Shown here: positions 1-64,000 of the stretch, piece by piece
How the letters are laid out: the number at the start of each line of letters is the position of its first letter
Numbering within the stretch: position 1 is the stretch's first letter
Assembly: GCA_030059675.1 (NCBI GenBank)
Contig: JANVYQ010000002.1
Location: 144,260 to 208,259 of the forward strand
Source: Candidatus Pelearchaeum maunauluense
GTDB taxonomy: Archaea; Thermoproteota; Nitrososphaeria_A; Caldarchaeales; Caldarchaeaceae
Direction of reading: 5' to 3'
DNA length: 64,000 bases
Program-made: the position numbers and the translations under genes
Notes under the pieces: generated by a model
What the model saw: the letters and a program-made list of their open reading frames with translations, nothing else
Told to the model about the DNA's origin: nothing
Databases searched by the model: none

Positions 1-2
1 GA

Positions 3-629
3 GTGGCTGGGGTGAGCGGGATGTGGCTTAAGACACTGCGCGGAGCACTACCCCTAGCGACTATAATCTTCGTCATAACATTCTTCACGCGCATGACTGA
101 TAAGGGGATAACATTCATAACATTCTACGAATCATTCGCCTTCGCCTACCGTCTAGTTGTCTTCCTCTCGTCCTTCTCCCTATTCTTCCTCACCACCACG
201 CCAGAAGAGATAACGCTAACCCTAACGAAACTCAGAATACCATATCAATACACATTCGCCTTCGTATCAGCGATAAGATTCACGCCAGTACTTGCGGAAG
301 AGATGCAGAGCATAATGGACGCGCAGCGGGCGCGGGGTCTTGAGCTGGATAAGGGCGGTTTCCTACAGCGTATCAGAAAAATGATACCCGTGCTAGTTCC
401 GTTATTGGTAAATGTCTTACGCCGCTCCTATGAGCTGGCCGAGGCTATGGAGGTGAAGTGCTTCGGAGTTTCAAAGAATAGGACATACCTTAAAGAGCTG
501 AGACCAACGGGCAAAGATTATGCGTTTACTGCGGTGGTTATCGCGCTCTTTACCATAGTTGTCGTAGCTAGGATTTTCTACATTCAGCCAGCTCTCCACA
601 TCTTTGGTTCTCTCGGCCTTTTAGGCTAG
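3..629 (+). CDS. ecfT: ECF transporter transmembrane subunit EcfT (5' end cut by window)
   Basis: Membrane scaffold of an energy-coupling-factor vitamin/metal importer, which transmits ATP hydrolysis by EcfA/EcfA' to a substrate-binding S component. Several hydrophobic helices are visible, followed by the family's first Ala-Arg-Gly coupling motif (QRARGLELDKGG, about residues 108-119) and a second helix motif (YELAEAMEVKCFG, about 143-155). A final TM segment lies near the C-terminus. The listed GTG start sits at the window edge, and the family is usually longer, so the true start is probably outside. The 3' end overlaps the convergent aminotransferase by 62 bp. Substrate cannot be told from this subunit. 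Confidence 0.88.
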   Translation: MAGVSGMWLKTLRGALPLATIIFVITFFTRMTDKGITFITFYESFAFAYRLVVFLSSFSLFFLTTTPEEITLTLTKLRIPYQYTFAFVSAIRFTPVLAEEMQSIMDAQRARGLELDKGGFLQRIRKMIPVLVPLLVNVLRRSYELAEAMEVKCFGVSKNRTYLKELRPTGKDYAFTAVVIALFTIVVVARIFYIQPALHIFGSLGLLG

Positions 630-1791
630 ATAGACGAGCAAGCCTCCTACCAGCCTCCTCCAGAATGTCCAGATGACGCGCAAACTGGAATCTCACAATA
701 TCTTTACGCCATCCATCATGGTAAAAGCTGCTCCCAGGAACTACCGCCACACCAACCTCCCTAACCAGAAACTCGGCAAAAGAGCTGTCATCTTCGAAGC
801 CGAATTCAGTTATGTCGGCCAAAACAAAATATGCGGCCTGCGGCTTATAGTATTTGAACCCATTTTCCCCAAGAACGCGTAGCATCACCATCCTCCGCTT
901 GTTGTACTGTTCCACCAGCCAGCGATAGTATTCGTCAGGCAAGGACAGGGCGGTAGCGGCGGCCTCCTGAAGCGGATTAGGCGCCCCCACAGTCAAAAAC
1001 TCATGTATCTTCTTCACACCCTCCAGAAGCCCCTGCTCGCCGATAACCCAGCCAACACGCCATCCAGTAGCGTTATACGTCTTCGATATCCCACTTATCG
1101 TGAGAGTACGCTCAAACATCCCGTCAAGAGAAGCCAGACTAATATGCTTAAGCCCGTCATATATTATGTATTCATAGACCTCATCAACTATCGCTATTAC
1201 ATCATAATCTATGCAGAGGTCTCTGATTAGTTTAAGTTCCTCGCATGTGAAAACCTTACCAGAAGGATTGTTAGGATTGTTGAGTATCACAAGCTTCGTC
1301 TTGTTAGTAAAGGCGTTTTTCAGCTCCTCTTCATCAACCGCGAAGCTGGGCGGCTTAAGCTCAACAAACCGCGGAACACCACCAGCCAATAATGTGTCTG
1401 GCACGTAATTCTCGTAGAACGGCTCAAAAACAACAACCTCCTCACCAGGCTCAACCAACGAGAGAATCGACGCAACCATTCCCTCCGTGGTTCCGCAAGT
1501 AACCACAACCTCCGTCTCTGGGTCAATCTCTATGTTATTATACTTCCTAACACGCTCCGCCAGGGCTTGACGTAGCCGCGGACTACCCCACGCTATCGCG
1601 TATTGATTATAGCCTGCGTCAAGCGCCTGCTTAGCGGCATCCAAGACTTCTCTGGGAGGGTTGAAGTCAGGAGACCCCTGAGCAAGGTTGACTGCACGGT
1701 ATTTGGCCGCGAGCTGTGACATCAACCTGATCACCGACTCAGGGAAGTAGCCAACTCTAGAAGCAAGATACTTGCTCATACAGTAATACAC
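568..1791 (-). CDS. Class I/II PLP aminotransferase (aspartate/kynurenine-type)
   Basis: Fold-type I aminotransferase. The PLP lysine lies in SGISKTYNATGWRVGW (K237), with the usual NNPNNPSG motif near 171-178 and the aspartate of VDEVYEY near 203. Length of 407 aa is normal. The pattern GTTEGM and PFYENY resembles the kynurenine/glutamine transaminase-like branch, but substrate is not assignable. Two starts are possible: the first Met, or MSKYLASRVGYFPES four codons later, which looks the more natural N-terminus. The last about 20 residues overlap ecfT on the other strand and have no recognisable conservation, so the stop may have drifted downstream. Confidence 0.88.
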   Translation of the reverse strand: MYYCMSKYLASRVGYFPESVIRLMSQLAAKYRAVNLAQGSPDFNPPREVLDAAKQALDAGYNQYAIAWGSPRLRQALAERVRKYNNIEIDPETEVVVTCGTTEGMVASILSLVEPGEEVVVFEPFYENYVPDTLLAGGVPRFVELKPPSFAVDEEELKNAFTNKTKLVILNNPNNPSGKVFTCEELKLIRDLCIDYDVIAIVDEVYEYIIYDGLKHISLASLDGMFERTLTISGISKTYNATGWRVGWVIGEQGLLEGVKKIHEFLTVGAPNPLQEAAATALSLPDEYYRWLVEQYNKRRMVMLRVLGENGFKYYKPQAAYFVLADITEFGFEDDSSFAEFLVREVGVAVVPGSSFYHDGWRKDIVRFQFARHLDILEEAGRRLARLSSLKGRENQRCGELAECRKS

Positions 1792-1829
1792 CTACTATCA
1801 ATCCAATTCTGTGCGGGGGAGCCAGCTCA

Positions 1830-2393
1830 CTAATGATAGGTTATAAGCTCCTTCTCTTCAAGCATCTCTTGTAGGCGATGGACCGCGTCGTAGACGTCGC
1901 GCTCGTATTTCGCACCCGTACATACTAGCTTGCCGCTGGCGAACATCAGGATAACCACCTTGGGGTTATTCATCCTATATATGAGTCCTGGGAACTGCTC
2001 AGGCTCGTACATAACGTTCTCCAAGATTGTAGCTGCCTTCTCCAAATCTATTCTGCCGTGAAGGTCTATTGAAGCTACTATGTTCTGTATCTCTATTTGG
2101 GGCTCCTCGCGTATAAGGAAGTTCTCCTTCCTCAGGAGTTTGACTACGGTCTTCACAGCCTTAATGGATTCCTCCTCGTTTTTCGCTCCTGTACAGACCA
2201 TCTTGCCGCTGCTGAAGATTAGCGTGGCTGTCTTGGGCTTTGCAAGCCTAAAAACAAGGCCTGGAAACTGGGCTGGCTTATACTCCACATCTGGGAAAGT
2301 ACGCTGTATCTGCGCCAGGTCTAGACGCTGGAACAAAGTAACGCTGGCAACAACATTCTGTATCTCTATCTTTGGCTGTGGCCCTTTAGGCAT
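1830..2393 (-). CDS. tbp: TATA-box-binding protein
   Basis: General transcription factor that binds the promoter TATA box and recruits TFB and RNA polymerase. The 187 aa consist of two imperfect direct repeats (about 1-95 and 96-187). Each carries the family pattern IEIQN-[VI]-VAS, QFPGL-[VI]-[FY]-R and SGK-[ML]-VCTGAK, which defines the saddle fold. The ATG is followed at once by the conserved N-terminus, so the start is secure. Two tandem TATA-like boxes lie about 40-55 bp upstream. It is the last gene downstream of the lipoate/2-oxoacid dehydrogenase operon, but has its own promoter region. Confidence 0.97.
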   Translation of the reverse strand: MPKGPQPKIEIQNVVASVTLFQRLDLAQIQRTFPDVEYKPAQFPGLVFRLAKPKTATLIFSSGKMVCTGAKNEEESIKAVKTVVKLLRKENFLIREEPQIEIQNIVASIDLHGRIDLEKAATILENVMYEPEQFPGLIYRMNNPKVVILMFASGKLVCTGAKYERDVYDAVHRLQEMLEEKELITYH

Positions 2394-2430
2394 GTAGCTG
2401 GCTCGCCTTGTCTGCTCTGTTTAAAAACCC

Positions 2431-2448
2431 TTTATAAGCCTTTATAAG
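2431..2448 (-). promoter_or_regulatory. Tandem TATA boxes upstream of tbp
   Basis: The plus strand reads tttataagcc followed directly by tttataagca; on the minus strand this is two copies of CTTATAAA, 10 bp apart, about 38 and 48 bp before the tbp ATG. Either could direct transcription towards tbp, with a short 5' leader. Function is inferred from position and consensus. Confidence 0.55.
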
Positions 2449-2517
2449 CACGGCATAGAATGCAGCCCAACAAAGGCGCCATAGGGTGTAGAGGCATCTG
2501 GTTGGCCGTCGCTGGCC

Positions 2518-3186
2518 TTAAACAGCCTCGGCGGGGAGTAGAGACTCAAGCATGACATCCTCTATGTCTGACTCTAGCCTACGCGCAAATTCCTCCTTAA
2601 ACAGAATCTTCACCTCATCTAGATTGTAACTTCGGCCTTTAATTTTCTGAAGCGATGTTATCACGCTACTCTCCATACCACAAGGCCTTATACGTGTGAA
2701 ATATGAGAGGTCTGTATTCACGTTGAGCGCTATACCATGGTATGTTACCCAGTGTTTTACCGCAAGTCCTATTGATGCTATCTTTTTCCCACCAACCCAC
2801 ACACCAGGCATACCCTCAACACGCGAGGCCTCAACGCCCAGCCGACGTAGGGTCGCTATACAGCTCTCCTCAAGAATATTCACAAACTCTTTAACACCCA
2901 GCCCACGCTTGTTAAGGTCTATTATAGGATACGCAACCATCTGGCCTGGCCCGTGATAGGTCGCGTCCCCGCCTCGCTCAATACGATAAACAGGAATACT
3001 CCAGTCCAGTATGTTATGCTCGTCGCCTTTCCTGCCTAATGTGAAGACGTGGGGGTGCTCCACGAGAAGTAGCAAGTCTCCGACTTTTTCTTGTATTCTT
3101 AGCTCAACCAGCTTTAGCTGAAGGTTCCAAGTCCATTCATAGTCCGCATACCCAAGGTCGCAGCATACTATTTTAGCGCGGGGCAA
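2518..3186 (-). CDS. lipB: Lipoyl(octanoyl) transferase LipB
   Basis: Transfers octanoyl groups from acyl-carrier protein to the lipoyl domain of 2-oxoacid dehydrogenases; LipA then inserts the sulfurs. The family signature RGGDATYHGPGQ is present at about residues 71-82, the active-site lysine in GGKKIASIG, and the catalytic cysteine in IRPCGMESSV. Length of 222 aa is normal for LipB, and this pattern distinguishes it from the ligase LplA. The start overlaps the end of the E3 gene by 14 bp, so it is cotranscribed with the complex it modifies. Confidence 0.94.
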   Translation of the reverse strand: MPRAKIVCCDLGYADYEWTWNLQLKLVELRIQEKVGDLLLLVEHPHVFTLGRKGDEHNILDWSIPVYRIERGGDATYHGPGQMVAYPIIDLNKRGLGVKEFVNILEESCIATLRRLGVEASRVEGMPGVWVGGKKIASIGLAVKHWVTYHGIALNVNTDLSYFTRIRPCGMESSVITSLQKIKGRSYNLDEVKILFKEEFARRLESDIEDVMLESLLPAEAV

Positions 3187-4570
3187 GGTGTATCGCCCTC
3201 CTTAAAACGGCGTGGGCTGCTTCATTAATTGACTCTGCGAATGTTGGGTGTGCGTGTATCGTGTATCCCACGTCCTCGGCGGTGGCCGCCATCTCCAGCG
3301 CGAGCGCGGCCTCGTTTATAAGCTCCGTCGCATGCGGCGCCGCTATGTGAATCCCAAGAATACTACCAGACTCACCCTCGGCAACTATCTTAACCACACC
3401 CTCAGTTTCGTCCTCCAGAACACCACGCCCAAGGGCAGAGAGGGGAAAACGCGCAGACGTTACAGAGAAGCCAGAGTTTCGCGCCTCAGCCTCGGTATAG
3501 CCGACAGACCCTATCTCAGGGTCGGTGAATATGGCGTTGGGAACCGCTCTATTATCAAAGACGGAGTTCTGGCCAGCTATGACCTCCGCCGCGACTATCC
3601 CCTGTCTGGAGGCTCTATGAGCTAAGAAAGGCGGGCCCGTAGCGTCGCCTATCGCATAAACCCCGTCAACGCTAGTGCGCATCCTATCATCAACCTTAAT
3701 GAACCCCTTACCATCCAGCTCAACTCCCAACTCGCGGAGCTTCTCCACCCACTTAGTTGGTCTCTTTCCAACAGCAACCAATACACGATCCACAGCATAC
3801 TTATCTCCAGACGTTAAATTAACACGCACCCCATCATCGTCTTTTCTATAGTTTTCAACGGTGGTTCCCAAATGTATCTTGACACCCCTCCTCTCCAGTG
3901 AGCGTTTTACTATTCTGGCGAGCTCTGGCTCCACTCCAGGAAGAAGCTGCTGCATGAGTTCTATGATTATTACTTCGCTACCTAGTTTGGAGTAGGCTGT
4001 ACCTAGCTCCAGCCCTATGGGGCCTCCGCCGACTACGAGGAGGCGCTTGGGTAGTTCGCGTAGTGAGAGAGCCTCGGCAAATGAGATTACATGCTTTCCG
4101 TCAAAAGGTATGCTGGGTAGCTCTGTGGGGGCTGTTCCAGATGCTATAACTATGCTGCTGGCGGAAACTACCTCGCGGGAGCCGTTGGTAGTTATCTCCA
4201 CACTACTATTATCCACAAGCTCCGCGTGTCCTTTCACAATCTTTACACCATTTGACTTTAAGAGGAACGCTATACCATCACGGAGGCGTTGTATCACCTT
4301 ATCCTTCTTCTCCTGAAGCTTTGCCAAGCTGGGTTGAAGCTCGCCTGAGAGAGCGCCGTCGTTGACGAGCTTCTTAGCTTCGTAGAACTTGTTGGCAAAC
4401 GATATTATGACCTTGGAGGGGATGCATCCAGCGTTGGTGCATTCTCCCCCAAGCTCCCTCTCCTCAACGAGGAGAGCCTTCTTGCCCAACTGGCCCAGCC
4501 TTATGGCGCATACATAGCCGCCTGGCCCGCCGCCGATTACCACGGCGTCATACTTCTCAGTCAATACCAC
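3173..4570 (-). CDS. lpdA: Dihydrolipoyl dehydrogenase (E3)
   Basis: Flavoprotein that reoxidises dihydrolipoyl groups on E2 with NAD+. FAD-binding GGGPGGYV lies near residues 13-20. The redox disulfide is GGECTNAGCIPSK (C44 and C49). A second, NAD-binding GGGPIGLELG follows in mid-protein, then the second FAD motif YAIGDATG. The C-terminal dimer-interface active site HAHPTFAESINEAA supplies the His-Glu pair. Length of 465 aa is typical. It lies between E2 and lipB in the operon. Confidence 0.96.
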   Translation of the reverse strand: MVLTEKYDAVVIGGGPGGYVCAIRLGQLGKKALLVEERELGGECTNAGCIPSKVIISFANKFYEAKKLVNDGALSGELQPSLAKLQEKKDKVIQRLRDGIAFLLKSNGVKIVKGHAELVDNSSVEITTNGSREVVSASSIVIASGTAPTELPSIPFDGKHVISFAEALSLRELPKRLLVVGGGPIGLELGTAYSKLGSEVIIIELMQQLLPGVEPELARIVKRSLERRGVKIHLGTTVENYRKDDDGVRVNLTSGDKYAVDRVLVAVGKRPTKWVEKLRELGVELDGKGFIKVDDRMRTSVDGVYAIGDATGPPFLAHRASRQGIVAAEVIAGQNSVFDNRAVPNAIFTDPEIGSVGYTEAEARNSGFSVTSARFPLSALGRGVLEDETEGVVKIVAEGESGSILGIHIAAPHATELINEAALALEMAATAEDVGYTIHAHPTFAESINEAAHAVLRRAIHLAPR

Positions 4571-4609
4571 ACCCCAACACCAGCATAGCTAGCTTATAGT
4601 TATGCGTTT

Positions 4610-5779
4610 TTAGATTATCATGAGGGCTGGGTTCTCAAGATATCGTTTGAGCCTGTTCATGAAGCGGCTTACGTAAGCGCCATCCACTACACGATGGTCA
4701 AAAGTTAGTGCTAATGTTATCTCTGGTCTTATTATGAGCTGGTCTCCCTCTACTGCTGGCCGTTTCTCCACACGGCCCACGCCGAGTATGGCTACCTCTG
4801 GATAGTTTATTATTGGCGTTCCGCTAAGCCCCCCTATCGCCCCGTAGTTGGTTATGCTGAATGTACCGCCGCTAACGTCTTCCAGCTTTAGAGCACCGCG
4901 CCGCGCCCTGTCTACCAGCTCGCTAATCTCAACCGCAAGAGTTATGACATCCTTACTCTCAACATTCTTAACGACGGGAACCAGAAGCCCCTCAGGCGTA
5001 TCAACAGCGACGCCAAAATTATAATGCTTGTAGACTACTATCTCCTGCTTTTCATCATCAACCGTAGCATTAAGCATGGGGAATTCCCCAAGACTCTTAA
5101 CCAGCGCCTTCATGATGAATGGCAGGTAGGTTATCTTGACGCCGCGCTCCTCGGCAATTTGCCGCGCCTCGTCGCGAAGTCTTATCAACTGAGTCACATC
5201 AATATACTCGAAAATCGTTACTGGGGCAGCGCGGGATACTGATTTTACAAGCCTTTCTGCTATCATTCTACGTAAGCCGCGGAGCGGTATTCTCTCCTCG
5301 CCGACGATGGTCTCAGGCCTGGTGGCTGTTATTGTTGGTGGCGAGCTTGCCGCCTTTCGCACATCCTCCTCGGTTATCCTTCCACCAGGTCCCGTACCCT
5401 TGATGATAGAGAGGTCTACTCCTAACTCGCGAGCTAGCTTTCTTACTGCTGGCGTTGCTAGGACGCGCTGTTCTTGCGGCCTTGTTGGCTGTGCCGTCTG
5501 TGTTGCTGGTTGCCTAGGTGTTGTTGGGGTTTCGGCTTGTTCCTGGCTTGTCTGAATCTCTGCTATGGGTTCGCCTACCTTGACCACCTGCCCCTCGCGA
5601 GCGAGTAGCTTGACTACCTGCCCCTCATATGGGGATGGAATCTCCACATTCACTTTCACCGTCATAACCTCAACGAGGGGCTGATACTTCTTTACAAAGT
5701 CCCCCTCCTTAACCAGCCACCTGATAATCTCGCCCTCGCTAATACCTTCACCAATATCAGGAAGTTTTAGCAGGGTCAT
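4610..5779 (-). CDS. 2-oxoacid dehydrogenase E2 (dihydrolipoyl acyltransferase)
   Basis: Core acyltransferase of the complex. The N-terminal lipoyl domain (about 1-76) carries the lipoylation site VMTVKVNVEIPSP with K42. A Pro/Thr/Gln-rich linker (about 80-105) follows, then a peripheral-subunit-binding domain (ATPAVRKLARELGVDLS, about 109-145). The catalytic domain (about 165-389) ends with DHRVVDGAY, which contains the HxxxDG motif. One lipoyl domain and 389 aa match archaeal and Gram-positive branched-chain or pyruvate types. Substrate (pyruvate, branched-chain or other 2-oxoacid) cannot be assigned from sequence alone. Confidence 0.95.
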   Translation of the reverse strand: MTLLKLPDIGEGISEGEIIRWLVKEGDFVKKYQPLVEVMTVKVNVEIPSPYEGQVVKLLAREGQVVKVGEPIAEIQTSQEQAETPTTPRQPATQTAQPTRPQEQRVLATPAVRKLARELGVDLSIIKGTGPGGRITEEDVRKAASSPPTITATRPETIVGEERIPLRGLRRMIAERLVKSVSRAAPVTIFEYIDVTQLIRLRDEARQIAEERGVKITYLPFIMKALVKSLGEFPMLNATVDDEKQEIVVYKHYNFGVAVDTPEGLLVPVVKNVESKDVITLAVEISELVDRARRGALKLEDVSGGTFSITNYGAIGGLSGTPIINYPEVAILGVGRVEKRPAVEGDQLIIRPEITLALTFDHRVVDGAYVSRFMNRLKRYLENPALMII

Positions 5780-5792
5780 GGGAGTTCACCGC

Positions 5793-6770
5793 TTAGAACG
5801 AGACGGCCCTTTTGATAGCATCTAATATACGCCTCTCGTTGGGTAGGTATAAGTGTTCATGAACTAGGGGGAATGGTGTGTCGTAGCCCGCCACGCGTAT
5901 AATCGGCGATTGTAGGCTCAGGATTTCCCGCTCTGCTATGAACGCCGCTATCTCCGCACCGAATCCACATATCTTCGGAGCTTCATGGACTATAATAGGC
6001 CGTCCAGTCTTGCGCACGGTCTTTATTATCGCCTCACCGTCGAAAGGAAGTAGAGACCTCAAATCAAGGACTTCTACGCTTATTCCTTCTTTCTCGGCTT
6101 TCTCCGCTGCGGCTTCACACTCATACACCATCGCTCCATACGTTATCAGAGAAACATCACTACCCTCGCGAACGAGGCGTGAAACGCCTATTGGGACTGT
6201 ATAATCACCTTCGGGAACCTCGCCCTTCACGCTGCGGTAAATCCTCTTAGGCTCAAAGAATATTACGGGGTCTTCATCCCTTATGGCTGAGATAAGTAGC
6301 CCCTTGGCGTCGTATGGCGTTGATGGTATAACTACCTTAAGCCCAGCGGTGTGTATAAAATATGCTTCTGGGCTTTGGGAGTGGTGTAGCCCTCCCTTCA
6401 CACCTCCGCCGTAGGGTGCTCTTATGACGAGTGGTGCAGAGAACTGCCCACCAGACCTGTAGCGTATCTTCGCTATGTTTGAGACTATCTGGTCAAACCC
6501 GCCGTATATGAAGTCGGCAAACTGTATCTCGGCAACAGGCCTAAGGCCGTAGATTGCCATTCCGAGCGCAACGCCTACTATAGCTGATTCTGCTAGAGGG
6601 GTGTCTATAACCCTGTCGGGACCAAACTCCTCATACAACCCCTCGGTGCAGAGGAAGACGCCGCCTCTACGGCCCACGTCCTCGCCCATCACGATAACCC
6701 TATCGTCGCGCCGCATCTCCTCGCGGAGAGCCTGATTTATCGCCTGGGCGAGTGAAATAACCGCCAACAC
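5793..6770 (-). CDS. 2-oxoacid dehydrogenase E1 beta
   Basis: Beta subunit of the heterotetrameric thiamine-diphosphate decarboxylase. Recognisable elements are [12 protein letters not shown], the loop [32 protein letters not shown] and the C-terminal [16 protein letters not shown]. Length of 325 aa is standard. The alpha gene ends 10 bp upstream and the E2 gene begins 13 bp downstream. The annotated ATG gives a short [20 protein letters not shown]-terminus, as expected. Confidence 0.95.
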
Positions 6771-6780
6771 CTCTCACCTC

Positions 6781-7869
6781 CTAAATAAATCTAGAGAACT
6801 CATCACGCTCTTCAGCCAAGTGCCATGGCTCGCTTTCATAGACATCGGCAAATATTACATCAGGCTTGAGTGGCCGTTTTCGCTCCGCTTTCTCAATCTC
6901 GAGCTTAATGTCTTCTTCAATCTCCTCATGGAGCTTTGCGTCATCTTCCTCGCTCCACAGGCCGCGCCGTATTAAAAAGCGCTTAAACCTTGCTATGGGG
7001 TCTCTCTCCCGCCATTTCTCAACCTCCGCATGTTCCCTATAGCGGCTGGGGTCGTCTGCCGTTGTGTGAGGACCAAGCCTATATGTGAAGGCCTCTATGA
7101 GGGTCGGCCCCTCACCCCGCCGCGCCTTCTCAATAGCGCGTTTAGTCGCGGAATAGCAGGCAAGAACGTCGTTTCCATCAACCCACACGCCCTCAAAACC
7201 ATACGCAACAGCCTTCTCGGCTATTGTTTTAGTAGCGGTCTGCCGCGAGAACGGGCATGATATTGCATATTGGTTATTCTGGCAGAAGAAAACTACAGGT
7301 GCTTTGAAGACGCCAGCGAAGTTAAGTGCTTCATGGAAATCACCCTTGGATGTCGCTCCATCGCCAAAGTATGTTATCGCAACGGCTTTCTCTCCCCTAT
7401 ACTTTGCGGCCATAGCAAACCCTACAGCCGTAGGTATCTGCATACCCACAGGAACAGGAGCGGGAACTATCTTATGCCGCCTACTGCCATAGACAGCCAT
7501 ATCATGACCATGTAGTGGGTCTTCCTCGTTGCAGAATTGGCGGTTTAGTATCTCTGAAATCGGGACTCCCCGCGCTATGTAGACAGGTATCTCGCGGTAT
7601 GAGGGGAAGACCCAGTCCTCTGACTCCAGTGTGTGCGCGCTTCCCACCATAGCGGCTTCCTGCCCCTCGCTGGGAGCATGTATGGCTACGCGACCCATGC
7701 GTTGAAGCCGCATAAGCCAGCTATCAAGACGGCGGGCAAGAACCATATCCCGATACATCTTCAACATCTGCGAGGTGGAGAGTTCGGGTAAGTGCTCCTC
7801 GTCAGCTGAGCCGTCTAATGAGATTATCTGAAACGCCCCCATCACGCATCCAACTATAGACATTTGCAT
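6781..7869 (-). CDS. 2-oxoacid dehydrogenase E1 alpha
   Basis: Alpha subunit, which binds thiamine diphosphate and decarboxylates the 2-oxoacid. The ThDP motif begins at GDGATSKGDFHEALNFA and runs to the QNNQYAIS asparagines. The phosphorylation-loop region YRLGPHTTADDPSRYR and the conserved PSYREIPV are also present. Length is 362 aa from the listed ATG. ATGs at 7863 and 7842 are plausible alternatives, because AT-rich TATA-like boxes lie at about 7875-7895. The conserved region starts near residue 30. Confidence 0.94.
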   Translation of the reverse strand: MQMSIVGCVMGAFQIISLDGSADEEHLPELSTSQMLKMYRDMVLARRLDSWLMRLQRMGRVAIHAPSEGQEAAMVGSAHTLESEDWVFPSYREIPVYIARGVPISEILNRQFCNEEDPLHGHDMAVYGSRRHKIVPAPVPVGMQIPTAVGFAMAAKYRGEKAVAITYFGDGATSKGDFHEALNFAGVFKAPVVFFCQNNQYAISCPFSRQTATKTIAEKAVAYGFEGVWVDGNDVLACYSATKRAIEKARRGEGPTLIEAFTYRLGPHTTADDPSRYREHAEVEKWRERDPIARFKRFLIRRGLWSEEDDAKLHEEIEEDIKLEIEKAERKRPLKPDVIFADVYESEPWHLAEERDEFSRFI

Positions 7870-7911
7870 GCATGCTTATAATTTCTTATACAACTACCTA
7901 TAGGCGAGATT

Positions 7912-8793
7912 TCATCTACCATGCCTTATTAACATCTCTAAGAAGAACTCCCCAGCCCTGTACGAGCTTCTAACAAGCGGCCCGGAGGCTACGTACAGGA
8001 ACCCCATACGTTCAGCCTCCCTACGGTAATACTCAAACACGGAGGGATGAACATACTCGCGCACGGGTATGTGGTTTAGGGTAGGCCTAAGATACTGGCC
8101 GAGGGTAACGATATCCACACCAGCCTCGCGTAGCCGCCTTAATGTGTAAAGAACCTCTTCAACGTTTTCACCAAGCCCCAACATTATGGACGATTTGGTA
8201 TATATCGCTGGGTCAAGCTCCTTAACCATCCTTAAAACAGTTAGAGACTGCTCAAATGACGCCCTCCTATCGCGTATTTGCGGCGTTAAGCGCGGTACCG
8301 TCTCCACATTATGCGCTATCACCTCTGGCTTAGCCTCCACTACCTTCGCTATTGCCTCGCGAGAGCCGTTAAAGTCGGGTATGAGCGTCTCAACTAGTAT
8401 GTTGGGGTCTTGCTGCTTTATCGCGCGTACTGTGGCGGCGAAGTGCGAGGCCCCTCCATCTGGGAGGTCGTCGCGACATACTGATGTGAGAACGACAAAC
8501 CTTATCCCCATCTCCTTAACTGCACGAGCCACACGCTCAGGCTCGTCATCCTCAACTATCCCTCCAGGATGGCCGGTCTTAACTGCGCAAAACCTACAGC
8601 CACGCGTACATATGTCGCCCATCAACATTATCGTGGCCGTACCACCGCCCCAACACTCACCCAAATTAGGGCATAACGCCTCTTCACAGACAGTATGCAG
8701 CCTATAACGCTTGATTATACCCCTAAGCCTGAGATACTCAGGCCCAGCAGGTATCTTGGCTTTAATCCACTCAGGCTTTCTCAGCGTCTGCAT
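7912..8793 (-). CDS. lipA: Lipoyl synthase LipA (radical SAM)
   Basis: Inserts two sulfurs into protein-bound octanoyl groups. The auxiliary-cluster motif [12 protein letters not shown] (CX4CX5C) comes first, followed by the radical-SAM cluster CTRGCRFC (CX3CX2C). The C-terminal RSSYRAGE, which ligates the auxiliary cluster, is intact. Length of 293 aa is normal. It heads the minus-strand operon, 42 bp upstream of E1 alpha. A TATA-like tttaaaag lies about 25 bp before the ATG, suggesting a very short leader. Confidence 0.96.
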
Positions 8794-9012
8794 TTCCTAG
8801 AAAAGACAGATAGATGACTTTTAAACTCTAACAAACCCGCCAAATAGCTAAAAATCCGCCACATGGAAAAATACGTATATTCGCATATAAGATGCCACTA
8901 AAACATCGTAAAAATTCAATGAATAGCCATACAGACCCGTAGGGGATGATGTTTAAGCATATATGCTACTCTCATACGTTGGATTTCTGGAATTAGGAAA
9001 GGTGCGTCACGC

Positions 9013-9450
9013 GTGATATACGAGGAATCAGCAGGCGCCGTTGTCTTCTATGACTCAGAGAGGGGGCCTGAATATCTGGTTTTACTCTACGATGCTGGCC
9101 ACTGGGACTTTCCAAAAGGTGGTCTGGAGTTCGGAGAGAGCGAGATAGACGCGGCTATACGCGAGGTTCGCGAGGAGACGGGCCTGGAGAATATTCAGAT
9201 AATAGAGGGATTCCGCAAAGAGATAGAATACATGTACCACAAGAAACGAGACCTGGTGAAGAAAAGGGTTGCCTTTTATCTGGCTAAGTCAGATACGAAA
9301 GAGGTGAAGCTCTCTTACGAGCATAAAGACTTTGCCTGGCTGGACTATGAAAACGCCATGAGGCGGCTAACATTCAAGACGGCCAAGGATACACTGGCTG
9401 AGGCCCATAGATTCCTTATGCAGAACCAGAAAAAGCTGAGTGAGACTTAA
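9013..9450 (+). CDS. Nudix hydrolase, Ap4A-hydrolase-like
   Basis: Small Nudix enzyme that hydrolyses a nucleoside diphosphate linked to another moiety. The Nudix box GGLEFGESEIDAAIREVREETGL matches GX5EX7REUXEEXGU. The N-terminus (YEESAGAVVFY) and the DFPKGGLE context resemble diadenosine-polyphosphate hydrolases, but substrate is uncertain. GTG start; an AGGAAAGGTG ribosome-binding-type stretch lies just upstream. It diverges from lipA across a 219 bp gap. Confidence 0.88.
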   Translation: MIYEESAGAVVFYDSERGPEYLVLLYDAGHWDFPKGGLEFGESEIDAAIREVREETGLENIQIIEGFRKEIEYMYHKKRDLVKKRVAFYLAKSDTKEVKLSYEHKDFAWLDYENAMRRLTFKTAKDTLAEAHRFLMQNQKKLSET

Positions 9451-9498
9451 ATGATGAGAAATTGAATCGCCAACAGCCATACAGGTGATAAAGACGCT

Positions 9499-11202
9499 AT
9501 GCGGAGCATCACAGTCATTATAATCGTCGCACTACTCGTCGTAACAGTATTAACAATAGCTAACGCCCAGCCAGAGGGTACTCTGCTCATACAGGTATTA
9601 ACGCCAGATGGAAAGGGTAAGGATGGAATAACAGTAGAAATAAGTCGGGGAGAATTTACCCAGCAATTCGTATCCAACGCCACGGGTTGGGCTATATTCA
9701 AGAACATAGAGCCTGGAGATTATCTTGTTAAATTGGTTATGGGTGATATAATATTAAATGAGACATCGGTAAGCTTTCCAGAACAGAATGAAGTAAAGAT
9801 AGTCGCCCCACTTGCTAATCTGTTAGTGAAGGTTGTTGACCTGGGCGGGAAGGAAGTTCCCAATCTTCAAGTGAAGATAACCGCGCCCTCCGAGTTACTG
9901 GTTAAGAGTAGGGGAACATCACCCCAAGGTACCGCGGTATTTGAGAACATACCATTTACGGCTGTGCCAGATATAGGTGGAAACTATAAGGTTGAAGTAC
10001 TACTAGGTAATATAACGGTAGCAAGCGAAAACATAGAAGTAGACGAGCCGGCCGAAAATGCTACGCTCACAGCACAGATACTAAGCCTAAACCTAACAAT
10101 AACAAATCTGGAGGGAAAGAGGCCTGTTAGGGATTTGGAGGTAGTCTTCAGCACCGAGAGGTATAACAAGACCTTTACAGCCAAGAATGGTTTTCTAAAA
10201 GCTAGTGAGATTATATCCTCAGAGCTTGTTGGGCCATATAGGATTGAGATTTTTACGCGGTTCCTTGACAAGCGTATAATGGTTTATGAGGATTCTAGGA
10301 GCTTAACGCGATATGAGGATTTTAGCGTAGTTGCAGACTTGGGTACGCTTACTGTGAATGTGGAGGATAGTGATGGAAATCCCCTGCCAGATATAACGTT
10401 ACTTATGGGTAATGAGCTGGTGGGTAATTTTTCACGAATAGCGACTAGTGAGGATGGCTCTGCCGTTTTTAGAGACCTACCTCTCTCAACCACCGCCGCA
10501 GGAACTTATAGAGTCATGTTCTTTAGAGGTGCGGCCAGCCTGGGAAGCATAGATGTAGAGCTCAACAGGGCTGAGACTGCCGTGAGCTTCACAGTACCTC
10601 TCCTAAGCCTCACTCTAAAGATAACCGACTATCAAGGAAAGCCAGTAGCTGATGCGCAGGTAAAAATCATAGACCCATTCACGGAGCGTGTCAGCGAAGC
10701 AACAACAGACAGCGCTGGAGAATCAAATCATAGAATATTCCCAGGCCCTAACGATGTTGTAATAGAATATGATGGAAAGACTGTCTTCTCTAGGCGCATA
10801 GACCTACGCGATAACGAGGTAGAGCTACGCATCATGGCGATAAACTTCCCCATAACGATAAGGGTCGTTGACGCGTTGAATAACTATGTGAGTGGTCTCA
10901 CACTTCTGGTTAAGTCTGGTGACAAGGTATTGTTTGAGGGAATGTTGGCCGGCTCTCCCATAACTATAACGCAAAGCGCTCCTAGCTATATAACTGTGGA
11001 TGTGCTGAAGGCTGGGGATTTACTAGTTAGAGAGCGGCTGTTCGTGGAGGGAGCGTCTGACGTTGAAGTCAGGTTGGTTCCCTACATAGTGGCTGGCGGC
11101 GCCCTAATGCCTGTTGATACTCCCTTCCTAGCTGCGTCGGCCTTAATTCTAGTCCTACTCATAGGGCTAGCGGCCTGGAATTTTGTCAAGCGGCAACCTT
11201 AA
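9499..11202 (+). CDS. Secreted, C-terminally anchored multi-domain surface protein
   Basis: 567 aa protein with an N-terminal hydrophobic signal sequence (about residues 3-22, ending near NAQPEG), a long beta-rich exterior part and a C-terminal TM segment (LAASALILVLLIGLAAW) followed by a short basic tail. The exterior contains at least five repeats of about 90 aa resembling carboxypeptidase-regulatory/peptidase-associated folds. They recur as V-x-D-x-x-G-x-P-[VL]-x-[DN]-[VLI] (for example VVDLGGKEVPNLQVKI and ITDYQGKPVADAQVKI). No catalytic domain is visible. Likely a cell-surface scaffold or adhesive protein; specific function unknown. Confidence 0.72.
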   Translation: MRSITVIIIVALLVVTVLTIANAQPEGTLLIQVLTPDGKGKDGITVEISRGEFTQQFVSNATGWAIFKNIEPGDYLVKLVMGDIILNETSVSFPEQNEVKIVAPLANLLVKVVDLGGKEVPNLQVKITAPSELLVKSRGTSPQGTAVFENIPFTAVPDIGGNYKVEVLLGNITVASENIEVDEPAENATLTAQILSLNLTITNLEGKRPVRDLEVVFSTERYNKTFTAKNGFLKASEIISSELVGPYRIEIFTRFLDKRIMVYEDSRSLTRYEDFSVVADLGTLTVNVEDSDGNPLPDITLLMGNELVGNFSRIATSEDGSAVFRDLPLSTTAAGTYRVMFFRGAASLGSIDVELNRAETAVSFTVPLLSLTLKITDYQGKPVADAQVKIIDPFTERVSEATTDSAGESNHRIFPGPNDVVIEYDGKTVFSRRIDLRDNEVELRIMAINFPITIRVVDALNNYVSGLTLLVKSGDKVLFEGMLAGSPITITQSAPSYITVDVLKAGDLLVRERLFVEGASDVEVRLVPYIVAGGALMPVDTPFLAASALILVLLIGLAAWNFVKRQP

Positions 11203-11247
11203 AATCCCACCGACTATGCTGTAAATCCGAGGGGCCAAGGGAAGAGT

Positions 11248-11565
11248 GTGGAGGTAACTCCTTTGAGTTGGACTCTTAGCCGAGAACCGACCCCCATCTG
11301 CAACCCGCTCTGCAGATTCTTTAGATGCGCTAAGAAGGCGTTGGATTTTAAACGCAACCCGCCGTGGTGCAACTGGGTAAATGCAGCATGCATAGGCTAT
11401 AAATGCCCCTACGCCGAGTGCGTCCAGATTAAGCTCCTACAAGACGGCCGCTGTGGGCTTTTTGTGAAGCGCCGTACAGAGGAGACTGAGCATCCTGAAA
11501 CAGCCCGCCTAATCCCAGCTGTGGGAGTCAAGGCGAAGAAGAAGCTTGATAAATTTGGAATCTAG
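11248..11565 (+). CDS. Cys-rich conserved-looking small protein, function unknown
   Basis: 105 aa from a GTG start. Eight cysteines lie in a 60-residue core (CNPLC, RC, WC, AC-IGYKC, PYAEC, GRC), spaced as for zinc or Fe-S binding. The C-terminal third is basic (VKAKKKLDKFGI). No signal peptide or TM segment. It lies between the surface protein and cofE on the same strand. I do not recognise the family. Confidence 0.6.
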   Translation: MEVTPLSWTLSREPTPICNPLCRFFRCAKKALDFKRNPPWCNWVNAACIGYKCPYAECVQIKLLQDGRCGLFVKRRTEETEHPETARLIPAVGVKAKKKLDKFGI

Positions 11566-11613
11566 CGGATGCGGGGATTAAGTTAAGAGGCAACAACCAC
11601 ACTATATCTATCC

Positions 11614-12372
11614 TTGATGAAGAGCATAAGGATAATAGGCCTAGCTGGAATACCCCTTATAAAGCCTGGGGACAGGCTAGGCTATCTAATAGTTGAAGCA
11701 GCCGAACGGATGGGAGAGTCCATTCTTGATGATGATATAATAGTAGTTACGCATGTAGCGGTGGCAAAGGCTGAGGGATGCGTGATAGATGCTGATAGTG
11801 TTGTGGCCTCGGATTTTGCCAAGCATATAGCGGCTCTAACAGGTAAAGACCCGCGCTATGTTGAGATCATCTTAAGAAATTCTAAGACGATAGTTAAGAT
11901 TAGACGCGGCGTAATCATATGCGAGACGCATCACGGCTTTGTTTGCGCTAATGCGGGCGTTGATGCCTCTAACGTTTCTGGGGGCTCTCAGTTCGCACCC
12001 ATACCACCTGACCCAGATGCCTCAGCAGCTAGAATAAGACGCGAAATAGCAGAGCTCACGGGAAGAGATGTCGCAGTGATAGTGAGCGACACTCATGGAC
12101 GCCCATTCAGAAAAGGAACGATAAACGTGGCTATTGGATGCAGCGGCATAGAGCCGCTCTGGGATAGACGCGGTGAAAAAGACCTATATGGGCGAGTGCT
12201 GGTGTCTAAGATAACCTGCGTAGCGGATGAAATATGTAGCGCTGCAGAGCTTGTCATGGGCCAAGCCGCTGAAGGAATACCCGCAGCAATAGTGAGGGGA
12301 TATCAGTACAGGAAATCCGAAGTCTCCGCACGCGAAATAATCAGACCAGAAGAAGAGGATATATTCCGATGA
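11614..12372 (+). CDS. cofE: Coenzyme F420-0:L-glutamate ligase CofE
   Basis: Adds glutamates to F420-0 using GTP. The N-terminal IPLIKPGDRLGYLI and DDDIIVVTHVAVAKAEG, the core IICETHHGFVCANAGVDASNV and the later IVSDTHGRPFRKGTINVAIG are hallmarks of CofE/FbiB. Length of 252 aa is normal for the archaeal single-domain form. The stop overlaps the next ATG by 4 bp. It shows that the organism makes coenzyme F420. Confidence 0.95.
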   Translation: MMKSIRIIGLAGIPLIKPGDRLGYLIVEAAERMGESILDDDIIVVTHVAVAKAEGCVIDADSVVASDFAKHIAALTGKDPRYVEIILRNSKTIVKIRRGVIICETHHGFVCANAGVDASNVSGGSQFAPIPPDPDASAARIRREIAELTGRDVAVIVSDTHGRPFRKGTINVAIGCSGIEPLWDRRGEKDLYGRVLVSKITCVADEICSAAELVMGQAAEGIPAAIVRGYQYRKSEVSAREIIRPEEEDIFR

Positions 12373-13067
12373 ACCAGCGCATAATCAGCGAAGTTCTGGT
12401 AGCAGTTCTCCAGCTCTCCAAAAATGGAGCAACACCAACTCCCAATGCTATAGCCGAGCTGGCTGGCGTTGGGAGAGAGTTAGTAACTGAGGCTATTAGA
12501 ATGTATGTTCCAAATCTAGAAATTTTATCACCTGACACGCGGGTAGAGTTAATGCTTGAGGCCGTCAAGCTTGGTTATGAGCCTGAAAGAGTAGCCCGCT
12601 ACCTGGATTGGCGGGAGATGGAGGCATATACAGCCAAGATTGTTGAAAAAATAGGATACAAGCCGCTGAGGAACGTTAGATTCAAAAGACTGGGAAAACG
12701 ATTTGAAGTTGATGTGCTCGCTGTAAAGGAGTATGGCGCGATTGTTTTAGATTGTAAGCGTTGGAAGAATAGACTAGTAGGAAAGACTTTACGGAGTGTT
12801 GTTGAGAGGCATAAGGCTAGAACAGAAGCCCTTGTAAGCCTTCTTGAAAACGCGCTAACGGGGAGGAATATGGTGAGTTTTCTCCCAACAATACTAACGC
12901 TATACGAGCCTGAGACTAGAATGGCTGAAGGATGCTATATAGTTCCAATACATACATTCATGAGCTTCCTATCTAATGCTGACGCTATAATAGTTGTTGA
13001 AGGAATACGAACAAACCTAAGAAAAGGATGGACAGAAGAACTACGAGTCTCCTCTCTCCTTATATAG
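12369..13067 (+). CDS. PD-(D/E)XK nuclease-like protein with N-terminal HTH-like region
   Basis: 232 aa. Residues 1-75 look helical and could form a DNA-binding HTH (IAELAGVGRELVTEAI). The middle carries the pattern FEVDVLAVKEYGAIVLDCKRW, which matches the (D/E)...D-X-K catalytic core of the restriction-endonuclease-like fold. Translationally coupled to cofE by an ATGA overlap, 13 bp before the HIT gene. Specific role unknown; DNA repair or RNA/DNA cleavage is possible. No methylase neighbour, so a restriction system is unlikely. Confidence 0.65.
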   Translation: MNQRIISEVLVAVLQLSKNGATPTPNAIAELAGVGRELVTEAIRMYVPNLEILSPDTRVELMLEAVKLGYEPERVARYLDWREMEAYTAKIVEKIGYKPLRNVRFKRLGKRFEVDVLAVKEYGAIVLDCKRWKNRLVGKTLRSVVERHKARTEALVSLLENALTGRNMVSFLPTILTLYEPETRMAEGCYIVPIHTFMSFLSNADAIIVVEGIRTNLRKGWTEELRVSSLLI

Positions 13068-13080
13068 ACCCAAACCCCAC

Positions 13081-13584
13081 ATGCATAACGCCTTGGACAG
13101 GCTTTGGGCCCCTTGGAGAATGGCTTACATAAAGTCAGCAAAAGAAAACGACGAAGAATGTATCTTCTGCGTAAAACCAAAGCAAAATAAAGATGAAGAG
13201 AATCTAATCCTCAAGCGGGGGGAGAAGGCTTTCATAATAATGAATAGATTTCCCTATAATAATGGTCATGTTATGGTAAGCCCATATAGACATGTGGCCA
13301 GCATGGTGGATTTAGACGATGAGGAGGGGCTTGAAGTTATGAAGCTTATTAGTCTATCTATCCGCGCTTTGACCGAGGCGCTTAACCCTGATGCGTTTAA
13401 TATCGGTATAAACTTGGGCCGCGTAGCTGGCGCTGGAATTGCCGACCATGTTCATATTCATGTGGTCCCGCGCTGGCAGGGTGATACGAACTTCATGACA
13501 GTTATAGCAGATACGAAGGTAATGCCCGAACTATTGGAAGAAACTTACAGAAAGCTACTCAACGCCATCATGAAGCTCGGCTAA
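13081..13584 (+). CDS. HIT-family nucleotide hydrolase/transferase
   Basis: Histidine-triad protein acting on nucleoside phosphoramidates or dinucleoside polyphosphates. A zinc pair is suggested by CIFC near residue 25, the family pattern NNGHVMVSPYRHV follows, and the triad HVHIHVVPRW lies near residue 120. Length of 167 aa fits archaeal/actinobacterial Ap4A-phosphorylase-like HIT proteins. Follows the nuclease-like gene by 13 bp. Its 3' end overlaps the convergent glycosidase pseudogene by 30 bp. Confidence 0.9.
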   Translation: MHNALDRLWAPWRMAYIKSAKENDEECIFCVKPKQNKDEENLILKRGEKAFIIMNRFPYNNGHVMVSPYRHVASMVDLDDEEGLEVMKLISLSIRALTEALNPDAFNIGINLGRVAGAGIADHVHIHVVPRWQGDTNFMTVIADTKVMPELLEETYRKLLNAIMKLG

Positions 13585-14691
13585 TACCGCCAAGGCTGTA
13601 GCGCATCCAGTTCTAAAAGGCTTAGGCCCCCTCCCGCTTTCATTATCAGGATTAACCCACTCATAAAGACAGTACTTCACAACGCTACGCATTATGCGCC
13701 AAGACTCTTCTATGAAGCCAAGTCGGTTAAGGACGAGTGCATGCATGCTGGAGAACCATGGCCAGAAAGCTCCGTTATGATAGGTGCCCCATTTTCTTGA
13801 GCGCCAGCTACTTATGGGAAGTTGCGGATGAACCACGCGTGGGCCTATTTTATCATCTAGCTTCTTTGAGAGCTGCTTCACAATATCCTCGGACTCTACA
13901 TGCTCGGCGGCTAATACGGTGTCTTGCCAAACATGCTTTTTATATGCTCTTAATCCAACAACCCCTACTGGCTCACTGCTATCAAGCTTGAATGTCTTAA
14001 CAACAGCTTTCCGAGTCTCACGATAAACATCATACCATTCCTCGCGTTTCCCGTCAACCTCGGCTAGGGAGCGGAGGGCAGAAAGCCAGCAGACATTAGA
14101 GTAGAGAACTTTTCCATATCTATAAGCGGTATCCATCCAGTCCTCGTTAGGCCCCTGCTCAAGAACCATATCACCATCAACATCCTTATTCAAGAGAGCT
14201 GTTGCGGCGTTTTCAACAAGAGGTAAAAGCTCACTACGCTTCGTAGGCGAATCAACTTGCCTCAAAAACCTACAAGTGATGTCTATCATTAGTGCTGTGG
14301 AATCTATGTCGGGCTCCGCGCCATAAACTTATGGGCAGGCCTTGAGTATAGTTGTGGGGAGGATGCCTTGGAAGCGTTTCTTAAACTCGCGGCCTGCTAT
14401 TTTGTATGGCACGAATGTATTTCGGCTTCTTCCAGCCACTATCAAGGAGGACTCGCGTATTCTATGCATCCATATTTCGCTACACGCATTTAGCCCACGC
14501 TCATACTCGCCCAGAGCAAGCCAGCCATAGAGGATAAAAGCGGCATCCCGCGGCCATATGCCGAGATAGCCAGCCCCAGGTGTTATGCTACTCAGTATAA
14601 ACCTGCCTAGGAAATGGTGTAGATATTCTAACCAACTGTCATATGGTCTCTCCAATACCTTATCTATCTGCTGTTGTACGGCTTGAATCAT
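13555..14691 (-). pseudogene. Glucan-debranching/glucoamylase-type (alpha/alpha)6-barrel gene split by an in-frame TAA
   Basis: The track shows two ORFs (14329-14691 and 13555-14289) in the same frame. Reading through the TAA at 14331-14329 gives a continuous protein of about 378 codons, ...TILKACP-stop-VYGAEPDIDSTALMID. The first half has GIWPRDAAFILYGWLALG, the second half NEDWMDTAYRYGKVLYSN, both typical of amylo-alpha-1,6-glucosidase or glucoamylase-like barrels. CAA to TAA would explain the stop. The family is often longer, so the protein may be a catalytic-domain-only form. Either a recent nonsense mutation or a sequence error. Confidence 0.75.
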
Positions 14692-14717
14692 CTCACTACT
14701 CTCTAGCTGTGTCTCCT

Positions 14718-15782
14718 CTACGCGCTCGCTGTGCAGCCCTCAACACCATCTAACGGATATGCATTATCCTCATTACCGGCCTGCCGCATTCTGCTGAGCT
14801 GCTCCTGGTAATACCGCGAGCTTGGGTCTGCTAATAGAACAACCCGACTAGGCTCATCATCAGCTATTACTATGTAGCCCAGCTCTGAGGCAAGCTCGTT
14901 GGCGAATACTCTAATCTCATTCATGCTTGGCATGGCTTTGCGCGGAAGCCTCTTTTGCGACTCACCAACATGCATATAACCTTTACATTCCACAAAATCT
15001 GGCTGCGCTATCCTAATAAGCTCGGCGTATTTCGCTGTAGAGTGCATATTATAGCCCTTAACCAGCGTAAGCCTAATCACCTTACGAGAGCTGAATCCAC
15101 GCATTATCTCCAAGCTACGTAGTATCCTCTCCCAGCTATCGGGTATAAGCGGCTTATTAGTCCTTAGATGGCTCTCCTTATCGGGGCCATAGAGGCTTAT
15201 GTAAAGGCTTGTCGGCTGGGCTTTTTCACGTAGCTCCAATAGGCGCTCAGGCATTGTTCCATTTGTAACTAAGAATGTGGTCATGCCGCGGCGTGTCGCT
15301 TCTTGAATAAACTCGGCAAGCTTAGGATAAAGTGTAGGCTCCCCATCAAGCGAGATGGCAATATGCTTAGGCTCCATAGCTTCTATAAACTTCTCCCTAC
15401 TAACTTTCGGATTCCCCTTAAACCCTGAGAGCAGCTGCCTCTGTGCCTTGATAGCCTCGTCAAGAATCGCTACAGGCTCGTCCCACCGCCCATCATAGGG
15501 CGCTACCCTGTTGGGCGTATGGAAACGCCAGCAGAAAACACACATAAGATTACAGTACTGGACGCTTGGGGTTAGCTGGATGCAACGATGGCTATCTATA
15601 CCATACCAGCTCTTATAGCACATCTTTCCCCCGCGGAGAGCGGACTTTGTCCAGTGGCAGACCTTTACGGCTGAGTGTTTCCCTATTATTCGGTAGCCTG
15701 ACTGCTTAAACCTCTCCACATCCCTAATTTCACTTCGCGCCCTCTTCCCAGTTACAGCGGCCAGCGGTATCGCCTGATTCAT
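14718..15782 (-). CDS. taw1: tRNA-Phe 4-demethylwyosine synthase Taw1 (TYW1)
   Basis: Radical-SAM enzyme forming the tricyclic base at position 37 of archaeal tRNA-Phe. The SAM cluster is CNLMCVFC (CX3CX2C), preceded by the second-cluster cysteines in CYKSWYGIDSHRC. Family motifs PNRVAPYDGRWDEP, HIAISLDGEPTLYP and VECKGYMHVGESQKRL are all present. Length of 354 aa is typical. The start is 49 bp downstream of the phosphatase stop; the glycosidase pseudogene begins 26 bp further on. Confidence 0.95.
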   Translation of the reverse strand: MNQAIPLAAVTGKRARSEIRDVERFKQSGYRIIGKHSAVKVCHWTKSALRGGKMCYKSWYGIDSHRCIQLTPSVQYCNLMCVFCWRFHTPNRVAPYDGRWDEPVAILDEAIKAQRQLLSGFKGNPKVSREKFIEAMEPKHIAISLDGEPTLYPKLAEFIQEATRRGMTTFLVTNGTMPERLLELREKAQPTSLYISLYGPDKESHLRTNKPLIPDSWERILRSLEIMRGFSSRKVIRLTLVKGYNMHSTAKYAELIRIAQPDFVECKGYMHVGESQKRLPRKAMPSMNEIRVFANELASELGYIVIADDEPSRVVLLADPSSRYYQEQLSRMRQAGNEDNAYPLDGVEGCTASA

Positions 15783-15831
15783 GATGACTTAGAATATGCA
15801 TGTAGAGAGATATAATAAACATTCACCATCA

Positions 15832-16701
15832 TCATGCGGTTGATGTGAGAAGCCTCGCCAGCTCCTCTAGGAGACGGCTGCCTGAAGCTGCAAGTATAGC
15901 ATAGCGCTCGGTAGAGAGAAGATTTAGATCATCTAAACGAATATCCACGCAATCTGCTACTCCATGAGCCTTTTGTAAGATATATGCGGAGGGGACGAAG
16001 TCTAAGGGGCGCATTATACGTGGATAAGCTACGAATGCGTGTAGCTTCCCCTCGGCCACCAGCAAGCTCTCCAGAATAGCAGAACCAAAGAAACGCACAT
16101 TCTTAACCGAGTTTACCAGCTCTAACCCCTTATCGGGCTGTTTCTTTAATATTCGGGGGTCAAATGCTATGAAAGACTCGTTGAGAGAAACATCTTCGCA
16201 TACTCGTATAGGCTTGCCATTTTTTAAGGCATCATCTTCGGCGGCCTTATATATTTCGCCAGACGAATAATTCACAACAACCGCAGCGATTATGTCGTGA
16301 TAGGTGCTGCCTTTAGCTATTGCGAGGGCACCAGCAAAGAAAGGGATTCCAACCATCGCATTATTACTGCCATCAACAGGGTCTATTATGACCAGATAAT
16401 CGTGGTTATCCTCATTTCCTAGTATCCCACCCTCCTCTGTGACAAACGCAACGCTCCCTAGGCGGTCTGATAATGTGCTTATTATGGCGCGCTCGGCTTC
16501 TACATCAACGGCAAGTGAAACATCGCCGAAAAACCCGCGCGAAAGCCGCCGCGAGGCCTCGCCAGAAGCCATAAGCTCCAGAACCCTACGCCTAGCATTA
16601 GATAACGCCGCCTCCGCCGCCTCCATTACACGCCGAGTTCCCAGCTCCATACCACCAAAACCACCATTAAACACTAACAGAGAATATAAGAACCCATTCA
16701 C
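15832..16701 (-). CDS. Inositol monophosphatase / archaeal fructose-1,6-bisphosphatase (IMPase family)
   Basis: Mg2+-dependent sugar phosphatase. Metal-binding motifs are EEGG and DPVDGSNN (family DPIDGTxN), and the C-terminal RIMRPLDFVPSAYIL region is recognisable. 289 aa from the GTG at 16701, which overlaps the upstream stop as GTGA. An ATG at 16650 gives MELGTRRVMEAAEAAL, a more natural N-terminus. Archaeal members often act on both inositol-1-phosphate and fructose-1,6-bisphosphate, so physiological substrate is open. Confidence 0.88.
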   Translation of the reverse strand: MNGFLYSLLVFNGGFGGMELGTRRVMEAAEAALSNARRRVLELMASGEASRRLSRGFFGDVSLAVDVEAERAIISTLSDRLGSVAFVTEEGGILGNEDNHDYLVIIDPVDGSNNAMVGIPFFAGALAIAKGSTYHDIIAAVVVNYSSGEIYKAAEDDALKNGKPIRVCEDVSLNESFIAFDPRILKKQPDKGLELVNSVKNVRFFGSAILESLLVAEGKLHAFVAYPRIMRPLDFVPSAYILQKAHGVADCVDIRLDDLNLLSTERYAILAASGSRLLEELARLLTSTA

Positions 16702-16958
16702 TTTTTAGAACGCTCAATAACCCTCTTAGCCTTGGCAGTTAGAGCAGGCCACCTGCGCCTCAGCTCACTCTCCACCATCTTAGCAAGCTCATCACTAATA
16801 CTATACCTAGGTACTACGCTCTTCCAGTAATTCAAGACGCAAGCAGCTAAAGGCGAGTAAAGAGCTAGCCTCGGCTGCTCTAATGCTCGTTTAGCTACCT
16901 CCCGAAGAACCCTTTCGTCAACCTTGGAGTTCTTACCTCGTTTCATGGGGTAAACCAT
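16698..16958 (-). CDS. Small basic protein, unknown function
   Basis: 86 aa, rich in Arg/Lys, predicted mostly helical, no Cys clusters or TM segment. Overlaps the downstream phosphatase by 4 bp, suggesting coupled translation. The pattern LYSPLAACVLNYWKSVVPRYSISDELA looks conserved in style but I cannot name a family. MKRGKNSK (fifth codon) is an alternative start. Confidence 0.55.
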   Translation of the reverse strand: MVYPMKRGKNSKVDERVLREVAKRALEQPRLALYSPLAACVLNYWKSVVPRYSISDELAKMVESELRRRWPALTAKAKRVIERSKK

Positions 16959-17450
16959 AAACCATCTACATTTTATCTTTTAATCGCAGCAAGAGTGCGC
17001 AAATTGCATGCGTACGAAAAATCGAATACCAACAACCCCGTGCAATAATGTTATTTCGCCTCTTATTGTATTTCACCACCAACCGAATAATCAGAGCCAT
17101 AATAATTCAACACAAATTGAGTAAAACCGTATAAAATCAGCACGACAGCCCATGAGGTATGGAGAAAAGCCCAAAATCAGGCTTTCCAAGTATGAAGCGT
17201 TACGAATCGGTTGGGGTGTCGGATACTTGCTTCGCTAATACAATGACTAATGTAATCTTCCAATATAAAAAGGCGAGATAGCCTAGCTATTGCGTTCGAT
17301 TTTTCGTATGCATACTCTATGCTTTTACTGAATCAATTATTCTCTCCTACGGTTTTATGTTTTATCTAAAAAGGTTTACCTTATACTTTATTACAGCATG
17401 ATAAAGATTGACGATTATTTTGGAGGATGAAAATAAACTAGAGCGAGACT
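16959..17450. other. Long intergenic region holding a pair of inverted repeats
   Basis: About 490 bp between divergent genes, with no credible ORF. It is AT-rich and contains the inverted repeats described separately (17006-17026 and 17295-17315). The right-hand 130 bp must hold the moaE promoter. No tRNA or snoRNA could be recognised by eye. Confidence 0.6.
17006..17315. repeat. About 310 bp segment bounded by 21-nt inverted repeats
   Basis: Left end tgcatgcgtacgaaaaatcg (17005-17024, then aa), right end the reverse complement, ttcgatttttcgtatgcata at 17295-17314. The arms match over 21 nt with two mismatches. Weaker complementarity continues inward: the left arm has gcaata...tcgcct and the reverse of the right arm has the same words with different spacing. 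This layout resembles a MITE or a structured intergenic element. No target duplication was evident. Confidence 0.5.
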
Positions 17451-17999
17451 TTGTCTCTGCCTTCTAAAGATAACCAACCACGAGCCTGTGGTGATGTTCT
17501 TTTTCTTGAAGTTCGGCGTTATGGATATATGGTGGTATTATGTATAGTGGATATGATGCGTTCTGTTCCCGCTTCTGGAGTTTACGAGAAGGGGCGACTG
17601 GATTTAGGAGATGTTATAAATGCTGTTTTGGGCTTGGTTGGTGATGGTAGTGTAGGTGCTGTATCCTTCTTCCTAGGGGTTACTAAAAAAGCTGGACGCG
17701 GCAAGAGGGATGTGATGCTTCTCGAGATGGAGTCTTATGTTGAGCATGCCAACAAGGCTTTATCTAAAATCTGTGAAGAGACTAAAGAGAAATATGGCCT
17801 TACCTTCGTCGGAATATGGCACCTAATAGGGAGGTTTGAGCTAGGTGAGCCGATAGTTCTGGTGGCTGTAGCAGGTGTTTCGCGAGAAGGTGTTTTCCAA
17901 GGTCTCCGTGAGGCTGTCGAACGATATAAACGCGAACCAGCTCTCTTCAAAAAAGAAGTATATGTAGATGGAAGCTATACTTGGCTGGAGGGCGCTTGA
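17451..17999 (+). CDS. moaE: Molybdopterin synthase large subunit MoaE
   Basis: Transfers sulfur from thiocarboxylated MoaD to precursor Z. GSVGAVSFFLGVTKKAGRG, LEMESYVEHANKAL and FVGIWHLIGRFELGEPIV are MoaE motifs. The family's catalytic lysine is probably in FKKEVYVDGSYTW near the C-terminus. The listed TTG start gives about 35 residues of unconvincing N-terminus. ATGs at 17529, 17553 or 17556 (MRSVPASGVYEKG) fit the family better. It abuts moaD directly (17999/18000). Confidence 0.9.
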   Translation: MSLPSKDNQPRACGDVLFLEVRRYGYMVVLCIVDMMRSVPASGVYEKGRLDLGDVINAVLGLVGDGSVGAVSFFLGVTKKAGRGKRDVMLLEMESYVEHANKALSKICEETKEKYGLTFVGIWHLIGRFELGEPIVLVAVAGVSREGVFQGLREAVERYKREPALFKKEVYVDGSYTWLEGA

Positions 18000-18293
18000 A
18001 TGAGAGTTGAAACAAGATTTTACGCCTTTCTGAGAGAGGCTACTGGTGTTGAGCGTGATTTTTTCGAGCTGGAGGAAAAAGCTACTGTGGGCGACTTGCT
18101 TAGAGCTATTGCGGCAAGGTATGAGCGTTTAGCCGGCCTAGTCTTTGAAGAAGTGCCGCGTCTTAAGCGGGGATTTGCATTAGCTTTGAATGGAGAGAAC
18201 ATAGAGTTGGATAAGATGAATGAAATAAGGCTCAAAGAGGGGGATACCGTGGTTATACTCCCCCCCATAGCTGGAGGCTTATTTGTTAAATGA
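18000..18293 (+). CDS. moaD: Molybdopterin synthase small subunit MoaD, with a C-terminal extension
   Basis: Ubiquitin-fold sulfur carrier. N-terminal VETRFYAFLREATGVE, core VGDLLRAIAARY and end DTVVILPPIAGG are family features. The protein does not stop at the diglycine: the frame reads GGLFVK before TGA, four residues past the Gly-Gly that must be C-terminal to be adenylated. The final 15 bp overlap the convergent dcd gene. A run of seven Cs just before the end makes an indel conceivable. Confidence 0.88.
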   Translation: MRVETRFYAFLREATGVERDFFELEEKATVGDLLRAIAARYERLAGLVFEEVPRLKRGFALALNGENIELDKMNEIRLKEGDTVVILPPIAGGLFVK

Positions 18294-18800
18294 AGGGAGA
18301 CGAACTCCGCGCTGACCTTGGTACCTGCCCATATATGGCTTCTCAACAGGAGAAGAGAGGCGTGCGAAGACTACATGAAGGAAACGCTCCCCCGCATGGA
18401 GTCTGACTGGAAAGTCGCTCCCGACAAGCTCTATAGTGAGCTGGCCTTCAAAGTTCGCATCTATGATTGTTGGTGGTATCGTAAGACCTATACGTGCATA
18501 GCTACTCCTTAGATTTACGAATCCCATCAAATCCGTGGGAAGCTTCATATACTCAATCGTGTGTAGCAAAACATGTTCATGTGGTTTTATTATGAATGAG
18601 TCACCCTCCTCAAGTATATAGAAGCGTGTTATATCAGAGTTCCTTGTGTCCAACTCTTCGTTAGTTTGTCTAAACCTAGCCACACACCCACCTATGCGGA
18701 GGTCAAGACCATTCTCCCTAACTATCTCATCTTCAAAAGGCTCTATGACCAGGCGTTTGCTTCTTAGGTAGTTCCAGAGGTCAAAGTCCGAGAGTATCAT
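18279..18800 (-). CDS. dcd: dCTP deaminase (dUTPase-like fold)
   Basis: Deaminates dCTP to dUTP on the route to dTTP. MILSDFDLWNYLRSKRLVIEPF at the N-terminus, ENGLDLRIG, LRSSYARIGLTIPPTIIDANFEGQ and the glutamate of LTIELVG are characteristic. Length of 173 aa is normal. Whether it is mono- or bifunctional (with dUTPase) cannot be told. Downstream of the MBL hydrolase by 39 bp on the same strand. Confidence 0.93.
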   Translation of the reverse strand: MILSDFDLWNYLRSKRLVIEPFEDEIVRENGLDLRIGGCVARFRQTNEELDTRNSDITRFYILEEGDSFIIKPHEHVLLHTIEYMKLPTDLMGFVNLRSSYARIGLTIPPTIIDANFEGQLTIELVGSDFPVRLHAGERFLHVVFARLSSPVEKPYMGRYQGQRGVRLPSFNK

Positions 18801-18839
18801 GCACCAACTACTCCCTCCATTATCGTTAATTGAGGCTTC

Positions 18840-19622
18840 TTATAGCTCAATTATATCCATGTCCCTCGCCACGTGAATATCAGCTCCAGAGACTTCTGAA
18901 AGCTGTTCTACTAGTGTCTCTTCACGGCCCTCCCAAGCTGGGTAGAGATGAACTACAGCCACTCTCCTGGCCTTTATCTCTCCGAGAATTTCAGCAAGCT
19001 GTCTATCTGATGTATGTTTACCAAGCAGCGTTTCGTGTGGAAATGAGCATTCATGTATTAGGAGGTCGCAACCGCGCGCCAGCTCCACAAGCCTATTATC
19101 AGGTAGCGTATCCCCTGAGTAGACGATGCTCTTATCCTCTATAACAACTTTATACGCTATACCATTATAGTGTTCAACCTCGGCTACTTCTACACTCCAG
19201 CCGTCGCGAAGAATCTTATCACCGTGGGATAGCTCGGTAAGCCTAAGGTAGTTGAAGCAGCGCATCATTCGTGAGATATAGCTAAACTCTGTGATATCCA
19301 CTACTAAGTGTCTGACTAGCTTCTCAAGACCTTTGGGGCCGAGAATCTCCAGCACTTTTGGAGATAATGCTGGGAAGCCGTCGCGGCCATAGGCACGTGC
19401 TTTAATCAAAGGTAGCATATCCGATACATGGTCTACGTGGAAGTGGGTGATTAGGAGGGCGTTCAAGTCTTGCGGATATACTCCCACGCGGCGTAGCTTC
19501 TCTATGCATCCTGGCCCGCAGTCTAGTAGTAGCTTAATGTTATTGGTTTCTATGAGGATGCCGCTGGCGAAACGCCTCTCTGTGGGGACTATGCTGCCAG
19601 TTCCGAGTAGGTATATCTTCAT
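18840..19622 (-). CDS. Metallo-beta-lactamase-fold hydrolase, RNase Z/arylsulfatase-like
   Basis: 260 aa. N-terminal LLGTGSIVPT and ILIETNNIKLLLDCGPGC are RNase Z-like. The metal motif is ITHFHVDHVSDM (HxHxDH), with a later aspartate in YSGDTLPDN and histidines in IHECSFPHE and VVHLYP. It lacks the clear exosite arm of tRNase Z, and a better RNase Z candidate lies at 33.6 kb. It is therefore likely a paralogue with a different substrate. Follows moaB by 6 bp. Confidence 0.8.
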   Translation of the reverse strand: MKIYLLGTGSIVPTERRFASGILIETNNIKLLLDCGPGCIEKLRRVGVYPQDLNALLITHFHVDHVSDMLPLIKARAYGRDGFPALSPKVLEILGPKGLEKLVRHLVVDITEFSYISRMMRCFNYLRLTELSHGDKILRDGWSVEVAEVEHYNGIAYKVVIEDKSIVYSGDTLPDNRLVELARGCDLLIHECSFPHETLLGKHTSDRQLAEILGEIKARRVAVVHLYPAWEGREETLVEQLSEVSGADIHVARDMDIIEL

Positions 19623-19628
19623 CCCAGC

Positions 19629-20156
19629 CTAGCTCCTCGCTATAAAGACCATGTGGGGGAGTTCTTTTCCGAAGATTGTGAGCGCCGTCTCTACGGCGTC
19701 TGGGGAGCCTGGGAGAGCCATAATAACCTTACCATGAAAAACGCCAGCTACTGCGCGCGTCATGGCGGCGGCCGCACCTATTCTCTTATAGCTCTCCAAC
19801 CTGATAATCTCACCAAAACCATCCATACGCTTCTCCAAGAAAGGCTCCACAGCCTCTATGGTGACATCCCGCTTAGCCAGGCCTGTTCCACCATTAATAA
19901 TAATCACGTCATAGTCTCTATTCAGGGCTTCAAGCAACGTATGCCGAATCATAACGATATCATCATTCACAACCCCTAGATAATCCACACTATAACCAAG
20001 CTTCCTTAGTATATCTTGGGATTTCTCGCCTGTTTCATCTCTAAACTCTTCTCCGCGCTTTTTCTTCTCGTAACGCGATGTGCTGGCTGTGAAGATGGCT
20101 ATCTTTAACTCCTTGGGGGCTTTATGTCTATGCTCTTCAGGAGCCTTCATCCTCAT
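19629..20156 (-). CDS. moaB: Molybdenum cofactor biosynthesis protein MoaB/MogA
   Basis: Adenylates molybdopterin before molybdenum insertion. Family motifs: IAIFTAS-like start, DYDVIIINGGTGLAKRDVTIEAV and VIMALPGSPDAVETAL. 175 aa is normal for archaeal MoaB. A charged N-terminus precedes the domain. Overlaps moaC by 20 bp. Confidence 0.92.
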   Translation of the reverse strand: MRMKAPEEHRHKAPKELKIAIFTASTSRYEKKKRGEEFRDETGEKSQDILRKLGYSVDYLGVVNDDIVMIRHTLLEALNRDYDVIIINGGTGLAKRDVTIEAVEPFLEKRMDGFGEIIRLESYKRIGAAAAMTRAVAGVFHGKVIMALPGSPDAVETALTIFGKELPHMVFIARS

Positions 20157-20589
20157 ACTTCACCTTCAACTCCACCCTAATCTCGGATATGCTTGTGCTG
20201 GGATACTGCCCCCTCTCGTCTTTTTCATATTGTTTTACCACATCCCAAATATTCAGTAAAGCAGTCGAAACTGCCATAAGAGCCTCCATTTCAACTCCCG
20301 TCTTCTCAGTAGCCACTACATGGGACCGAACCTCAACATAGTCCTCGCCTAGCTGCGTTGTTATATCTACTGCTTCCAGTCTTAGAGGATGGCATAATGG
20401 GAGGAGCTGGGGTGTCATCTTGGCCGCCATTATGCCAGCTACGCGCGCCAACTGGAGCGCGTCACCCTTCTCCAGAGCGCCTTCACGTATTAGCTTGATT
20501 GTGCTGGGTCTAAGCTTTATAATCCCCTTAGCGAAGGCTTCGCGGCGAATAGGGCGTTTCCGCGAGATATCCACCTGCTTTATACTCAT
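20137..20589 (-). CDS. moaC: Cyclic pyranopterin monophosphate synthase MoaC
   Basis: Works with MoaA to build precursor Z from GTP. Motifs: VDISRKRPIRREAFAKGII, AGIMAAKMTPQLLPLCHPL and VATEKTGVEMEALMAVSTALLNIWDV, with KYEKDE near the end. 150 aa is standard. Heads a minus-strand group moaC-moaB-MBL-dcd. moaA is not in this window. Confidence 0.95.
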   Translation of the reverse strand: MSIKQVDISRKRPIRREAFAKGIIKLRPSTIKLIREGALEKGDALQLARVAGIMAAKMTPQLLPLCHPLRLEAVDITTQLGEDYVEVRSHVVATEKTGVEMEALMAVSTALLNIWDVVKQYEKDERGQYPSTSISEIRVELKVKYEDEGS

Positions 20590-20666
20590 ACCAAACAGAA
20601 AGAAGATGACGTGCTTACTTAAGTCTTATCTATTGTAATGAGAAAGGAGAAAATTATGGTTGGTGA

Positions 20667-21026
20667 GTGGGTTTGAGGGTCTGGAGAGCTGCGTCAAAGG
20701 ATTGGCATGTGGTTAGTGAGGGAGTTAGGCGGAAGGTTTTAGGCACGTCTAACGACTGTATGATGGTTCTCTACGAGATAAAGGCGGGAGCAAACGTCCC
20801 TTTACATAGCCATCCTGAAGAGCAGTTGGGAATTATCATAGACGGTAAAGGAGTATTCACCACCGAGAAGGGGGAGATAGAGGTTGTGGGTGGAGATTCT
20901 TACGTGATAGAGCCTAATGAGCGCCATGCATTCACGGCAAAACAAGACTGCCTAGTTATTGATGTGTTTGTCCCACCTAGAAAGGACTTCGCAGATGAGG
21001 TTAGTCAAGCCGATGAGGAGGGCTAG
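20667..21026 (+). CDS. Cupin-domain protein
   Basis: 119 aa single-domain cupin. The first motif is [19 protein letters not shown] and the second [12 protein letters not shown], giving a likely two-His/Glu metal site. The listed GTG (20667) and a TTG two codons on are both possible; an aaaggaga stretch lies about 20 bp upstream. Convergent with rps11, overlapping by 4 bp. Substrate unknown. Confidence 0.82.
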
Positions 21027-21439
21027 ACCCTCCTGCCCCTTCTACCACCTTTCTTACGCACACTATCATGCGGGATAGGCGTTACATCCTCTATCCTGCC
21101 TATCATAACGCCTAACCTGGCTATGGTTCTTATCGCAGCCTGCGTTGCTGGACCTGGTGTTATTGACTTCACTCCTCCAGGTGCTCTGACCCTTATATGC
21201 ACAGCGTTTATCCCTGCTTGCTTAGCCTGCTCCATAGCATAAGCGGCTGCTCTCATACCCGCATAGGGAGTGGGCTCAAGCCTGCCAGCATCAACAAACA
21301 TTCCACCACTAGCCCTAGCTATAGTCTCTGCTCCAGTAAGGTCTGTGACATGAACAATTATGTTATTGTAACTGCTGTAGATATGAACGACTCCCCATTT
21401 GAGCTTCGGCTGCTGTGCCTGTCCAGTCTCCTGGCTCAT
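21023..21439 (-). CDS. rps11: Small ribosomal subunit protein uS11
   Basis: 138 aa. The family core [20 protein letters not shown] starts at about residue 15, followed by [24 protein letters not shown]-like glycine stretch and the C-terminal [18 protein letters not shown]. Full length. Normally cotranscribed with rps13 and rps4; here the next gene upstream is on the opposite strand. Confidence 0.97.
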
Positions 21440-21518
21440 TTCGCTGATAGGGCTATTCTAAACGGCTGTTATTAAGGCTAACCTGGCCTGGAGACCTAGC
21501 ATTACCTTTATCAGCACG

Positions 21519-21542
21519 CTTAACCGTTGAAAGACGGTTAAG
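21519..21542. promoter_or_regulatory. Perfect 9-bp stem-loop upstream of the DUF2203-Hsp20 gene
   Basis: cttaaccgt, loop tgaaag, then acggttaag: a perfect 9 bp stem with a 6 nt loop. It ends 3 nt before an agggtgag ribosome-binding-type stretch and 17 nt before the proposed CTG start at 21560. It lies in the divergent gap between rps11 and that gene. It could be an operator or an mRNA hairpin affecting initiation. Confidence 0.5.
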
Positions 21543-21559
21543 AAAGGGTGAGTTGAGAG

Positions 21560-22195
21560 CTGCCTGTTTTCTTCACAATCCAACAAGCACAGCAGCTCAT
21601 TCCATTCATAGAGTCCCGTATCATAAAGCTTCGTGAGAAAGTAGCAATAGCTCAACGCGAGCCGTATGAGGCTAGCGACTCACTCCGCGCGGAGATTAAC
21701 AAGATACTTAAAGAGATTGAGGAGACTGGCTGTATCCTCCGAGACGTGGGCACGGGAATCGTGGATTTCCCAGCAATACGGCTTGGCCGCATAGTGAATC
21801 TCTGTTGGAGGATGGGGGAGAAAAGGATTAGATACTGGCACGCAGTAGATGAGGGATATTTTTACCGCAAGCTCATAAAGCCAGAAGAGTTTTACGACGA
21901 AGAACAGATATTACAATATGTTATTACGTCACGCGAGCCGCTCATCGAAATAGATGAGACTGAAGAGACTAAGCACATAATCGTGGAGACGCGCGGCGTG
22001 CCTGAAGAGGAGGTTAAAGTTCAGCATAATGTAGGTTCTGTTGAAGTCTCTTGGAATTGGAGTGGATGGAGCTTTGCTAGGAGCTTTAGAATCGATAAAG
22101 ACGCTATAGTAAGTGTGGTCAAGAACAATGGTATAGTGGAGGTAACAATCTCTAAGAACCAGCAGCCTCGGCTTTCACGGGAAGGGCGAGCCTAA
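21560..22195 (+). CDS. DUF2203-Hsp20-like fusion protein with a probable CTG start
   Basis: The ORF track begins at 21746, but in-frame sequence upstream encodes the conserved DUF2203 N-terminus (FFTIQQAQQLIPFIESRI). Continuing from there gives VDFPAIRLGRIVNLCWRMGE and YWHAVDEGY. The frame opens after a TGA at 21554 and holds no ATG, GTG or TTG before the domain. CTG at 21560 lies 7 nt after gggtgag. The C-terminal part (about 140-205) resembles an Hsp20/alpha-crystallin domain (FRIDKDAIVSVVKNNGIVEVTISK). 211 aa in total; the tail overlaps rps4 by 44 bp. Biochemical role unknown. Confidence 0.72.
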   Translation: MPVFFTIQQAQQLIPFIESRIIKLREKVAIAQREPYEASDSLRAEINKILKEIEETGCILRDVGTGIVDFPAIRLGRIVNLCWRMGEKRIRYWHAVDEGYFYRKLIKPEEFYDEEQILQYVITSREPLIEIDETEETKHIIVETRGVPEEEVKVQHNVGSVEVSWNWSGWSFARSFRIDKDAIVSVVKNNGIVEVTISKNQQPRLSREGRA

Positions 22196-22649
22196 TCTGC
22201 TCTTCCTCACCACGCATGACATGGTATCCTGGAGAACGTACCTTCCTATCACCGACATAAACATGGCCATGGACTATGAACTGCCGCGCTTGGTAAGGAG
22301 TTCTAGCGAGCCCCATTCTATAAACCATGGTCTGGAGACGCCTCTCAAGGAAATCTCTAACCGTGAGTCTTAGCACGTCGTCAAGTATAGCTCCTTCTGG
22401 AAGGAGGCCTAGTCTATAGAGCTTTCCGAGCAGCTTGGCTTCTTCCTGCCTCCTGCGCTCACCTGTAATTATGAAGAGGGAGCGTGCCAGAGACCTGTAT
22501 TTCCTAAGCTTGCTCGCAGCGCGCCATAGCTCGCGCTTATTCCGCAGCCCGTATTCGCCGACCAGCCTAAGCTCCTCGGCCAGAACCTCGGCTCTCCACG
22601 GGTGGCGTGGAGTCTCATACTTCTTCCGCTGCCTCTTCGGGTCTCCCAT
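22152..22649 (-). CDS. rps4: Small ribosomal subunit protein uS4
   Basis: 16S-binding protein. MGDPKRQRKKYETPRHPW is the standard archaeal N-terminus, so I start at the ATG at 22649 and not at the ORF-track start 13 codons upstream. The S4 RNA-binding domain FLERRLQTMVYRMGLARTPYQARQFIVHGHVYVG is intact. The 3' end overlaps the DUF2203-Hsp20 gene on the plus strand. Confidence 0.96.
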   Translation of the reverse strand: MGDPKRQRKKYETPRHPWRAEVLAEELRLVGEYGLRNKRELWRAASKLRKYRSLARSLFIITGERRRQEEAKLLGKLYRLGLLPEGAILDDVLRLTVRDFLERRLQTMVYRMGLARTPYQARQFIVHGHVYVGDRKVRSPGYHVMRGEEEQIRLALPVKAEAAGS

Positions 22650-22699
22650 AGCCCTAATACCCTTAAGGTTGGCTTGGCAACCCGCCATATAAACGCAAG

Positions 22700-23629
22700 C
22701 TACCTAACTATGGCCTCTTCTATAGGGTTGAGAGCAGCGGCCACAGCCCCCATCAAGGGCGCTTTCTCGCCTAGTGGCGTGGGCATAATGATGGGAGGCC
22801 TATTGAGTATATAGCGCCTCAGATAGCGTACAGCCCAGTCTATAACTAGGCTCGTGTTATTAAGCGCGACGCTACCGCCGATTGTCATAATCTCCGGGTC
22901 AAATGAGTTTATGACATTTGCAAAGCCAGCTGCGTTTATTTTAGCTACCTCTTCAAGAAGTTTGAGAGCCCTTTTATCTCTACGCCGCGCATCGGTAAAA
23001 AGCTGTTCAGGCTTTCTCCACTTCCTTGCGTATTTGCTTCCGAGGACAAGCCTCGCTAAACGTAGAAGTCCTCGCCCTGAACAGAATGATTCCCAGTGGC
23101 CATAGCCGCCGCATCCACATTTAACGTTATACTTGTAGTCCACGACTGTGTGTCCAACTTCTGCGGCATTACCGTCCTTGCCTAGAAGGAGTGTGCCATC
23201 AACTATGGCGCCCCCACCTATACCCGTGCTTATAGTTACGTATGCTATGTTGCGTGCTCCTCGGCCTGCTCCAAATATGCGTTCTCCGAGAACAGCGGCG
23301 TTGCAATCGTTAAGCATGACTATCAAACCGTCATGAACACGCTTCACGGCGTCACCTACGCTAACTCTAACCCCACCTATATTCGGCGCCCCCAGTATCA
23401 TGCCATCCCTCGCAGATAACGGCCCAACCGAAGCTATACCGACTGCGCGGAACTCTGAGACGCTTACCTCGGATTTGAGGATGTTTAAGCTGTTGGAGAT
23501 TAGGCGCTGTATCTCATCCGCGTCGCGTGGTGTTGGGTATGTATGATATGCGAGAAGCTCTCCTGAAGGCCTAGCAGCGGCGACCCGCGTCCACGAGGCT
23601 CCTATATCAAGAGCGGCTACCAGCTCCAT
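22700..23629 (-). CDS. ROK-family sugar kinase (glucokinase-like)
   Basis: 309 aa. The N-terminal ATP motif is ALDIGASWTRVAA; the ROK core is VTISTGIGGGAIVDGTLLLGKDGNAAEVGH, followed by zinc-binding CGCGGYGHWESFCSG. The catalytic aspartate is in MLNDCNAAVLGE. It overlaps no neighbour; MTHFS ends 3 bp upstream and rps4 starts about 50 bp downstream. Substrate is probably glucose or an N-acetylhexosamine, not decided. Confidence 0.9.
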   Translation of the reverse strand: MELVAALDIGASWTRVAAARPSGELLAYHTYPTPRDADEIQRLISNSLNILKSEVSVSEFRAVGIASVGPLSARDGMILGAPNIGGVRVSVGDAVKRVHDGLIVMLNDCNAAVLGERIFGAGRGARNIAYVTISTGIGGGAIVDGTLLLGKDGNAAEVGHTVVDYKYNVKCGCGGYGHWESFCSGRGLLRLARLVLGSKYARKWRKPEQLFTDARRRDKRALKLLEEVAKINAAGFANVINSFDPEIMTIGGSVALNNTSLVIDWAVRYLRRYILNRPPIIMPTPLGEKAPLMGAVAAALNPIEEAIVR

Positions 23630-23632
23630 GTC

Positions 23633-24361
23633 CTATCCACGTTCCCTATAAAGCTGCTCTAAAAGTGGTATCTCCCTAATCTTCCGCCGAGGAAGCAAAT
23701 CCCATAGGATACCCAGCGGCCTATTTCTCTCTCCTTTAATGGCTATAGTTCGCGAGGGCGTGAATATTGCATCAACAGTAACATCGTAAGGCTCGCGCGG
23801 TATGCTTTCCACTATCTGAAGTTCATGTACGGTGGTGTGGATTGGCGTGTCATCTGAAACCTTTCCAAATTCCCGTAGTATGCCATACTCAAGCTCGGCA
23901 TATCCTTCACCCTTTCCGATTCTATCGCCGTCCTTACTTACCGCGACCGAGCCTATGACTATGAGGTCTATATTTGGTAGCTCGCTGGGATGTGTCTTCC
24001 TGCCATAGGCGAATGCACCTTTTATAGTAGCGGCTTCCCTCAGCCCAATCCTAGGTATCTTGGATGGATGTATTAGGAGAAATCCATCACGCAGACGTGG
24101 TGTAGGCATTATGAGAATCTTATTATCCATTAAACAGCGTAGCCTGACCTCTCGTTGCGGCGAGTCTGGATTAACCTTCACAACACGAGCTGCTGCGTAT
24201 TCTTTGGTGGAGCATAACTGAGCAGCAGCCCTCTCGGCGCCTTTAAAATTCGGAATCCTCCCCCTTACTGGTAGCGGAAATACGGCTACACTCTCCTCTT
24301 CCAACAGCCTCCACACATGCTCACGTATAGAGCGTTTAATTTCACGTGAATTATCATCCAT
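23633..24361 (-). CDS. 5-formyltetrahydrofolate cyclo-ligase family protein
   Basis: Converts 5-formyl- to 5,10-methenyl-tetrahydrofolate (or pterin) with ATP in characterised members. [12 protein letters not shown] at the N-terminus, the pattern [14 protein letters not shown], and the glycine-rich [19 protein letters not shown] are typical of the MTHFSD-like branch. 242 aa. Archaea with modified pterins carry this family and the substrate may differ. Adjacent to the ROK kinase gene (3 bp gap). Confidence 0.85.
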
Positions 24362-24435
24362 TCACTCCACACCCTCAGATAGATTATAGTCAAGATTGAG
24401 ATTAACTTATTTCTCACCACATCACTATACCATGT

Positions 24436-24957
24436 ATGGAATTCATCCAGGTTGTAGCTAGGCGCAGAATGGTTAGAGAATTTACAGACGAGCCGATTCC
24501 TAATGATGTTGTGATGCAGATTCTTGAAGTTGCACACCGCAGCCCTAGCGCTGGACATCTACAGCCTCAGGAGTTCATAATAGTTCGTAACGCTGAACAG
24601 AAACGAAAACTAGCACGCGCAGCTTTGAGCCAGATGTTCATAGCCCAAGCGCCAGTTGTAATAGTGGTTTGCTCCGACACTAGGAGAAACGTCTGGCGCT
24701 ATGGCAAGAGGGGGAGAGACTTCTACAGCATAATTGATGGTGCTTTTGCTTCCATGCTCATATTGCTCGCCTGTACGAATCTCGGATTGGGGGCATGTTT
24801 CGTTGGAGCGTTTGATGATGAAGAGGTATCGCGAGTCCTCAACTTACCCTGTGAAGTGAGGCCAATAGGGATAATCCCAATAGGAAAATCAGCCAAAAAG
24901 CCTGAGAAGCTCGGCAGAAGACCCTTAAAAGAAATCATACACTACGAGCAGTGGTAG
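24436..24957 (+). CDS. Nitroreductase-family flavoprotein
   Basis: 173 aa FMN-dependent NAD(P)H oxidoreductase fold. VVARRRMVREFTDEPIPNDVV and ILEVAHRSPSAGHLQPQEFIIV give the FMN-phosphate site; ACTNLGLGACFVGAF and RPIGIIPIGKSAKKP complete the family pattern. Substrate unknown. ATG also available at 24432 in another frame. The end overlaps the convergent kinase gene by 23 bp. Confidence 0.9.
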   Translation: MEFIQVVARRRMVREFTDEPIPNDVVMQILEVAHRSPSAGHLQPQEFIIVRNAEQKRKLARAALSQMFIAQAPVVIVVCSDTRRNVWRYGKRGRDFYSIIDGAFASMLILLACTNLGLGACFVGAFDDEEVSRVLNLPCEVRPIGIIPIGKSAKKPEKLGRRPLKEIIHYEQW

Positions 24958-25729
24958 CCCCTAAATCCAGCCCCTCCAGTACTTTACTAAAAGTAACGGC
25001 GGAAGGTGAGTGCTTATACTTACGAAGTACCTCATTTAAATCCCCTTTATGCTGAAACCCAAGTCCAAAACGCGACGTTACTAGCCTAATATAGGAAGCC
25101 AACTGTGTCACATTCCGAGGTTTTCTACGGATGGAAGAATGGCTAAAATCCACTATAACCGCATTACCCTCCTGAGTTACTATAACATGTTTTGAAGCAT
25201 CACTTAGCTGGCCATGGTCCAAACCACCAATATCAAGAATAAAGCATTGAACTAAAAGATGACCGAATATTTGACGGAGCTTATTAAGTGGATGTTGTAT
25301 TGATATGAATGAAGATAGGTTCTCTCCCTTAATGTATTCCATTAATAATATATCGTCATTCCATTCTATGAGTTTAGGGCCTATACATAGCTTGTTGGCA
25401 TGGGTTTGCATACTTGCTTCGTGCTGAAAACTTGATACTGAAGCATCTGTTCTCCTAAGCTTTACAACATGCTCAACACCGTTTGCTTTACATAGGAAGA
25501 CAAGGCCTCTACCTCCTTTGCCTACTAATGTTGGCGAAAGTCTTCCCTTATCATCAGCATTAAGATACAACGCTTCAACACCCATAATGCGGAGCTTCTC
25601 AATACGTTCAATAATGGGCTTCCTAGAGCCATCAGGATAAGCCATTAACGAGAAATCAATATCATCAAGCTTATCTAAGGCTTCATCAATTTCCATTATT
25701 GTTCTTGGAGAAGGCTTGGACGACCACAT
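24935..25729 (-). CDS. Archaeal predicted Ser/Thr protein kinase (COG2112-like)
   Basis: 264 aa kinase-like fold. A glycine loop (LVGKGGRGLVFLC) and lysine (HVVKLRR) precede the hinge DILLMEYIKGENL. The catalytic loop is GLDHGQLSDASKHV and the metal-binding position is VIVDFSHSS, where DFG has become DFS. Start overlaps the CCA enzyme gene by 34 bp, so it belongs to the tmk-thpR-cca operon. Target unknown. Confidence 0.8.
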   Translation of the reverse strand: MWSSKPSPRTIMEIDEALDKLDDIDFSLMAYPDGSRKPIIERIEKLRIMGVEALYLNADDKGRLSPTLVGKGGRGLVFLCKANGVEHVVKLRRTDASVSSFQHEASMQTHANKLCIGPKLIEWNDDILLMEYIKGENLSSFISIQHPLNKLRQIFGHLLVQCFILDIGGLDHGQLSDASKHVIVTQEGNAVIVDFSHSSIRRKPRNVTQLASYIRLVTSRFGLGFQHKGDLNEVLRKYKHSPSAVTFSKVLEGLDLGATTARSV

Positions 25730-27105
25730 AAAAATCTCCTCACAAACGTCATTAGGTCTTTTTCCTCATTCACCAGCCTATACAACTCCTCAAGGTTTGT
25801 AATTATCTTACATTCATCAAATTCTTTCTTAAGACCGTGAGCTATCTTAATCTCACCGCTGGTTAGCATCTTCCTAAGTATTTCATCAACCTTCACTTCT
25901 TCACGACGCTTAACTACATACAACCTATCTCCCCATATCCACGGACCAGCAACACTGGTTTTACTTCCTAAGTGCCTATCAATGAAGTTAAGCGCCTGCT
26001 CACGATAAACCTCTGGTCCTTGATGTAGATATATTCTGGGTAGCTCGTTACTTGCCAACTCATACATGATTACAGCTTTATTCTTCTCGTCACTCCAAAC
26101 ATCCCACCGCCAGACTTCAATTTTCTTATTTACTAATGCCCTCTCAATACCGCGGGCAGAGCTTTTCAGCTCACCCCAGATAACATCAGGAGGCTTATCT
26201 CTCTTCAGCGGTAGGAGAATAATGAGAAATGAACGGCCAGCAACTTCGCTAACGTTTATTATGTTATTGATTGTTATGAAGAATTTTATAGAAGGTTTTC
26301 TGGTAAAAAGCTTGGCTAATAGTATAAACTCTGCCAGCTTTTGGCGCGTTATTGCTGAAGCAACATTCCGCAAATAATCTACTGGGTCGGGAACTATTAG
26401 GGGGGAGTTTGGGAATAGTTTAAGTAATTCATTTCTAGTGGGCATGTCTTCTTCAATTCTAACAACTACTGGCGGTTTCCACCTTACTACACTATTGAGA
26501 AGGTTCTGTAGCGTTTCAAACTTGATTATGAGTAGCTCGCATAGGTAGCCGCTGAAGCCTCCAATCCTTATCTCTGCTCCATATAGATTTGCAGCCTTGA
26601 GCAGCGCTTTAAGAAGCCTAACTTCATCACGCTGTCTAGCAGAGATGCGTGATTTAACATAAAGCGTGTGGTAAGGAGTTCTATCAACGGCAGATATTAT
26701 CCGCGTGGGCTCCACATGATAGCATGGTACTATATTTATGCGCACATTATCTATGAAGCCCTCTACGTATGGATGCTCAGCATGTCTCAGTCTAAAGCTG
26801 CCTCCTAAACCCGTAATAACTCTACGGCCTGCTTCTAAAGCTTCCTTCTCCAGAATTTCGCGTTTAGTCTCAGGGCTATACTGTATAAATATGTCTATTT
26901 CAGGACTGTTACGAAGCCATGTCCCCTTGGCGAAAGAACCCTCAACACTTACGTTAATGATGTTGCTGCCCTTCAAAAATTCTCTAAGTGCCGCGCTAAG
27001 ATCCTCAGCCAGCTCTGATAACTTAGCCTCCTCAGCAGAACTAGGCTTAATACCCGACAAAACCTCTTCCAATACTCGCTGAATATCAGAGGACATTGCC
27101 ACCAT
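25696..27105 (-). CDS. cca: Class I CCA-adding tRNA nucleotidyltransferase
   Basis: Adds or repairs the CCA 3' end of tRNAs. The catalytic motif GSFAKGTWLRNSPEIDIFI provides the two carboxylates, with INIVPCYHV as the third strand. The tail/body domains include RDEVRLLKALLKAANLYGAEIRIGGFSGYLCELLI. 469 aa matches archaeal class I enzymes. Overlaps thpR by 20 bp. Confidence 0.95.
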   Translation of the reverse strand: MVAMSSDIQRVLEEVLSGIKPSSAEEAKLSELAEDLSAALREFLKGSNIINVSVEGSFAKGTWLRNSPEIDIFIQYSPETKREILEKEALEAGRRVITGLGGSFRLRHAEHPYVEGFIDNVRINIVPCYHVEPTRIISAVDRTPYHTLYVKSRISARQRDEVRLLKALLKAANLYGAEIRIGGFSGYLCELLIIKFETLQNLLNSVVRWKPPVVVRIEEDMPTRNELLKLFPNSPLIVPDPVDYLRNVASAITRQKLAEFILLAKLFTRKPSIKFFITINNIINVSEVAGRSFLIILLPLKRDKPPDVIWGELKSSARGIERALVNKKIEVWRWDVWSDEKNKAVIMYELASNELPRIYLHQGPEVYREQALNFIDRHLGSKTSVAGPWIWGDRLYVVKRREEVKVDEILRKMLTSGEIKIAHGLKKEFDECKIITNLEELYRLVNEEKDLMTFVRRFLCGRPSLLQEQ

Positions 27106-27658
27106 GCTTTAGTAAATCCGAGTATATAGGCCCACTGGGCGTTAAGACGCTCTTCTTCAAGCATATGTATTCTATTTTCTGCGTTCCATAGTCTTCGGAC
27201 TGGTGTTCTGAAATTAGCTGTATAAGCCTTTGCTTTTCTCTGACGCTCTTTACACGGGCTATTGTGAGGTGTGGTGTAAAACGTTCTTTTTGAAAGCCGA
27301 GATTTGCCAACCTTGTCTGGAGCTCCTCCCCCACCCGCGTGAGAGACCCGCTTTGGTCTTCAACCCCTATCCATACAACATTAACCCTTCCACCGCCTGG
27401 AAAATAGCCTAATCCACGTAGCCTAATCTCAAAGGTATTGAAACTAATGCTCCGCATAGCTTCTTTAACCTGCTCAATCTTTGACTGGGCGATTTCACCT
27501 AGAAATTTTAACGTGAGATGAAGATTCTCAGGTTCAACCATCTTCATAACGGCTGTTCTAGATGATTCTAACATTCCTTGGGTAAGGCGGATTTTCTCCA
27601 CTATTGATGGTTCATTTACATCCACTGCAACAAACGCTCTTATTAGATTCTTTGACAA
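27086..27658 (-). CDS. thpR: RNA 2',3'-cyclic phosphodiesterase (ThpR/LigT)
   Basis: 2H phosphoesterase. The two HxTx motifs are HLTLKFLGEI near residue 47 and HLTIARVKS near residue 130. The N-terminus IRAFVAVDV is typical. 190 aa. Gap to tmk is 4 bp. Members hydrolyse 2',3'-cyclic ends or ligate tRNA halves in vitro; the operon with cca supports an RNA role. Confidence 0.93.
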   Translation of the reverse strand: MSKNLIRAFVAVDVNEPSIVEKIRLTQGMLESSRTAVMKMVEPENLHLTLKFLGEIAQSKIEQVKEAMRSISFNTFEIRLRGLGYFPGGGRVNVVWIGVEDQSGSLTRVGEELQTRLANLGFQKERFTPHLTIARVKSVREKQRLIQLISEHQSEDYGTQKIEYICLKKSVLTPSGPIYSDLLKHGGNVL

Positions 27659-27662
27659 GCCT

Positions 27663-28346
27663 CTAACCCACCCTTATTCTAAGAGCTTTTTCCCTGCGCC
27701 TTATTAGGTCATTAGCTATTTTATCAGCGTTACCTTTGAGTGCTCCATCGCGGTTTTCAACCCATATAACCTTCTCAGGGTTCATGTTTTTAAATTCTTC
27801 ATAGAGTTTCAGAGCCTTGTTCTGGAGTTGTGTATCCAGCTCATATGTAATGTCTGGCCGTTCTTGTTTTGCGCTGAGTCTTCTCAGTCGTGTCTCCTCA
27901 TCTACTACTACGACAATATATGCGTCGGGTTTTATGAATATTTTACTGCCTAGCTTCTCCACTAGGTTTAGAAAGTTTTTCAACTCAATGCTGCTTAATG
28001 GTGTGTTTGTTCTTTTTTCAATTAGGGCAAGCCCGTAGATGATGGAGCATAGGTAATACCTGTCTATAAAGTAGAATGACGGCTTGTCATGTTCTATGGC
28101 GTTGGACATGGTTGTGCTGTCGTCTGATGTGTTGGCGAGAAATAGGAACATCCTGGTTAAGGGGTCTATCATGGCCGAGTTTCCTACTATTTTTGCTATC
28201 CTGCCAGTGGCCGTGTCGCTGGGTGTCTTATAACGTCCTACACGATATCCTCTCTTCTCTAGAATCTTAGAAACCTCCTCAAGTAGGGTTGTCTTCCCAG
28301 CCCCATCTATCCCCTCCCAAACGACCACAAACGTGTAGCTAAGCAT
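27663..28346 (-). CDS. tmk: Thymidylate kinase-like
   Basis: Phosphorylates dTMP to dTDP. Walker A VWEGIDGAGKTTLLEEV at the N-terminus, DR-motif FYFIDRYYLCS, and LRRLSAKQERPDITYE resembling the lid. 227 aa. First gene of the tmk-thpR-cca-kinase operon and divergent from the CBS gene. Confidence 0.88.
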   Translation of the reverse strand: MLSYTFVVVWEGIDGAGKTTLLEEVSKILEKRGYRVGRYKTPSDTATGRIAKIVGNSAMIDPLTRMFLFLANTSDDSTTMSNAIEHDKPSFYFIDRYYLCSIIYGLALIEKRTNTPLSSIELKNFLNLVEKLGSKIFIKPDAYIVVVVDEETRLRRLSAKQERPDITYELDTQLQNKALKLYEEFKNMNPEKVIWVENRDGALKGNADKIANDLIRRREKALRIRVG

Positions 28347-28451
28347 TCCCAGCGCAATAGCTGCGTGTCTCTATTAAGCATATACCCAGCATACCCAGCC
28401 AAACAAAAATTAATAGCGCACTAGATACAAGAATACTATGGTGATAGGTTA

Positions 28452-28871
28452 TTGCCCATAACGGTTAGGGTAAGAGATGTGATGGACCAAAACGTAATAT
28501 CCGTAGAGGCGGATAAGAGCGTTAGCGATGCTATTAAAAAAATGCTCCAATCAGGTGTATGGTCGTTGGTGGTTGAGAAAGATGGCCTCCCTATAGGTGT
28601 TGTAACGGAGAGAGATACTCTAAGGCGCTGTATAAGCAAGGGGCTAAATCCAGATAAAGTTAAGGTGGAGGAGATAATGAGCTCGCCTCTAATAACTATA
28701 GGGCCAGACGCCACTCTAGGCGAGGCTATGATGAGGATGGTTGAGAAGAAGATTAGGCGCTTATACGTCGTTGAACACGGTAAGATAATAGGAAGAATAA
28801 CCCAGACAGGGCTCTTCGAGAATATGCTAAATATAATGATGGCACTTTCAACAGTGCCCTACCAGCTCTAG
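28452..28871 (+). CDS. Tandem CBS-domain protein
   Basis: 139 aa, two CBS motifs: VRDVMDQNVISVEADKSVSDAIKKM with GVVTERDTLRR, then VEEIMSSPLITIGPDATLGEAMMRM with IIGRITQTGLF. Binds adenine nucleotides in known members. TTG start preceded by gataggtt. A stand-alone regulator; partner unknown. It is the last intact core gene before the degraded patch. Confidence 0.88.
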   Translation: MPITVRVRDVMDQNVISVEADKSVSDAIKKMLQSGVWSLVVEKDGLPIGVVTERDTLRRCISKGLNPDKVKVEEIMSSPLITIGPDATLGEAMMRMVEKKIRRLYVVEHGKIIGRITQTGLFENMLNIMMALSTVPYQL

Positions 28872-28975
28872 TGAGATGAGCGAACCGCGAAATAGATAAA
28901 TGGATAAATTTAGCCTGTTAAGCTAGACAGTTCGGTATGGGAATAGCATTAGAGGTACCTTAGTTTAAGTTAAAC

Positions 28976-29247
28976 GAACTCTTGACGGAATTAGAACGAC
29001 TGGGTTGGAGCAGGTCTCCAAGTGGTGACGAAACGTATAGAGAGAAAGTGGTTGATAAGTGGATTTGGAGCGGTTTATACGAGCGTTCAGAAGGCTATAT
29101 TATATATTCAAAAGTTATGTTGAAGGATATCAAGATGAGGAATATGCGTCACATCACAGAAAGGGTGTTCGGTTGTTAGAGAATGAAGTCTTAAAAGTAG
29201 CTAACAAATTGGAGTTACGGATGATATCTAGCAGACTTTTAGATTAA
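28976..29247 (+). pseudogene. Possible frameshifted small gene, unknown
   Basis: Two overlapping short frames (28982-29179 and 29059-29247) each look protein-like in complementary parts: LERLGWSRSPSGDETYREKV in the first, then RRLYYIFKSYVEGYQDEEYA and NEVLKVANKLELRM in the second. One frameshift near 29060 would join them into about 90 aa. No family recognised. The rest of the 28.87-29.29 kb stretch shows nothing. Confidence 0.3.
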
Positions 29248-29288
29248 ATACCTTGTTAACACTATAATCGTAAATAAATCATCTCTCG

Positions 29289-29705
29289 TTAGCTTTTAGT
29301 ACCTGCTACCTTCACTCCCCATATGCTCTCATACAGTTTGACTATGGAGATATAATCTAGTTCGCTCAACCCCATGGCCTTGCACTCCGTGAAAAGGTCC
29401 CTTACAGTACTAGCTATAGGCGTAGGGAACCCTAGCTCCTCAGCTATCTCCATAGCTAGCTGTATGTCCTTGAGCGTCAGGTCCACTGTGAAGTGTCGTT
29501 TGAAATCGGCTTTCAGGACTTTCTCGCTCTTGTTCTCGATCACATAGTTGTTAAAGACTGTCGTCTTCCATATGTCTATAGCTTTACCTGGGTCAACGTC
29601 TGCCTTAGCCATGAATGAGAGGATCTCTGCGAAGCTAGCTGCCATCATCCAAAGGTAAAGGTTCAACAAGATCTTGACTACTGAGTAAGAAGTTGTTGGC
29701 TTTGT
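29289..29705 (-). pseudogene. C-terminal fragment of a beta-hydroxyacid dehydrogenase (HIBADH family)
   Basis: About 135 residues match the C-terminal helical domain of 3-hydroxyisobutyrate/6-phosphogluconate-type dehydrogenases: VVKILLNLYLWMMAASFAEIL, KADFKRHFTVDLTLKDIQLA and the EELGFPTPIASTVRDLF end. The Rossmann domain is missing. The ORF runs on to 29801, but that part is antisense to another fragment. The break lies close to 29700. Confidence 0.75.
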
Positions 29706-29949
29706 AAGACGATGGAGTAGGGTGGCTACACAAGAGGTAGCGTCCCTGCTCGATATAACGAAGGATGAAGCGTATGAGATGCTGAAGTCGATAAGTAGCA
29801 AAGGTCTAGTTTATAGTATGAAAGCAGGAAACGATTACTTCTGGCTAGCAAAGATGAAAACATCCTGCGATCCTGAGAACGGGAGTATGCAACGCTCAGT
29901 TGTAGAAGGACCCCCTCCAGAGGCAAAGAACGAAGATCACCTAACGTAG
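29706..29949 (+). pseudogene. Winged-helix DNA-binding fragment
   Basis: In frame from the 29.7 kb break: VATQEVASLLDITKDEAYEM followed by LKSISSKGLVYSMKAGNDYF, the shape of a winged-helix transcription regulator. No start precedes it; the track's start at 29722 is internal to the first helix. It ends at a stop before the next gene, with a low-complexity tail (EGPPPEAKNEDHL). Parent gene unknown. Confidence 0.45.
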
Positions 29950-30328
29950 ATGATGCCGAAACCTAGAGGTGATAACATGTCAGTTCCATGGCCTCTAAAC
30001 TACACAAAACAAAGGACGATGAAAATAACTACGAAAGGCAGGAAGACAAGAAAGCACCATACTGTAACAGTATGGTTCGGAGTTGACGACGAAGGAAGGC
30101 TGTTCGTGTCTTCTTTGAGGAATAGAGACTGGTTAAGAACATATAGCTAACCCCGAGGTTGAGGTCACAATAAAAGGGATAACACGTAGGATTAGGGCCG
30201 TAGTGGCTGAATCCGAGGAGGATAAGCAGCTTATACGAAATATTTGGAGGAAGAAATATGGAATAATGGCTAGGATTATGCGGTTGCCTAGGGAAGATGG
30301 AATTAGCTTCGAGCTTAAGGAGGCGTAG
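29950..30328 (+). pseudogene. Deazaflavin (F420)-dependent nitroreductase-family gene with a +1 frameshift
   Basis: The first frame (29950-30150) gives ITTKGRKTRKHHTVTVWFGV and RLFVSSLRNRDWLRTYS then a stop. The next frame from 30146 continues ANPEVEVTIKGITRRIRAVV and WRKKYGIMARIMRL to a TAG at 30328. Together they form one small F420-binding split-barrel protein of the Ddn/DUF385 type. The shift lies at about 30141-30147, in acatatagct. Confidence 0.75.
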
Positions 30329-30331
30329 CCC

Positions 30332-30907
30332 TTGCTCAGCTTCTGGGACATGGCATACCTAACAGGCCTAGCTCCGTGGGATAGCGGTGAACCGCTAAGA
30401 GAGCTAGTTGAAATGGTTAAAAGAGGAATGATAAAGCCATCTAAGGTACTAGATATAGGGTGCGGTACTGGGTCTAATGTGGTTTTTCTCGCCTCAAAGG
30501 GATTTGAGACACATGGGCTAGATATATCTAGGGTAGCCCTAGCGAAGGCCAGCAAGAGAGCAGCTGCTAAAGGCGTTAAATGCTTTCTCCACCATCTCGA
30601 TTTCAGGGACGCAGATAAAGTCAGCAAATTAGGCGATTTCGACCTAGCTATAGACGTTGGATGCTACCATAGTCTACCGAATGGAGCGGACAGGCTACGC
30701 TACATCAACTCGCTAAACAAGGTGCTGAGGAAAGGTGGAGAATACTTCCTATGGTGTTTCGTGAGGGGTAAATCCTTTAGCTGGGGACCGCCAGGAGTAT
30801 ATGAGAATGAAATAGAACAGAACTATAGAGAACGCTATGATATACTTGAGAGTCACAGGATTAACACACCATTCAGAGATATGCTCTTTACCACATGCGT
30901 AAGGTGA
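30332..30907 (+). CDS. Class I SAM-dependent methyltransferase
   Basis: 191 aa, apparently intact. Motif I is VLDIGCGTGSNVVFLASKG; motif II acidic residue GLDIS; GDFDLAIDVGCYHSL and LRKGGEYFLWCFVRG follow. TTG start 4 bp after the preceding pseudogene stop, with taaggagg about 8 nt upstream. The family includes thiopurine/tellurite-type small-molecule methyltransferases. It is the only undamaged gene in this patch. Confidence 0.82.
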   Translation: MLSFWDMAYLTGLAPWDSGEPLRELVEMVKRGMIKPSKVLDIGCGTGSNVVFLASKGFETHGLDISRVALAKASKRAAAKGVKCFLHHLDFRDADKVSKLGDFDLAIDVGCYHSLPNGADRLRYINSLNKVLRKGGEYFLWCFVRGKSFSWGPPGVYENEIEQNYRERYDILESHRINTPFRDMLFTTCVR

Positions 30908-30917
30908 GTTAGAATAG

Positions 30918-31604
30918 ATGAAGGTTACCGTCGAGTTCTTCCACGACGTGTTATGTGCTTAGTGTTATTGCCTATTTCCCCGCATGAGGAGAATAGTTGC
31001 TAAATTTCCTCAAGTTGAGGTAGTTCACAGGTGTTTTGCCCTGGCACCTGAGCCCGATAGCGTAGCGAGGATATTCGGTAGCAAGGAAAGGGGCAAGAAA
31101 GAGATAATGCGACATTGGAGGGCTGCAAATATGAACGACGATGAGCATAGGATAAATGCGGACCTTATGGAGAGCAGAGAGTTTGACTATCCGTACTCTA
31201 TGCCGGGTCTGAAGGCGTGTAAAGCAGCCGAAATCCACAGGGGGCAGTTAGGACACTGGGATATGTTCGACAGGGTACAGAAGGCCCATCTCACTGAGTG
31301 CAGTAACATATCGGAAACTAGAGTTCTAGTAAACTGCGCAATTGATATAGGCCTAGACGTTAATAGGTTCGTTAACGACCTCAACAGCGAGAGAGTTAGT
31401 TACATGGTTTGGAGGGATATAGAGGAGGCTAGGAAGCTAAATATATACGCCGTCCCAACCCCAGTTATAAACAGGAGATATATCGTACAAGGAGCAATTA
31501 ACACGAGTATCTTAGAACTTATCTTTGAACAGCTCGTGGAGACGGGTGAGGTGCTAACACCGTTCTCCGGCGTTGTAGCTATTTTAAAAGGTGGTAAGGC
31601 GTGA
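30918..31604 (+). pseudogene. DsbA/FrnE-family oxidoreductase gene interrupted by TAG in its active site
   Basis: From ATG 30918 the frame reads VTVEFFHDVLCA-stop-CYCLFPRMRR. The stop (30960-30962) stands where the family has Trp in a CxWC-type motif. The same frame continues to 31604 with the DsbA-like helical insert and LNIYAVPTPVINRRYIVQGA, carrying the cis-proline. TGG to TAG is one transition. The track's start at 30984 is only the first Met after the stop. Probably a pseudogene. Confidence 0.8.
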
Positions 31605-31835
31605 CGCATTATCTAGCTAAAGCAAAGCCCATTAACGGTAAATTCGACGAATTTTATTTGGATTTTTGTTTGATTGTTGTCAAGATGGGGAGACGAAAGA
31701 CCTTTTAACCAGAAGAAGCATACTTCATTAGCAGCTAAGCCAAAGCCCTTCTAACGAGATAGTTGGGGAGGGCTTGATGGGAATAATATAGAATTATCCC
31801 AAAAAGGATTTGTCATAGAACTAGTTGCTATGTTA

Positions 31836-32370
31836 TCATACTCCAATCCTCAGCATTACTACTAACAAGATAACTATTACGCCGAGGATTATGTTTATCT
31901 CCGACATTACTTTTATGTTCTTTTGAGCTTTCTGAGCGTATTCAGGAGAAGCACCTTTAGCAAGCTTTAGACTCATCTTGGTTATAGCTAATCCGATTAC
32001 AACCATAATTAGAAATATTGACATTTTAGCAAGTAATATTAAGCCATATGTGATTGTTAATAGGACACTGAGCGTCAGGGCACCCAATAATTAGCTTTAA
32101 TTAAGCCCGTTATCGCTACAAGTATAATCGCTCCCCAGACTAGGGGCATGAAACGCTTCACAAGGGCCTGATTAATTAGTCTAGCTTGTTCTAGCGAACG
32201 ATTACTAACTGGGTTAACCGGCTTAAGAGCCGGCTGTAAGATCACATCAAAGAATATTGCACCATCCATCCAAAAATAACCGCTATCAGATGCAACCAGC
32301 CGAGTATTAGATTGATAAAATCGACCAAGCCTATCTCCTTAAGTGGTAAGTTTAGCAATGGTGGCTTCAT
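31836..32370 (-). pseudogene. CopD-like integral membrane protein, spread over three frames
   Basis: Three consecutive minus-strand frames each encode part of one membrane protein. The first is DFINLILGWLHLIAVIFGW, the second GAIFFDVILQPALKPVNP through FMPLVWGAIILVAITGLI, the third GALTLSVLLTITYGLILLAK to the C-terminus. One frameshift is in a TTTTT run near 32270, the other near 32085. The HLIAV...FFD..L.PAL pattern resembles CopD/DUF2269-type proteins. Start probably near 32370. Confidence 0.65.
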
Positions 32371-32384
32371 CAACGAAGCATATG

Positions 32385-32595
32385 AACTCTGCGGAAAGTT
32401 ATAAGCGCGTAATGGATTACTACGCATACGTAGCTAGAAACGACTTGGCGGTAGTTACCGCACAAACCGATGTAAAAGGCGATAGGTCGAAAAGACCTCA
32501 TGAGCAGGTAGACCCTGCTCTTTACTTAAAGGTAGATGAGGTCACCGATGAGGACATAGTGGTTTCAGGGGCCAGGGCTCACACGACCCAAAGCA
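32385..32595 (+). pseudogene. Internal fragment of a 4-hydroxyphenylacetate 3-monooxygenase (HpaB)-family gene
   Basis: About 68 residues: SYKRVMDYYAYVARNDLAVV, HEQVDPALYLKVDEVTDEDI and VVSGARAHTTQSIA fit the HpaB/4-hydroxybutyryl-CoA dehydratase flavoprotein family. Full proteins are near 480 aa; both ends are missing. Beyond about 32590 the plus-strand ORF is antisense to the reductase fragment. Confidence 0.65.
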
Positions 32596-32596
32596 T

Positions 32597-33191
32597 TGCA
32601 GTGGATCTCAGGCGCGTTGCACTGATAAACGCAGCTAGAAACTGTTATCTTATGCTTCCTCGGGAGATTCGAGTACTTCCTATTGCCGTATATGTAATTT
32701 GCTATTTCGTAAACTGTCGGTCTAGTATCGAACAACTCCTCCGGGTTTACTCCAGCTAACGGGTAGCCTGTTACATTTCTAACTACATCACCACACCCAC
32801 CAGCGGTAGTCAGCCCACCCTCCGACAGAAGAGAGAAGACCTCAGGTACGTCCTCCATCCTTATCCAATGGAGCTGTATGTTCTGCCTATTCGCTATCTC
32901 CGCGTAACCCCTACCGAAGTGCTCCGATATCTCACCTATAACCCGTGCCTGCTCTGGTTTCAGAATTCCGTTTGGTATCTTTATTCTCATCATGAAGTAC
33001 CCTAACCTCGGCTTGTCGTGATAAAGTCCCCACCATTGAAGCCTCACCATGTCTTCTTCCGCTACAGCCTCGTAACCTCTCTCCATCAGCTCTAGAACTT
33101 CGTCTAAGACGTCTAAAGGGGGAACTTCTCGGCCTTCATTCTCTCTAGGGTTTCGCCTTATTACTTCCTCGTAGCTAGGCTCGCTAGACAT
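32597..33191 (-). pseudogene. N-terminal half of a nitrite/sulfite reductase, truncated
   Basis: About 198 residues from the ATG at 33191 match the siroheme reductase N-terminus: RLQWWGLYHDKPRLGYFMMRIKI, the half-domain EHFGRGYAEIANRQNIQLHWI, GLTTAGGCGDVVRNVTGYP and KITVSSCVYQCNAPEI. The protein breaks off just inside the [4Fe-4S]/siroheme cysteine region, where it runs into the HpaB fragment. Families are usually more than 400 aa. Not functional as it stands. Confidence 0.8.
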
Positions 33192-33228
33192 GGCTTTTTA
33201 AATCACCTGTTACTGTCCCCCTATTATC

Positions 33229-33238
33229 TTTATATAAA
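33229..33238 (+). promoter_or_regulatory. TATA box of the COG1325 gene
   Basis: tttatataaa centred near 33234. An archaeal transcript would start about 25 nt downstream, at 33258-33262, which coincides with the ATT codon proposed as start of the RNA-binding protein gene. This suggests a leaderless mRNA. Confidence 0.6.
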
Positions 33239-33258
33239 TCTAATCCAATAGCACTCTT

Positions 33259-33642
33259 ATTGTTATCAGGGTAGAGGCTCCAGTCTATTTAACCGAGGAT
33301 GAAGAGAAGGTAGTTGAAGCAATAAAGAACATCTTTCCAAAATTCAATATTTCCTCCACCCAATATGAAGATTTGACAATACTCCATGGAGAAGGAAGCG
33401 GCCGCGAGCTTTTGGAGAAGCTACGTATGGTTATACGGTCGCGACGGATAAGAGCAGCTGCGCGTTCCTTCATGATGCAGAGAATAGACGATGGTATTCT
33501 TGTTTTTCTCTTAAATAAGCAAGCCGCCTCTGTGGGAAAAGTATCATTCTGCGAAAACGCGCAAGAAACCCCATTAGGCGCGATTAAGGTTACTATAAAG
33601 GGCGAAGGATTACGCGACTTGGTTGAGTGGCTTACAGAATAA
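33259..33642 (+). CDS. COG1325-type RNA-binding (exosome-associated) protein with a probable ATT start
   Basis: The track start (33373) truncates a clear family member. In frame upstream are IVIRVEAPVYLTEDEEKVVE and AIKNIFPKFNISSTQYEDL, the conserved N-terminal half; downstream LLNKQAASVGKVSF and PLGAIKVTIKG complete it. From the TAA at 33241 to the domain there is no ATG, GTG or TTG. ATT at 33259 gives 127 aa, the usual size, and sits where a leaderless transcript should begin. Either an AUU start, or the original start was lost when the neighbouring patch changed. Confidence 0.78.
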   Translation: MVIRVEAPVYLTEDEEKVVEAIKNIFPKFNISSTQYEDLTILHGEGSGRELLEKLRMVIRSRRIRAAARSFMMQRIDDGILVFLLNKQAASVGKVSFCENAQETPLGAIKVTIKGEGLRDLVEWLTE

Positions 33643-33644
33643 GA

Positions 33645-34568
33645 CTAATCTTCGGGATATGGGATGGAATAGCTCAGCAAATCCTCGGCTAGATAAGCAT
33701 TAGAGAAAATGGTCCTTGCTTCTCTCACTAGTATCTCCGCATCCTCCTCATATCGGGGGCTTATGTGATATAAGTAAAGCATTTTAACGCCTGCCCGTGC
33801 AGCGACTTCAGCTGCTTGCCGCGCAGTAGAATGCCCATCTTCAACCGCTTTTTTAACCATATCATCATTAAACGTAGAATCGTGAATAAGAACATCAGCT
33901 TCTTGAGCAGCATTAATGATAGACTCGCATGGCCGCGTATCGCCTGTATAGACTATTTTCCTACCACGCCTACGCGGACCTACGGCCTCTTCAGGAGTTA
34001 TAATCCGCCCACCATAATTGATCGACTGACCGCGCTGAAGCCTACCCCATAGAGGCCCCCGCGGGATGCCAAGCTTCTCCAAATACTCGACATTCATCTT
34101 GCCAGGCCTATCCCTCTCCTGAACTACATAACAATAACTCTCGATAACATGATCCGCTGGAACGCATCTAATGCTCAAACCTCTTCTCTCGATTGTGAGG
34201 AAGGGTGAGACTGTATGGACTCTGACTGGAAATGTTAAAGCACCTAGCCTATGCGATATTACAGTCTCTAGATATTCGGCCAATCCTCTGGGGCCGTAGA
34301 TATCCACGGGCGCCTCGCGGTCTAGCATACCCATGGTGTATAGAAGGCCGGGGAGACCTAGGACGTGGTCGCCGTGCATATGGGTTATGAAGATTGTGAA
34401 GTTTTGTTTAAAGCCTAATCTACTCTTTATGAATTGGCGTTGTGTCCCCTCTCCGCAGTCGAATAACATTACTCCACCCGCGTAGCGTATTGCGGTAGCT
34501 GGAAGGCCGCGTGAGGTTGTTGGCATACCTCCCCCTGTTCCGAGGAAGACTAAGCGCATTTCAGTCAT
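33645..34568 (-). CDS. rnz: Ribonuclease Z (tRNA 3'-endonuclease)
   Basis: Cuts the 3' trailer from pre-tRNA. N-terminal RLVFLGTGGGMPTTSRGLPA, zinc motif FITHMHGDHVLGLPGLL, further metal ligands in YTGDTRPCE and LIHDSTF, and the C-terminal LYHISPRYEEDAEIL. The arm region is present in RGQSINYGG. 307 aa, typical. Overlaps the Trm-G10 gene by 4 bp. Confidence 0.95.
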   Translation of the reverse strand: MTEMRLVFLGTGGGMPTTSRGLPATAIRYAGGVMLFDCGEGTQRQFIKSRLGFKQNFTIFITHMHGDHVLGLPGLLYTMGMLDREAPVDIYGPRGLAEYLETVISHRLGALTFPVRVHTVSPFLTIERRGLSIRCVPADHVIESYCYVVQERDRPGKMNVEYLEKLGIPRGPLWGRLQRGQSINYGGRIITPEEAVGPRRRGRKIVYTGDTRPCESIINAAQEADVLIHDSTFNDDMVKKAVEDGHSTARQAAEVAARAGVKMLYLYHISPRYEEDAEILVREARTIFSNAYLAEDLLSYSIPYPED

Positions 34569-35602
34569 CGCTGTAACACCACAATCTCACGTGTCAGGCT
34601 CTTATGGACATAAACGCTGTAAGATTCCAATAAATTAAATCCAGACCTATCAGCCATGTCAGCTATTCCACTACCCCGCGGGTAGGCCATGACTATCTTG
34701 CCATCTCTAGCGAGTAGATAATCAACTTCTGATAGAAAGCGATTTATTAAATTGGTAAAAGATTTGCCTGGAATTGTGGAGGAGCGGCCATAAGGCGGGT
34801 CTGTTACTACGGCGTCAAATTCTGCTCTAAGAGGGGCTTTTCTTGCATCAGCTTGGATGATATTCTCACGACTAGGTATGTATGTGGATAGGTTAGTTAA
34901 TGCGCCTCTGCATATCCATCCTTTGAGTTCAAGACCTATAGCTATATGGCCCATAAGCGCTGCCTCTATAAGTATAGAACCAGTCCCGGCAAAGGGGTCA
35001 AGTATCTTGTCATCTACACTGCCCACAGCCAGATTTACCATACATCTAGAGAGCTTGGGCTGCAAAGCAGATGGTATGGTGAATGGTCTTTTCCCAGCCC
35101 GCCTCTCATTAAACCCCTTTCCAACCAATACATTTTTCATCAGACCAATAACAAATGCATTAGGAGATACTATTACAGAGAAAATAAAATCGGGATTGGT
35201 AAGGTTTAGTTTTAATCCAACATTTTGAGCAAGTATGTTGGATGCGAGACGTTTTTCAATCTCCATGGAATCAACATCCACGCCTTCAATCCTAAATACG
35301 CGACATCTAAAACTTCGTCCATAAACTCCCGATGAAACCGAATCACCAATAACTACTTCATTAACGGCATTCTTAAACTCATTACTCCTGCCCCACGCTA
35401 TAGCTATCCCAGAAAGTTTGGTGTATGCGGTCCGCTGCATTAGTTTATCTATTTTGTCTGGCGGGAGATTGGATAGCGCTATACGCTGGTCTAAAAGCGA
35501 TGGCCTCTCTTTATGCGAGAGCATATTATGCAGGGCACATAACTCACCATAAGCGAGAGTTGGGTTTTCGCCTGATAATAAGAAAAATGATGAATAGCCC
35601 AT
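34565..35602 (-). CDS. tRNA (guanine-N2)-methyltransferase, Trm-G10/Trm11 family
   Basis: Methylates G10 of tRNA. N-terminal THUMP-type region (about 1-150), then the Rossmann methyltransferase: DPFAGTGSILIEAALMGHIAIG (SAM site) and catalytic VVTDPPYGRSS. 345 aa is normal for archaeal members. Translationally coupled to rnz (ATGA) and 12 bp after prs, so tRNA processing genes share a transcript. Confidence 0.92.
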   Translation of the reverse strand: MGYSSFFLLSGENPTLAYGELCALHNMLSHKERPSLLDQRIALSNLPPDKIDKLMQRTAYTKLSGIAIAWGRSNEFKNAVNEVVIGDSVSSGVYGRSFRCRVFRIEGVDVDSMEIEKRLASNILAQNVGLKLNLTNPDFIFSVIVSPNAFVIGLMKNVLVGKGFNERRAGKRPFTIPSALQPKLSRCMVNLAVGSVDDKILDPFAGTGSILIEAALMGHIAIGLELKGWICRGALTNLSTYIPSRENIIQADARKAPLRAEFDAVVTDPPYGRSSTIPGKSFTNLINRFLSEVDYLLARDGKIVMAYPRGSGIADMADRSGFNLLESYSVYVHKSLTREIVVLQR

Positions 35603-35614
35603 TTGGCATCTTCA

Positions 35615-36499
35615 TTATTCTCTCTTTACATGCTGGGCTATTAGTGAAGCTATATCAACTTCCGCATATCTGTTGGGTATTGTATTTGTAGCTACTAGCT
35701 TTTCCGCTCCAGCTTCTAGAAGTCTTTTATCAGCATCACCAACCATCAACGCATGGATGCAACTCACTACTATTCTCCCAGACCCGAGCTTCTTCAGAGT
35801 TTTTACAGTTTTAATAGCTGTCCCGCCAGTGCTTATAATATCATCCACAAACAAAACGTCCCTATCCTTAACATCTGCCTCAATGATTACTTTTACCTCT
35901 CCAGTATGTGTATTGCGCTCGCTACGCACTGGAGCAAAGTCCGTTCCTATTTCCTTAGCAGCTATAGATGCCATAGCCTCGCCTTTTTTACCAGGCGATA
36001 TTATTAATGGGTCGCTTAAGCCTAGGTTATGTGTATATTTTGCCAGCAATCCTGTGGCGTCAAGATTTGCTACAGGTATTGGGGTGTGTTGAAGTATCCA
36101 GGGAGAGTGTATATTCACTGTAATTATCTCATCTATGCCAGCGTATTTAAACATCTTTAATATCGTCTCTATACTTATGGCTTCACCTTCGAGGAATCTC
36201 TTATCCTGTCTCGCGTATGCCATGTATGGAATTATAGCTACTATACGAGAGGCGCCCAGATTCTTCAGGTTATCCACCATGAGCAAGAGTTGCATTATAT
36301 GCCTGTCCTGTGGTGGGTGAGTGCCCTGAACTATAGCTACTTCTCTTCCTTCCACGCTGCTCTCCAGCCTTAGATAAGACTCGCCATCAGGAAATAGCTT
36401 GAACTCCAGCTTTCCCAGCTCCAGCTGGGCTAGTCTGGCTATCGCCTCCCCAAGCTCGCGTGATGCTGGGCCAGGAATCAGAAGCACGAGAAACACCAT
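35615..36499 (-). CDS. prs: Ribose-phosphate pyrophosphokinase
   Basis: Makes PRPP from ribose-5-phosphate. The flexible-loop motif is YARQDKRFLEGEAIS; the PRPP site VLFVDDIISTGGTAIKTV and the ATP-region FPDGESYLRL are present. 294 aa, as for archaeal class forms. Start MVFLVLLIPGPASRELGE is the expected beginning. Confidence 0.95.
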   Translation of the reverse strand: MVFLVLLIPGPASRELGEAIARLAQLELGKLEFKLFPDGESYLRLESSVEGREVAIVQGTHPPQDRHIMQLLLMVDNLKNLGASRIVAIIPYMAYARQDKRFLEGEAISIETILKMFKYAGIDEIITVNIHSPWILQHTPIPVANLDATGLLAKYTHNLGLSDPLIISPGKKGEAMASIAAKEIGTDFAPVRSERNTHTGEVKVIIEADVKDRDVLFVDDIISTGGTAIKTVKTLKKLGSGRIVVSCIHALMVGDADKRLLEAGAEKLVATNTIPNRYAEVDIASLIAQHVKRE

Positions 36500-36540
36500 A
36501 ATAAGTACGAAAAGCCAAAATAAAGAGTATGAAGCTAAGG

Positions 36541-37251
36541 CTATTCTAGAATTATCTCAAGCCGCCTATTTCTCTTCCCCTTATTCTCCAGCTTGGCGAG
36601 TTTTATAGAACCTACTTCACGCGTGTTTTTTACATGTGTCCCGCCGTCAAGCTGGGCGTCAAAGCCAGCGATTTCTACTATACGTAGGACTGGCTCGTTT
36701 GGTATTAGGTCTGGCCTCACTCTTATAAGCCCGCTCATGGCCAGCGCTTCTTCACGGCTTACGAAACGGTAAACCACGTCTCTACCCTCTCCAACTATCT
36801 TATTCGCAAGTTCAATTATCTCTGCCGCCTTTTCTTTGTTGAGAGATTCAAGCGATATATCCATACGTGCTCTATCTCTATATATCTGGCTACCTGTTAT
36901 CTGTACATCAGAACCATAAAGATGATAAACCGCACCACTGATTATATGGAGTGCTGTGTGATGCCGCATATGGGCGTAGCGCAGCTCCCAGTCTATAACC
37001 GCCCTAGCTATATCACCTACATCAGGTTTCTGGTCTGGAATAATATGGATAACTTTACCAGAGTCTTTAACTACTTCAGTAACTTCATATATAGAATCAC
37101 CGACGACTAGTTTCCCCCTATCACTTGGCTGCCCTCCTCCGCGTGGATAGAAAATAGTCCTATCAAGAACTACTCCAGCGTCTAAGACTTCCATCACCTT
37201 GGCGTCAGCCTCGCGTAGGTAGCTGTCTTTAAGATAGATGAGCTCAGTCAT
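36541..37251 (-). CDS. alaX: AlaX-type alanyl-tRNA editing protein
   Basis: Free-standing deacylase that removes Ser/Gly from tRNA-Ala. The glycine-rich RTIFYPRGGGQPSDRG, zinc motif MRHHTALHIISG (HxxxH) and SIKLAKLENKGKRNRRLEI end match AlaX-M. In the second metal motif the usual CxxxH cysteine position reads DGGTHVKN, so the third ligand differs. 236 aa. Confidence 0.9.
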   Translation of the reverse strand: MTELIYLKDSYLREADAKVMEVLDAGVVLDRTIFYPRGGGQPSDRGKLVVGDSIYEVTEVVKDSGKVIHIIPDQKPDVGDIARAVIDWELRYAHMRHHTALHIISGAVYHLYGSDVQITGSQIYRDRARMDISLESLNKEKAAEIIELANKIVGEGRDVVYRFVSREEALAMSGLIRVRPDLIPNEPVLRIVEIAGFDAQLDGGTHVKNTREVGSIKLAKLENKGKRNRRLEIILE

Positions 37252-37298
37252 ATCCTACGCACACACGCCAACTCCGCTCTACGTGTTTCCTGAGAAAG

Positions 37299-37307
37299 CT
37301 TATATAC
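37299..37307 (+). promoter_or_regulatory. TATA box before the 48-aa ORF and ParB-like gene
   Basis: cttatatac, centred about 30 bp before the ATG at 37333, within the divergent gap with alaX. It would give a nearly leaderless transcript for the small ORF, followed by the 246-aa gene. Confidence 0.5.
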
Positions 37308-37332
37308 GTTTTGCACTACTACTTGAATAGGG

Positions 37333-37479
37333 ATGAGCGAAACAATCCAGAGAGAGCTTGAAGAGTTGAAGCTACCGATATGCGAGTCAACGTTGATGCC
37401 AGTCTTCGACGAATATACGTACATCCACCACAACGCAATAGATATCGGCGTCTTCAAATACATAGAGCGCGCGCCATAA
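37333..37479 (+). CDS. 48-aa small protein (below the ORF-track cut-off)
   Basis: ATG to TAA, 48 residues, MSETIQRELEELKLPICEST at the N-terminus and an acidic/aromatic middle (FDEYTYIHHNAIDIGVFKY). It starts at the expected distance from a TATA box and ends 23 bp before the next gene on the same strand. No family recognised. Could alternatively be a leader for the 246-aa gene. Confidence 0.5.
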   Translation: MSETIQRELEELKLPICESTLMPVFDEYTYIHHNAIDIGVFKYIERAP

Positions 37480-37502
37480 CAACATAGGGGTAACTAGGCT
37501 GC

Positions 37503-38243
37503 ATGTCTTACGGCTACGACGAGTTCGAGTCAAAGGTCGGACAGTTTATCTATACAATGGTTATGTATGAACGTCTCAAGGAATATCTCTTAGAGAGGGT
37601 TAAAGGCAGGGGTAAGGTCTCTTTAAGGATAAACTTGGGAACAGATAAGTCTGGGAACACTGTATTCATGGATGTTATGCTTACTGCTGTGAAACCTCAG
37701 ATGATAACGCCTTCAGTCGAGGAATCTAGGTGGAAGGGCCGTAAAACGCTGATTATGGTTTTAACTAATAGCGAAAATCTAAGTGGAGATTCGCGGCAGA
37801 TGGCTGAAGAGATGGAGCGCCTGTTGCTGGAGAGCTTGCGGTGGTGGCATGGTTATTTTGGGGAGCGTGATAAGCTTAAGCTGGGTAGCTGGAAACCTGA
37901 TGTTGTAATGATGCTTGATGCAGAGAGCGCCGAAGTGATAGCAGAAATACCAGTGGAGAGGATAGTAATTCCACCCAATAGGAGAGTAACGCTATCTCCT
38001 GAAAAACTGGAGAAGCTTTCGCAATACGTTGATTTACTCTCTCCCATAACTGTTAGAACTGCCGAATCAGGCTTCTATGAGCTTGTAACAGGCTATCCCC
38101 AGCTCGCTGTATATGTGGAGAAGCTAGGAGCAGATACCGTGAAGGCGCGCGTGCTGGATATAAGTGAAGAGGATGCTGAGAGAATATACGAGGCGTCATC
38201 CGCTACTATGAACAAGCTCGTGGAACTTCTCACATCATCTTAA
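37503..38243 (+). CDS. Unknown protein with a C-terminal ParB-N/sulfiredoxin-like domain
   Basis: 246 aa. The N-terminal about 140 residues are unrecognised: an amphipathic start and a WW-rich ESLRWWHGYFGERDKLKLG. Residues about 155-230 follow the ParB N-terminal fold pattern: VERIVIPPNRRVTLSPEKLE, then LSPITVRTAESGFYELVTGY and LGADTVKARVLDISEEDAER. Where ParB has its CTP-binding GERR, this protein has GYPQL, so the nucleotide site looks altered. Follows the 48-aa ORF. Confidence 0.6.
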   Translation: MSYGYDEFESKVGQFIYTMVMYERLKEYLLERVKGRGKVSLRINLGTDKSGNTVFMDVMLTAVKPQMITPSVEESRWKGRKTLIMVLTNSENLSGDSRQMAEEMERLLLESLRWWHGYFGERDKLKLGSWKPDVVMMLDAESAEVIAEIPVERIVIPPNRRVTLSPEKLEKLSQYVDLLSPITVRTAESGFYELVTGYPQLAVYVEKLGADTVKARVLDISEEDAERIYEASSATMNKLVELLTSS

Positions 38244-38270
38244 TAGCCATCCAACACAGCATAAACCACC

Positions 38271-38768
38271 ATGGATATAAGCAGTAAAATCAGGCGAATA
38301 CAGGGACTATTCGTGGAAAAGCCAGTTAATTTCTCATGGGTAAATGATAGAATTGCGGCAAGCGGCTTGCCAGCAGGGATTAAACATCTAACATGGCTTA
38401 AAAAACAAGGAATAACGGCTATACTGACGTTGACCGAAAAATCCCTAAATCTGGAAGATATACGTCGGCTGGATTTTGAATACCGTCATATCCCGATGCA
38501 AGACCTCAAACCTCCAACTGTTGAGAAATTAGTTGAGGCAAGCACTTTCATTCGTTTGATAACATCAAGAGGTGGCCGTGTTCTTGTTCATTGCGCCGCT
38601 GGACTTGGTAGGACAGGAACCGTTTTGGCAGCCTATTTTATGTTGGAGAATAATCTCAACCCAGAAGATGCGATAAGGTATGTGAGGCGTATTAGGCCAG
38701 GTTCTATTGAGGCTGGTCAAGAGAAGGCTTTATGGGAGCTTGATAAGCTTAGGAGAGCTGGCTCTTAA
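38271..38768 (+). CDS. Dual-specificity protein phosphatase
   Basis: 165 aa tyrosine-phosphatase-fold enzyme. Catalytic P-loop VHCAAGLGRTGTVLAA (HCX5R) near residue 108; general acid probably the Asp in PMQDLKPPT. N-terminal SWVNDRIAASGLP is typical of archaeal/eukaryotic DSP-like proteins. Convergent with Hel308, overlapping 20 bp. Confidence 0.9.
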   Translation: MDISSKIRRIQGLFVEKPVNFSWVNDRIAASGLPAGIKHLTWLKKQGITAILTLTEKSLNLEDIRRLDFEYRHIPMQDLKPPTVEKLVEASTFIRLITSRGGRVLVHCAAGLGRTGTVLAAYFMLENNLNPEDAIRYVRRIRPGSIEAGQEKALWELDKLRRAGS

Positions 38769-40920
38769 TCTGGTCTGCCAGCTTCGGCCCTATAGTTGGT
38801 ATGCGCGCCAGCTCCTCACGTGATGCGCGGCGTAGGTCGTCAAGTGTCTTGAAGCCGTGGTCATAGAGGTTTCTAGCCCTAACCCTGCCTATGCCGTGAA
38901 GCTTTGTTAAAAGGAGAAGTTCTTGCTTTACGCCATGCTCTAGTCTTCCTGAAAGAACCTCAAACGCCTTATGATATGGTGTGCGCTCCAAAATACGCGT
39001 AAGCTGGGAAGCAGCATAAGATATCCATGCGCATCTTTCTCTTAAAACTGCCAAATCACCAGGCTCGACTCTAAATCTCTCATACATTTCAGATTCGCTC
39101 ATCTCCTCAATCCAGGCCTTCATAATATACACAAGCTTCATAGACTCCATAAACTCCTCATAACGCTCAGGCTCATCTAGGGGGTCTGGAATGTCAATGA
39201 GATAATCCTTATTGCTCTCTATGAATGTCTCCAAAAGAGCCTCCCCAACTTTAACAGCGGAGATTTGGGGTATGTCGGGAGTTGAGCAGATTACCTGAAG
39301 AAGAGTTACGTCATTTATCCCACTAGGCTCCTGGCCTGTTAGCTCGATTATTTTGACGGCAGTAAGCGGGTCTATATAGAGCTCCGATACCCTCTTTCCT
39401 AATCTAGTCGCCACTAGCGTCTCGCCGCTATCTGCTATGAATCCCGCCCTCGTTAAGAAATTTAGAGCTTGAATTATCCTCTCATACGCCCCATAGCTTC
39501 CGTACTGGAAGGAGAAGAGAGTTTTGGAGAAGAATCGTTTAAGTTCATCAACGCTACCAACAGCGTTTGACGCCACCAAAGCCAAGACATGAGTCCTAAG
39601 ATGCCTCTCACTACCCAAGCGAGACCATATACGTTCAGGTTTCCCCAGTAGATACTTTTCGAAAATGAGACGCTTATCATCCTCTCTTCGCGCAATTGTT
39701 ATCGCATATCCTACCGCGTCAAAACCAGGCCTCCCTGCCCTCCCACAAAACTGCTTATACTCTGTGACGCTTATCTGTCTCATCCCCTGCGCTATCTCAT
39801 AACGCCAAAGTTCGGGTATTATCACGGTTCGTGCAGGGAGATTAACTCCAGCCGCGAGTGTGGGTGTTGCTGCAATTATCTTCAGCTTTCTCTCGCGAAA
39901 TAATTTTTCTACAACTCGTCTATGTTGGTATCCCAGACCTGCATGATGGAACGAAGCGCCGCGCGAGATTATACGTGCAAGTCGTTCGGTGAAGCTCGAC
40001 TTCTCGGTTTGCTCGGTTAATTCATGGACAGCTTCTCCGAGGGCTTGTATGTCTTCTTCTGTTAAGGTGTCAAGACGACGAGCTAAAGCGTCTGCTGCCT
40101 TCTCGGCATAAGACTCAGCTCTCTTTCTAGTCATTGCAAATATTATGGCCTGTCCTCCATCAATCACTGTTTTCAACGCTATCGCTATGGCTGGGTCATA
40201 GTCCAGCTGCTCAATCTCCATTACACCATCATCTACGAATTCTATCTCCCCTCCGTAGAATACGCCCTCACGCAACGGGACTGGACGCCATTCCATTTCT
40301 ATTAGCTCCGAGTCAAGCCATTCGGATATCTCATCAGCGTTTCGCGCTGTGGCGCTTAAGGCTAGAAACTGGGCCTGTGGGATTGCGTCTATTAATCGTG
40401 TGAGCGTCATTTCGAGTGTTGGACCTCTATCAGGCTCTCCAAGTAGGTGAATCTCATCGGCCACCACCAGTGTAAGGTTGTTAATCCATGAGGCTCTATG
40501 GCGTATGAGGCTGTCAGCCTTTTCGTTGGTTGCTATTATAACATCATAGTTTGCCAGCCAGGGGTCTGAAGAATCATAATCGCCAGTACTGGCAGCTACG
40601 GTGAAGCCGTCTAGTTCTGTAAAGAAACGTCTAAACTCTTCAAGTTTTTCCGACGCTAGAGCACGTAGTGGTGTTAGGTAGATGCATTTACCGCCATTTC
40701 TGAGATGTTGGTACGCCGCCATCATTGCTATCAAGGTCTTACCAGACGCGGTGGGCGTGGCCACCATAATATTTCGCCTATCAAGAAGCCCGCGCTCTAG
40801 AGCCTCTGCCTGTGGTGGATAAAGAGACGATATACCAAATGACCTTAGCCTATCTCTAAGCTCTTCAGGCAGGCTTGCCTTCTCCAAGCTGAGAAACGAG
40901 CTACGCAACCTTATACGCAC
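38749..40920 (-). CDS. hel308: Hel308 superfamily 2 DNA helicase
   Basis: Unwinds lagging strands at stalled forks. Motif I ATPTASGKTLIAM, motif II VADEIHLLG, motif III LSATARN, motif VI QFCGRAGRPGFD. The C-terminal helix-hairpin-helix region is GIGRVRARNLYDHGFKTL and IPTIGPKLADQI. 723 aa, full length. Start overlaps the MCM stop by 20 bp. Confidence 0.95.
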   Translation of the reverse strand: MRIRLRSSFLSLEKASLPEELRDRLRSFGISSLYPPQAEALERGLLDRRNIMVATPTASGKTLIAMMAAYQHLRNGGKCIYLTPLRALASEKLEEFRRFFTELDGFTVAASTGDYDSSDPWLANYDVIIATNEKADSLIRHRASWINNLTLVVADEIHLLGEPDRGPTLEMTLTRLIDAIPQAQFLALSATARNADEISEWLDSELIEMEWRPVPLREGVFYGGEIEFVDDGVMEIEQLDYDPAIAIALKTVIDGGQAIIFAMTRKRAESYAEKAADALARRLDTLTEEDIQALGEAVHELTEQTEKSSFTERLARIISRGASFHHAGLGYQHRRVVEKLFRERKLKIIAATPTLAAGVNLPARTVIIPELWRYEIAQGMRQISVTEYKQFCGRAGRPGFDAVGYAITIARREDDKRLIFEKYLLGKPERIWSRLGSERHLRTHVLALVASNAVGSVDELKRFFSKTLFSFQYGSYGAYERIIQALNFLTRAGFIADSGETLVATRLGKRVSELYIDPLTAVKIIELTGQEPSGINDVTLLQVICSTPDIPQISAVKVGEALLETFIESNKDYLIDIPDPLDEPERYEEFMESMKLVYIMKAWIEEMSESEMYERFRVEPGDLAVLRERCAWISYAASQLTRILERTPYHKAFEVLSGRLEHGVKQELLLLTKLHGIGRVRARNLYDHGFKTLDDLRRASREELARIPTIGPKLADQIKSQLS

Positions 40921-42922
40921 CAGTTCTTGGGGTATATATGCGCCCCTCAGTTATAAGACGTGTTAGTATTCTGCTAATCTCAGCTTCGGTGAGTCCTTCT
41001 CTGAGAAGCTCGTTTCGCAGTTCTTCATCGGCAGCATATCCATGCTCATTCTCAAATCGTTTGATAACGTCTATCACTAGCATCATCTTGTCTCGAACAC
41101 TCTTGGGCTTGCCTGTCAGTATAACGTCAATATCTGGGCTTCCAGTTCCTATGTCTATCCCAACCTCAGAGAGGCTTCTCTTCATAAGAGCTATAGCTGC
41201 TTGAGCGTCTTCCTCGGTAGCTTGCTCGCGCAGAGCAGCTCGTGCTCTCGCCTCAGTCATCCTAATCAACGACTCAAACTGCCGTGCAGTAATGCTAACA
41301 GTAGAAGTCTTCTCATACATAGAGCGCATCTGAAGATAAAACTCCTCAAGCAGCCTCATGGCGGCAGGAGTGAGAACAGGCTCTATACGCTTTGCAAACG
41401 CTATATATTTCCTTAAGACTTCAGGCGGAATTGGCGGAGACACTACTGGAGCGCCTATTGAATGAAGCGCCGCTATATGCGACGAGATCTTCTTATCCTG
41501 GTCTGGACTGGGCTCATCGCGGAGAACAAAAATTAGGTCAAAACGCGAAAGTATAGTTATGGGAAGATTAACATTCTCGGTGAAGTTCCTATAGGGGTCG
41601 TATCTACCAAGCGCTGGGTTAGCCGCAGCTAATACAGCTGTTCTAGCATTAAGGGTAGCTACTATACCTCCTTTAGCTATGCTGACAGTTTGTTGCTGCA
41701 TTGCTTCATGTATGGCCACACGGTCTTCAGGTCTCATCTTGTCAATTTCATCTATGGCGCATATTCCCATATCTGCCAAGACCATGGCCCCTGCCTCCAG
41801 GACCATGCCTCCATTCTTCTCGCGGACAACCGCAGCTGTCAAGCCAGCGGCAGTAGAACCTCTCCCAGACGTATAGAGCCCACGCGGCGCTATTGACGCT
41901 ACATACTGCAGAAGCTGGCTTTTAGCAGTACCAGGGTCTCCTACTAGGAGTATGTTCATCTCACCCCTAACACGCAGCCCATCTCGGAATGTCTTCGTCT
42001 TTCCCCCCATGAGAAGGAGGAGAATAGCATCCTTAATGTGCTCCAAACCGTATATGGAAGGAGCTATAGAGTCTCTCAGCTTAATGTGTATATTCTTGTC
42101 GCGGGCCATCTCTCTGAACATACGCTCCTCTTCAGGAGTTATCTGAATAGCCTGCGGCTCCTTACTTGCAGCCTCTATGCTGATTGCATCAAGATATAGC
42201 TTGAAGGTTTTAAGTGGCTGGTCGCCAGTTCGCTCCTGAGCTGACTGGACAACACCCACAACTATAACCCTATCACCAGGCCTAACAACATCAACCAAAT
42301 CACCGCGGGCGCGGACTTCTATTACGCGAGGAAGCTGGCCTGGAGGCAGGTCTTCTGGCTTCTCCTGAACACCAATAACCTGATAATCCTGATAATGCGA
42401 CTCCTCTGGAACTAGTTCAAAACTAGGTTTTCTAGCTCTGCATGTGGCGTTTGTGCATCTATCAGGCTGTTTTAATCTATTGGCATCTTGTTCAACTCGA
42501 TAGGTAGTTCCACAATATTTGCATCTAAAAAGCCCAGTCTTAAGTATGGGTTTTACCACAGAGGCACGCGCCACCAAGCCGTCTATCATTATTAGCTTTC
42601 TGAGATGCGCTGCGCGTATTTCTCTAATAGCTGTGACGCTAGGTATGCCTACTATCCTAGCGTGAAACTCATCAATGCTCGCCGCATACTGGGGGTCTTC
42701 TATCTGAAGCTGTTTAAAACAGGCTTTATCAAGAGCTGGTATATTACGTAATGGGTTATTTACTAGGTCGTTGGCGAATGTCTCGTCGTATGAGAGGAGG
42801 TCTGAGAACTCTACGGGTATACTCTTCTTTCCAGTCAGCGCTGCTTGCGCGAGTAGTTGTCTATACTTCTCCATCTTGAAGAATGCTACGAGTTTCTCAT
42901 CAAGCGGTATAGGACGCTCCAT
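40901..42922 (-). CDS. mcm: Replicative helicase MCM
   Basis: Hexameric 3'-5' replicative helicase. N-terminal zinc motif CKYCGTTY...CTNATC, Walker A VGDPGTAKSQLLQ, Walker B ICAIDEIDKM, arginine finger SRFDLIF, and a C-terminal winged helix (VIKRFENEHGYAADEELRNE). 673 aa. Lies between GINS (14 bp upstream) and hel308. Confidence 0.97.
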   Translation of the reverse strand: MERPIPLDEKLVAFFKMEKYRQLLAQAALTGKKSIPVEFSDLLSYDETFANDLVNNPLRNIPALDKACFKQLQIEDPQYAASIDEFHARIVGIPSVTAIREIRAAHLRKLIMIDGLVARASVVKPILKTGLFRCKYCGTTYRVEQDANRLKQPDRCTNATCRARKPSFELVPEESHYQDYQVIGVQEKPEDLPPGQLPRVIEVRARGDLVDVVRPGDRVIVVGVVQSAQERTGDQPLKTFKLYLDAISIEAASKEPQAIQITPEEERMFREMARDKNIHIKLRDSIAPSIYGLEHIKDAILLLLMGGKTKTFRDGLRVRGEMNILLVGDPGTAKSQLLQYVASIAPRGLYTSGRGSTAAGLTAAVVREKNGGMVLEAGAMVLADMGICAIDEIDKMRPEDRVAIHEAMQQQTVSIAKGGIVATLNARTAVLAAANPALGRYDPYRNFTENVNLPITILSRFDLIFVLRDEPSPDQDKKISSHIAALHSIGAPVVSPPIPPEVLRKYIAFAKRIEPVLTPAAMRLLEEFYLQMRSMYEKTSTVSITARQFESLIRMTEARARAALREQATEEDAQAAIALMKRSLSEVGIDIGTGSPDIDVILTGKPKSVRDKMMLVIDVIKRFENEHGYAADEELRNELLREGLTEAEISRILTRLITEGRIYTPRTGAYKVA

Positions 42923-42936
42923 CCACGCTCACCTTC

Positions 42937-43464
42937 TCAACCCATAACACCCCGTTCCCACTCTTCAACAAGACGTGAAACATAGTCGTAGAGAAGCTCC
43001 TCTTCAGGGGTTAGTTTCTTAACTACCTCACTCTTCATCTTCTTAACTGCAAACTGGATAATTTTAGCCATTCTAAGAGTCATAATGTCCCTCACCATAT
43101 CTCTTATACGTTCATCTCCCGATATGCTGGCTGCTCGTTTAGATTCCATGTAGAAGTAGCGTGGAAGGGTCTGTAGTTCTAGTGGACTGTTCTTCTCCCG
43201 CCATTCCAACTGCATTAACTGTTGCAGTGAGGGGGGCTTATCAGCCCATTCTGCCACATTCATCTCCACGAGACGCTGGGCTAGCCACTGCTTGACGTAT
43301 ATGATGCTACCCTTCTTGACGTCTTCAAAAACCTGGCCCGAGACTATTAGTTTGGGGATATCGCGTGTGATGGTTATTCTTGTTGTTGAGTTTAGGTATT
43401 CCAGCCTTAGTTCCTCAAGCCTATCCCTTAAGCCTGTTGCCAGTAGGTCTTCAGAGCGTAACAT
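42937..43464 (-). CDS. GINS complex subunit, Gins23-like
   Basis: Part of the CMG-like helicase. The small B domain comes first (about 33-75, GQVFEDVKKGSIIYVKQWLA), followed by the helical A domain (YFYMESKRAASISGDERIRD, LRMAKIIQFAVKKMKSE). The BA order is the Gins23 type. 175 aa. Upstream of mcm on the same strand. Confidence 0.82.
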   Translation of the reverse strand: MLRSEDLLATGLRDRLEELRLEYLNSTTRITITRDIPKLIVSGQVFEDVKKGSIIYVKQWLAQRLVEMNVAEWADKPPSLQQLMQLEWREKNSPLELQTLPRYFYMESKRAASISGDERIRDMVRDIMTLRMAKIIQFAVKKMKSEVVKKLTPEEELLYDYVSRLVEEWERGVMG

Positions 43465-43747
43465 GGCCTCTTAGGATGTTGCCGCGCTTCTGTGGTATTA
43501 AGTCTGACTTGGCCATGAGGAGGGATATAGCCATGTTATTAACGTGGAAAGCAGCGGGGCCACACCCTAGGCTTAAGGAGAGTCATGGAAAAGGTGTTAA
43601 AAGGAGGGTTTTTGGCTTGGGCTGGGGCAAACAAACCAACCACAAGAGAACCCAACAAGAACCGGCGATTAAGAATCCTAAACCATCATCATGAGAGAGG
43701 GGAAAACTATTATTCTTGAAATGAAAACCCAGCTATGCGGATAAGGT

Positions 43748-44755
43748 TTGAGAATAGGGATAGTTGGGGGAGGCGTTTCTGGAAGCTATCTAGCGTCTCT
43801 CTTAGATGAGAAACATAACGTAATAATATATGAGAGGCAGGAGTTTGAAAAATTCTATGCCGTATGTGCGTGGGGAACAAGTCTCCACGAGCTTAGGAGA
43901 TTATCATCAAAAATAGGGCTTGACTTTGATGAGTACGTACTCTTTACTGGTAAGCGTATGATTGTCCAACTCCCAAATAGGGAGCTTGAGATACCCCTTA
44001 AGGGGTTATGCACATTTGATAAACGGCGATTTGTGATGGATATGCATAAAGGAAAGGAGATTGTTTACGGCAGAGCAATTGATAAAGCTCCGTCTGACAG
44101 GTATAATATCGTGATTGATGCTACAGGGTTTAATCGCGCGCTCCTACCCAAGATAAAGAAAGATTATTTCATACCGACGCTTGAGTATAGAGTTCGGTTT
44201 AACTCGCCGCCGTTTGACGATTTCATGGTACGGCCTCTCAAGGGGCTATGTGGCTATCTTTGGTTCTTCCCACTTGAGAATGGATACGCCCACGTGGGTG
44301 CTGGAGACTACTATAAGCGCCATGTGGATGTTCTTCGTGAGTTTATGCGCGAGCATGGCGGTGAAATAGTCAAGAAGATAGGTAGGCCCGTGCGCATAGC
44401 GCCGCCACACCTATGCCAGCCCATAATGGAGGGAAATGTTATAGGGGTGGGCGAGAGCATAGGCGTTGTCTATCCAGCCCTAGGAGAGGGGATAATCCCA
44501 GGAATGCAGTGCGCAGAGCTACTAGCGCGGCACATTGAAAGAGGAACACTCCAACAATACCCGTCGGAAGTTATCAAAAAGTTTGATGTTTATGAGAAGG
44601 TTTTCGAGTTCATAAGGAAGAAGATTAAGGGAGAGTTTAGCTGGTTAAAAGACTTCAATCTCGTCCTTAGCGCCTTTTTGCATATGAAGCTGGCCGAAGA
44701 TAGGTATGGCATGAAGATACGGCTTAGAGATTGGCTTAATGTGGTTAGAAGCTAG
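43748..44755 (+). CDS. Geranylgeranyl-reductase-family FAD oxidoreductase
   Basis: 335 aa. Dinucleotide motif IGIVGGGVSGSYLASLL, the conserved YRVRFNSPPFDD and PLENGYAHVGAGDYY, and the flavin motif VIGVGESIGVVYPALGEGI are typical of archaeal lipid-saturating reductases, though other family members act elsewhere. Start TTG follows the unrelated gap. Confidence 0.85.
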   Translation: MRIGIVGGGVSGSYLASLLDEKHNVIIYERQEFEKFYAVCAWGTSLHELRRLSSKIGLDFDEYVLFTGKRMIVQLPNRELEIPLKGLCTFDKRRFVMDMHKGKEIVYGRAIDKAPSDRYNIVIDATGFNRALLPKIKKDYFIPTLEYRVRFNSPPFDDFMVRPLKGLCGYLWFFPLENGYAHVGAGDYYKRHVDVLREFMREHGGEIVKKIGRPVRIAPPHLCQPIMEGNVIGVGESIGVVYPALGEGIIPGMQCAELLARHIERGTLQQYPSEVIKKFDVYEKVFEFIRKKIKGEFSWLKDFNLVLSAFLHMKLAEDRYGMKIRLRDWLNVVRS

Positions 44756-44809
44756 CCGAATGGGCGGTTAAGGTTTATTTATAGGCTGAATCAAGCGCAG
44801 ACAAGGTGA

Positions 44810-46057
44810 TTGGTCCTAGGTGTCGCCAAGCTTGTATGTAGAATATGCGGTGCAGAATACCCGCCAACGCTAAGGAACGTGTGCGACAAGTGCCTAGGGG
44901 CAGTTGATGTTATATACGAAGAACCACACGAAAATCTCAAAAATCTGCTCTCAACACGCACGGCACGCGGGGTATGGCGTTATAAGGAACTTTTACCCAT
45001 AACAAGGGAAGAGCATATAGTAGACATAGGTGCTGGAGGCTCGCCGCTCATCCGCGCTGAGGAGCTGGGTAGAAGGATAGGAATCCGGAAACTCCTAATC
45101 AAGAATGATACGATAAATCCGAGCTTCTCTTTTAAGGATAGACCATCTTCAGTAGCGGTTTCAAAGGCGCGTGAATTCAACCTACCAGCGGTGGGCTGCG
45201 CATCAACGGGTAATTTAGCCTCAGCAACTTCCGCACATGCATCGGCAGCAAATATTCCTTGTATAGTCCTAATGCCTGATACAGTCGAGCTTCCCAAAAT
45301 ACGACAAGCATCAATGTATGGCTCACACATAATCCTAGTGGACGGAACATACGACGACACTAACCGACTAGCTTACTTACTAACTGAGAGGACGCGTATA
45401 GGAATGGTGAATGTGAATCTAAGACCATACTACGTAGAGGGCTCTAAGACTATGATGTTTGAGATAGTTGAGCAGCTTGGCTGGAGGGCTCCTGAGAATA
45501 TAATAATACCTATGGCCAGCGGCGCGCTGTTAGGTGCTCTGCATAAAGCTCTACGCGAGCTAGAGGGATTCAACATCCTGGACGATATTAACACGGTCTT
45601 TCATGGTGTCCAGCCCGTGGGCTGCGCTCCCATAAGCGATGCTTATGCGCGGAATGCTGAAGAGGTCATTCCAGTCAAGACACCTAACACCATAGTGAAG
45701 AGTCTTGCTATAGGAAGTCCAGGAGACGGAGAATATGCTCTAGGAATAGTGCGTAAGACAGGCGGAACATGCCAAGCCATAAGCGACAAAGACACTGTGG
45801 AGGCTGTTCACCTACTATGCCAGACTACTGGAATATATGCTGAGCCTGGCGGAGCTATCACGGTCGCTGCAGCCAAAAAAATGCGTGAAGAAGGCATATT
45901 GGATGCGGGGGATGAGGTGGTATGCTGCGTAACAGGCGCTGGCTATAAGGCTGACGAACTCATAGAACCGCGTGGCAAGACATATGCGGTGAAGCCGAAG
46001 ATATCAGAAGTGCTACAGAGATTAAGCGCAGAGCTGCCAGTAATAGCCAGTGCATGA
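44810..46057 (+). CDS. thrC: Threonine synthase
   Basis: PLP enzyme making threonine from O-phosphohomoserine. N-terminal zinc ribbon CRICGAEY...CDKCLG, PLP lysine in NPSFSFKDRPSSVA, CASTGNLASATSAHA, and C-terminal CCVTGAGYKADE. 415 aa. Its TGA (46055-46057) abuts the end of the NitrOD5 gene on the other strand. Confidence 0.92.
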   Translation: MVLGVAKLVCRICGAEYPPTLRNVCDKCLGAVDVIYEEPHENLKNLLSTRTARGVWRYKELLPITREEHIVDIGAGGSPLIRAEELGRRIGIRKLLIKNDTINPSFSFKDRPSSVAVSKAREFNLPAVGCASTGNLASATSAHASAANIPCIVLMPDTVELPKIRQASMYGSHIILVDGTYDDTNRLAYLLTERTRIGMVNVNLRPYYVEGSKTMMFEIVEQLGWRAPENIIIPMASGALLGALHKALRELEGFNILDDINTVFHGVQPVGCAPISDAYARNAEEVIPVKTPNTIVKSLAIGSPGDGEYALGIVRKTGGTCQAISDKDTVEAVHLLCQTTGIYAEPGGAITVAAAKKMREEGILDAGDEVVCCVTGAGYKADELIEPRGKTYAVKPKISEVLQRLSAELPVIASA

Positions 46058-46472
46058 CTACTGTCGCTGATAAAGTTGCCTCAACAACTTTACAGCGTCA
46101 ACAAACTTCGTCGAGGTTAATTGGAGCCCTTCAGATTCGCTTAACTCCCTTACAATTGACTGCTCTAAAATTGCGTAGCCCGGCCCGAAGATTGTACGTA
46201 AAGCTTGTGAGAAAATTTCAGGCTTGTCAGGTATTTCGCCCCGCCTAACTCCAAAACTATTTTCAAGATGAAAGTATAACGCTCTCGTACCATTCTCGCC
46301 TAGAACCGATAATGCCCTATCTACGGCGTCTTGGACTATTCTTCTTAGTATATCATGGTCTTTGCTTATGTTGCTACACCACTGGTGTTAGTCTCAGCTT
46401 GGGGAATCCTTCGGAATAGTCGTAGTAATCATACATTAGTGGGGATGGTGGCTTCGCCGTATATACGACCAT
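46058..46472 (-). pseudogene. NitrOD5 output-domain gene, frameshifted or lacking a standard start
   Basis: Not in the ORF track. On the minus strand, 46375-46058 encodes about 105 aa: SKDHDILRRIVQDAVDRALS, ALYFHLENSFGVRRGEIPDK and SQALRTIFGPGYAILEQSIV. This matches the NitrOD5 (Nitrosopumilus output domain 5) pattern. The frame has no ATG/GTG/TTG before the domain. A 32-residue ORF with ATG at 46472 ends in a TAG overlapping its first codons in another frame. A one-base slip would join them. It follows the KaiC-like gene by 12 bp. Confidence 0.65.
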
Positions 46473-46484
46473 AGCGCCCTCAAC

Positions 46485-47771
46485 CTACTTAACGCATAAA
46501 TGCATATCACACATGTCTGATATCTTGTCCTTTATCTCACTAGACGCCCTTGAACCAAATACGACTACATCATCATCTTCGCGTACCCTAATAATCATCT
46601 CTGAGATTTCCTTCATAATTTCATCACTCGGATAAATGTGCTCCAGCTTATCTACTCCCAACAATAAGAAACAAGGTTTCCTCCCATTCTTGCGAAGCTC
46701 TTGAATAGCACCACGTAGATTTTCCATACTCTTTTTAAATGATGAACGGTCGAGTTTGAAATATTCCTTATCCTGTATATGTTCTCCGAAAATTCCTGTC
46801 TTTTGCCTCTCTTTTATATCTCGCTCATTAAGGTATGGTTTTATTGATTCGTTGATATATTGAGGTCTAACACCCCCAAAAGGTATTGCCACAACGCCTC
46901 CATCCTGAGCCAGCATATTCATCCTAATCTGCGCCAGAATGAAGAAATGCCATTCGGTGGGAGCGGTCTTACCTATCTCAAAAAATACTGCAGAACCCCC
47001 CTTTTTTAATCCGCCAGCGAGAAGTGCGTCAAAGTCTTCGCTTCCTGTCGAGTAATGTGTAGTTGTATGGGATATTGGCTTAAACTGTGATGGTTGTATC
47101 TTTTTTAGATTTTCTTCCTGGATGGGCTTGAATACTGTGAATCTCCCCCCATAAAGCGTAAAGAGCCTTCTACGCCTTGCTATGGCCTGTCCTCGGATTT
47201 TCTCTACATAAATCTTCCTAGCTCGCCTATTCTCAAACTCTTCATCACGAAGCTCTATAACCGCATCAACCAAATAATCCGCGGCTGTTATGTCTGGATT
47301 CTCGCTTACTATAACTAGTGTAGAATCGCTTGACTCAACTATTGCGGCAAGTGTCTTCTCTACACGAAGCCTCTCTTTCTCGTCAAGCTCCCGTGTTAGA
47401 GCATCAAGCGAATCCAAAACAATGAGAGGCAGCCTCAGTCTATGCACAGCTTCAATAACCTTAGAAACTATATCAGAGACAGTACCTAGCCTGAGGTCTT
47501 CAAACGATACCTTGATAGCCTCAGCTAGATACTCCTGAACGGCACTCCTCTCCACAAGCTCTCTAATATGGGGGAAGTGCTGGCCGAGCTTAATCTCAGA
47601 CACACGCGTAGATATGAACAACCCGCCTTTAGCAGCCTTAAGAAGCTATACAGCAAGAGTAGTCTTACCAGTCCCAGGCTCCCCCTTAATGATTATCGTC
47701 TTAATATTAGGGTCGATTAAGTCACCAATTCTAAACTCATTAACTAAATGCCATTCCTTACCAACGCTCAC
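46485..47771 (-). pseudogene. KaiC-like RecA-superfamily ATPase gene with TAG just after Walker A
   Basis: The track ORF starts at 47621, but the same frame extends back to a GTG at 47771 and encodes KTIIIKGEPGTGKTTLAV, then a TAG (47648-47646), then LLKAAKGGLFISTRVSEIKL. The Walker A motif therefore lies in the lost part; Walker B is LPLIVLDSLDAL. A second degenerate RecA-like half follows (TGSEDFDALLAGGLKKGG). CAG to TAG would restore Gln. Without readthrough the remaining 378 aa lack the P-loop. Confidence 0.78.
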
Positions 47772-48006
47772 TAACAAAAACCACAAAACACAAACTTAAA
47801 TCATTTATCATGCAAACATAGAAAGTACTAAGATATTGCTCAGAGCTCAAGATCTAGATCATAGCTCCTCTCAGCCTGGTCAGACTCATCATCGCATTAT
47901 AGAAAATGCTAAATTGTGTTTTAAATTTATCGTCGTTGGAAGCTGTGTAATACTCAACAACGTGTCTGAGGTAGGTTTTATGTAGGAGATTTTCGTTTGT
48001 TGTGAT

Positions 48007-48801
48007 GTGAGTTTTGAGACTATACGCGTAGAGGATAGAGGAAGCATTAGGTACGTCGTGTTGAATAGGCCAGAGTCCTTCAACGCCTTTACTACCGAGA
48101 TGCGTTATGAGCTGTTAGAAGCGTTTAGGGCGTCTGAGCTTGATGAAGGTATTCGCGTGATTGTCATAACGGGGGCTGGAAAGGCTTTTGCAAGCGGTGA
48201 AGATCTGAAGGAGCTGTGGGGTCTGTATAAGGCTGGTAAGCGTCCCGATTTTAAGAAGATGCTTGAAGAGGAATACCATCCATTACTGGTTGCTCTTCGG
48301 AGGTCGCGGAAGCCGTTTATCGCTGCAATAAACGGCGCTGCTGCTGGTGCTGGGTTAAGCTTGGCGTTAGCGTGCGACTATAGAGTAGCATCTGAAAACG
48401 CTACCTTTACTACTGCGTTCATACGCGTAGGGTTAATACCTGATACTGGGGCGAATTACTTCTTACCGAGGCTCGTGGGGCTGGCTAAGGCTCTAGAGCT
48501 CTGCCTTCTAAGCCCCCGCCTAACAGCTCAAGAAGCTCTCAATATAGGGCTGGTCAATAAAGTAGTTCCTGCTGGTGATTTTGAGAAGGCAGTAGAGGAG
48601 ACTGCTCTAATGTTTGCCGAACTACCTCCCCTAGCTGTGGGATATATTAAAGAGGCAATAAACGCAAGCCTGAGCCAAACGTTGGAGGATGCGCTTAAGC
48701 TTGAGGCAGAGCTCCAAGATAGGGCTGGAAGAAGCGAGGATCACCTAGAAGGGGTTAGGGCTTTCATAGAAAAACGTAAACCAAGCTTCAAGGGGAGGTA
48801 G
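48007..48801 (+). CDS. Enoyl-CoA hydratase/isomerase (crotonase) family
   Basis: 264 aa. Oxyanion-hole motifs GAGKAFASGEDLKEL and FIAAINGAAAGAGLSLALACDYRVA; VGLIPDTGANYFLPRLVG; C-terminal VRAFIEKRKPSFKGR. In place of the second catalytic-glutamate region it has TGANYF, as in PaaG-like isomerases, so hydratase versus isomerase is open. GTG start. Acyl-CoA substrate unknown. Confidence 0.88.
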   Translation: MSFETIRVEDRGSIRYVVLNRPESFNAFTTEMRYELLEAFRASELDEGIRVIVITGAGKAFASGEDLKELWGLYKAGKRPDFKKMLEEEYHPLLVALRRSRKPFIAAINGAAAGAGLSLALACDYRVASENATFTTAFIRVGLIPDTGANYFLPRLVGLAKALELCLLSPRLTAQEALNIGLVNKVVPAGDFEKAVEETALMFAELPPLAVGYIKEAINASLSQTLEDALKLEAELQDRAGRSEDHLEGVRAFIEKRKPSFKGR

Positions 48802-49813
48802 ATAGCTCGGCAAGCTTAGCCTCAACAGGTGTGAAGTCCCCCGTCAAAACCTCATAGTGTATATCATCTCCAATCTTCCTTACCACAACACCGCACCAAC
48901 ATAAAAATTCTAAATGTGATATAGTCTCCAGCAGGGCAAGCCATTTATCAAGCGCAGAGAGAGTGTCAAAATGGCCGCGTGACCACTTTATTTGACGCGC
49001 CACTTCTGTTATCTTTGATTCACCCGATAGTAGCGCTTCAAGAGTTTGCCTAAGCCGCTCATTATGGTGGTGATAAAGCTCTCCGATTCTACTTTCGGCG
49101 GAACTGAAAGGCTCGCCGTGGGAGGGAATAACTATCGATGGCCGTATGCGCTTAACCATTGTAAGCGAAGCCAGATAATCCCTCAGGGGATTATAGCCCT
49201 TTATAGGATAAAACGGCACGTTAGATGTCTCTTCGGGGAGAAGATGGTCTCCTGAGATAAGCGCCCCATTATCATTATTGTACAGACAAACATGTCCTGG
49301 AGTATGTCCTGGAGTGTGAATTATTCTCCAAATACCGCTTATGCTTTCTATTGATAGTCCTTCGTTAATCAGCTGGTTAGGTCTTGGTATATTTTTACGC
49401 TCTTGCGATATAATCTTCAAAACCTTATCCATAATAATATCCTGCACACCTAACAGTCTAAGCCATGAAACTCCTTCTTCGGAAACAGCTCTTGATAAGG
49501 CGTTTATAACCTCCATCTCCCTCCGATGCATCATGACGCTAGGGGAGAAACGTGCAATAACCTGGTTAACGCCGCCATAATGGTCGTAATGTATATGGGT
49601 TATTATTAGTCGGCTTATCCTGATACTGTTTCCCAACTCATCATGAATTGTTGAAAGCAACTCGCGTGATGTGCTGTGAAATCCAGCGTCAACCATGGTA
49701 TATTCGTCATTTTTATTCTGTATTAGGAAGACATTTACATGGCCAATCCCGCCCTCGGAATAATCTATCCTAATCCTATAAAGCCCGTCAAATATCGTGG
49801 AGAATCTGCTCAT
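48788..49813 (-). CDS. Metallo-beta-lactamase-fold hydrolase (LACTB2/glyoxalase II-like) with C-terminal winged helix
   Basis: 341 aa. Metal motif IITHIHYDHYGGVN, then HTPGHTPGHVCLYNN, ISGDHLLPEE and a late VIPSHGEPF. Residues beyond about 255 form a winged-helix-like C-terminal domain (ITEVARQIKWSRGHFDTLSA), as in LACTB2-type proteins. Substrate unknown. Overlaps the crotonase gene by 14 bp at the 3' end. Confidence 0.83.
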   Translation of the reverse strand: MSRFSTIFDGLYRIRIDYSEGGIGHVNVFLIQNKNDEYTMVDAGFHSTSRELLSTIHDELGNSIRISRLIITHIHYDHYGGVNQVIARFSPSVMMHRREMEVINALSRAVSEEGVSWLRLLGVQDIIMDKVLKIISQERKNIPRPNQLINEGLSIESISGIWRIIHTPGHTPGHVCLYNNDNGALISGDHLLPEETSNVPFYPIKGYNPLRDYLASLTMVKRIRPSIVIPSHGEPFSSAESRIGELYHHHNERLRQTLEALLSGESKITEVARQIKWSRGHFDTLSALDKWLALLETISHLEFLCWCGVVVRKIGDDIHYEVLTGDFTPVEAKLAELSTSP

Positions 49814-50429
49814 ATACTCCTCGGCGTTATGTAGCGTTATTACCTTGGTATTTTAGTGCTACCCCCCCTCACTTTCAATCACCTCTCCATACTTAATTCC
49901 AGTCTTGAAACACTTAGAATTTGGATAATGAGGCTATTCAAAGACGAGGAGAGGTTATCCCCTGAATATGTTCCGAGCAAACTACCTCATAGAGAGAAGG
50001 AATTTTCAATTCTCAAGTGATTCTTCTCCTCACTCATAAGTGGAAAGACGCAGTATAGTGTGCGTGCCGTGATTACAGGCTCCGTTGGAACTGGAAAGAC
50101 TTCGCTAGCTAAATTATGCGGCCAAGGAGTAGAGCTGGAAGCAAGAAAAAACAGAAGAACAGTACATTACATACACATAAACTGCAGGATTAACCGTTCT
50201 CTATACTCGGTTCTTAGGAGGCTGGGCGAGGTTATAAACGCGCCACTACCCAAACGCGGCTTCTCAGATGAAGAGGTTATGCATTCTCTGCTTAAGTATC
50301 TTTCAAGGAGCAACACATACGTAATTCTGGGATTGGATGAGGTGGAGGTTCTATTCTCAGAAGAAGGGGCTGAGCCTTTCTATTTCCTCTCACGTATAGG
50401 TGAGGAAACCGCCGAATCCGCCTCGTTCG

Positions 50430-50660
50430 AAAATTGCAGTGCCGACACTCGAGATTTTCCCCCCTTCCCATGACTAGGGCAAGGTTTCTAACCGAAACTT
50501 GTATATTGAACAATTTGGCGAGCGCGGTGGCAACCGCTAGAGCCAGCTGAGTCCCGGATCCTAATCCAACATGCTCAGGAATTGTCTGTTTGACATTAAT
50601 GGAAACTTTAGCTTCTACATGATACTTTTCGAGGAATCTGCTCCACCCATAAGCTGCTCC
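50430..50660 (-). pseudogene. Fragment of beta-ribofuranosylaminobenzene 5'-phosphate synthase
   Basis: In frame with the upstream zinc-ribbon ORF: FLEKYHVEAKVSINVKQTIP and EHVGLGSGTQLALAVATALA, the GHMP-family ATP motif as found in beta-RFAP synthase of methanopterin biosynthesis. After VMGRG a slip in a run of six Gs would continue as GGKSRVSALQF, also family-like. About 75 residues of a roughly 300-aa enzyme; both ends missing. Confidence 0.65.
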
Positions 50661-51182
50661 GCCACACCCCCTCCCCCATCTCGGATAGGCCGTCATGCAC
50701 TCAAATTCCTCCGCTTGCTGCTGTCCGCTTTGTAAGGCGAAGTAATATTCATCCGCCACATACGTCGGGTGCAGCTCACCTATCCTTCGGCATCTGGCGA
50801 TGATGATCTTCTTGGCAGCGGGTTTGACGCCGAACTCATCGCGAATCTGTTCAAGGACAGTCCATGCAGACCTCGGGCGGAGGAATGGGACTCTGCCTCT
50901 TTCCTTTTCCCATTCCTCCCTTTCGGTCGCTTTTTCCTTCTTCCTTTCTTTCTCCTTCTCCTTTTCAGGCTCTAACTCCTCTAAGCCGACCTTCTTGATG
51001 AACTTCTTTGGTACCAGCTCCATCCCCACATCCTTTCCACAGGTTGAGCACTTGACCCAGCCACGCCTCGAACTGTGGTAAAGGAACTCAGTCACTGGCT
51101 GTCCACAGCTCGGACACTCAAAAGTTTCTTGTTCCGGACTCTCCTTCTCTTTTACTTCTTCTATATCCAACATTTTTGACAC
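50661..51182 (-). CDS. Zinc-ribbon, highly charged protein (truncated or fused at its 3' end), unknown
   Basis: ATG at 51182. Residues 22-48 form a ribbon (CPSCGQP...VKCSTCGKD), followed by a KE-rich segment (EPEKEKEKERKKEKATEREE) and FLRPRSAWTVLEQIRDEFGV. The ORF runs on into the beta-RFAP fragment and cdc6 antisense, so its own C-terminus is probably lost. Looks like a mobile-element-type DNA-binding protein, inferred only from ribbon and charge. Confidence 0.5.
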
Positions 51183-51185
51183 TTC

Positions 51186-51237
51186 ACTTAAGTTCCGACT
51201 TGAGTGGACTTAAAGTTATTCTTGGTTATAGTTAAGT
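51186..51237. promoter_or_regulatory. Cluster of ACTTAAGT-like palindromes before the zinc-ribbon ORF
   Basis: ACTTAAGT (51186-51193), ACTTGAGT (51198-51205), ACTTAAAGT (51208-51216) and AGTTAAGT (51230-51237), spaced about 10-12 bp for the first three. They begin 4 bp upstream of the ATG at 51182, where promoter and operator should lie. Possibly sites for the encoded protein itself. Confidence 0.45.
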
Positions 51238-51332
51238 GTGGACGCGCATAAGCCGACATTGTCGCTTCGCTTCTCTGGGTGAGGACTACCAAGATTTCTT
51301 TTGCCACGATTTTATCCTGGGCCTGTTATCGC

Positions 51333-52085
51333 TTATCCCGCCTGTCTTAGTAGAGGTATTGCATACTCTAGGGCTAGTTTGAGGGTTTCCTTCCTAGATT
51401 TCGTTATGGTCTTCTTCGCGTGGTTCTTGTCTACGTATTCTTCTCCTGTTAGGAGTAGGTGCCATATGGCTGTGAGTAACTTCCTTGCCGTGGCAACTAT
51501 CGCTATCTTGTGTCCTCTTCTCCCTCTCATTCTTAGGTAGAATTGTCTGATCTGACTGTTTCTCGCCTTGATGGCTACCGTTGCACATTGGACCGTTATC
51601 CTTCTGATCCATTTGTTTCTTCTCTTTGTGATGTGTCCAGACCTTGCTTTTTCCCGACTGATTGGTATGTTAATGGTGCTAATCCTGACCATGAGGCTAC
51701 CTGCTTATCGTTCTTGAAGCGTTTCGGGTCTCCTATCTCCGCTATCACTACTGATGCTGAGACCTCCCCTAATCCAGGCACCTTGCACAATCTCTCAACG
51801 TCTTTCTCGTTTATGGTCTCCGCTATTTTCGAGTTGAGCTGCCTGATCTACTCCTCAAGCCTGTTCACGTTTTCCAGGCACGTCTTCAGCTCTATTATGT
51901 CTGCCTCTCCTAGAACTCCTAGGATTGATGCCTTCACTTCTTCATCTTCAGCCTTTTGGAACCGTACTTCTCTATCACCTCGTCTATGTCTTCTCCTTCA
52001 TCAGCACGCGTGCGCGCGCTTCCTCCGTCTTGACTGTTGTTACGAGTAGGTCTCTGTACACGTCCATTCCGAATACGCGTTCCAT
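51333..52085 (-). pseudogene. IS110-family transposase, multiply frameshifted
   Basis: N-terminal catalytic-type start VFGMDVYRDLLVTTVKTEEA (from ATG 52085); then in shifted frames IDEVIEKYGSKRLKMKK and LGVLGEADIIEL, a TAG after RLEE. The Transposase_20 motif PGLGEVSASVVIAEIGDPKR and WSGLAPLTYQS follow, then after another shift SGHITKRRNKWIRRI and the C-terminus. At least three frameshifts and one stop. The plus-strand ORFs listed here are shadows. Confidence 0.75.
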
Positions 52086-52604
52086 TTCAAGTTCACCCCT
52101 ATTTACGGTTTGGAGGGCGCCCTCTCATTTAGACATCTTGCCACTCAGGCTCTGCGGCCTATTCATCCTTGAGCGTCGGGCGCGCTACTCGTTGCTTCTG
52201 GAGCTTCTACAAGGTCACCTACCGATGGAATGGTCAATAACATGAATAGGAGGGATGCTTTGATTAAGTTACGAATTATCTCTCTCCCACGTTTGATTTG
52301 GACCGCTTCCAATCAGATCGTGCACGCTAAAACTTCCTACGCTTGCACATCACCATCCTCTCACGCGTTCTCACCAATCTGACTTCGTTATTGCTGCATG
52401 TATCTTCCCTCTTAGGGAGCTATGCTTGAAATAAGCCCTGTATTCCCGCAAGACCGAACGTCCTGAGCGACATCAACCTCACAAAAAGATATAAAACACG
52501 ACTGGGGATGTAAAATATGTGAGATAGATGGCTTACAAAAAAACGAAAAGAACGCAAATAAGGAAGTATTCGCTCGCTGCACTGATAGAATCCCGAAGCA
52601 CCTG
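52086..52604. other. Non-coding right part of the insertion
   Basis: About 520 bp without a credible gene. A plus-strand frame from ATG 52528 (AYKKTKRTQIRKYSLAALIE) runs directly into the resumed cdc6 frame and may be a short element-derived piece; agatataaaa near 52490 is TATA-like. No tRNA or repeat array seen. Confidence 0.45.
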
Positions 52605-53280
52605 GAAGATTATCCATAATTGTTATACTCGCGACCCTGAAGTATTAGATAGGCTTGACGTCCAAACACGAAGCAGCCTACTGGGCACTGCGGTGCATCT
52701 CAGCGAATATAGCTACTAACAGCTCTTGGATATAATAAGGTATCGTGCCAACGAAGCTCTTTACCTTGGAGTACTTGCTGAAGAGACACTGGAGTTTTTA
52801 GCCGATGTATCTGCTGAGCGGGGAGACGCTAGGTATGCTATAGACCTACTCTGGCGCTCAGGAAAATTCGCCGAAGCCGACAATTCTGAGAAAATAACTC
52901 CAGAACATGTTCGGCGAGCTATCGCTAGTGTATATCCAACCATAAGACGAGAGAATCTTTCATATCTATCTCGTGATGAAGCGCTTATTCTACTTGCATG
53001 CGCAAAAACGCTAAGTAGCAATAGAGCATATACAACGTCAGCCGAGATTTTTGACATATACAAACTGGTATGCGAAGAGAAGGGGGTTGTCCCAAAGGGG
53101 TACACGTGGTTCTGGGAAACTCTACAAAAGCTTCAGTACTTAGGTTTTCTAAGTATAAGAGTTAGAAGCGAGGGCTCACGTGGGGGGAAGGAAATCTCAT
53201 ATCTCCCTGCCTGGAATACCTGCCCCCCTACTAGAAGCTGAGCTCTCTAAAGCCATTAACACGAGCAACAAACCTTAGAG

Positions 53281-54516
53281 CTACTTCTTACTTGACTTCA
53301 AGCCGCTTGCTAAATAGCTGACCTCACTCTTATCAAAGTCGAAGAACTTTGCTATACCCCGTGCTTTAGCTCCATTATGAGAGAAGATAAACGATATGAA
53401 TGGTAGGATTTCGCGCCATGCTTTGCTAGTAGAAAGATGACACCTGGCCGCTATTTTCGCAGCGATACGTTCGCGCATCTCCCTCTCGTTGCGTGTGTTG
53501 CTCATGAATCGTATCTTGGACGGGAAACTGAACTTGGCAAATTTGGTTGGAGCTTTATGCCTGGCCGCTGCCATGCCAGTAGTTATAAGAGGGGTGACGT
53601 ACTTCATCAACCCCCATCGCTGAAGCCGTGCTGTACGTTGAAGATGCATATCTGCACGGGCAAGCCGCTCTAAGGCTTCCGCCAATGCATCTATATCAGG
53701 TATCTGCTCTGGAGCATTATCAAACACCCATTGATAAAAAGACTGCAAATCCATGTTAAGTCCTTCCAACGCTAGTCGTCCATCGCGTATGCTCTTGGCG
53801 TTGAACGCCGCGGCAAGTGCGGAGAATATCTCACGGTCACGTAATCTATATCCTAAAGCATTCAATGTTTCGCGGCTTACGGCTCCTGTGGCCGCGATAG
53901 CTTGTAGGTCGTTTATAGCTGAGCGTAGATCTCCATTACTCCTATCTGCTATCTCTTTTAGTACTTCGTCAGAACATTTAAGACCTTCCGCAGTACATAT
54001 CTTTTTCAAATGACTGACTATCGTAGCTTTATGTATCCTCTTAAACTCTATCAGCTGAGCCTTTTCGCGAAGTCCAGCTAACCGCTGGTCCCATGGATTA
54101 TTAGCTACTAAAACTATCGGCACGCGTGTGTTGGTTATCACTTTGGATAATGCGGATACTCCTCCAACATCCTCTTTCCCCGCCAATCCATCAACCTCAT
54201 CCACTAGTATTATTCGTTTCCTCAGCCCAGTGATTGTTGCTTGCTGTGAGGCTAGGCCTACAATTTGCTCGACTTTTTCAGCTGTTCTGAAGTCGCTTGC
54301 ATTAACCTCAACCACGTCTAGGCCGTTCTCATTTGCATACGCCAAAACAAGCGAGGTTTTTCCAACTCCGGCGGGGCCGTAAAGAAGTGCAGCTTTCTTA
54401 GATGGTTTGCCAGCACTCCACTGTTTAGCCCAAGCTAGGAAAGACTCTATAGCCTCCTTATTCCCAACGACCTCGGATACTCGTTTCGGTCTGTATTTTT
54501 CCGTCCAGGGAATCAT
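53281..54516 (-). CDS. rfcL: Replication factor C large subunit
   Basis: Clamp-loader subunit. MIPWTEKYRPKRVSEVVGNK, Walker A YGPAGVGKTSLVLAYANENG, Walker B IILVDEVDGL, sensor region VLVANNPWDQRL. 411 aa with a basic C-terminus (SGLKSSKK). Start overlaps the small-subunit stop by 4 bp. Confidence 0.95.
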   Translation of the reverse strand: MIPWTEKYRPKRVSEVVGNKEAIESFLAWAKQWSAGKPSKKAALLYGPAGVGKTSLVLAYANENGLDVVEVNASDFRTAEKVEQIVGLASQQATITGLRKRIILVDEVDGLAGKEDVGGVSALSKVITNTRVPIVLVANNPWDQRLAGLREKAQLIEFKRIHKATIVSHLKKICTAEGLKCSDEVLKEIADRSNGDLRSAINDLQAIAATGAVSRETLNALGYRLRDREIFSALAAAFNAKSIRDGRLALEGLNMDLQSFYQWVFDNAPEQIPDIDALAEALERLARADMHLQRTARLQRWGLMKYVTPLITTGMAAARHKAPTKFAKFSFPSKIRFMSNTRNEREMRERIAAKIAARCHLSTSKAWREILPFISFIFSHNGAKARGIAKFFDFDKSEVSYLASGLKSSKK

Positions 54517-55502
54517 CTCGTTTTCCGCATCTTCTTAGCCAGCTTAGATACCAGAGCTAATATCTGTATCTCTGGTGTTCCGCCTTCAGCTATCCTGAAG
54601 TCGGCCTCACCTAATGCGTCAAGTATCTCAACCTTATCTTCTTCCGATATGTCAAGTTGGCCGATTTCACGGTATATTGCTGTGAGGAGGTCGCTTGGCG
54701 CAACACCTTGTAAGTATAGAAGCTCGCGAAGCAAGTCGCGTGCTTCGCTTATCTTGCCTGACAGCCCCAGCTCAAGCAACCGCCTAACCTCCCCACGGCT
54801 AACATAGCCTATTACCTGATAAACCGTCTTCTCATCCACATCACGTGATATTGAGACCGCTGCTTGGAGTATGTTTATTGACTTCCGCATATCCCCCTCT
54901 GAAAAGTCGTAAATCGCCTCCAAAGCGGCTGATGAAATGTTAAGCCCCTCGTTTTTAGCGATTTTACCCAAATGCTCTATTACCTTATCTCTGGGAAGAG
55001 GCCTGAATCTAAGTACTGCGCATCTTGACTGTATGGGCTCTATAATCCTATTGCTATAGTTAGCCACTAGGATAAACCTGCATGTGGCCGAGAATTGCTC
55101 CATCGTTCTTCTAAAAGCATGCTGAGCGTCGTCTGTCAGCTGGTCGCTCTCATCCAGTAGTAGAATTCTAAACCCTATAGGGCCGAATGGAACTGAGCGT
55201 GCATACATTTTCACCTTCTCTCTGATTGTCTGGATTCCGCGTTCGTCTGATGCGTTAATCTCAACGAAGAGCCCCTCGGTTAGGTAGTTAGGACCGTATA
55301 ACTCGCGGGCGAATGCGTGGGCTGAAGCAGTTTTCCCAGTACCTGGTGGGCCTGCGAAGAGCATATGTGGAACCTGCCTTGTTTGGAGGATATTCTTCAA
55401 AGCTCTTACGACTTCTTCCTGGTCAACCATCTCATCAAGCGTCTTGGGTCTATATTTCTCTATCCAGGGAAGCTCGCCCACGAGCCGTTCTTCAACTGCC
55501 AT
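54513..55502 (-). CDS. rfcS: Replication factor C small subunit
   Basis: AAA+ clamp-loader subunit. ELPWIEKYRPKTLDEMVDQE, Walker A FAGPPGTGKTASAHAFAREL, Walker B ILLLDESDQLTDDAQHAFRR (E-S in place of the common E-A), and SRC motif IEPIQSRCAVLRF. 329 aa. Coupled to rfcL. Confidence 0.97.
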   Translation of the reverse strand: MAVEERLVGELPWIEKYRPKTLDEMVDQEEVVRALKNILQTRQVPHMLFAGPPGTGKTASAHAFARELYGPNYLTEGLFVEINASDERGIQTIREKVKMYARSVPFGPIGFRILLLDESDQLTDDAQHAFRRTMEQFSATCRFILVANYSNRIIEPIQSRCAVLRFRPLPRDKVIEHLGKIAKNEGLNISSAALEAIYDFSEGDMRKSINILQAAVSISRDVDEKTVYQVIGYVSRGEVRRLLELGLSGKISEARDLLRELLYLQGVAPSDLLTAIYREIGQLDISEEDKVEILDALGEADFRIAEGGTPEIQILALVSKLAKKMRKTR

Positions 55503-55543
55503 GGATTATCACCAAATATTCAGTCCTGCCTGCATAAAGGTAT

Positions 55544-56278
55544 TCATATATGTAGCAGAGTCTTCGTCTGATCTGTGAGCTTCTCCAAGACATACTCCAG
55601 CGATATGCCCTTGAGTCTAGCTATCCATTCAGCGGACACACGTATGTTCTTGGGATGATTTACTTCTCCACGTTCTGGCGCCAGTACTGGGGCATCGCTC
55701 TCAAGTAATAGATTCTCAAGCGGTAACCGTTTAACTAGTTTTTGCTTCTGTTCAGACCTAGCTATAGAGGGAGGTATTGAGAAGAAGTACCCCTTAGCTG
55801 CTCCTCTCTCTGCATGTGAGGGCTTTCCATCAAAAGCGTGCATAATTACCTGCTCTGCCTCATGCTCTATCAACATATCAATAGCATACTTCCCAGCGCT
55901 CCGCGAGTGTATTATCAGTGGGATATCAATCTCCTTGCTGAGGTTTATAAACTCGGCAAAGACAATACGCTGAAGCTCACGGTCTTCACGCTTTCCGAAA
56001 TAATAATCAAGACCAACCTCACCTATTAACACTACCTTATCCTTATTTCTCCTTATAAGCTCGATGACTTGCTCATAGCCTTCTAGCTCATAAGGCTCTA
56101 TACCTAACGATGGATAAACATACTGGCAGTCTGATATCGAGAGAACGCGACGGCAATCATCTGGCCCTATGCCTGAAGTGATTATAGCATCAACCCCCGC
56201 TTCGCGCGACTCCCTTAAAACCGCATCCGGCCTGCTTGCTAGAGGCTCCTCAGTAAGATGGCAGTGAACGTCTATCAT
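55544..56278 (-). CDS. tatD: TatD-family metal-dependent deoxyribonuclease
   Basis: TIM-barrel hydrolase. N-terminal MIDVHCHLTEE, metal ligand GEVGLDYYFGKRED, IPLIIHSRSAGKYAID, and LLLESDAPVLAPERGEVNHP. 244 aa. Upstream of rfcS, same strand, 41 bp gap. Confidence 0.93.
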   Translation of the reverse strand: MIDVHCHLTEEPLASRPDAVLRESREAGVDAIITSGIGPDDCRRVLSISDCQYVYPSLGIEPYELEGYEQVIELIRRNKDKVVLIGEVGLDYYFGKREDRELQRIVFAEFINLSKEIDIPLIIHSRSAGKYAIDMLIEHEAEQVIMHAFDGKPSHAERGAAKGYFFSIPPSIARSEQKQKLVKRLPLENLLLESDAPVLAPERGEVNHPKNIRVSAEWIARLKGISLEYVLEKLTDQTKTLLHI

Positions 56279-56335
56279 ATCCGCCTTTCCTGGTAGTTGG
56301 TGAATTATTTAGGTTATACAAAAATAGTGTTTCAG

Positions 56336-56683
56336 ATGCAATATGCTTGGCGACCGTGGTTGGATGATGCTGCGCTATCCTGTGTTTGTGGCTCTAAGAT
56401 AGACTCGGCCGACGACCTAAAGAAAGTCGAGGAAAACGAGGGGGAGATTGTTTTCAGATGTCGTAATAATAGTGCATGTAGGCTTGAGGAGGTATGTAGA
56501 ATACGACCAGCCGAGGGGGATTTTGAAGTTTTATACTCACCTATGTTTAGTGATTGGAATCTACTACACCTTGGCCGTGAGCGGCTTCTTAGCGAGTTGA
56601 GGCGTCTTGCCTATAAAATCGTTAAGGAAACGATTAGGGAGGGAAATGTTTTAAGGATACGTGTAAAGATAATGGGGAGATGA
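56336..56683 (+). CDS. Unknown protein with paired cysteines
   Basis: 115 aa from the ATG at 56336 (track gives a TTG at 56297). A ttatacaaaa TATA-like box near 56315 favours the later, nearly leaderless start. Cysteines CVCGSK and CRNNSACRLEEVC could bind zinc. C-terminal half helical and basic. No family recognised. Followed by the MBL gene after 6 bp. Confidence 0.55.
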   Translation: MQYAWRPWLDDAALSCVCGSKIDSADDLKKVEENEGEIVFRCRNNSACRLEEVCRIRPAEGDFEVLYSPMFSDWNLLHLGRERLLSELRRLAYKIVKETIREGNVLRIRVKIMGR

Positions 56684-56689
56684 TGGGAA

Positions 56690-57346
56690 ATGCCGTATGA
56701 GTATAAAGGTGTTAAGATAAGTTGGCTTGGGCATGACTCATTTAGAATAACCGATACAAAAATAATCTACATAGACCCCTACACCATTAAAGGTGGCGCA
56801 ACGGCGGACATCGTGCTAATAACGCATGACCATTTTGACCATCTAAGCATAGAAGATATCAACAAGATAGCTGGTGCGAATACCTTGGTGGTGGCTAGTG
56901 AGCCATGCTCCAATAAGCTTGGAAGGGTTAAGGCGCGGGATGTGCGTATTGTTAAGCCAGGCGATAAGCTGGTAGCTGATGATGTGGAGATAGAAGCTGT
57001 CAGGGCGTATAACGTGAATAAATTTAGAGAGCCTGGCGTGGTCTTCCACCCCCGCGAGGCTGGGGGAGTGGGTTATATAATCACGGTGAAGGGTGTTAGA
57101 ATATACCATGCGGGAGACAGCGACCTCATACCTGAGATGAGAGGGCTCAAGCCAGATATTGCGCTACTACCCGTAAGCGGTACATACGTCATGACCGCTG
57201 AAGAAGCCGCGAGGGCTGCTGAGGAGCTTGAAACAAAAATTGCCATACCCATGCATTATGGCGCTATAGTTGGCAGTAAAAAGGATGCGGAAACCTTCAA
57301 AAACTTGGCTAAATGTGAAGTAGTAATACTTGAGAAGGAGGAATAG
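56690..57346 (+). CDS. UPF0173-type metallo-beta-lactamase-fold hydrolase
   Basis: 218 aa. GVKISWLGHDSFRITDTKII, metal motif LITHDHFDHLSIED, YHAGDSDLIPEM and IPMHYGAIVGS define the UlaG/UPF0173 branch. Substrate unknown. Second of three plus-strand genes of unknown pathway. Confidence 0.87.
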   Translation: MPYEYKGVKISWLGHDSFRITDTKIIYIDPYTIKGGATADIVLITHDHFDHLSIEDINKIAGANTLVVASEPCSNKLGRVKARDVRIVKPGDKLVADDVEIEAVRAYNVNKFREPGVVFHPREAGGVGYIITVKGVRIYHAGDSDLIPEMRGLKPDIALLPVSGTYVMTAEEAARAAEELETKIAIPMHYGAIVGSKKDAETFKNLAKCEVVILEKEE

Positions 57347-57354
57347 TCTGAGAC

Positions 57355-57810
57355 ATGCAGCAGAAGGTCTGCCAACATGACTTTACATACCATGGAGCGC
57401 TTAACTTCTTTAAGAATAAAGAACTGATTGCTGTTGTTGATTCCTGGAGATGTAGGAGATGTGGCGTTCTACGACTTGGGAGGAGAGGTCCAGAGGTCTT
57501 ACTATCCTCTGAGGGTATGTATCCAGATATAGAGCCTGGAAAAGAATGGGTTGTTTTTCTCTGCCTAGCTGGAGAAGAGCCAATAATAGAGGTTTATCAG
57601 ATGAGTCCTGGTGATGAAATACCACATACTTGCGACACCTATCCACGTGAGTCGGTTTTGGTCTTAGATGAAGATTTCAGCCTACGATTAGGTAAGGGCG
57701 GTGGTAAGCCGAGCAAGCATTTTGCATACAAGTTTTCTAGAATAGTCAAGGGTTATATAGAGATGGGAAGCACGCCTCCAGAAGTCGTAACACTGACGCG
57801 CGGAGAATAG
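57355..57810 (+). CDS. Unknown protein with a single CxxC
   Basis: 151 aa. CQHDF near the N-terminus and SWRCRRCGVLRLG could form a ribbon. The rest is beta-rich (WVVFLCLAGEEPIIEVYQMS). No TM segment. 8 bp after the UPF0173 gene. Not recognised. Confidence 0.6.
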   Translation: MQQKVCQHDFTYHGALNFFKNKELIAVVDSWRCRRCGVLRLGRRGPEVLLSSEGMYPDIEPGKEWVVFLCLAGEEPIIEVYQMSPGDEIPHTCDTYPRESVLVLDEDFSLRLGKGGGKPSKHFAYKFSRIVKGYIEMGSTPPEVVTLTRGE

Positions 57811-57820
57811 AGATAATGCA

Positions 57821-58225
57821 TTATTCTTGTTCTGGAATGCGTGAATAATGCTCATGAATTATCCGCCACTCCCCATTCTCACGCGCAAGGACGACGGTGC
57901 AGCGTGATGTTATAGATAGTGGCCTACCCTCAAATGTATATCCATAAACATATACCCCACCATATTTTAAAAGAAAAGTTACTACAGCAACATCGCCTAG
58001 GACTTTAACCTCTATGTCGCTCATTTGATATGTAAAATCCACAAGCTCGCTGTAAAGGCTGCCTTTCAGTTTTACGGCTTCATCTCGCTCTTGGATTCTA
58101 TATGGTGGTAGGTCACTGAAGCGTGTGTAATGCGTGCTGTGAAGCTTCCTAAAGGTCTCTATATCCCCCTCTTTACCCGCTTCAAACACCCGCCTAACCA
58201 CACCCAATATTTCTTCAGCGCTCAT
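57821..58225 (-). CDS. SnoaL/NTF2-like (DUF4440-type) protein
   Basis: 134 aa from ATG 58225 (MSAEEILGVVRRVFEAGKEG); the track start is 11 codons earlier. Pattern HSTHYTRFSDLPPY, VKVLGDVAVVTFLLKYGG, ENGEWRIIHEHYSRIP matches the NTF2-like cone fold. Enzymatic role unknown. Overlaps the upstream gene by 11 bp. Confidence 0.78.
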   Translation of the reverse strand: MSAEEILGVVRRVFEAGKEGDIETFRKLHSTHYTRFSDLPPYRIQERDEAVKLKGSLYSELVDFTYQMSDIEVKVLGDVAVVTFLLKYGGVYVYGYTFEGRPLSITSRCTVVLARENGEWRIIHEHYSRIPEQE

Positions 58226-58496
58226 CTTTAGCACCTGCCATAACAAGGTCTCCAGCAATTATCTTTAGTTGAAGCTCAACCTCAAGATTAAGTAGTTGTT
58301 CTTCATTAAATCCTGATGAAGATAAAATACGTGAAGACTCTTCTGAAAGTTTCACATTAACATTAGGCCCTCCCACGCTTTGAAAGAGAAGTCCATCAAA
58401 CTCTATTGATGAACTTCCTACTCGTGCCCTCCCCTTAAAGAATGTGAGAGGGCCGTCTGTCTCTCTCCAATATATTTCTATATCGCTAACCTCCAT
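58215..58496 (-). CDS. Small beta-rich protein, unknown
   Basis: 93 aa, MEVSDIEIYWRETDGPLTFF at the N-terminus, no motifs, no TM, overlaps the SnoaL-like gene, suggesting an operon. Family not recognised. Confidence 0.55.
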   Translation of the reverse strand: MEVSDIEIYWRETDGPLTFFKGRARVGSSSIEFDGLLFQSVGGPNVNVKLSEESSRILSSSGFNEEQLLNLEVELQLKIIAGDLVMAGAKDER

Positions 58497-58589
58497 GCTA
58501 TTGTGTTGGCGTGTGAGTCATACTAAAAAGTATTGAGCTTCAACAACGCTTATGAATGACCACGATACAAACTTGCGAGGTTCTAAGAC

Positions 58590-58814
58590 ATGAGCTATCT
58601 TATACCCGAATTAGCCAGCCTACTAAAGATAAGACGCATAGCATGGATAATTCGCGTATTCATTATAGTAATATTATATGTGTTGGTTGCATTCTTGGCA
58701 TGGGCTATCCTCAGCAGGTTCATAGATAGCTTTATCACTGTTCCATTAGCTCTGTTTTCGTCGGCCATGCTCTATATCATAATAAAGATTTTAGTGAAAA
58801 GAGAAATTATTTGA
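58590..58814 (+). CDS. Small two-TM membrane protein
   Basis: 74 aa with two hydrophobic helices (VFIIVILYVLVAFLAWAIL and VPLALFSSAMLYIIIKIL) and a basic N-terminus. ATG start; convergent with the next gene (8 bp overlap). Function unknown. Confidence 0.6.
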   Translation: MSYLIPELASLLKIRRIAWIIRVFIIVILYVLVAFLAWAILSRFIDSFITVPLALFSSAMLYIIIKILVKREII

Positions 58815-59229
58815 GTTCATTTGTTAAGGCTTCAATAAGCTCTCTTATAGCGTCGCGTTTAGGATGTTTGGCAGTGGCCATCCTAAGCCACGAAGTAAGA
58901 TGATTTCTCACACGCTCAAGGAATCCTCTCACATCTTTTTGAATACCCTTAAGAGCCTGCGCGGGTACTGCCTCCAGCTTTATAGACGCTATCGAGGTCT
59001 GCATAAATGGTCCGAACTCGTCGCGTGAGACTTTTACGGCAAGAACTCTACCATTCTCAAGCATGTATGTTATCCCAGCTAGGCTGGAGAATTCAATACC
59101 CCACTCAATACCTGGCGGCGAGAAAGGTAGAAGCGCTGTGAGCATTCTAATAATATTTTCCTCGCTGGGCTCGTTGAGTGCTTTCCTATATGCAGATAAA
59201 AGCTCCTCTATCTCCTTACTAACTACCAT
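58807..59229 (-). CDS. Unknown helical protein
   Basis: 140 aa: helical N-terminus (IEELLSAYRKALNEPSEENI), central beta part (SSLAGITYMLENGRVLAVKV), basic helical C-terminus. Starts 2 bp after the aminotransferase stop, so cotranscribed with it. No family recognised. Confidence 0.6.
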   Translation of the reverse strand: MVVSKEIEELLSAYRKALNEPSEENIIRMLTALLPFSPPGIEWGIEFSSLAGITYMLENGRVLAVKVSRDEFGPFMQTSIASIKLEAVPAQALKGIQKDVRGFLERVRNHLTSWLRMATAKHPKRDAIRELIEALTNELK

Positions 59230-59231
59230 AA

Positions 59232-60401
59232 CTAACCCACATCCAAGCCCTGCTTTAAGCCCTCCGCAATAACATCAACAAGTCTATCTATATCACTACG
59301 GTTGTTATAGAAATGAGCAGAAACTCTAACGAGTCCTGGTCTGGCAGATACAATAATGCCCCGCTTCTGCAAGAGTTCGCCTAAGGCGCGTGGTCTGGAA
59401 TGCCTGAAAGCTACTGTTCCAGAAAGACGCTTAGAGACATCTATAATATCTAAGCCAAGGTCGTTGAGATGTTCTTCACAATATAAAGCGAGTTCTCTAA
59501 TATGGTTATGCTTTGCGTGTTGGTCAAAGGATAGGTGGTAGTTTAGAGATTCGCGCATGCCAACTACGCTAAGACTTGACCAGCTTCCCAGCTCTAGTCG
59601 TGAAGCATCAGGGGCGGGCTGTGGTGTCCTTATGTCAAACTCCTCATCAAAGAGCGGTACACCGTCTAGCATTCGGCGTATAACAGAATCGCTCACACCC
59701 ATCCAGCCCATATAGGCAGGCTCCATCTCTCCCAGCAACTCTTCGGAGATGTAGATAAACGCAATACCTGGAGGTCCGTTAAGCCATTTGTAGCTACCGC
59801 AAAACACCGCATCAAGCCCTAGTTTCTTAACATCCAGCGGTATTACGCCAGCGGCGTGGAATACGTCAGAAACCATAAGAGCACCATGTCTATGCGCCAC
59901 CTCAGCTAGTCTTCTCAAGTCGTGAGTATAGCCTGTGAGCCATGAAACATAGTCTATGGAAACTATACGCGTTGAGTCGTCAATTAGGGATTCTATAGAA
60001 TCTTCGCGGTCTTCAGCTATCCTAACCTCGCTGATTATTCCACGCCGCCGCGCAGCCTGCCATATGTGGATTCCAGTCGGGAAGTTATGAGCTGACACAA
60101 CCACATTATCGCCACGCTTAAGACCTAGGCTATAAGCAAACACGGCCAATGCTGTTGAAACGTTAGGTGCCGTTGCCACTTCCTCAAACTTCGCACCTAC
60201 AAGACACGCGAATAGCTTTCTACACTCCACAACAGATTCAAGAACATAATCCCAGTTCTCCCCCTCTTCAAAATATTCACTCAGAAATCTTCCTATAGCC
60301 TGCGCCGTTCTTCGTGGAAGAAGACCTGTAGAGGCGCTGTCCAGATAAGCATATTTCTTAAGAGGTGGGAAGTCGTTGCGTGTAGCTTCCGCAATACTCA
60401 T
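59232..60401 (-). CDS. Class V PLP aminotransferase (NifS-like)
   Basis: 389 aa. ATAPNVSTALAVFAYSLGL, aspartate in MVSDVFHAAGVIP, PLP lysine CGSYKWLNGPPGIAF. It lacks an obvious cysteine-desulfurase catalytic-Cys loop, so isopenicillin-N-epimerase/kynureninase-like or desulfurase activity is undecided. Confidence 0.82.
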   Translation of the reverse strand: MSIAEATRNDFPPLKKYAYLDSASTGLLPRRTAQAIGRFLSEYFEEGENWDYVLESVVECRKLFACLVGAKFEEVATAPNVSTALAVFAYSLGLKRGDNVVVSAHNFPTGIHIWQAARRRGIISEVRIAEDREDSIESLIDDSTRIVSIDYVSWLTGYTHDLRRLAEVAHRHGALMVSDVFHAAGVIPLDVKKLGLDAVFCGSYKWLNGPPGIAFIYISEELLGEMEPAYMGWMGVSDSVIRRMLDGVPLFDEEFDIRTPQPAPDASRLELGSWSSLSVVGMRESLNYHLSFDQHAKHNHIRELALYCEEHLNDLGLDIIDVSKRLSGTVAFRHSRPRALGELLQKRGIIVSARPGLVRVSAHFYNNRSDIDRLVDVIAEGLKQGLDVG

Positions 60402-60447
60402 GGCCAGTTACTACAAAAATAGTAAATAATAGAGTTTATGATTAGGG

Positions 60448-62040
60448 CTACTCTTCTTCAACAGTAGTTCTACTTTGTTCGCGTAAGAATGTCAATAGAT
60501 AGTTGGGTCCCCCTATTCCTTTTCCAGTTGCGCCGCTGGCTTTCCAGCCGACAAAGGTTTGAGCTCCTGGCCATGCGCCAGTGGTTGCGCCACCCTTCCT
60601 GTTGGCATAAACAACACCGAACTGTATATTCTTCATGAAGTAGTCTATCTCGCTCTTATCTTCAGAGAATATACCAGCTGTAAGCCCATACTCCGTATTA
60701 TTAGCCTCCTTCAAAGCCTCCTCTAGACTGCTAAACTCATCAACAAGCAATATGGGTAGGAAAAGTTCTTGCTTAAAGAGCTGATGGTCCCTCTTTAACC
60801 CTGTGATTATCGTTGGCTGGACATAGTATCCCTTATCATATTCACCACCACTCAGAGCCTCACCGCCATACAGTATCTCGCCACCATCACGCTTAGCCAT
60901 CTCAATATACTTCTTAAAATTCTCAAAAGCCCTCTTATTCACCACAGGCCCCATAAAAACATCCCTCCTCCGCGGATCGCCAATCTTCAGAGCGCTCGTC
61001 TCTCTAACCAACTCTTCGAGAAATCTAGATTTAATATTCTTATGTACGTAGAGCCTTGAAGTGGCTGAGCATTTTTGTCCATCATAGCCGAAGGCTGCTC
61101 TGATGACTCCCAAAACTGCTTTTTTCAAATCAGCTTTCTCAGTCACAATAGTCGGGTTCTTACTGCCCATCTCGAGTAGAATCGGCTTAGGATAAGGCTG
61201 GGATGAGGTAAATCTCCTGTAGAGACGCATCCCCACATCTCTAGAGCCCGTGAATGCTATGCCAGCAACATCAGGATTCGTGACTACCTCATCCTCAAAG
61301 ACATCACCAGGACCTGTTACGTAGTTTATCGCTCCCACATCAACTCCAGCGTCTCGAAAGATTTGGTACAGCATAAGGCCAGATAGAGGTGCCTCGCTTG
61401 TGGGCTTGAATACCACAGTATTCCCTGTTAGTATGGCTCCTTGTATCATACCGTTAGCCAGCATGAATGGGAAGTTGAAAGGTGAAATCACAACCCACAC
61501 ACCATAAGGGAGAGCAACCATCTTACATTTCTCACCTGGGCCGCCTGGTCCCATATCCTTCTCATAGCCATTATTCTCCTCCATTATGTTAGCATAGTAT
61601 CTAAGAGCGTCAACAGCCTCCCAACATTCAGCCAGCGCTTCCATCCTATTCTTACCAACCTCATAAGTTATCACAGCAGCTATCTCAAACTTCCTCTCAT
61701 CTATCAGCTCAGCCGCTCGCCTGATTATTCTTACCCTCTCTCTCCAACTCCTACAGGACCAGGACTCGAAAGCTCTCTTAGCCTCTTCAATAGCTTTCTT
61801 TATATGCTCCCTGCCTCCACGCTGGAAATATCCAACAAGTATTGACGTGTCTATAGGGCTTCTATCCTCGAATTCCCCCTCCTCCGAGAAGACCTCCTTA
61901 CCGCCTATGTACATAGGATAGTGTTTTCCAAAATACTTGTCCTTCACAACTTCTAGAGCCTTTTCATACGCGGAGTGAAGGCTTTCGTCGGCAAATAATG
62001 AGACGTATGTTATCTTTCTCTCGCTTGACATGCCGCTCAC
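60448..62040 (-). CDS. L-glutamate gamma-semialdehyde (P5C) dehydrogenase, PruA/RocA-like
   Basis: 530 aa aldehyde dehydrogenase. NAD site VISPFNFPFMLANGMIQ and FTGSRDVGMRLYRR, glutamate ILLEMGSKNPTIV, catalytic Cys GYDGQKCSATSRLYV, and GGATTGAWPGAQTFVGWKAS near the end. These fit the proline-catabolic P5C branch. No proline dehydrogenase gene here. Confidence 0.85.
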   Translation of the reverse strand: MSGMSSERKITYVSLFADESLHSAYEKALEVVKDKYFGKHYPMYIGGKEVFSEEGEFEDRSPIDTSILVGYFQRGGREHIKKAIEEAKRAFESWSCRSWRERVRIIRRAAELIDERKFEIAAVITYEVGKNRMEALAECWEAVDALRYYANIMEENNGYEKDMGPGGPGEKCKMVALPYGVWVVISPFNFPFMLANGMIQGAILTGNTVVFKPTSEAPLSGLMLYQIFRDAGVDVGAINYVTGPGDVFEDEVVTNPDVAGIAFTGSRDVGMRLYRRFTSSQPYPKPILLEMGSKNPTIVTEKADLKKAVLGVIRAAFGYDGQKCSATSRLYVHKNIKSRFLEELVRETSALKIGDPRRRDVFMGPVVNKRAFENFKKYIEMAKRDGGEILYGGEALSGGEYDKGYYVQPTIITGLKRDHQLFKQELFLPILLVDEFSSLEEALKEANNTEYGLTAGIFSEDKSEIDYFMKNIQFGVVYANRKGGATTGAWPGAQTFVGWKASGATGKGIGGPNYLLTFLREQSRTTVEEE

Positions 62041-62135
62041 CGTATTGGAGATTAAGGGCTGATTAAAGGTTTTACTTTAATATCTGTTGTGCTGTTGAAT
62101 ATTTTATAATTCCTTAGCGAGCTACTACTTCACAC

Positions 62136-62528
62136 ATGAACGATGTCGAGCGTCTAGTCAGGAGATTATTTCCAAATGATTTTACTGATAGAGAACGTGC
62201 AATTTTCGAAGCTGGTATAGCGCTTGGCTCTATCGCGCATACTTTGGCTGGCATCCCAATATCCCGCTCAAGAAATCTGCAAGAACAATTTTGCAGAGCG
62301 TTAAGTGGTTGTTTCCTGCTTCAGCCATATAGGAAGCGCGTTAAGATACGGTTTAGAGGTGTGAAGAAAGCCAAGAGACACGAATACGATTACGAAACAG
62401 TGTCCCCTGACAAGCTTGACATAATCGTTGAGACGCAGTACGGCGATACGATAGTCAGAGCACGCATGCGTTATATCGAGAGACTTGCGTATCCAGTTAT
62501 GTATGTGGAGAAGGTGAAGGATAGATAG
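62136..62528 (+). CDS. Archaeal dihydroneopterin aldolase-like protein (MptD, DUF381)
   Basis: 130 aa. TDRERAIFEAGIALGSIAHT, GIPISRSRNLQEQFCRALSG and a C-terminal MRYIERLAYPVMYVEKV match the archaeal MptD pattern, a pterin-pathway enzyme. Full length. Agrees with the beta-RFAP fragment in hinting at tetrahydromethanopterin-type cofactors. Ends 1 bp before dnaJ on the other strand. Confidence 0.72.
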   Translation: MNDVERLVRRLFPNDFTDRERAIFEAGIALGSIAHTLAGIPISRSRNLQEQFCRALSGCFLLQPYRKRVKIRFRGVKKAKRHEYDYETVSPDKLDIIVETQYGDTIVRARMRYIERLAYPVMYVEKVKDR

Positions 62529-63653
62529 CTAGTTGCTGAATATTCTATCACGCAACTCATCCATCAAACCATACTCAACAGACGATAGCCGCTCATAAAA
62601 CTCTCTTTGTTCCCGCGAGAGTGGGGTGGGGAGTTGTATTCTTAGCCTAACCTCAAGGTCGCCGCGTCCTCCATCTATTCTGGGCATTCCTTTACCGCGG
62701 ATGATTAGAGGCTTGTGATAGTTGTTTGGTGAGAGCTTTACATCAACCGCTCCGTCTAATGTTTTGAGTTTAACAACCCTGCCTGTCGCCACCTCGCTTG
62801 GAGAGACTGGTAGTTCAACTATAAGCTTATCACCATCGCGTCTAAAGACTTTATGCGGAATCATTCTAACCCTAATTCTCAAATCGCCCCTAACTCCTGT
62901 TGAGGGGTCTAGCATCCCACGGCCACGTAACGTGATTATATGCCCCTCGTCAACACCGCGGGGAATCGTAAAGGTTACTCTTTCTATAATTTCAAGTACT
63001 CCAGAGCCTCTGCAATTACCGCATTTCTTTCTTATAACCTGGCCAGCGCCATTACAGTTTTCGCATGGTGTTACTGTAGTGAAATATGCAAAGGCTACTT
63101 GCCTATGTGAGACTCTCTGACCTGAGCCGCCGCATGTTGGGCATTTCTCAACCCATCCAGGCTCAGCTCCAGAGCCGCCGCAACGATGGCAGGGAACACG
63201 CATAGGTACGTGGATTGTCTTCTCACAGCCGTGAAACGCCTCCTCCAGCGAGACCTCCACCTCAACCAACGTTGCAGTAGGCTCGCGTTTAGCTCTGCCA
63301 AAACCACCGAAAAAGCGCTCAAAGAAAGATTCAAAATCACCAAAACCAAGGTCGCGAAAAATCTCCTCAAAATCAAACCTCGTTGTCCTGAAAATATCTT
63401 CCTGACTATACTGGCCATGAAGACCCGCCTTGCCATACATATCATATAATCGGCGCTTTTCATCATCTGAAAGAACGGCATACGCCTCGCTTATCTTCTT
63501 AAACATCTCCTCCGCTTCTGGAGACTTATTACGGTCTGGATGATACTTGAGAGCTAGCCTCCTATACGCTCTCTTAATCTCCTCTTTGGTAGCATTACGT
63601 GGCACGCCTAAGATTTCATAGTAATCCTCACTATCGTAGGACAAGGCTTCCAT
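62529..63653 (-). CDS. dnaJ: Co-chaperone DnaJ
   Basis: J domain with [18 protein letters not shown] near residue 39, a G/F region ([11 protein letters not shown]), four zinc repeats ([32 protein letters not shown]), and C-terminal substrate domains. 374 aa, type I. Downstream of dnaK on the same strand. Confidence 0.97.
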
Positions 63654-63713
63654 CTCCGAAAGTGCGATGGTTATTTAAAGACTTTCAAAAATAATGCGAA
63701 GTGGATATTTAGC

Positions 63714-64000
63714 CTAGGTTTTGTCTTCCCCTTCTTTCTTCCCTTCGCCTTCCTTCCCACTTTGCCCATATATTGTTGTTCCTATCTTTTGGGCGGATTT
63801 TCTGAGCTTCTCCATCTTCTCTTTGATGGCTTGTATATCACTTCCTTTTAGGGCTTCTCGAAGCTCCCTAGCCGCTTCCTCAACTTCTTGTTTAACTTCT
63901 GCTGGAGCTTTATCACCAAATTCCGTGAGAGCTTTCTCTGCTGTGTAGAGTAGCGCGTCTGCCTCATTACGTAATTCTGCTTCTTGACGCTTCTTCCTAT
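63714..64000 (-). CDS. dnaK: Hsp70 DnaK, C-terminal part (cut by window)
   Basis: Only the helical lid and acidic/basic tail are present: RKKRQEAELRNEADALLYTA, LTEFGDKAPAEVKQEVEEAA, IYGQSGKEGEGKKEGEDKT, ending at TAG 63714. The pattern and the neighbouring dnaJ identify it. The rest of the gene lies beyond the window. Confidence 0.9.
   Translation of the reverse strand, partial: RKKRQEAELRNEADALLYTAEKALTEFGDKAPAEVKQEVEEAARELREALKGSDIQAIKEKMEKLRKSAQKIGTTIYGQSGKEGEGKKEGEDKT

Follow-up and report, generated by a model that had tools for sequence, protein, structure and literature searches.

The UPF0201 locus

Within the 64-kb stretch of DNA analysed here (the window), which belongs to a Candidatus Pelearchaeum maunauluense genome of 1,786,704 bases in 21 contigs (G000), an open frame of the PF01877 family lies behind an in-frame stop, TAA at 33241-33243. 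As an earlier note on this DNA had stated, and as direct reading confirms, the frame lacks an ATG, GTG, or TTG at its head. Past the TAA it reads TCC AAT AGC ACT CTT ATT GTT ATC AGG GTA GAG GCT CCA, and the earliest in-frame ATG, GTG, or TTG is the TTG at 33373, which opens a frame of 89 residues and is the start that a standard gene caller would be expected to pick. The conserved N-terminus had also been placed directly past the stop. However, homology to relatives begins at 33265, and comparison with a sister genome identifies the seven codons from 33244 to 33264 as foreign insert DNA. The original beginning of the gene is found on the other side of this insert (Table 1).

Table 1. Features of the interrupted locus and of the inserted DNA (window coordinates)
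Feature	Position	Strand	Evidence and remarks
CBS-domain protein gene	28452..28871	+	Pfam CBS 1.4e-27; 97% aa identity to sister; adjoins UPF0201 gene in relatives
Stranded original UPF0201 start	28876..28899	+	ATG AGC GAA CCG CGA, then insert AAT AGA TAA; encodes MSEPRNR*
Insertion, foreign gene fragments	28891..33264	.	4,374 bp; left boundary ambiguous by about 1 bp; missing from sister
3-Hydroxyisobutyrate dehydrogenase-like fragment, C-terminal part	29289..29667	-	Pfam NAD_binding_11 1e-22; next block from 29668
Block collinear with G018 and G002	29668..31653	+	70-71% DNA identity to L058/L059; translations compared with L058-L060
CopD-like fragment with frame change	31724..32384	-	Pfam CopD; 68% to G000:C12:834-1501
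HpaB-type hydroxylase, internal fragment	32384..32606	+	Pfam HpaB_N 3.9e-22; homology to L063/L048 stops near 32600
Ferredoxin-nitrite/sulfite reductase (NirA-like), 5' fragment	32589..33191	-	ATG at 33191; Pfam NIR_SIR_ferr 6e-21
TTTATATAAA, palindromic TATA box in insert	33229..33238	-	42 nt upstream of NirA-like minus-strand ATG
ATT, start codon proposed earlier	33259..33261	+	Within insert
UPF0201 (PF01877) remainder	33265..33642	+	Codon 6 to stop; open frame; 94% aa identity to sister

The sister, Candidatus Pelearchaeum sp. S146_89_esom (genome G001; contig L033/L057 region, WAQC01000007.1), carries an uninterrupted UPF0201 gene. This gene begins ATG AAC GAA CCG CGA ATA AAG GTA GAG GCT, and its ATG is located 4 nt past the stop of the CBS-domain gene. 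In the window, TGAG and the ATG AGC GAA CCG CGA of the stranded start come after the CBS gene, and the gene resumes at codon 6 with ATC AGG GTA GAG GCT at 33265. The start context of the sister, TAGTGAGATGAACGAACCGCGA, matches TAGTGAGATGAGCGAACCGCGA at 28869-28890, a motif that is unique in the window; the stranded start, GAGCGAACCGCGA, is found once, with 0 occurrences expected. Positions 1-2886 of sister contig L033 align to window positions 26005-28891 and positions 2891-7273 to 33270-37647, collinear and at 88% identity, and between these two blocks lie only four sister bases. Thus, the insert can be delimited to the 4,374 bp from 28891 to 33264, with an ambiguity of about 1 base.

The CBS and UPF0201 genes are adjacent in the sister and in three other members of the same family (G002, G003, and G004). 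The adjacency in these three indicates that the uninterrupted state is ancestral and, together with a collinear sister that has no insert, that the insertion occurred in the lineage of the window. No second UPF0201 copy was found elsewhere in the 94%-complete genome, and an intact copy at another location was rejected on this basis. Among the 30 orthologue loci whose starts were compared, window copy included, 29 have a canonical start near the conserved N-terminus; the sole exception is the window copy.

Both halves of the gene are present, in order, and collinear with the uninterrupted relative. These sequence comparisons show with high confidence that the UPF0201 gene was split by the insertion of foreign DNA past codon 5 in the P. 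maunauluense lineage. The earlier note had offered, as its alternative reading, that a decaying patch destroyed the original start, and had named orthologue alignment as a check. The alignment, with an uninterrupted sister gene and window halves at 28876-28890 and 33265-33642, shows that alternative to be essentially right: the first five codons, start codon included, have been parted from the remainder of the gene by an insertion.

A separate observation concerns start codons in the family as a whole. In several order-level relatives (L009, L010, L013, and L014), two or more codons close to the UPF0201 N-terminus, only a few residues apart from it, could serve as the start, suggesting that annotated starts in the UPF0201 family are probably unreliable.

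Identity of the split gene

PF01877 spans the whole protein (E 7.4e-17; 62 bits versus a cut-off of 26.9; profile positions 2-119 of 120). Among the NCBIfam models, PRK00447 (UPF0201) scores 120 bits versus 22-26 bits for the PRK14555 RNA-binding models; the PRK00447 equivalog cut-off of 149 bits is not reached, yet this is by far the best NCBIfam model. The best solved relative is the UPF0201 protein SSO1042 (E 2e-18), with MTH689 at E 0.001. As judged by these matches, the split gene is a UPF0201 gene, with SSO1042 a nearer relative than the RNA-binding PAB1135 branch.

UPF0201 proper presumably corresponds to COG1931. PF01877/DUF54 has been linked to both COG1931 and COG1325, and RNA binding was considered unlikely for the UPF0201 structures (PMC2596488). 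PAB1135, on the other branch, has been shown to bind RNA (PMC2872656). The gene had previously been described as a COG1325 RNA-binding gene, and placement in the RNA-binding branch does not hold: PAB1135/MTH689-type proteins share its Pfam family but are not its closest relatives, as the scores for PRK14555 and MTH689 indicate. The distal frame matches UPF0201/PF01877 proteins (SSO1042, PH1010, AF_1395, and MJ1564) over nearly their full length; unlike them, the window copy has neither a start codon nor the first five residues, and it falls below the PRK00447 cut-off.

Content and origin of the insertion

The insert consists of genes that are truncated at block junctions, frameshifted, or interrupted by a nonsense codon. 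Its first 400 bases (28891-29288) have no recognisable homologue in the Pfam and PHROGs families or in the relatives searched. The collinear block from 29668 opens with the 3' end of a DsbA-like gene, followed by a small gene that is frameshifted near 30138-30143, a SAM methyltransferase gene, and a second DsbA-like gene with a TGG to TAG nonsense change at 30960-30962, in the CxxC region. The TAG takes the place of the tryptophan codon of the C-A-W-C active-site motif; this tryptophan is present in the G002, G003, and G018 relatives. In the CopD-like fragment (31836-32339, minus strand) and in its 68%-identical relative on contig C12 (L062, G000:C12:834-1401), an apparent frame change occurs at about the same place, near 32090; the two may share an old frameshift, or the gene may be encoded in two frames.

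The insert as a whole has no match in the sister genome, and the NirA and HpaB pieces gave no match in the 8 relatives in which they were searched. The NirA-like fragment is 71% identical at the amino acid level to a longer gene in G014 (a 546-codon open frame; L061, G014:C1:763000-773000), a genome taken to be that of the co-resident Calditenuis fumarioli from the same fumarole sample. Although this is the closest reductase gene, its DNA identity is only 70%, and thus G014 was rejected as a recent donor.

Integration of a virus or transposon was also rejected. Pfam and PHROGs scans of insert frames revealed no integrase, no target-site duplication or terminal repeats were found (a 12-mer comparison of the ends gave the level of shuffled sequence), and no tRNA target was found at the insertion. 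Target-site duplication, terminal repeats, and an integrase are expected for a mobile element but are not required for a gene split. The locus resembles genes disrupted by horizontally acquired DNA, such as decaying genomic islands, in its clean insertion within a gene of a conserved pair, in its foreign fragments, and in its disabling mutations; unlike these, the window insert has no recognised integrase, transposase, target-site duplication, or tRNA target.

In the reading that we favour, the foreign stretch entered past codon 5 of a UPF0201 gene located directly behind the CBS-domain gene. It left ATG AGC GAA CCG CGA (28876-28890) behind the CBS gene and placed the remainder, 33265-33642, beside the promoter end of a truncated reductase gene, and it now consists of 4,374 bp of decaying gene fragments.

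The TATA box and the ATT codon

A TATA box had been reported at 33229-33238, and TTTATATAAA is indeed there, as its sole copy in the 64-kb window. Its centre lies 25.5 nt before the ATT at 33259. On the minus strand, a Shine-Dalgarno-like AGGTGAT lies between the box and the NirA-like ATG. A TATA box 42 nt upstream of a start codon with such an element between them is a normal arrangement for a leadered archaeal gene. Thus, given its position and the intervening AGGTGAT, TTTATATAAA was most likely in origin the promoter of the truncated reductase on the minus strand; weak activity on the plus strand is possible. Rather than being native to the UPF0201 gene and conserved among its orthologues, the box is part of the insert and is missing from the sister. 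A survey of 57 window genes revealed a small excess of TATA sequences near -30, too weak to serve as an argument.

The features of the junction are not surprising in themselves. By simple arithmetic, about 70% of 7-codon junction tracts would contain no canonical start, and about 14% of random in-frame codons at a predicted transcription start would differ from AUG by a single base. The coincidence of an AUU at this position is therefore mild.

Present state of the distal part

From codon 6 to the end, the comparison with the sister gives a pairwise dN/dS of 0.049, versus 0.033-0.174 for intact neighbours. Most of the eight amino acid differences are conservative, and nothing points to relaxed constraint. 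This ratio shows that the sequence was constrained for nearly the whole period since the two species diverged. Across the approximately 2 kb of its coding sequence that can be compared, the insert has roughly 2-3 disabling changes, suggesting an age of only about 0.005-0.01 neutral changes per site. In 59-79% of simulations at this divergence, chance alone leaves the 375-bp frame open. Since the insert looks young, the intact codons from 6 onward do not prove expression past the insertion. The distal part is most likely translated weakly or not at all, as a very recent pseudogene or a gene with, at best, weak expression. Against a disabled state stands the finding that the distal frame is open and as well conserved as its neighbours.

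Continued expression by another route is unlikely, though of the alternatives it fares best. Translation could begin internally, at a near-cognate codon or at the TTG at 33373, or a read-through mRNA could be weakly translated. The TTG does open a frame of 89 residues, and transcription reading through from the upstream CBS gene is conceivable in principle. However, the insert has genes on both strands, no Shine-Dalgarno-like sequence precedes 33259, and initiation at 33373 would delete the first 36 residues of the domain, a cost for which this TTG was rejected as the start.

The principal claim of the earlier note was a leaderless AUU start. Restated for an interrupted gene, a captured promoter would have rescued the distal part: transcription on the plus strand from TTTATATAAA would begin at about 33259, and the AUU would be translated without a leader. 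The product, MVIRVEAPVY..., would have the whole UPF0201 fold, with only the MSEPR tail lost. We regard both this start and this product as quite improbable. The spacing from the centre of the TATA box to A33259 fits, the frame is conserved, and initiation here would spare the entire domain to which solved relatives can be aligned. This residue is also where several order-level orthologues begin (ATG AAG ATT AAG ATT in L012, for example). The window thus resembles leaderless non-AUG archaeal mRNAs in that a near-cognate codon follows its TATA box at the spacing of a leaderless start, and a claim of a leaderless GUC start in Halobacterium is cited in PMC4574771. However, the palindromic box fits the minus-strand reductase with its AGGTGAT, and the conservation of the frame is uninformative if the insertion is young. 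Furthermore, archaeal leaderless reporters strongly prefer AUG, which makes AUU rescue unlikely: activity in Haloferax was 5-37 times lower with GUG than with AUG and could not be detected with UUG, whether or not a very short leader was present (PMC4574771). A review accepts AUG, GUG, and UUG as starts of archaeal leaderless mRNAs and makes no mention of AUU (PMC7531240); the leaderless starts described are AUG and then GUG/UUG (PMC7531240, PMC6412873), whereas the codon in the window is AUU. We found no case of an archaeal AUU leaderless start in the literature, and across 36 prokaryote groups, reconstructed switches from AUG to AUU amount to 1 in 61,358 (PMC5622118). Of the earlier interpretation, then, the part in which a patch destroyed the start has been upheld by the insertion, and the AUU start has not, since the TATA box and the ATT are both insert DNA, the box sits in the promoter position of the reductase, and leaderless reporters depend strongly on AUG.

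The remaining alternatives deny the interruption itself. The P. maunauluense genome (MAG 146_bin.21, order Caldarchaeales) comes from a Hawaiian fumarole and was assembled with metaSPAdes from a short-read metagenome (PMC10547907), a kind of assembly in which an uninterrupted allele in part of the population would stay invisible. This mode of assembly and the patchwork of fragments in the insert are consistent with a chimera behind which the real gene is intact. However, a chimera would need to exit at codon 5 and re-enter at codon 6 of the same single-copy gene. In addition, the only other match to the insert in its own genome is a 550-bp stretch on C12, 70% identical, and so no repeat is seen at the junctions that could mislead a k=77 assembly. 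A chimera is accordingly very unlikely. The sequencing or base-calling error considered by the earlier note, which would hide an ATG just upstream of 33265, has almost no probability, and was rejected because the true start is present at 28876 in its native context; the sequence just before 33265 is also not homologous to the upstream region of the sister.

Implications

The gene split is ordinary in kind, and the apparent loss of the start is an ordinary gene disruption that does not count as evidence for unusual translation initiation. A false lead for non-AUG leaderless initiation in the Caldarchaeales is thus removed, and the case shows why an odd start codon should be compared with a relative whose gene is uninterrupted. 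If the distal part did survive by means of a captured promoter, it would serve as a natural experiment on start-codon requirements in an archaeal order still unstudied, and AUU rescue, if true, would be a non-canonical start born from an insertion junction. What the locus provides, in a thermophilic archaeon that to our knowledge has no cultured representative, is a defined case of a gene cut by foreign DNA in which both halves are still readable.

What the first reader, a model, noticed from the sequence alone, without database searches (positions are those of the whole stretch)
49928..53241. Orc1/Cdc6 gene split by an IS110-bearing insertion and two in-frame stops
Read directly: both halves are in recognisable Orc1/Cdc6 sequence and sum to a normal length. 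A TGA at 50018, a TAA at 52717 and about 2.2 kb of foreign DNA break it. A dead replication initiator next to functioning rfc, mcm and gins loci implies another orc1 copy, or a redundant origin being lost.
Basis: partly seen in the sequence, partly recalled or inferred. Interest (0 to 1): 0.75.

Follow-up and report, generated by a model that had tools for sequence, protein, structure and literature searches.

The report
Recently broken second archaeal replication-initiator gene
One hot-spring archaeon has recently lost, through several separate mutations and a 2.2 kb insertion of foreign DNA fragments, the second of two ancient DNA-replication initiator genes that nearly all its relatives keep, while the first copy and its neighbouring origin remain intact.

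Summary
The window (G000, a Caldarchaeales genome; nearest named relative Ca. Pelearchaeum S146_89) carries a dead orc1/cdc6 gene at 49928-53278. A congener (G006/L012) has the same locus, about 89% identical, with an intact 388-codon gene and an empty insertion site. Against it G000 shows TGA (50018), TAA (52717), a 1-bp deletion (~52630), a 1-bp insertion (~53187) and a 2185-bp insert (50410-52594). The insert is a single-copy mosaic of a beta-RFAP-synthase fragment, a zinc-ribbon ORF and a decayed IS110 remnant. Neighbouring genes are intact in both genomes, which argues against general assembly error.

The gene is an Orc1-2-type paralogue, convergent with rfcL in 42 of 44 genomes of the class and broken only here. 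The genome keeps one intact Orc1-1. Its only ORB-type sites lie upstream of orc1-1; none lies at orc1-2 loci. So "another orc1 copy" is correct, but "a redundant origin being lost" is not supported. Low dN/dS (0.048) plus radical changes at conserved residues points to recent death. The event fits published work: the origin-unlinked core Orc1 is dispensable in Sulfolobus islandicus. Reads across the junctions could not be checked.

The parts
49928..50409 (+). 5' part of the orc1-2 pseudogene: start codon, Walker A (GSVGTGKT) and Walker B (LGLDE) region, codons 1-161
   Evidence: Pfam AAA_22; 96% protein identity to the intact congener gene
50018..50020 (+). in-frame TGA; the congener has a Ser codon at position 31
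50410..52594 (.). 2185-bp insert absent from the congener, single copy in the genome
50410..51182 (-). truncated ORF in the insert: zinc-ribbon-like N-terminus joined to an internal fragment of a beta-RFAP synthase/GHMP kinase (about model positions 73-132 of 327), frameshifted near 50465
   Evidence: best class match 55% in G005, 35% to the genome's own copy
51336..52124 (-). decayed IS110-family transposase, spread over several frames with an internal stop
   Evidence: Transposase_20 1.6e-14, transpos_IS110 2.3e-14; frames; no sibling copy in the genome
52595..53278 (+). 3' part of the orc1-2 pseudogene: AAA+ lid and winged helix
   Evidence: Cdc6_lid 1.8e-23 and Cdc6_C 1.9e-11; alignment to L012
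52629..52631 (+). 1-bp deletion frameshift relative to the congener
52717..52719 (+). in-frame TAA; the congener has a Glu codon at position 203
53182..53188 (+). 1-bp insertion in a G run that shifts the last ~30 codons and makes the premature stop at 53239-53241
53281..55502 (-). intact rfcL (53281-54516) and rfcS (54513-55502), convergent with orc1-2; conserved context
   Evidence: same arrangement of orc1-2 and rfcL in 42 class genomes

Best explanation
This is a recently inactivated copy of the vertically inherited, origin-unlinked Orc1-2-type paralogue of Caldarchaeales. The lineage keeps a single intact Orc1, Orc1-1, which sits next to the only detectable ORB-type origin and presumably fires it. 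Orc1-2 became dispensable, and the gene then took two nonsense mutations, two 1-bp frameshifts and a 2.2 kb insertion of mosaic foreign DNA. The order of these events is unknown. SHOWN: the lesions, the intact orthologue and empty site in the congener, order-wide conservation of the gene and its rfcL neighbour, and ORB sites at orc1-1 only. INFERRED: that Orc1-1 fires the origin, that Orc1-2 was a non-initiator, and that the insert came in by illegitimate recombination of already broken DNA. The last rests on the following: the insert's left end lies inside a gene fragment, only a possible 3-bp repeat (CCG) flanks it, the IS110 has no sibling copy, and no terminal inverted repeats were found.
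For: Intact orthologue and empty site in L012/G006. Two old Orc1 clades with vertical topology; orc1-2/rfcL adjacency in 42 of 44 genomes, all intact except G000's. One intact Orc1-1 in G000. ORB-like sites upstream of orc1-1 in 14 of 14 loci (mean 15.4 of 21 positions, against 12.2 in random stretches) and none upstream of 29 orc1-2 loci (12.2); genome-wide only two ORB matches, both upstream of orc1-1. dN/dS 0.048 overall, but radical changes at conserved residues in G000 only (D343Y where 41 of 41 outgroup sequences have D, R333W, P219L, S372P) and a longer terminal branch (0.054 against 0.022). Literature: the core copy not linked to an origin is typical of archaea with two core copies and is dispensable for initiation in S. 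islandicus (PMC5333045); the S. islandicus Orc1-2 is a DNA-damage regulator (PMC9738581).
Against: Two nonsense mutations with so few missense changes is somewhat unlikely under neutral decay (about 0.03 to 0.12 for 4-10 excess missense). Both frameshifts, and the one in the RFAP fragment, touch short runs of the same base, the kind of place where sequencing errors also occur. Reads were not available. The genome is 94% complete, so a further orc1 could be missed.
Confidence: 0.85

Rival explanations
1. Assembly or consensus error: the locus is intact in the organism, and the insert and small indels are artefacts of binning, chimeric assembly or homopolymer errors.
For: Both orc1-2 frameshifts, and the one in the RFAP fragment, lie in short runs of one base. 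No reads could be inspected.
Against: The sequence leaves and re-enters orc1-2 at positions 1 bp apart in the congener, which a misjoin would not produce. About 30 neighbouring genes are open in both genomes, the exception being the kaiC/GvpD-like gene. The lesions include two substitutions to stop codons and four radical missense changes at conserved residues.
Confidence: 0.08
2. The loss reflects a second chromosomal origin being abandoned together with its cognate initiator.
For: In Sulfolobus and haloarchaea, initiators are often encoded beside the origin they fire, so an initiator and its origin can be lost together (PMC5333045).
Against: No ORB-like sites upstream of orc1-2 in any of 29 relatives and usually little intergenic space. 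No third ORB match in the G000 genome at up to 2 mismatches.
Confidence: 0.06
3. The 5' and 3' parts, or the internal ORFs (GTG 50060-50473 and TTG 52726-53241), are still expressed as split proteins with a residual role such as DNA binding by the lid-winged helix fragment.
For: Each part retains recognisable domains, and overall dN/dS is still low.
Against: Four radical changes at conserved residues, including an invariant Asp in the C-terminal part; both frameshifts fall in the 3' part and one disrupts its end. No split Orc1 was seen elsewhere in the class.
Confidence: 0.03

Closest known systems
Orc1-2/Cdc6-2 of Sulfolobales (S. islandicus; non-initiator, DNA-damage regulator)
   Same: Origin-unlinked second core Orc1 paralogue; in the tree it falls outside the strongly supported Orc1-1 clade, as the presumed Sulfolobales Orc1-2 proteins do. 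Same AAA+, lid and winged-helix layout. Deletion does not affect initiation in S. islandicus (PMC5333045).
   Different: About 30-33% identity only; deep branching unresolved (support 62); regulation by DNA damage untested in Caldarchaeales; here it is a pseudogene.
Pyrobaculum aerophilum Cdc6 (PDB 1fnn)
   Same: Best solved-structure match of the intact congener protein (1e-48); same deep part of the tree.
   Different: It was described as an initiator (PMC9738581 lists it among characterised initiators), so position in the tree alone does not settle function.
IS110/IS1111-family insertion sequences
   Same: Transposase_20 domain in the insert.
   Different: Decayed; no Pfam hit for the N-terminal piece; no sibling copies; it lies inside a larger mosaic insert whose left end is a gene fragment.

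Membership tests
Orc1/Cdc6 family | AAA+ ATPase core with Walker A and B | tested here: met
   AAA_22 above cut-off in the 5' part; GSVGTGKT and LGLDE motifs
Orc1/Cdc6 family | Cdc6 lid and C-terminal winged helix | tested here: met
   PF22703 1.8e-23, PF09079 1.9e-11; the congener protein scores 270.6 against the TIGR02928 cut-off of 181.3
Orc1/Cdc6 family | Intact open reading frame | tested here: not met
   two stops, two frameshifts, 2185-bp insert
Orc1-2 (origin-unlinked core paralogue) | Groups outside the Orc1-1 initiator clade | tested here: met
   Orc1-1 clade 100/100 excludes it
Orc1-2 (origin-unlinked core paralogue) | No origin next to the gene | tested here: met
   ORB score at background upstream of 29 orc1-2 loci; downstream side not scanned
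Orc1-2 (origin-unlinked core paralogue) | Strict clade with Sulfolobales Orc1-2 | tested here: inconclusive
   deep nodes have weak support, 62/81
Sulfolobus Orc1-2 damage regulator | DNA-damage-induced global regulation | not testable with these tools
   needs expression data
IS110 family | Transposase_20 domain | tested here: met
IS110 family | N-terminal DEDD catalytic domain | tested here: inconclusive
   46-aa N-terminal piece has no Pfam hit
IS110 family | Intact element able to move | tested here: not met
   broken over several frames, single copy

The most novel reading that the evidence does not exclude
This lineage is a natural Orc1-2 knockout: it has switched to replication, and perhaps a DNA-damage response, run with a single Orc1 at a single origin. 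The loss went together with decay of the nearby kaiC/GvpD-like ATPase gene (two in-frame TAGs), hinting at a shared functional module now discarded.
Probability: 0.2. Interest if true: 0.5.

Novelty: new member of a known kind. Interest (0 to 1): 0.35.

Why it matters
Archaea often keep two ancient Orc1 paralogues, and the role of the one not linked to an origin is open outside Sulfolobales. A congeneric pair, one with an intact and one with a freshly dead Orc1-2, lets one ask what is lost with the gene: origin usage, damage-response promoters, mutation rate. The order-wide map of orc1-2 next to rfcL, and of ORB sites only at orc1-1, supports the published rule that only one of two core copies is linked to an origin.

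Tried and rejected
Stop-codon recoding was rejected: the orc1-2 stops are TGA and TAA, and TAG is the commonest terminal stop in 56 window genes (26 TAG, 17 TAA, 13 TGA). An error-prone assembly was rejected by comparing the neighbouring genes with the congener. Source of the insert: no second copy in the genome; the zinc-ribbon part has no relative in the class, in IMG/VR or in phage records; the IS110 has only ~30% matches, in one genome. Its donor is unknown. Terminal inverted repeats of a transposon: none found. An exact palindrome search for ORB cores was too strict; the scored search replaced it. One automatic alignment of the ECH gene was out of frame (w = 1.55) and is ignored; the corrected value is 0.034.

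Full report
OBSERVATION. The window lies at G000:C9:144260-208259, a 1.79 Mb, 94% complete genome in 21 contigs. At 49928-50409 there is the start and the AAA+ core of an Orc1/Cdc6 protein, and from 52595 on its lid and winged helix.

THE INTACT COUNTERPART. A genome scan with the 3' part found Ca. Pelearchaeum S146_89 (L012; the same locus as G006:C120) at 94% protein identity over that part. Its locus is collinear at about 89% nucleotide identity, with an uninterrupted 388-codon orc1. The alignment breaks at L012 2542/2544, so the insert in the window is 50410-52594, 2185 bp. The total is five disabling lesions.

NOT AN ASSEMBLY FAULT, AS FAR AS CAN BE TOLD. About 30 neighbouring genes compared with the congener are open in both genomes; the other broken one is the kaiC/GvpD-like gene at 46377-47777. 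The sequence leaves and returns to orc1-2 one base apart in the congener, which a misjoin would not do. Reads could not be checked.

THE INSERT. It has no second copy in the genome. Its left part is an internal fragment of a beta-RFAP synthase fused to a zinc-ribbon N-terminus, closer to a homologue in G005 (55%) than to the genome's own copy (35%). Its middle is an IS110 transposase broken over several frames with no sibling in the genome. No terminal inverted repeats were found, and at most a 3-bp repeat (CCG) flanks it (from the junctions printed). This looks like a mosaic of already broken foreign DNA rather than one transposition; that is inference.

WHICH ORC1. The class holds 44 searchable genomes. 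All of the better ones (at least 90% complete) have two or more Orc1 loci. The copies form two old clades whose topology follows the families. The clade that includes the broken gene is convergent with rfcL in 42 genomes, the exceptions being G000 itself (interrupted) and G008 (82% complete, no copy found). Only G000's copy is broken. In a wider tree the Caldarchaeales Orc1-1 proteins join Sulfolobus Orc1-1 and Aeropyrum Orc1 with 100/100. The broken type falls outside, in the part that also holds the Pyrobaculum Cdc6 and the presumed Sulfolobales Orc1-2 proteins, with weak deep support.

ORIGIN. A canonical ORB-like sequence (TTCCATAGGAAATGAAGGGGT in G000) lies upstream of orc1-1 in all 14 loci tested (mean 15.4 of 21 positions; random stretches 12.2). 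Upstream of 29 orc1-2 loci the mean is 12.2, that is, background. Genome-wide, with up to 2 mismatches, G000 has two matches, both upstream of orc1-1 and in inverted orientation; the reversed-pattern control has none. The idea that an origin at this locus is being lost therefore has no support.

TIMING. dN/dS against the congener is 0.048, like rfcL (0.040), ECH (0.034) and orc1-1 (0.056), so constraint held for most of the divergence. But G000 alone carries D343Y at a residue that is Asp in all 41 outgroup sequences, and R333W, P219L and S372P at otherwise conserved sites. Its branch is 0.054 against 0.022 for the congener. This fits a recent death. Two nonsense changes among so few missense changes is mildly unlikely but not alarming.

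MEANING. Published work says that where an archaeon has two slow-evolving Orc1 copies, only one is linked to an origin, and that deleting the unlinked one in S. islandicus leaves initiation intact (PMC5333045). That protein is a DNA-damage regulator there (PMC9738581). The loss here is a natural example of the same dispensability. Whether the Caldarchaeales protein had a damage-response role is unknown.

Noticed in passing
window 46377-47777 (- strand): A kaiC/GvpD-like ATPase gene, 469 codons and intact in the congener, has two in-frame TAGs in G000 (both at Glu codons) and no frameshift: a second recent pseudogene 2-3 kb from orc1-2, with intact ECH and MBL genes between.
   Followed up: partly
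G000:C2:169367-170719 (- strand): The kaiC/GvpD-like paralogue on another contig also has one in-frame TAG, while the congener's copy has none.
   Followed up: no
window 28892-33269: A 4.4 kb stretch absent from the congener (empty site at G006:C7 2886/2891), holding several truncated-looking genes: hydroxyisobutyrate dehydrogenase, sulfite/nitrite reductase, DsbA-like, methyltransferase.
   Followed up: partly
window 13555-14691 (- strand): Two adjacent same-strand ORFs (13555-14289 and 14329-14691) that read like one split glycoside-hydrolase-type protein, possibly another pseudogene; no Pfam hit for either.
   Followed up: no
L083 around G000:C2:267789-267984: Two ORB-like sites in inverted orientation upstream of orc1-1: the predicted replication origin of this genome.
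   Followed up: yes
L033, L034, L035, L036: A third, highly divergent Orc1 paralogue is present in four genomes of the same family (G001, G003, G004, G005) but not in the window's genus.
   Followed up: no
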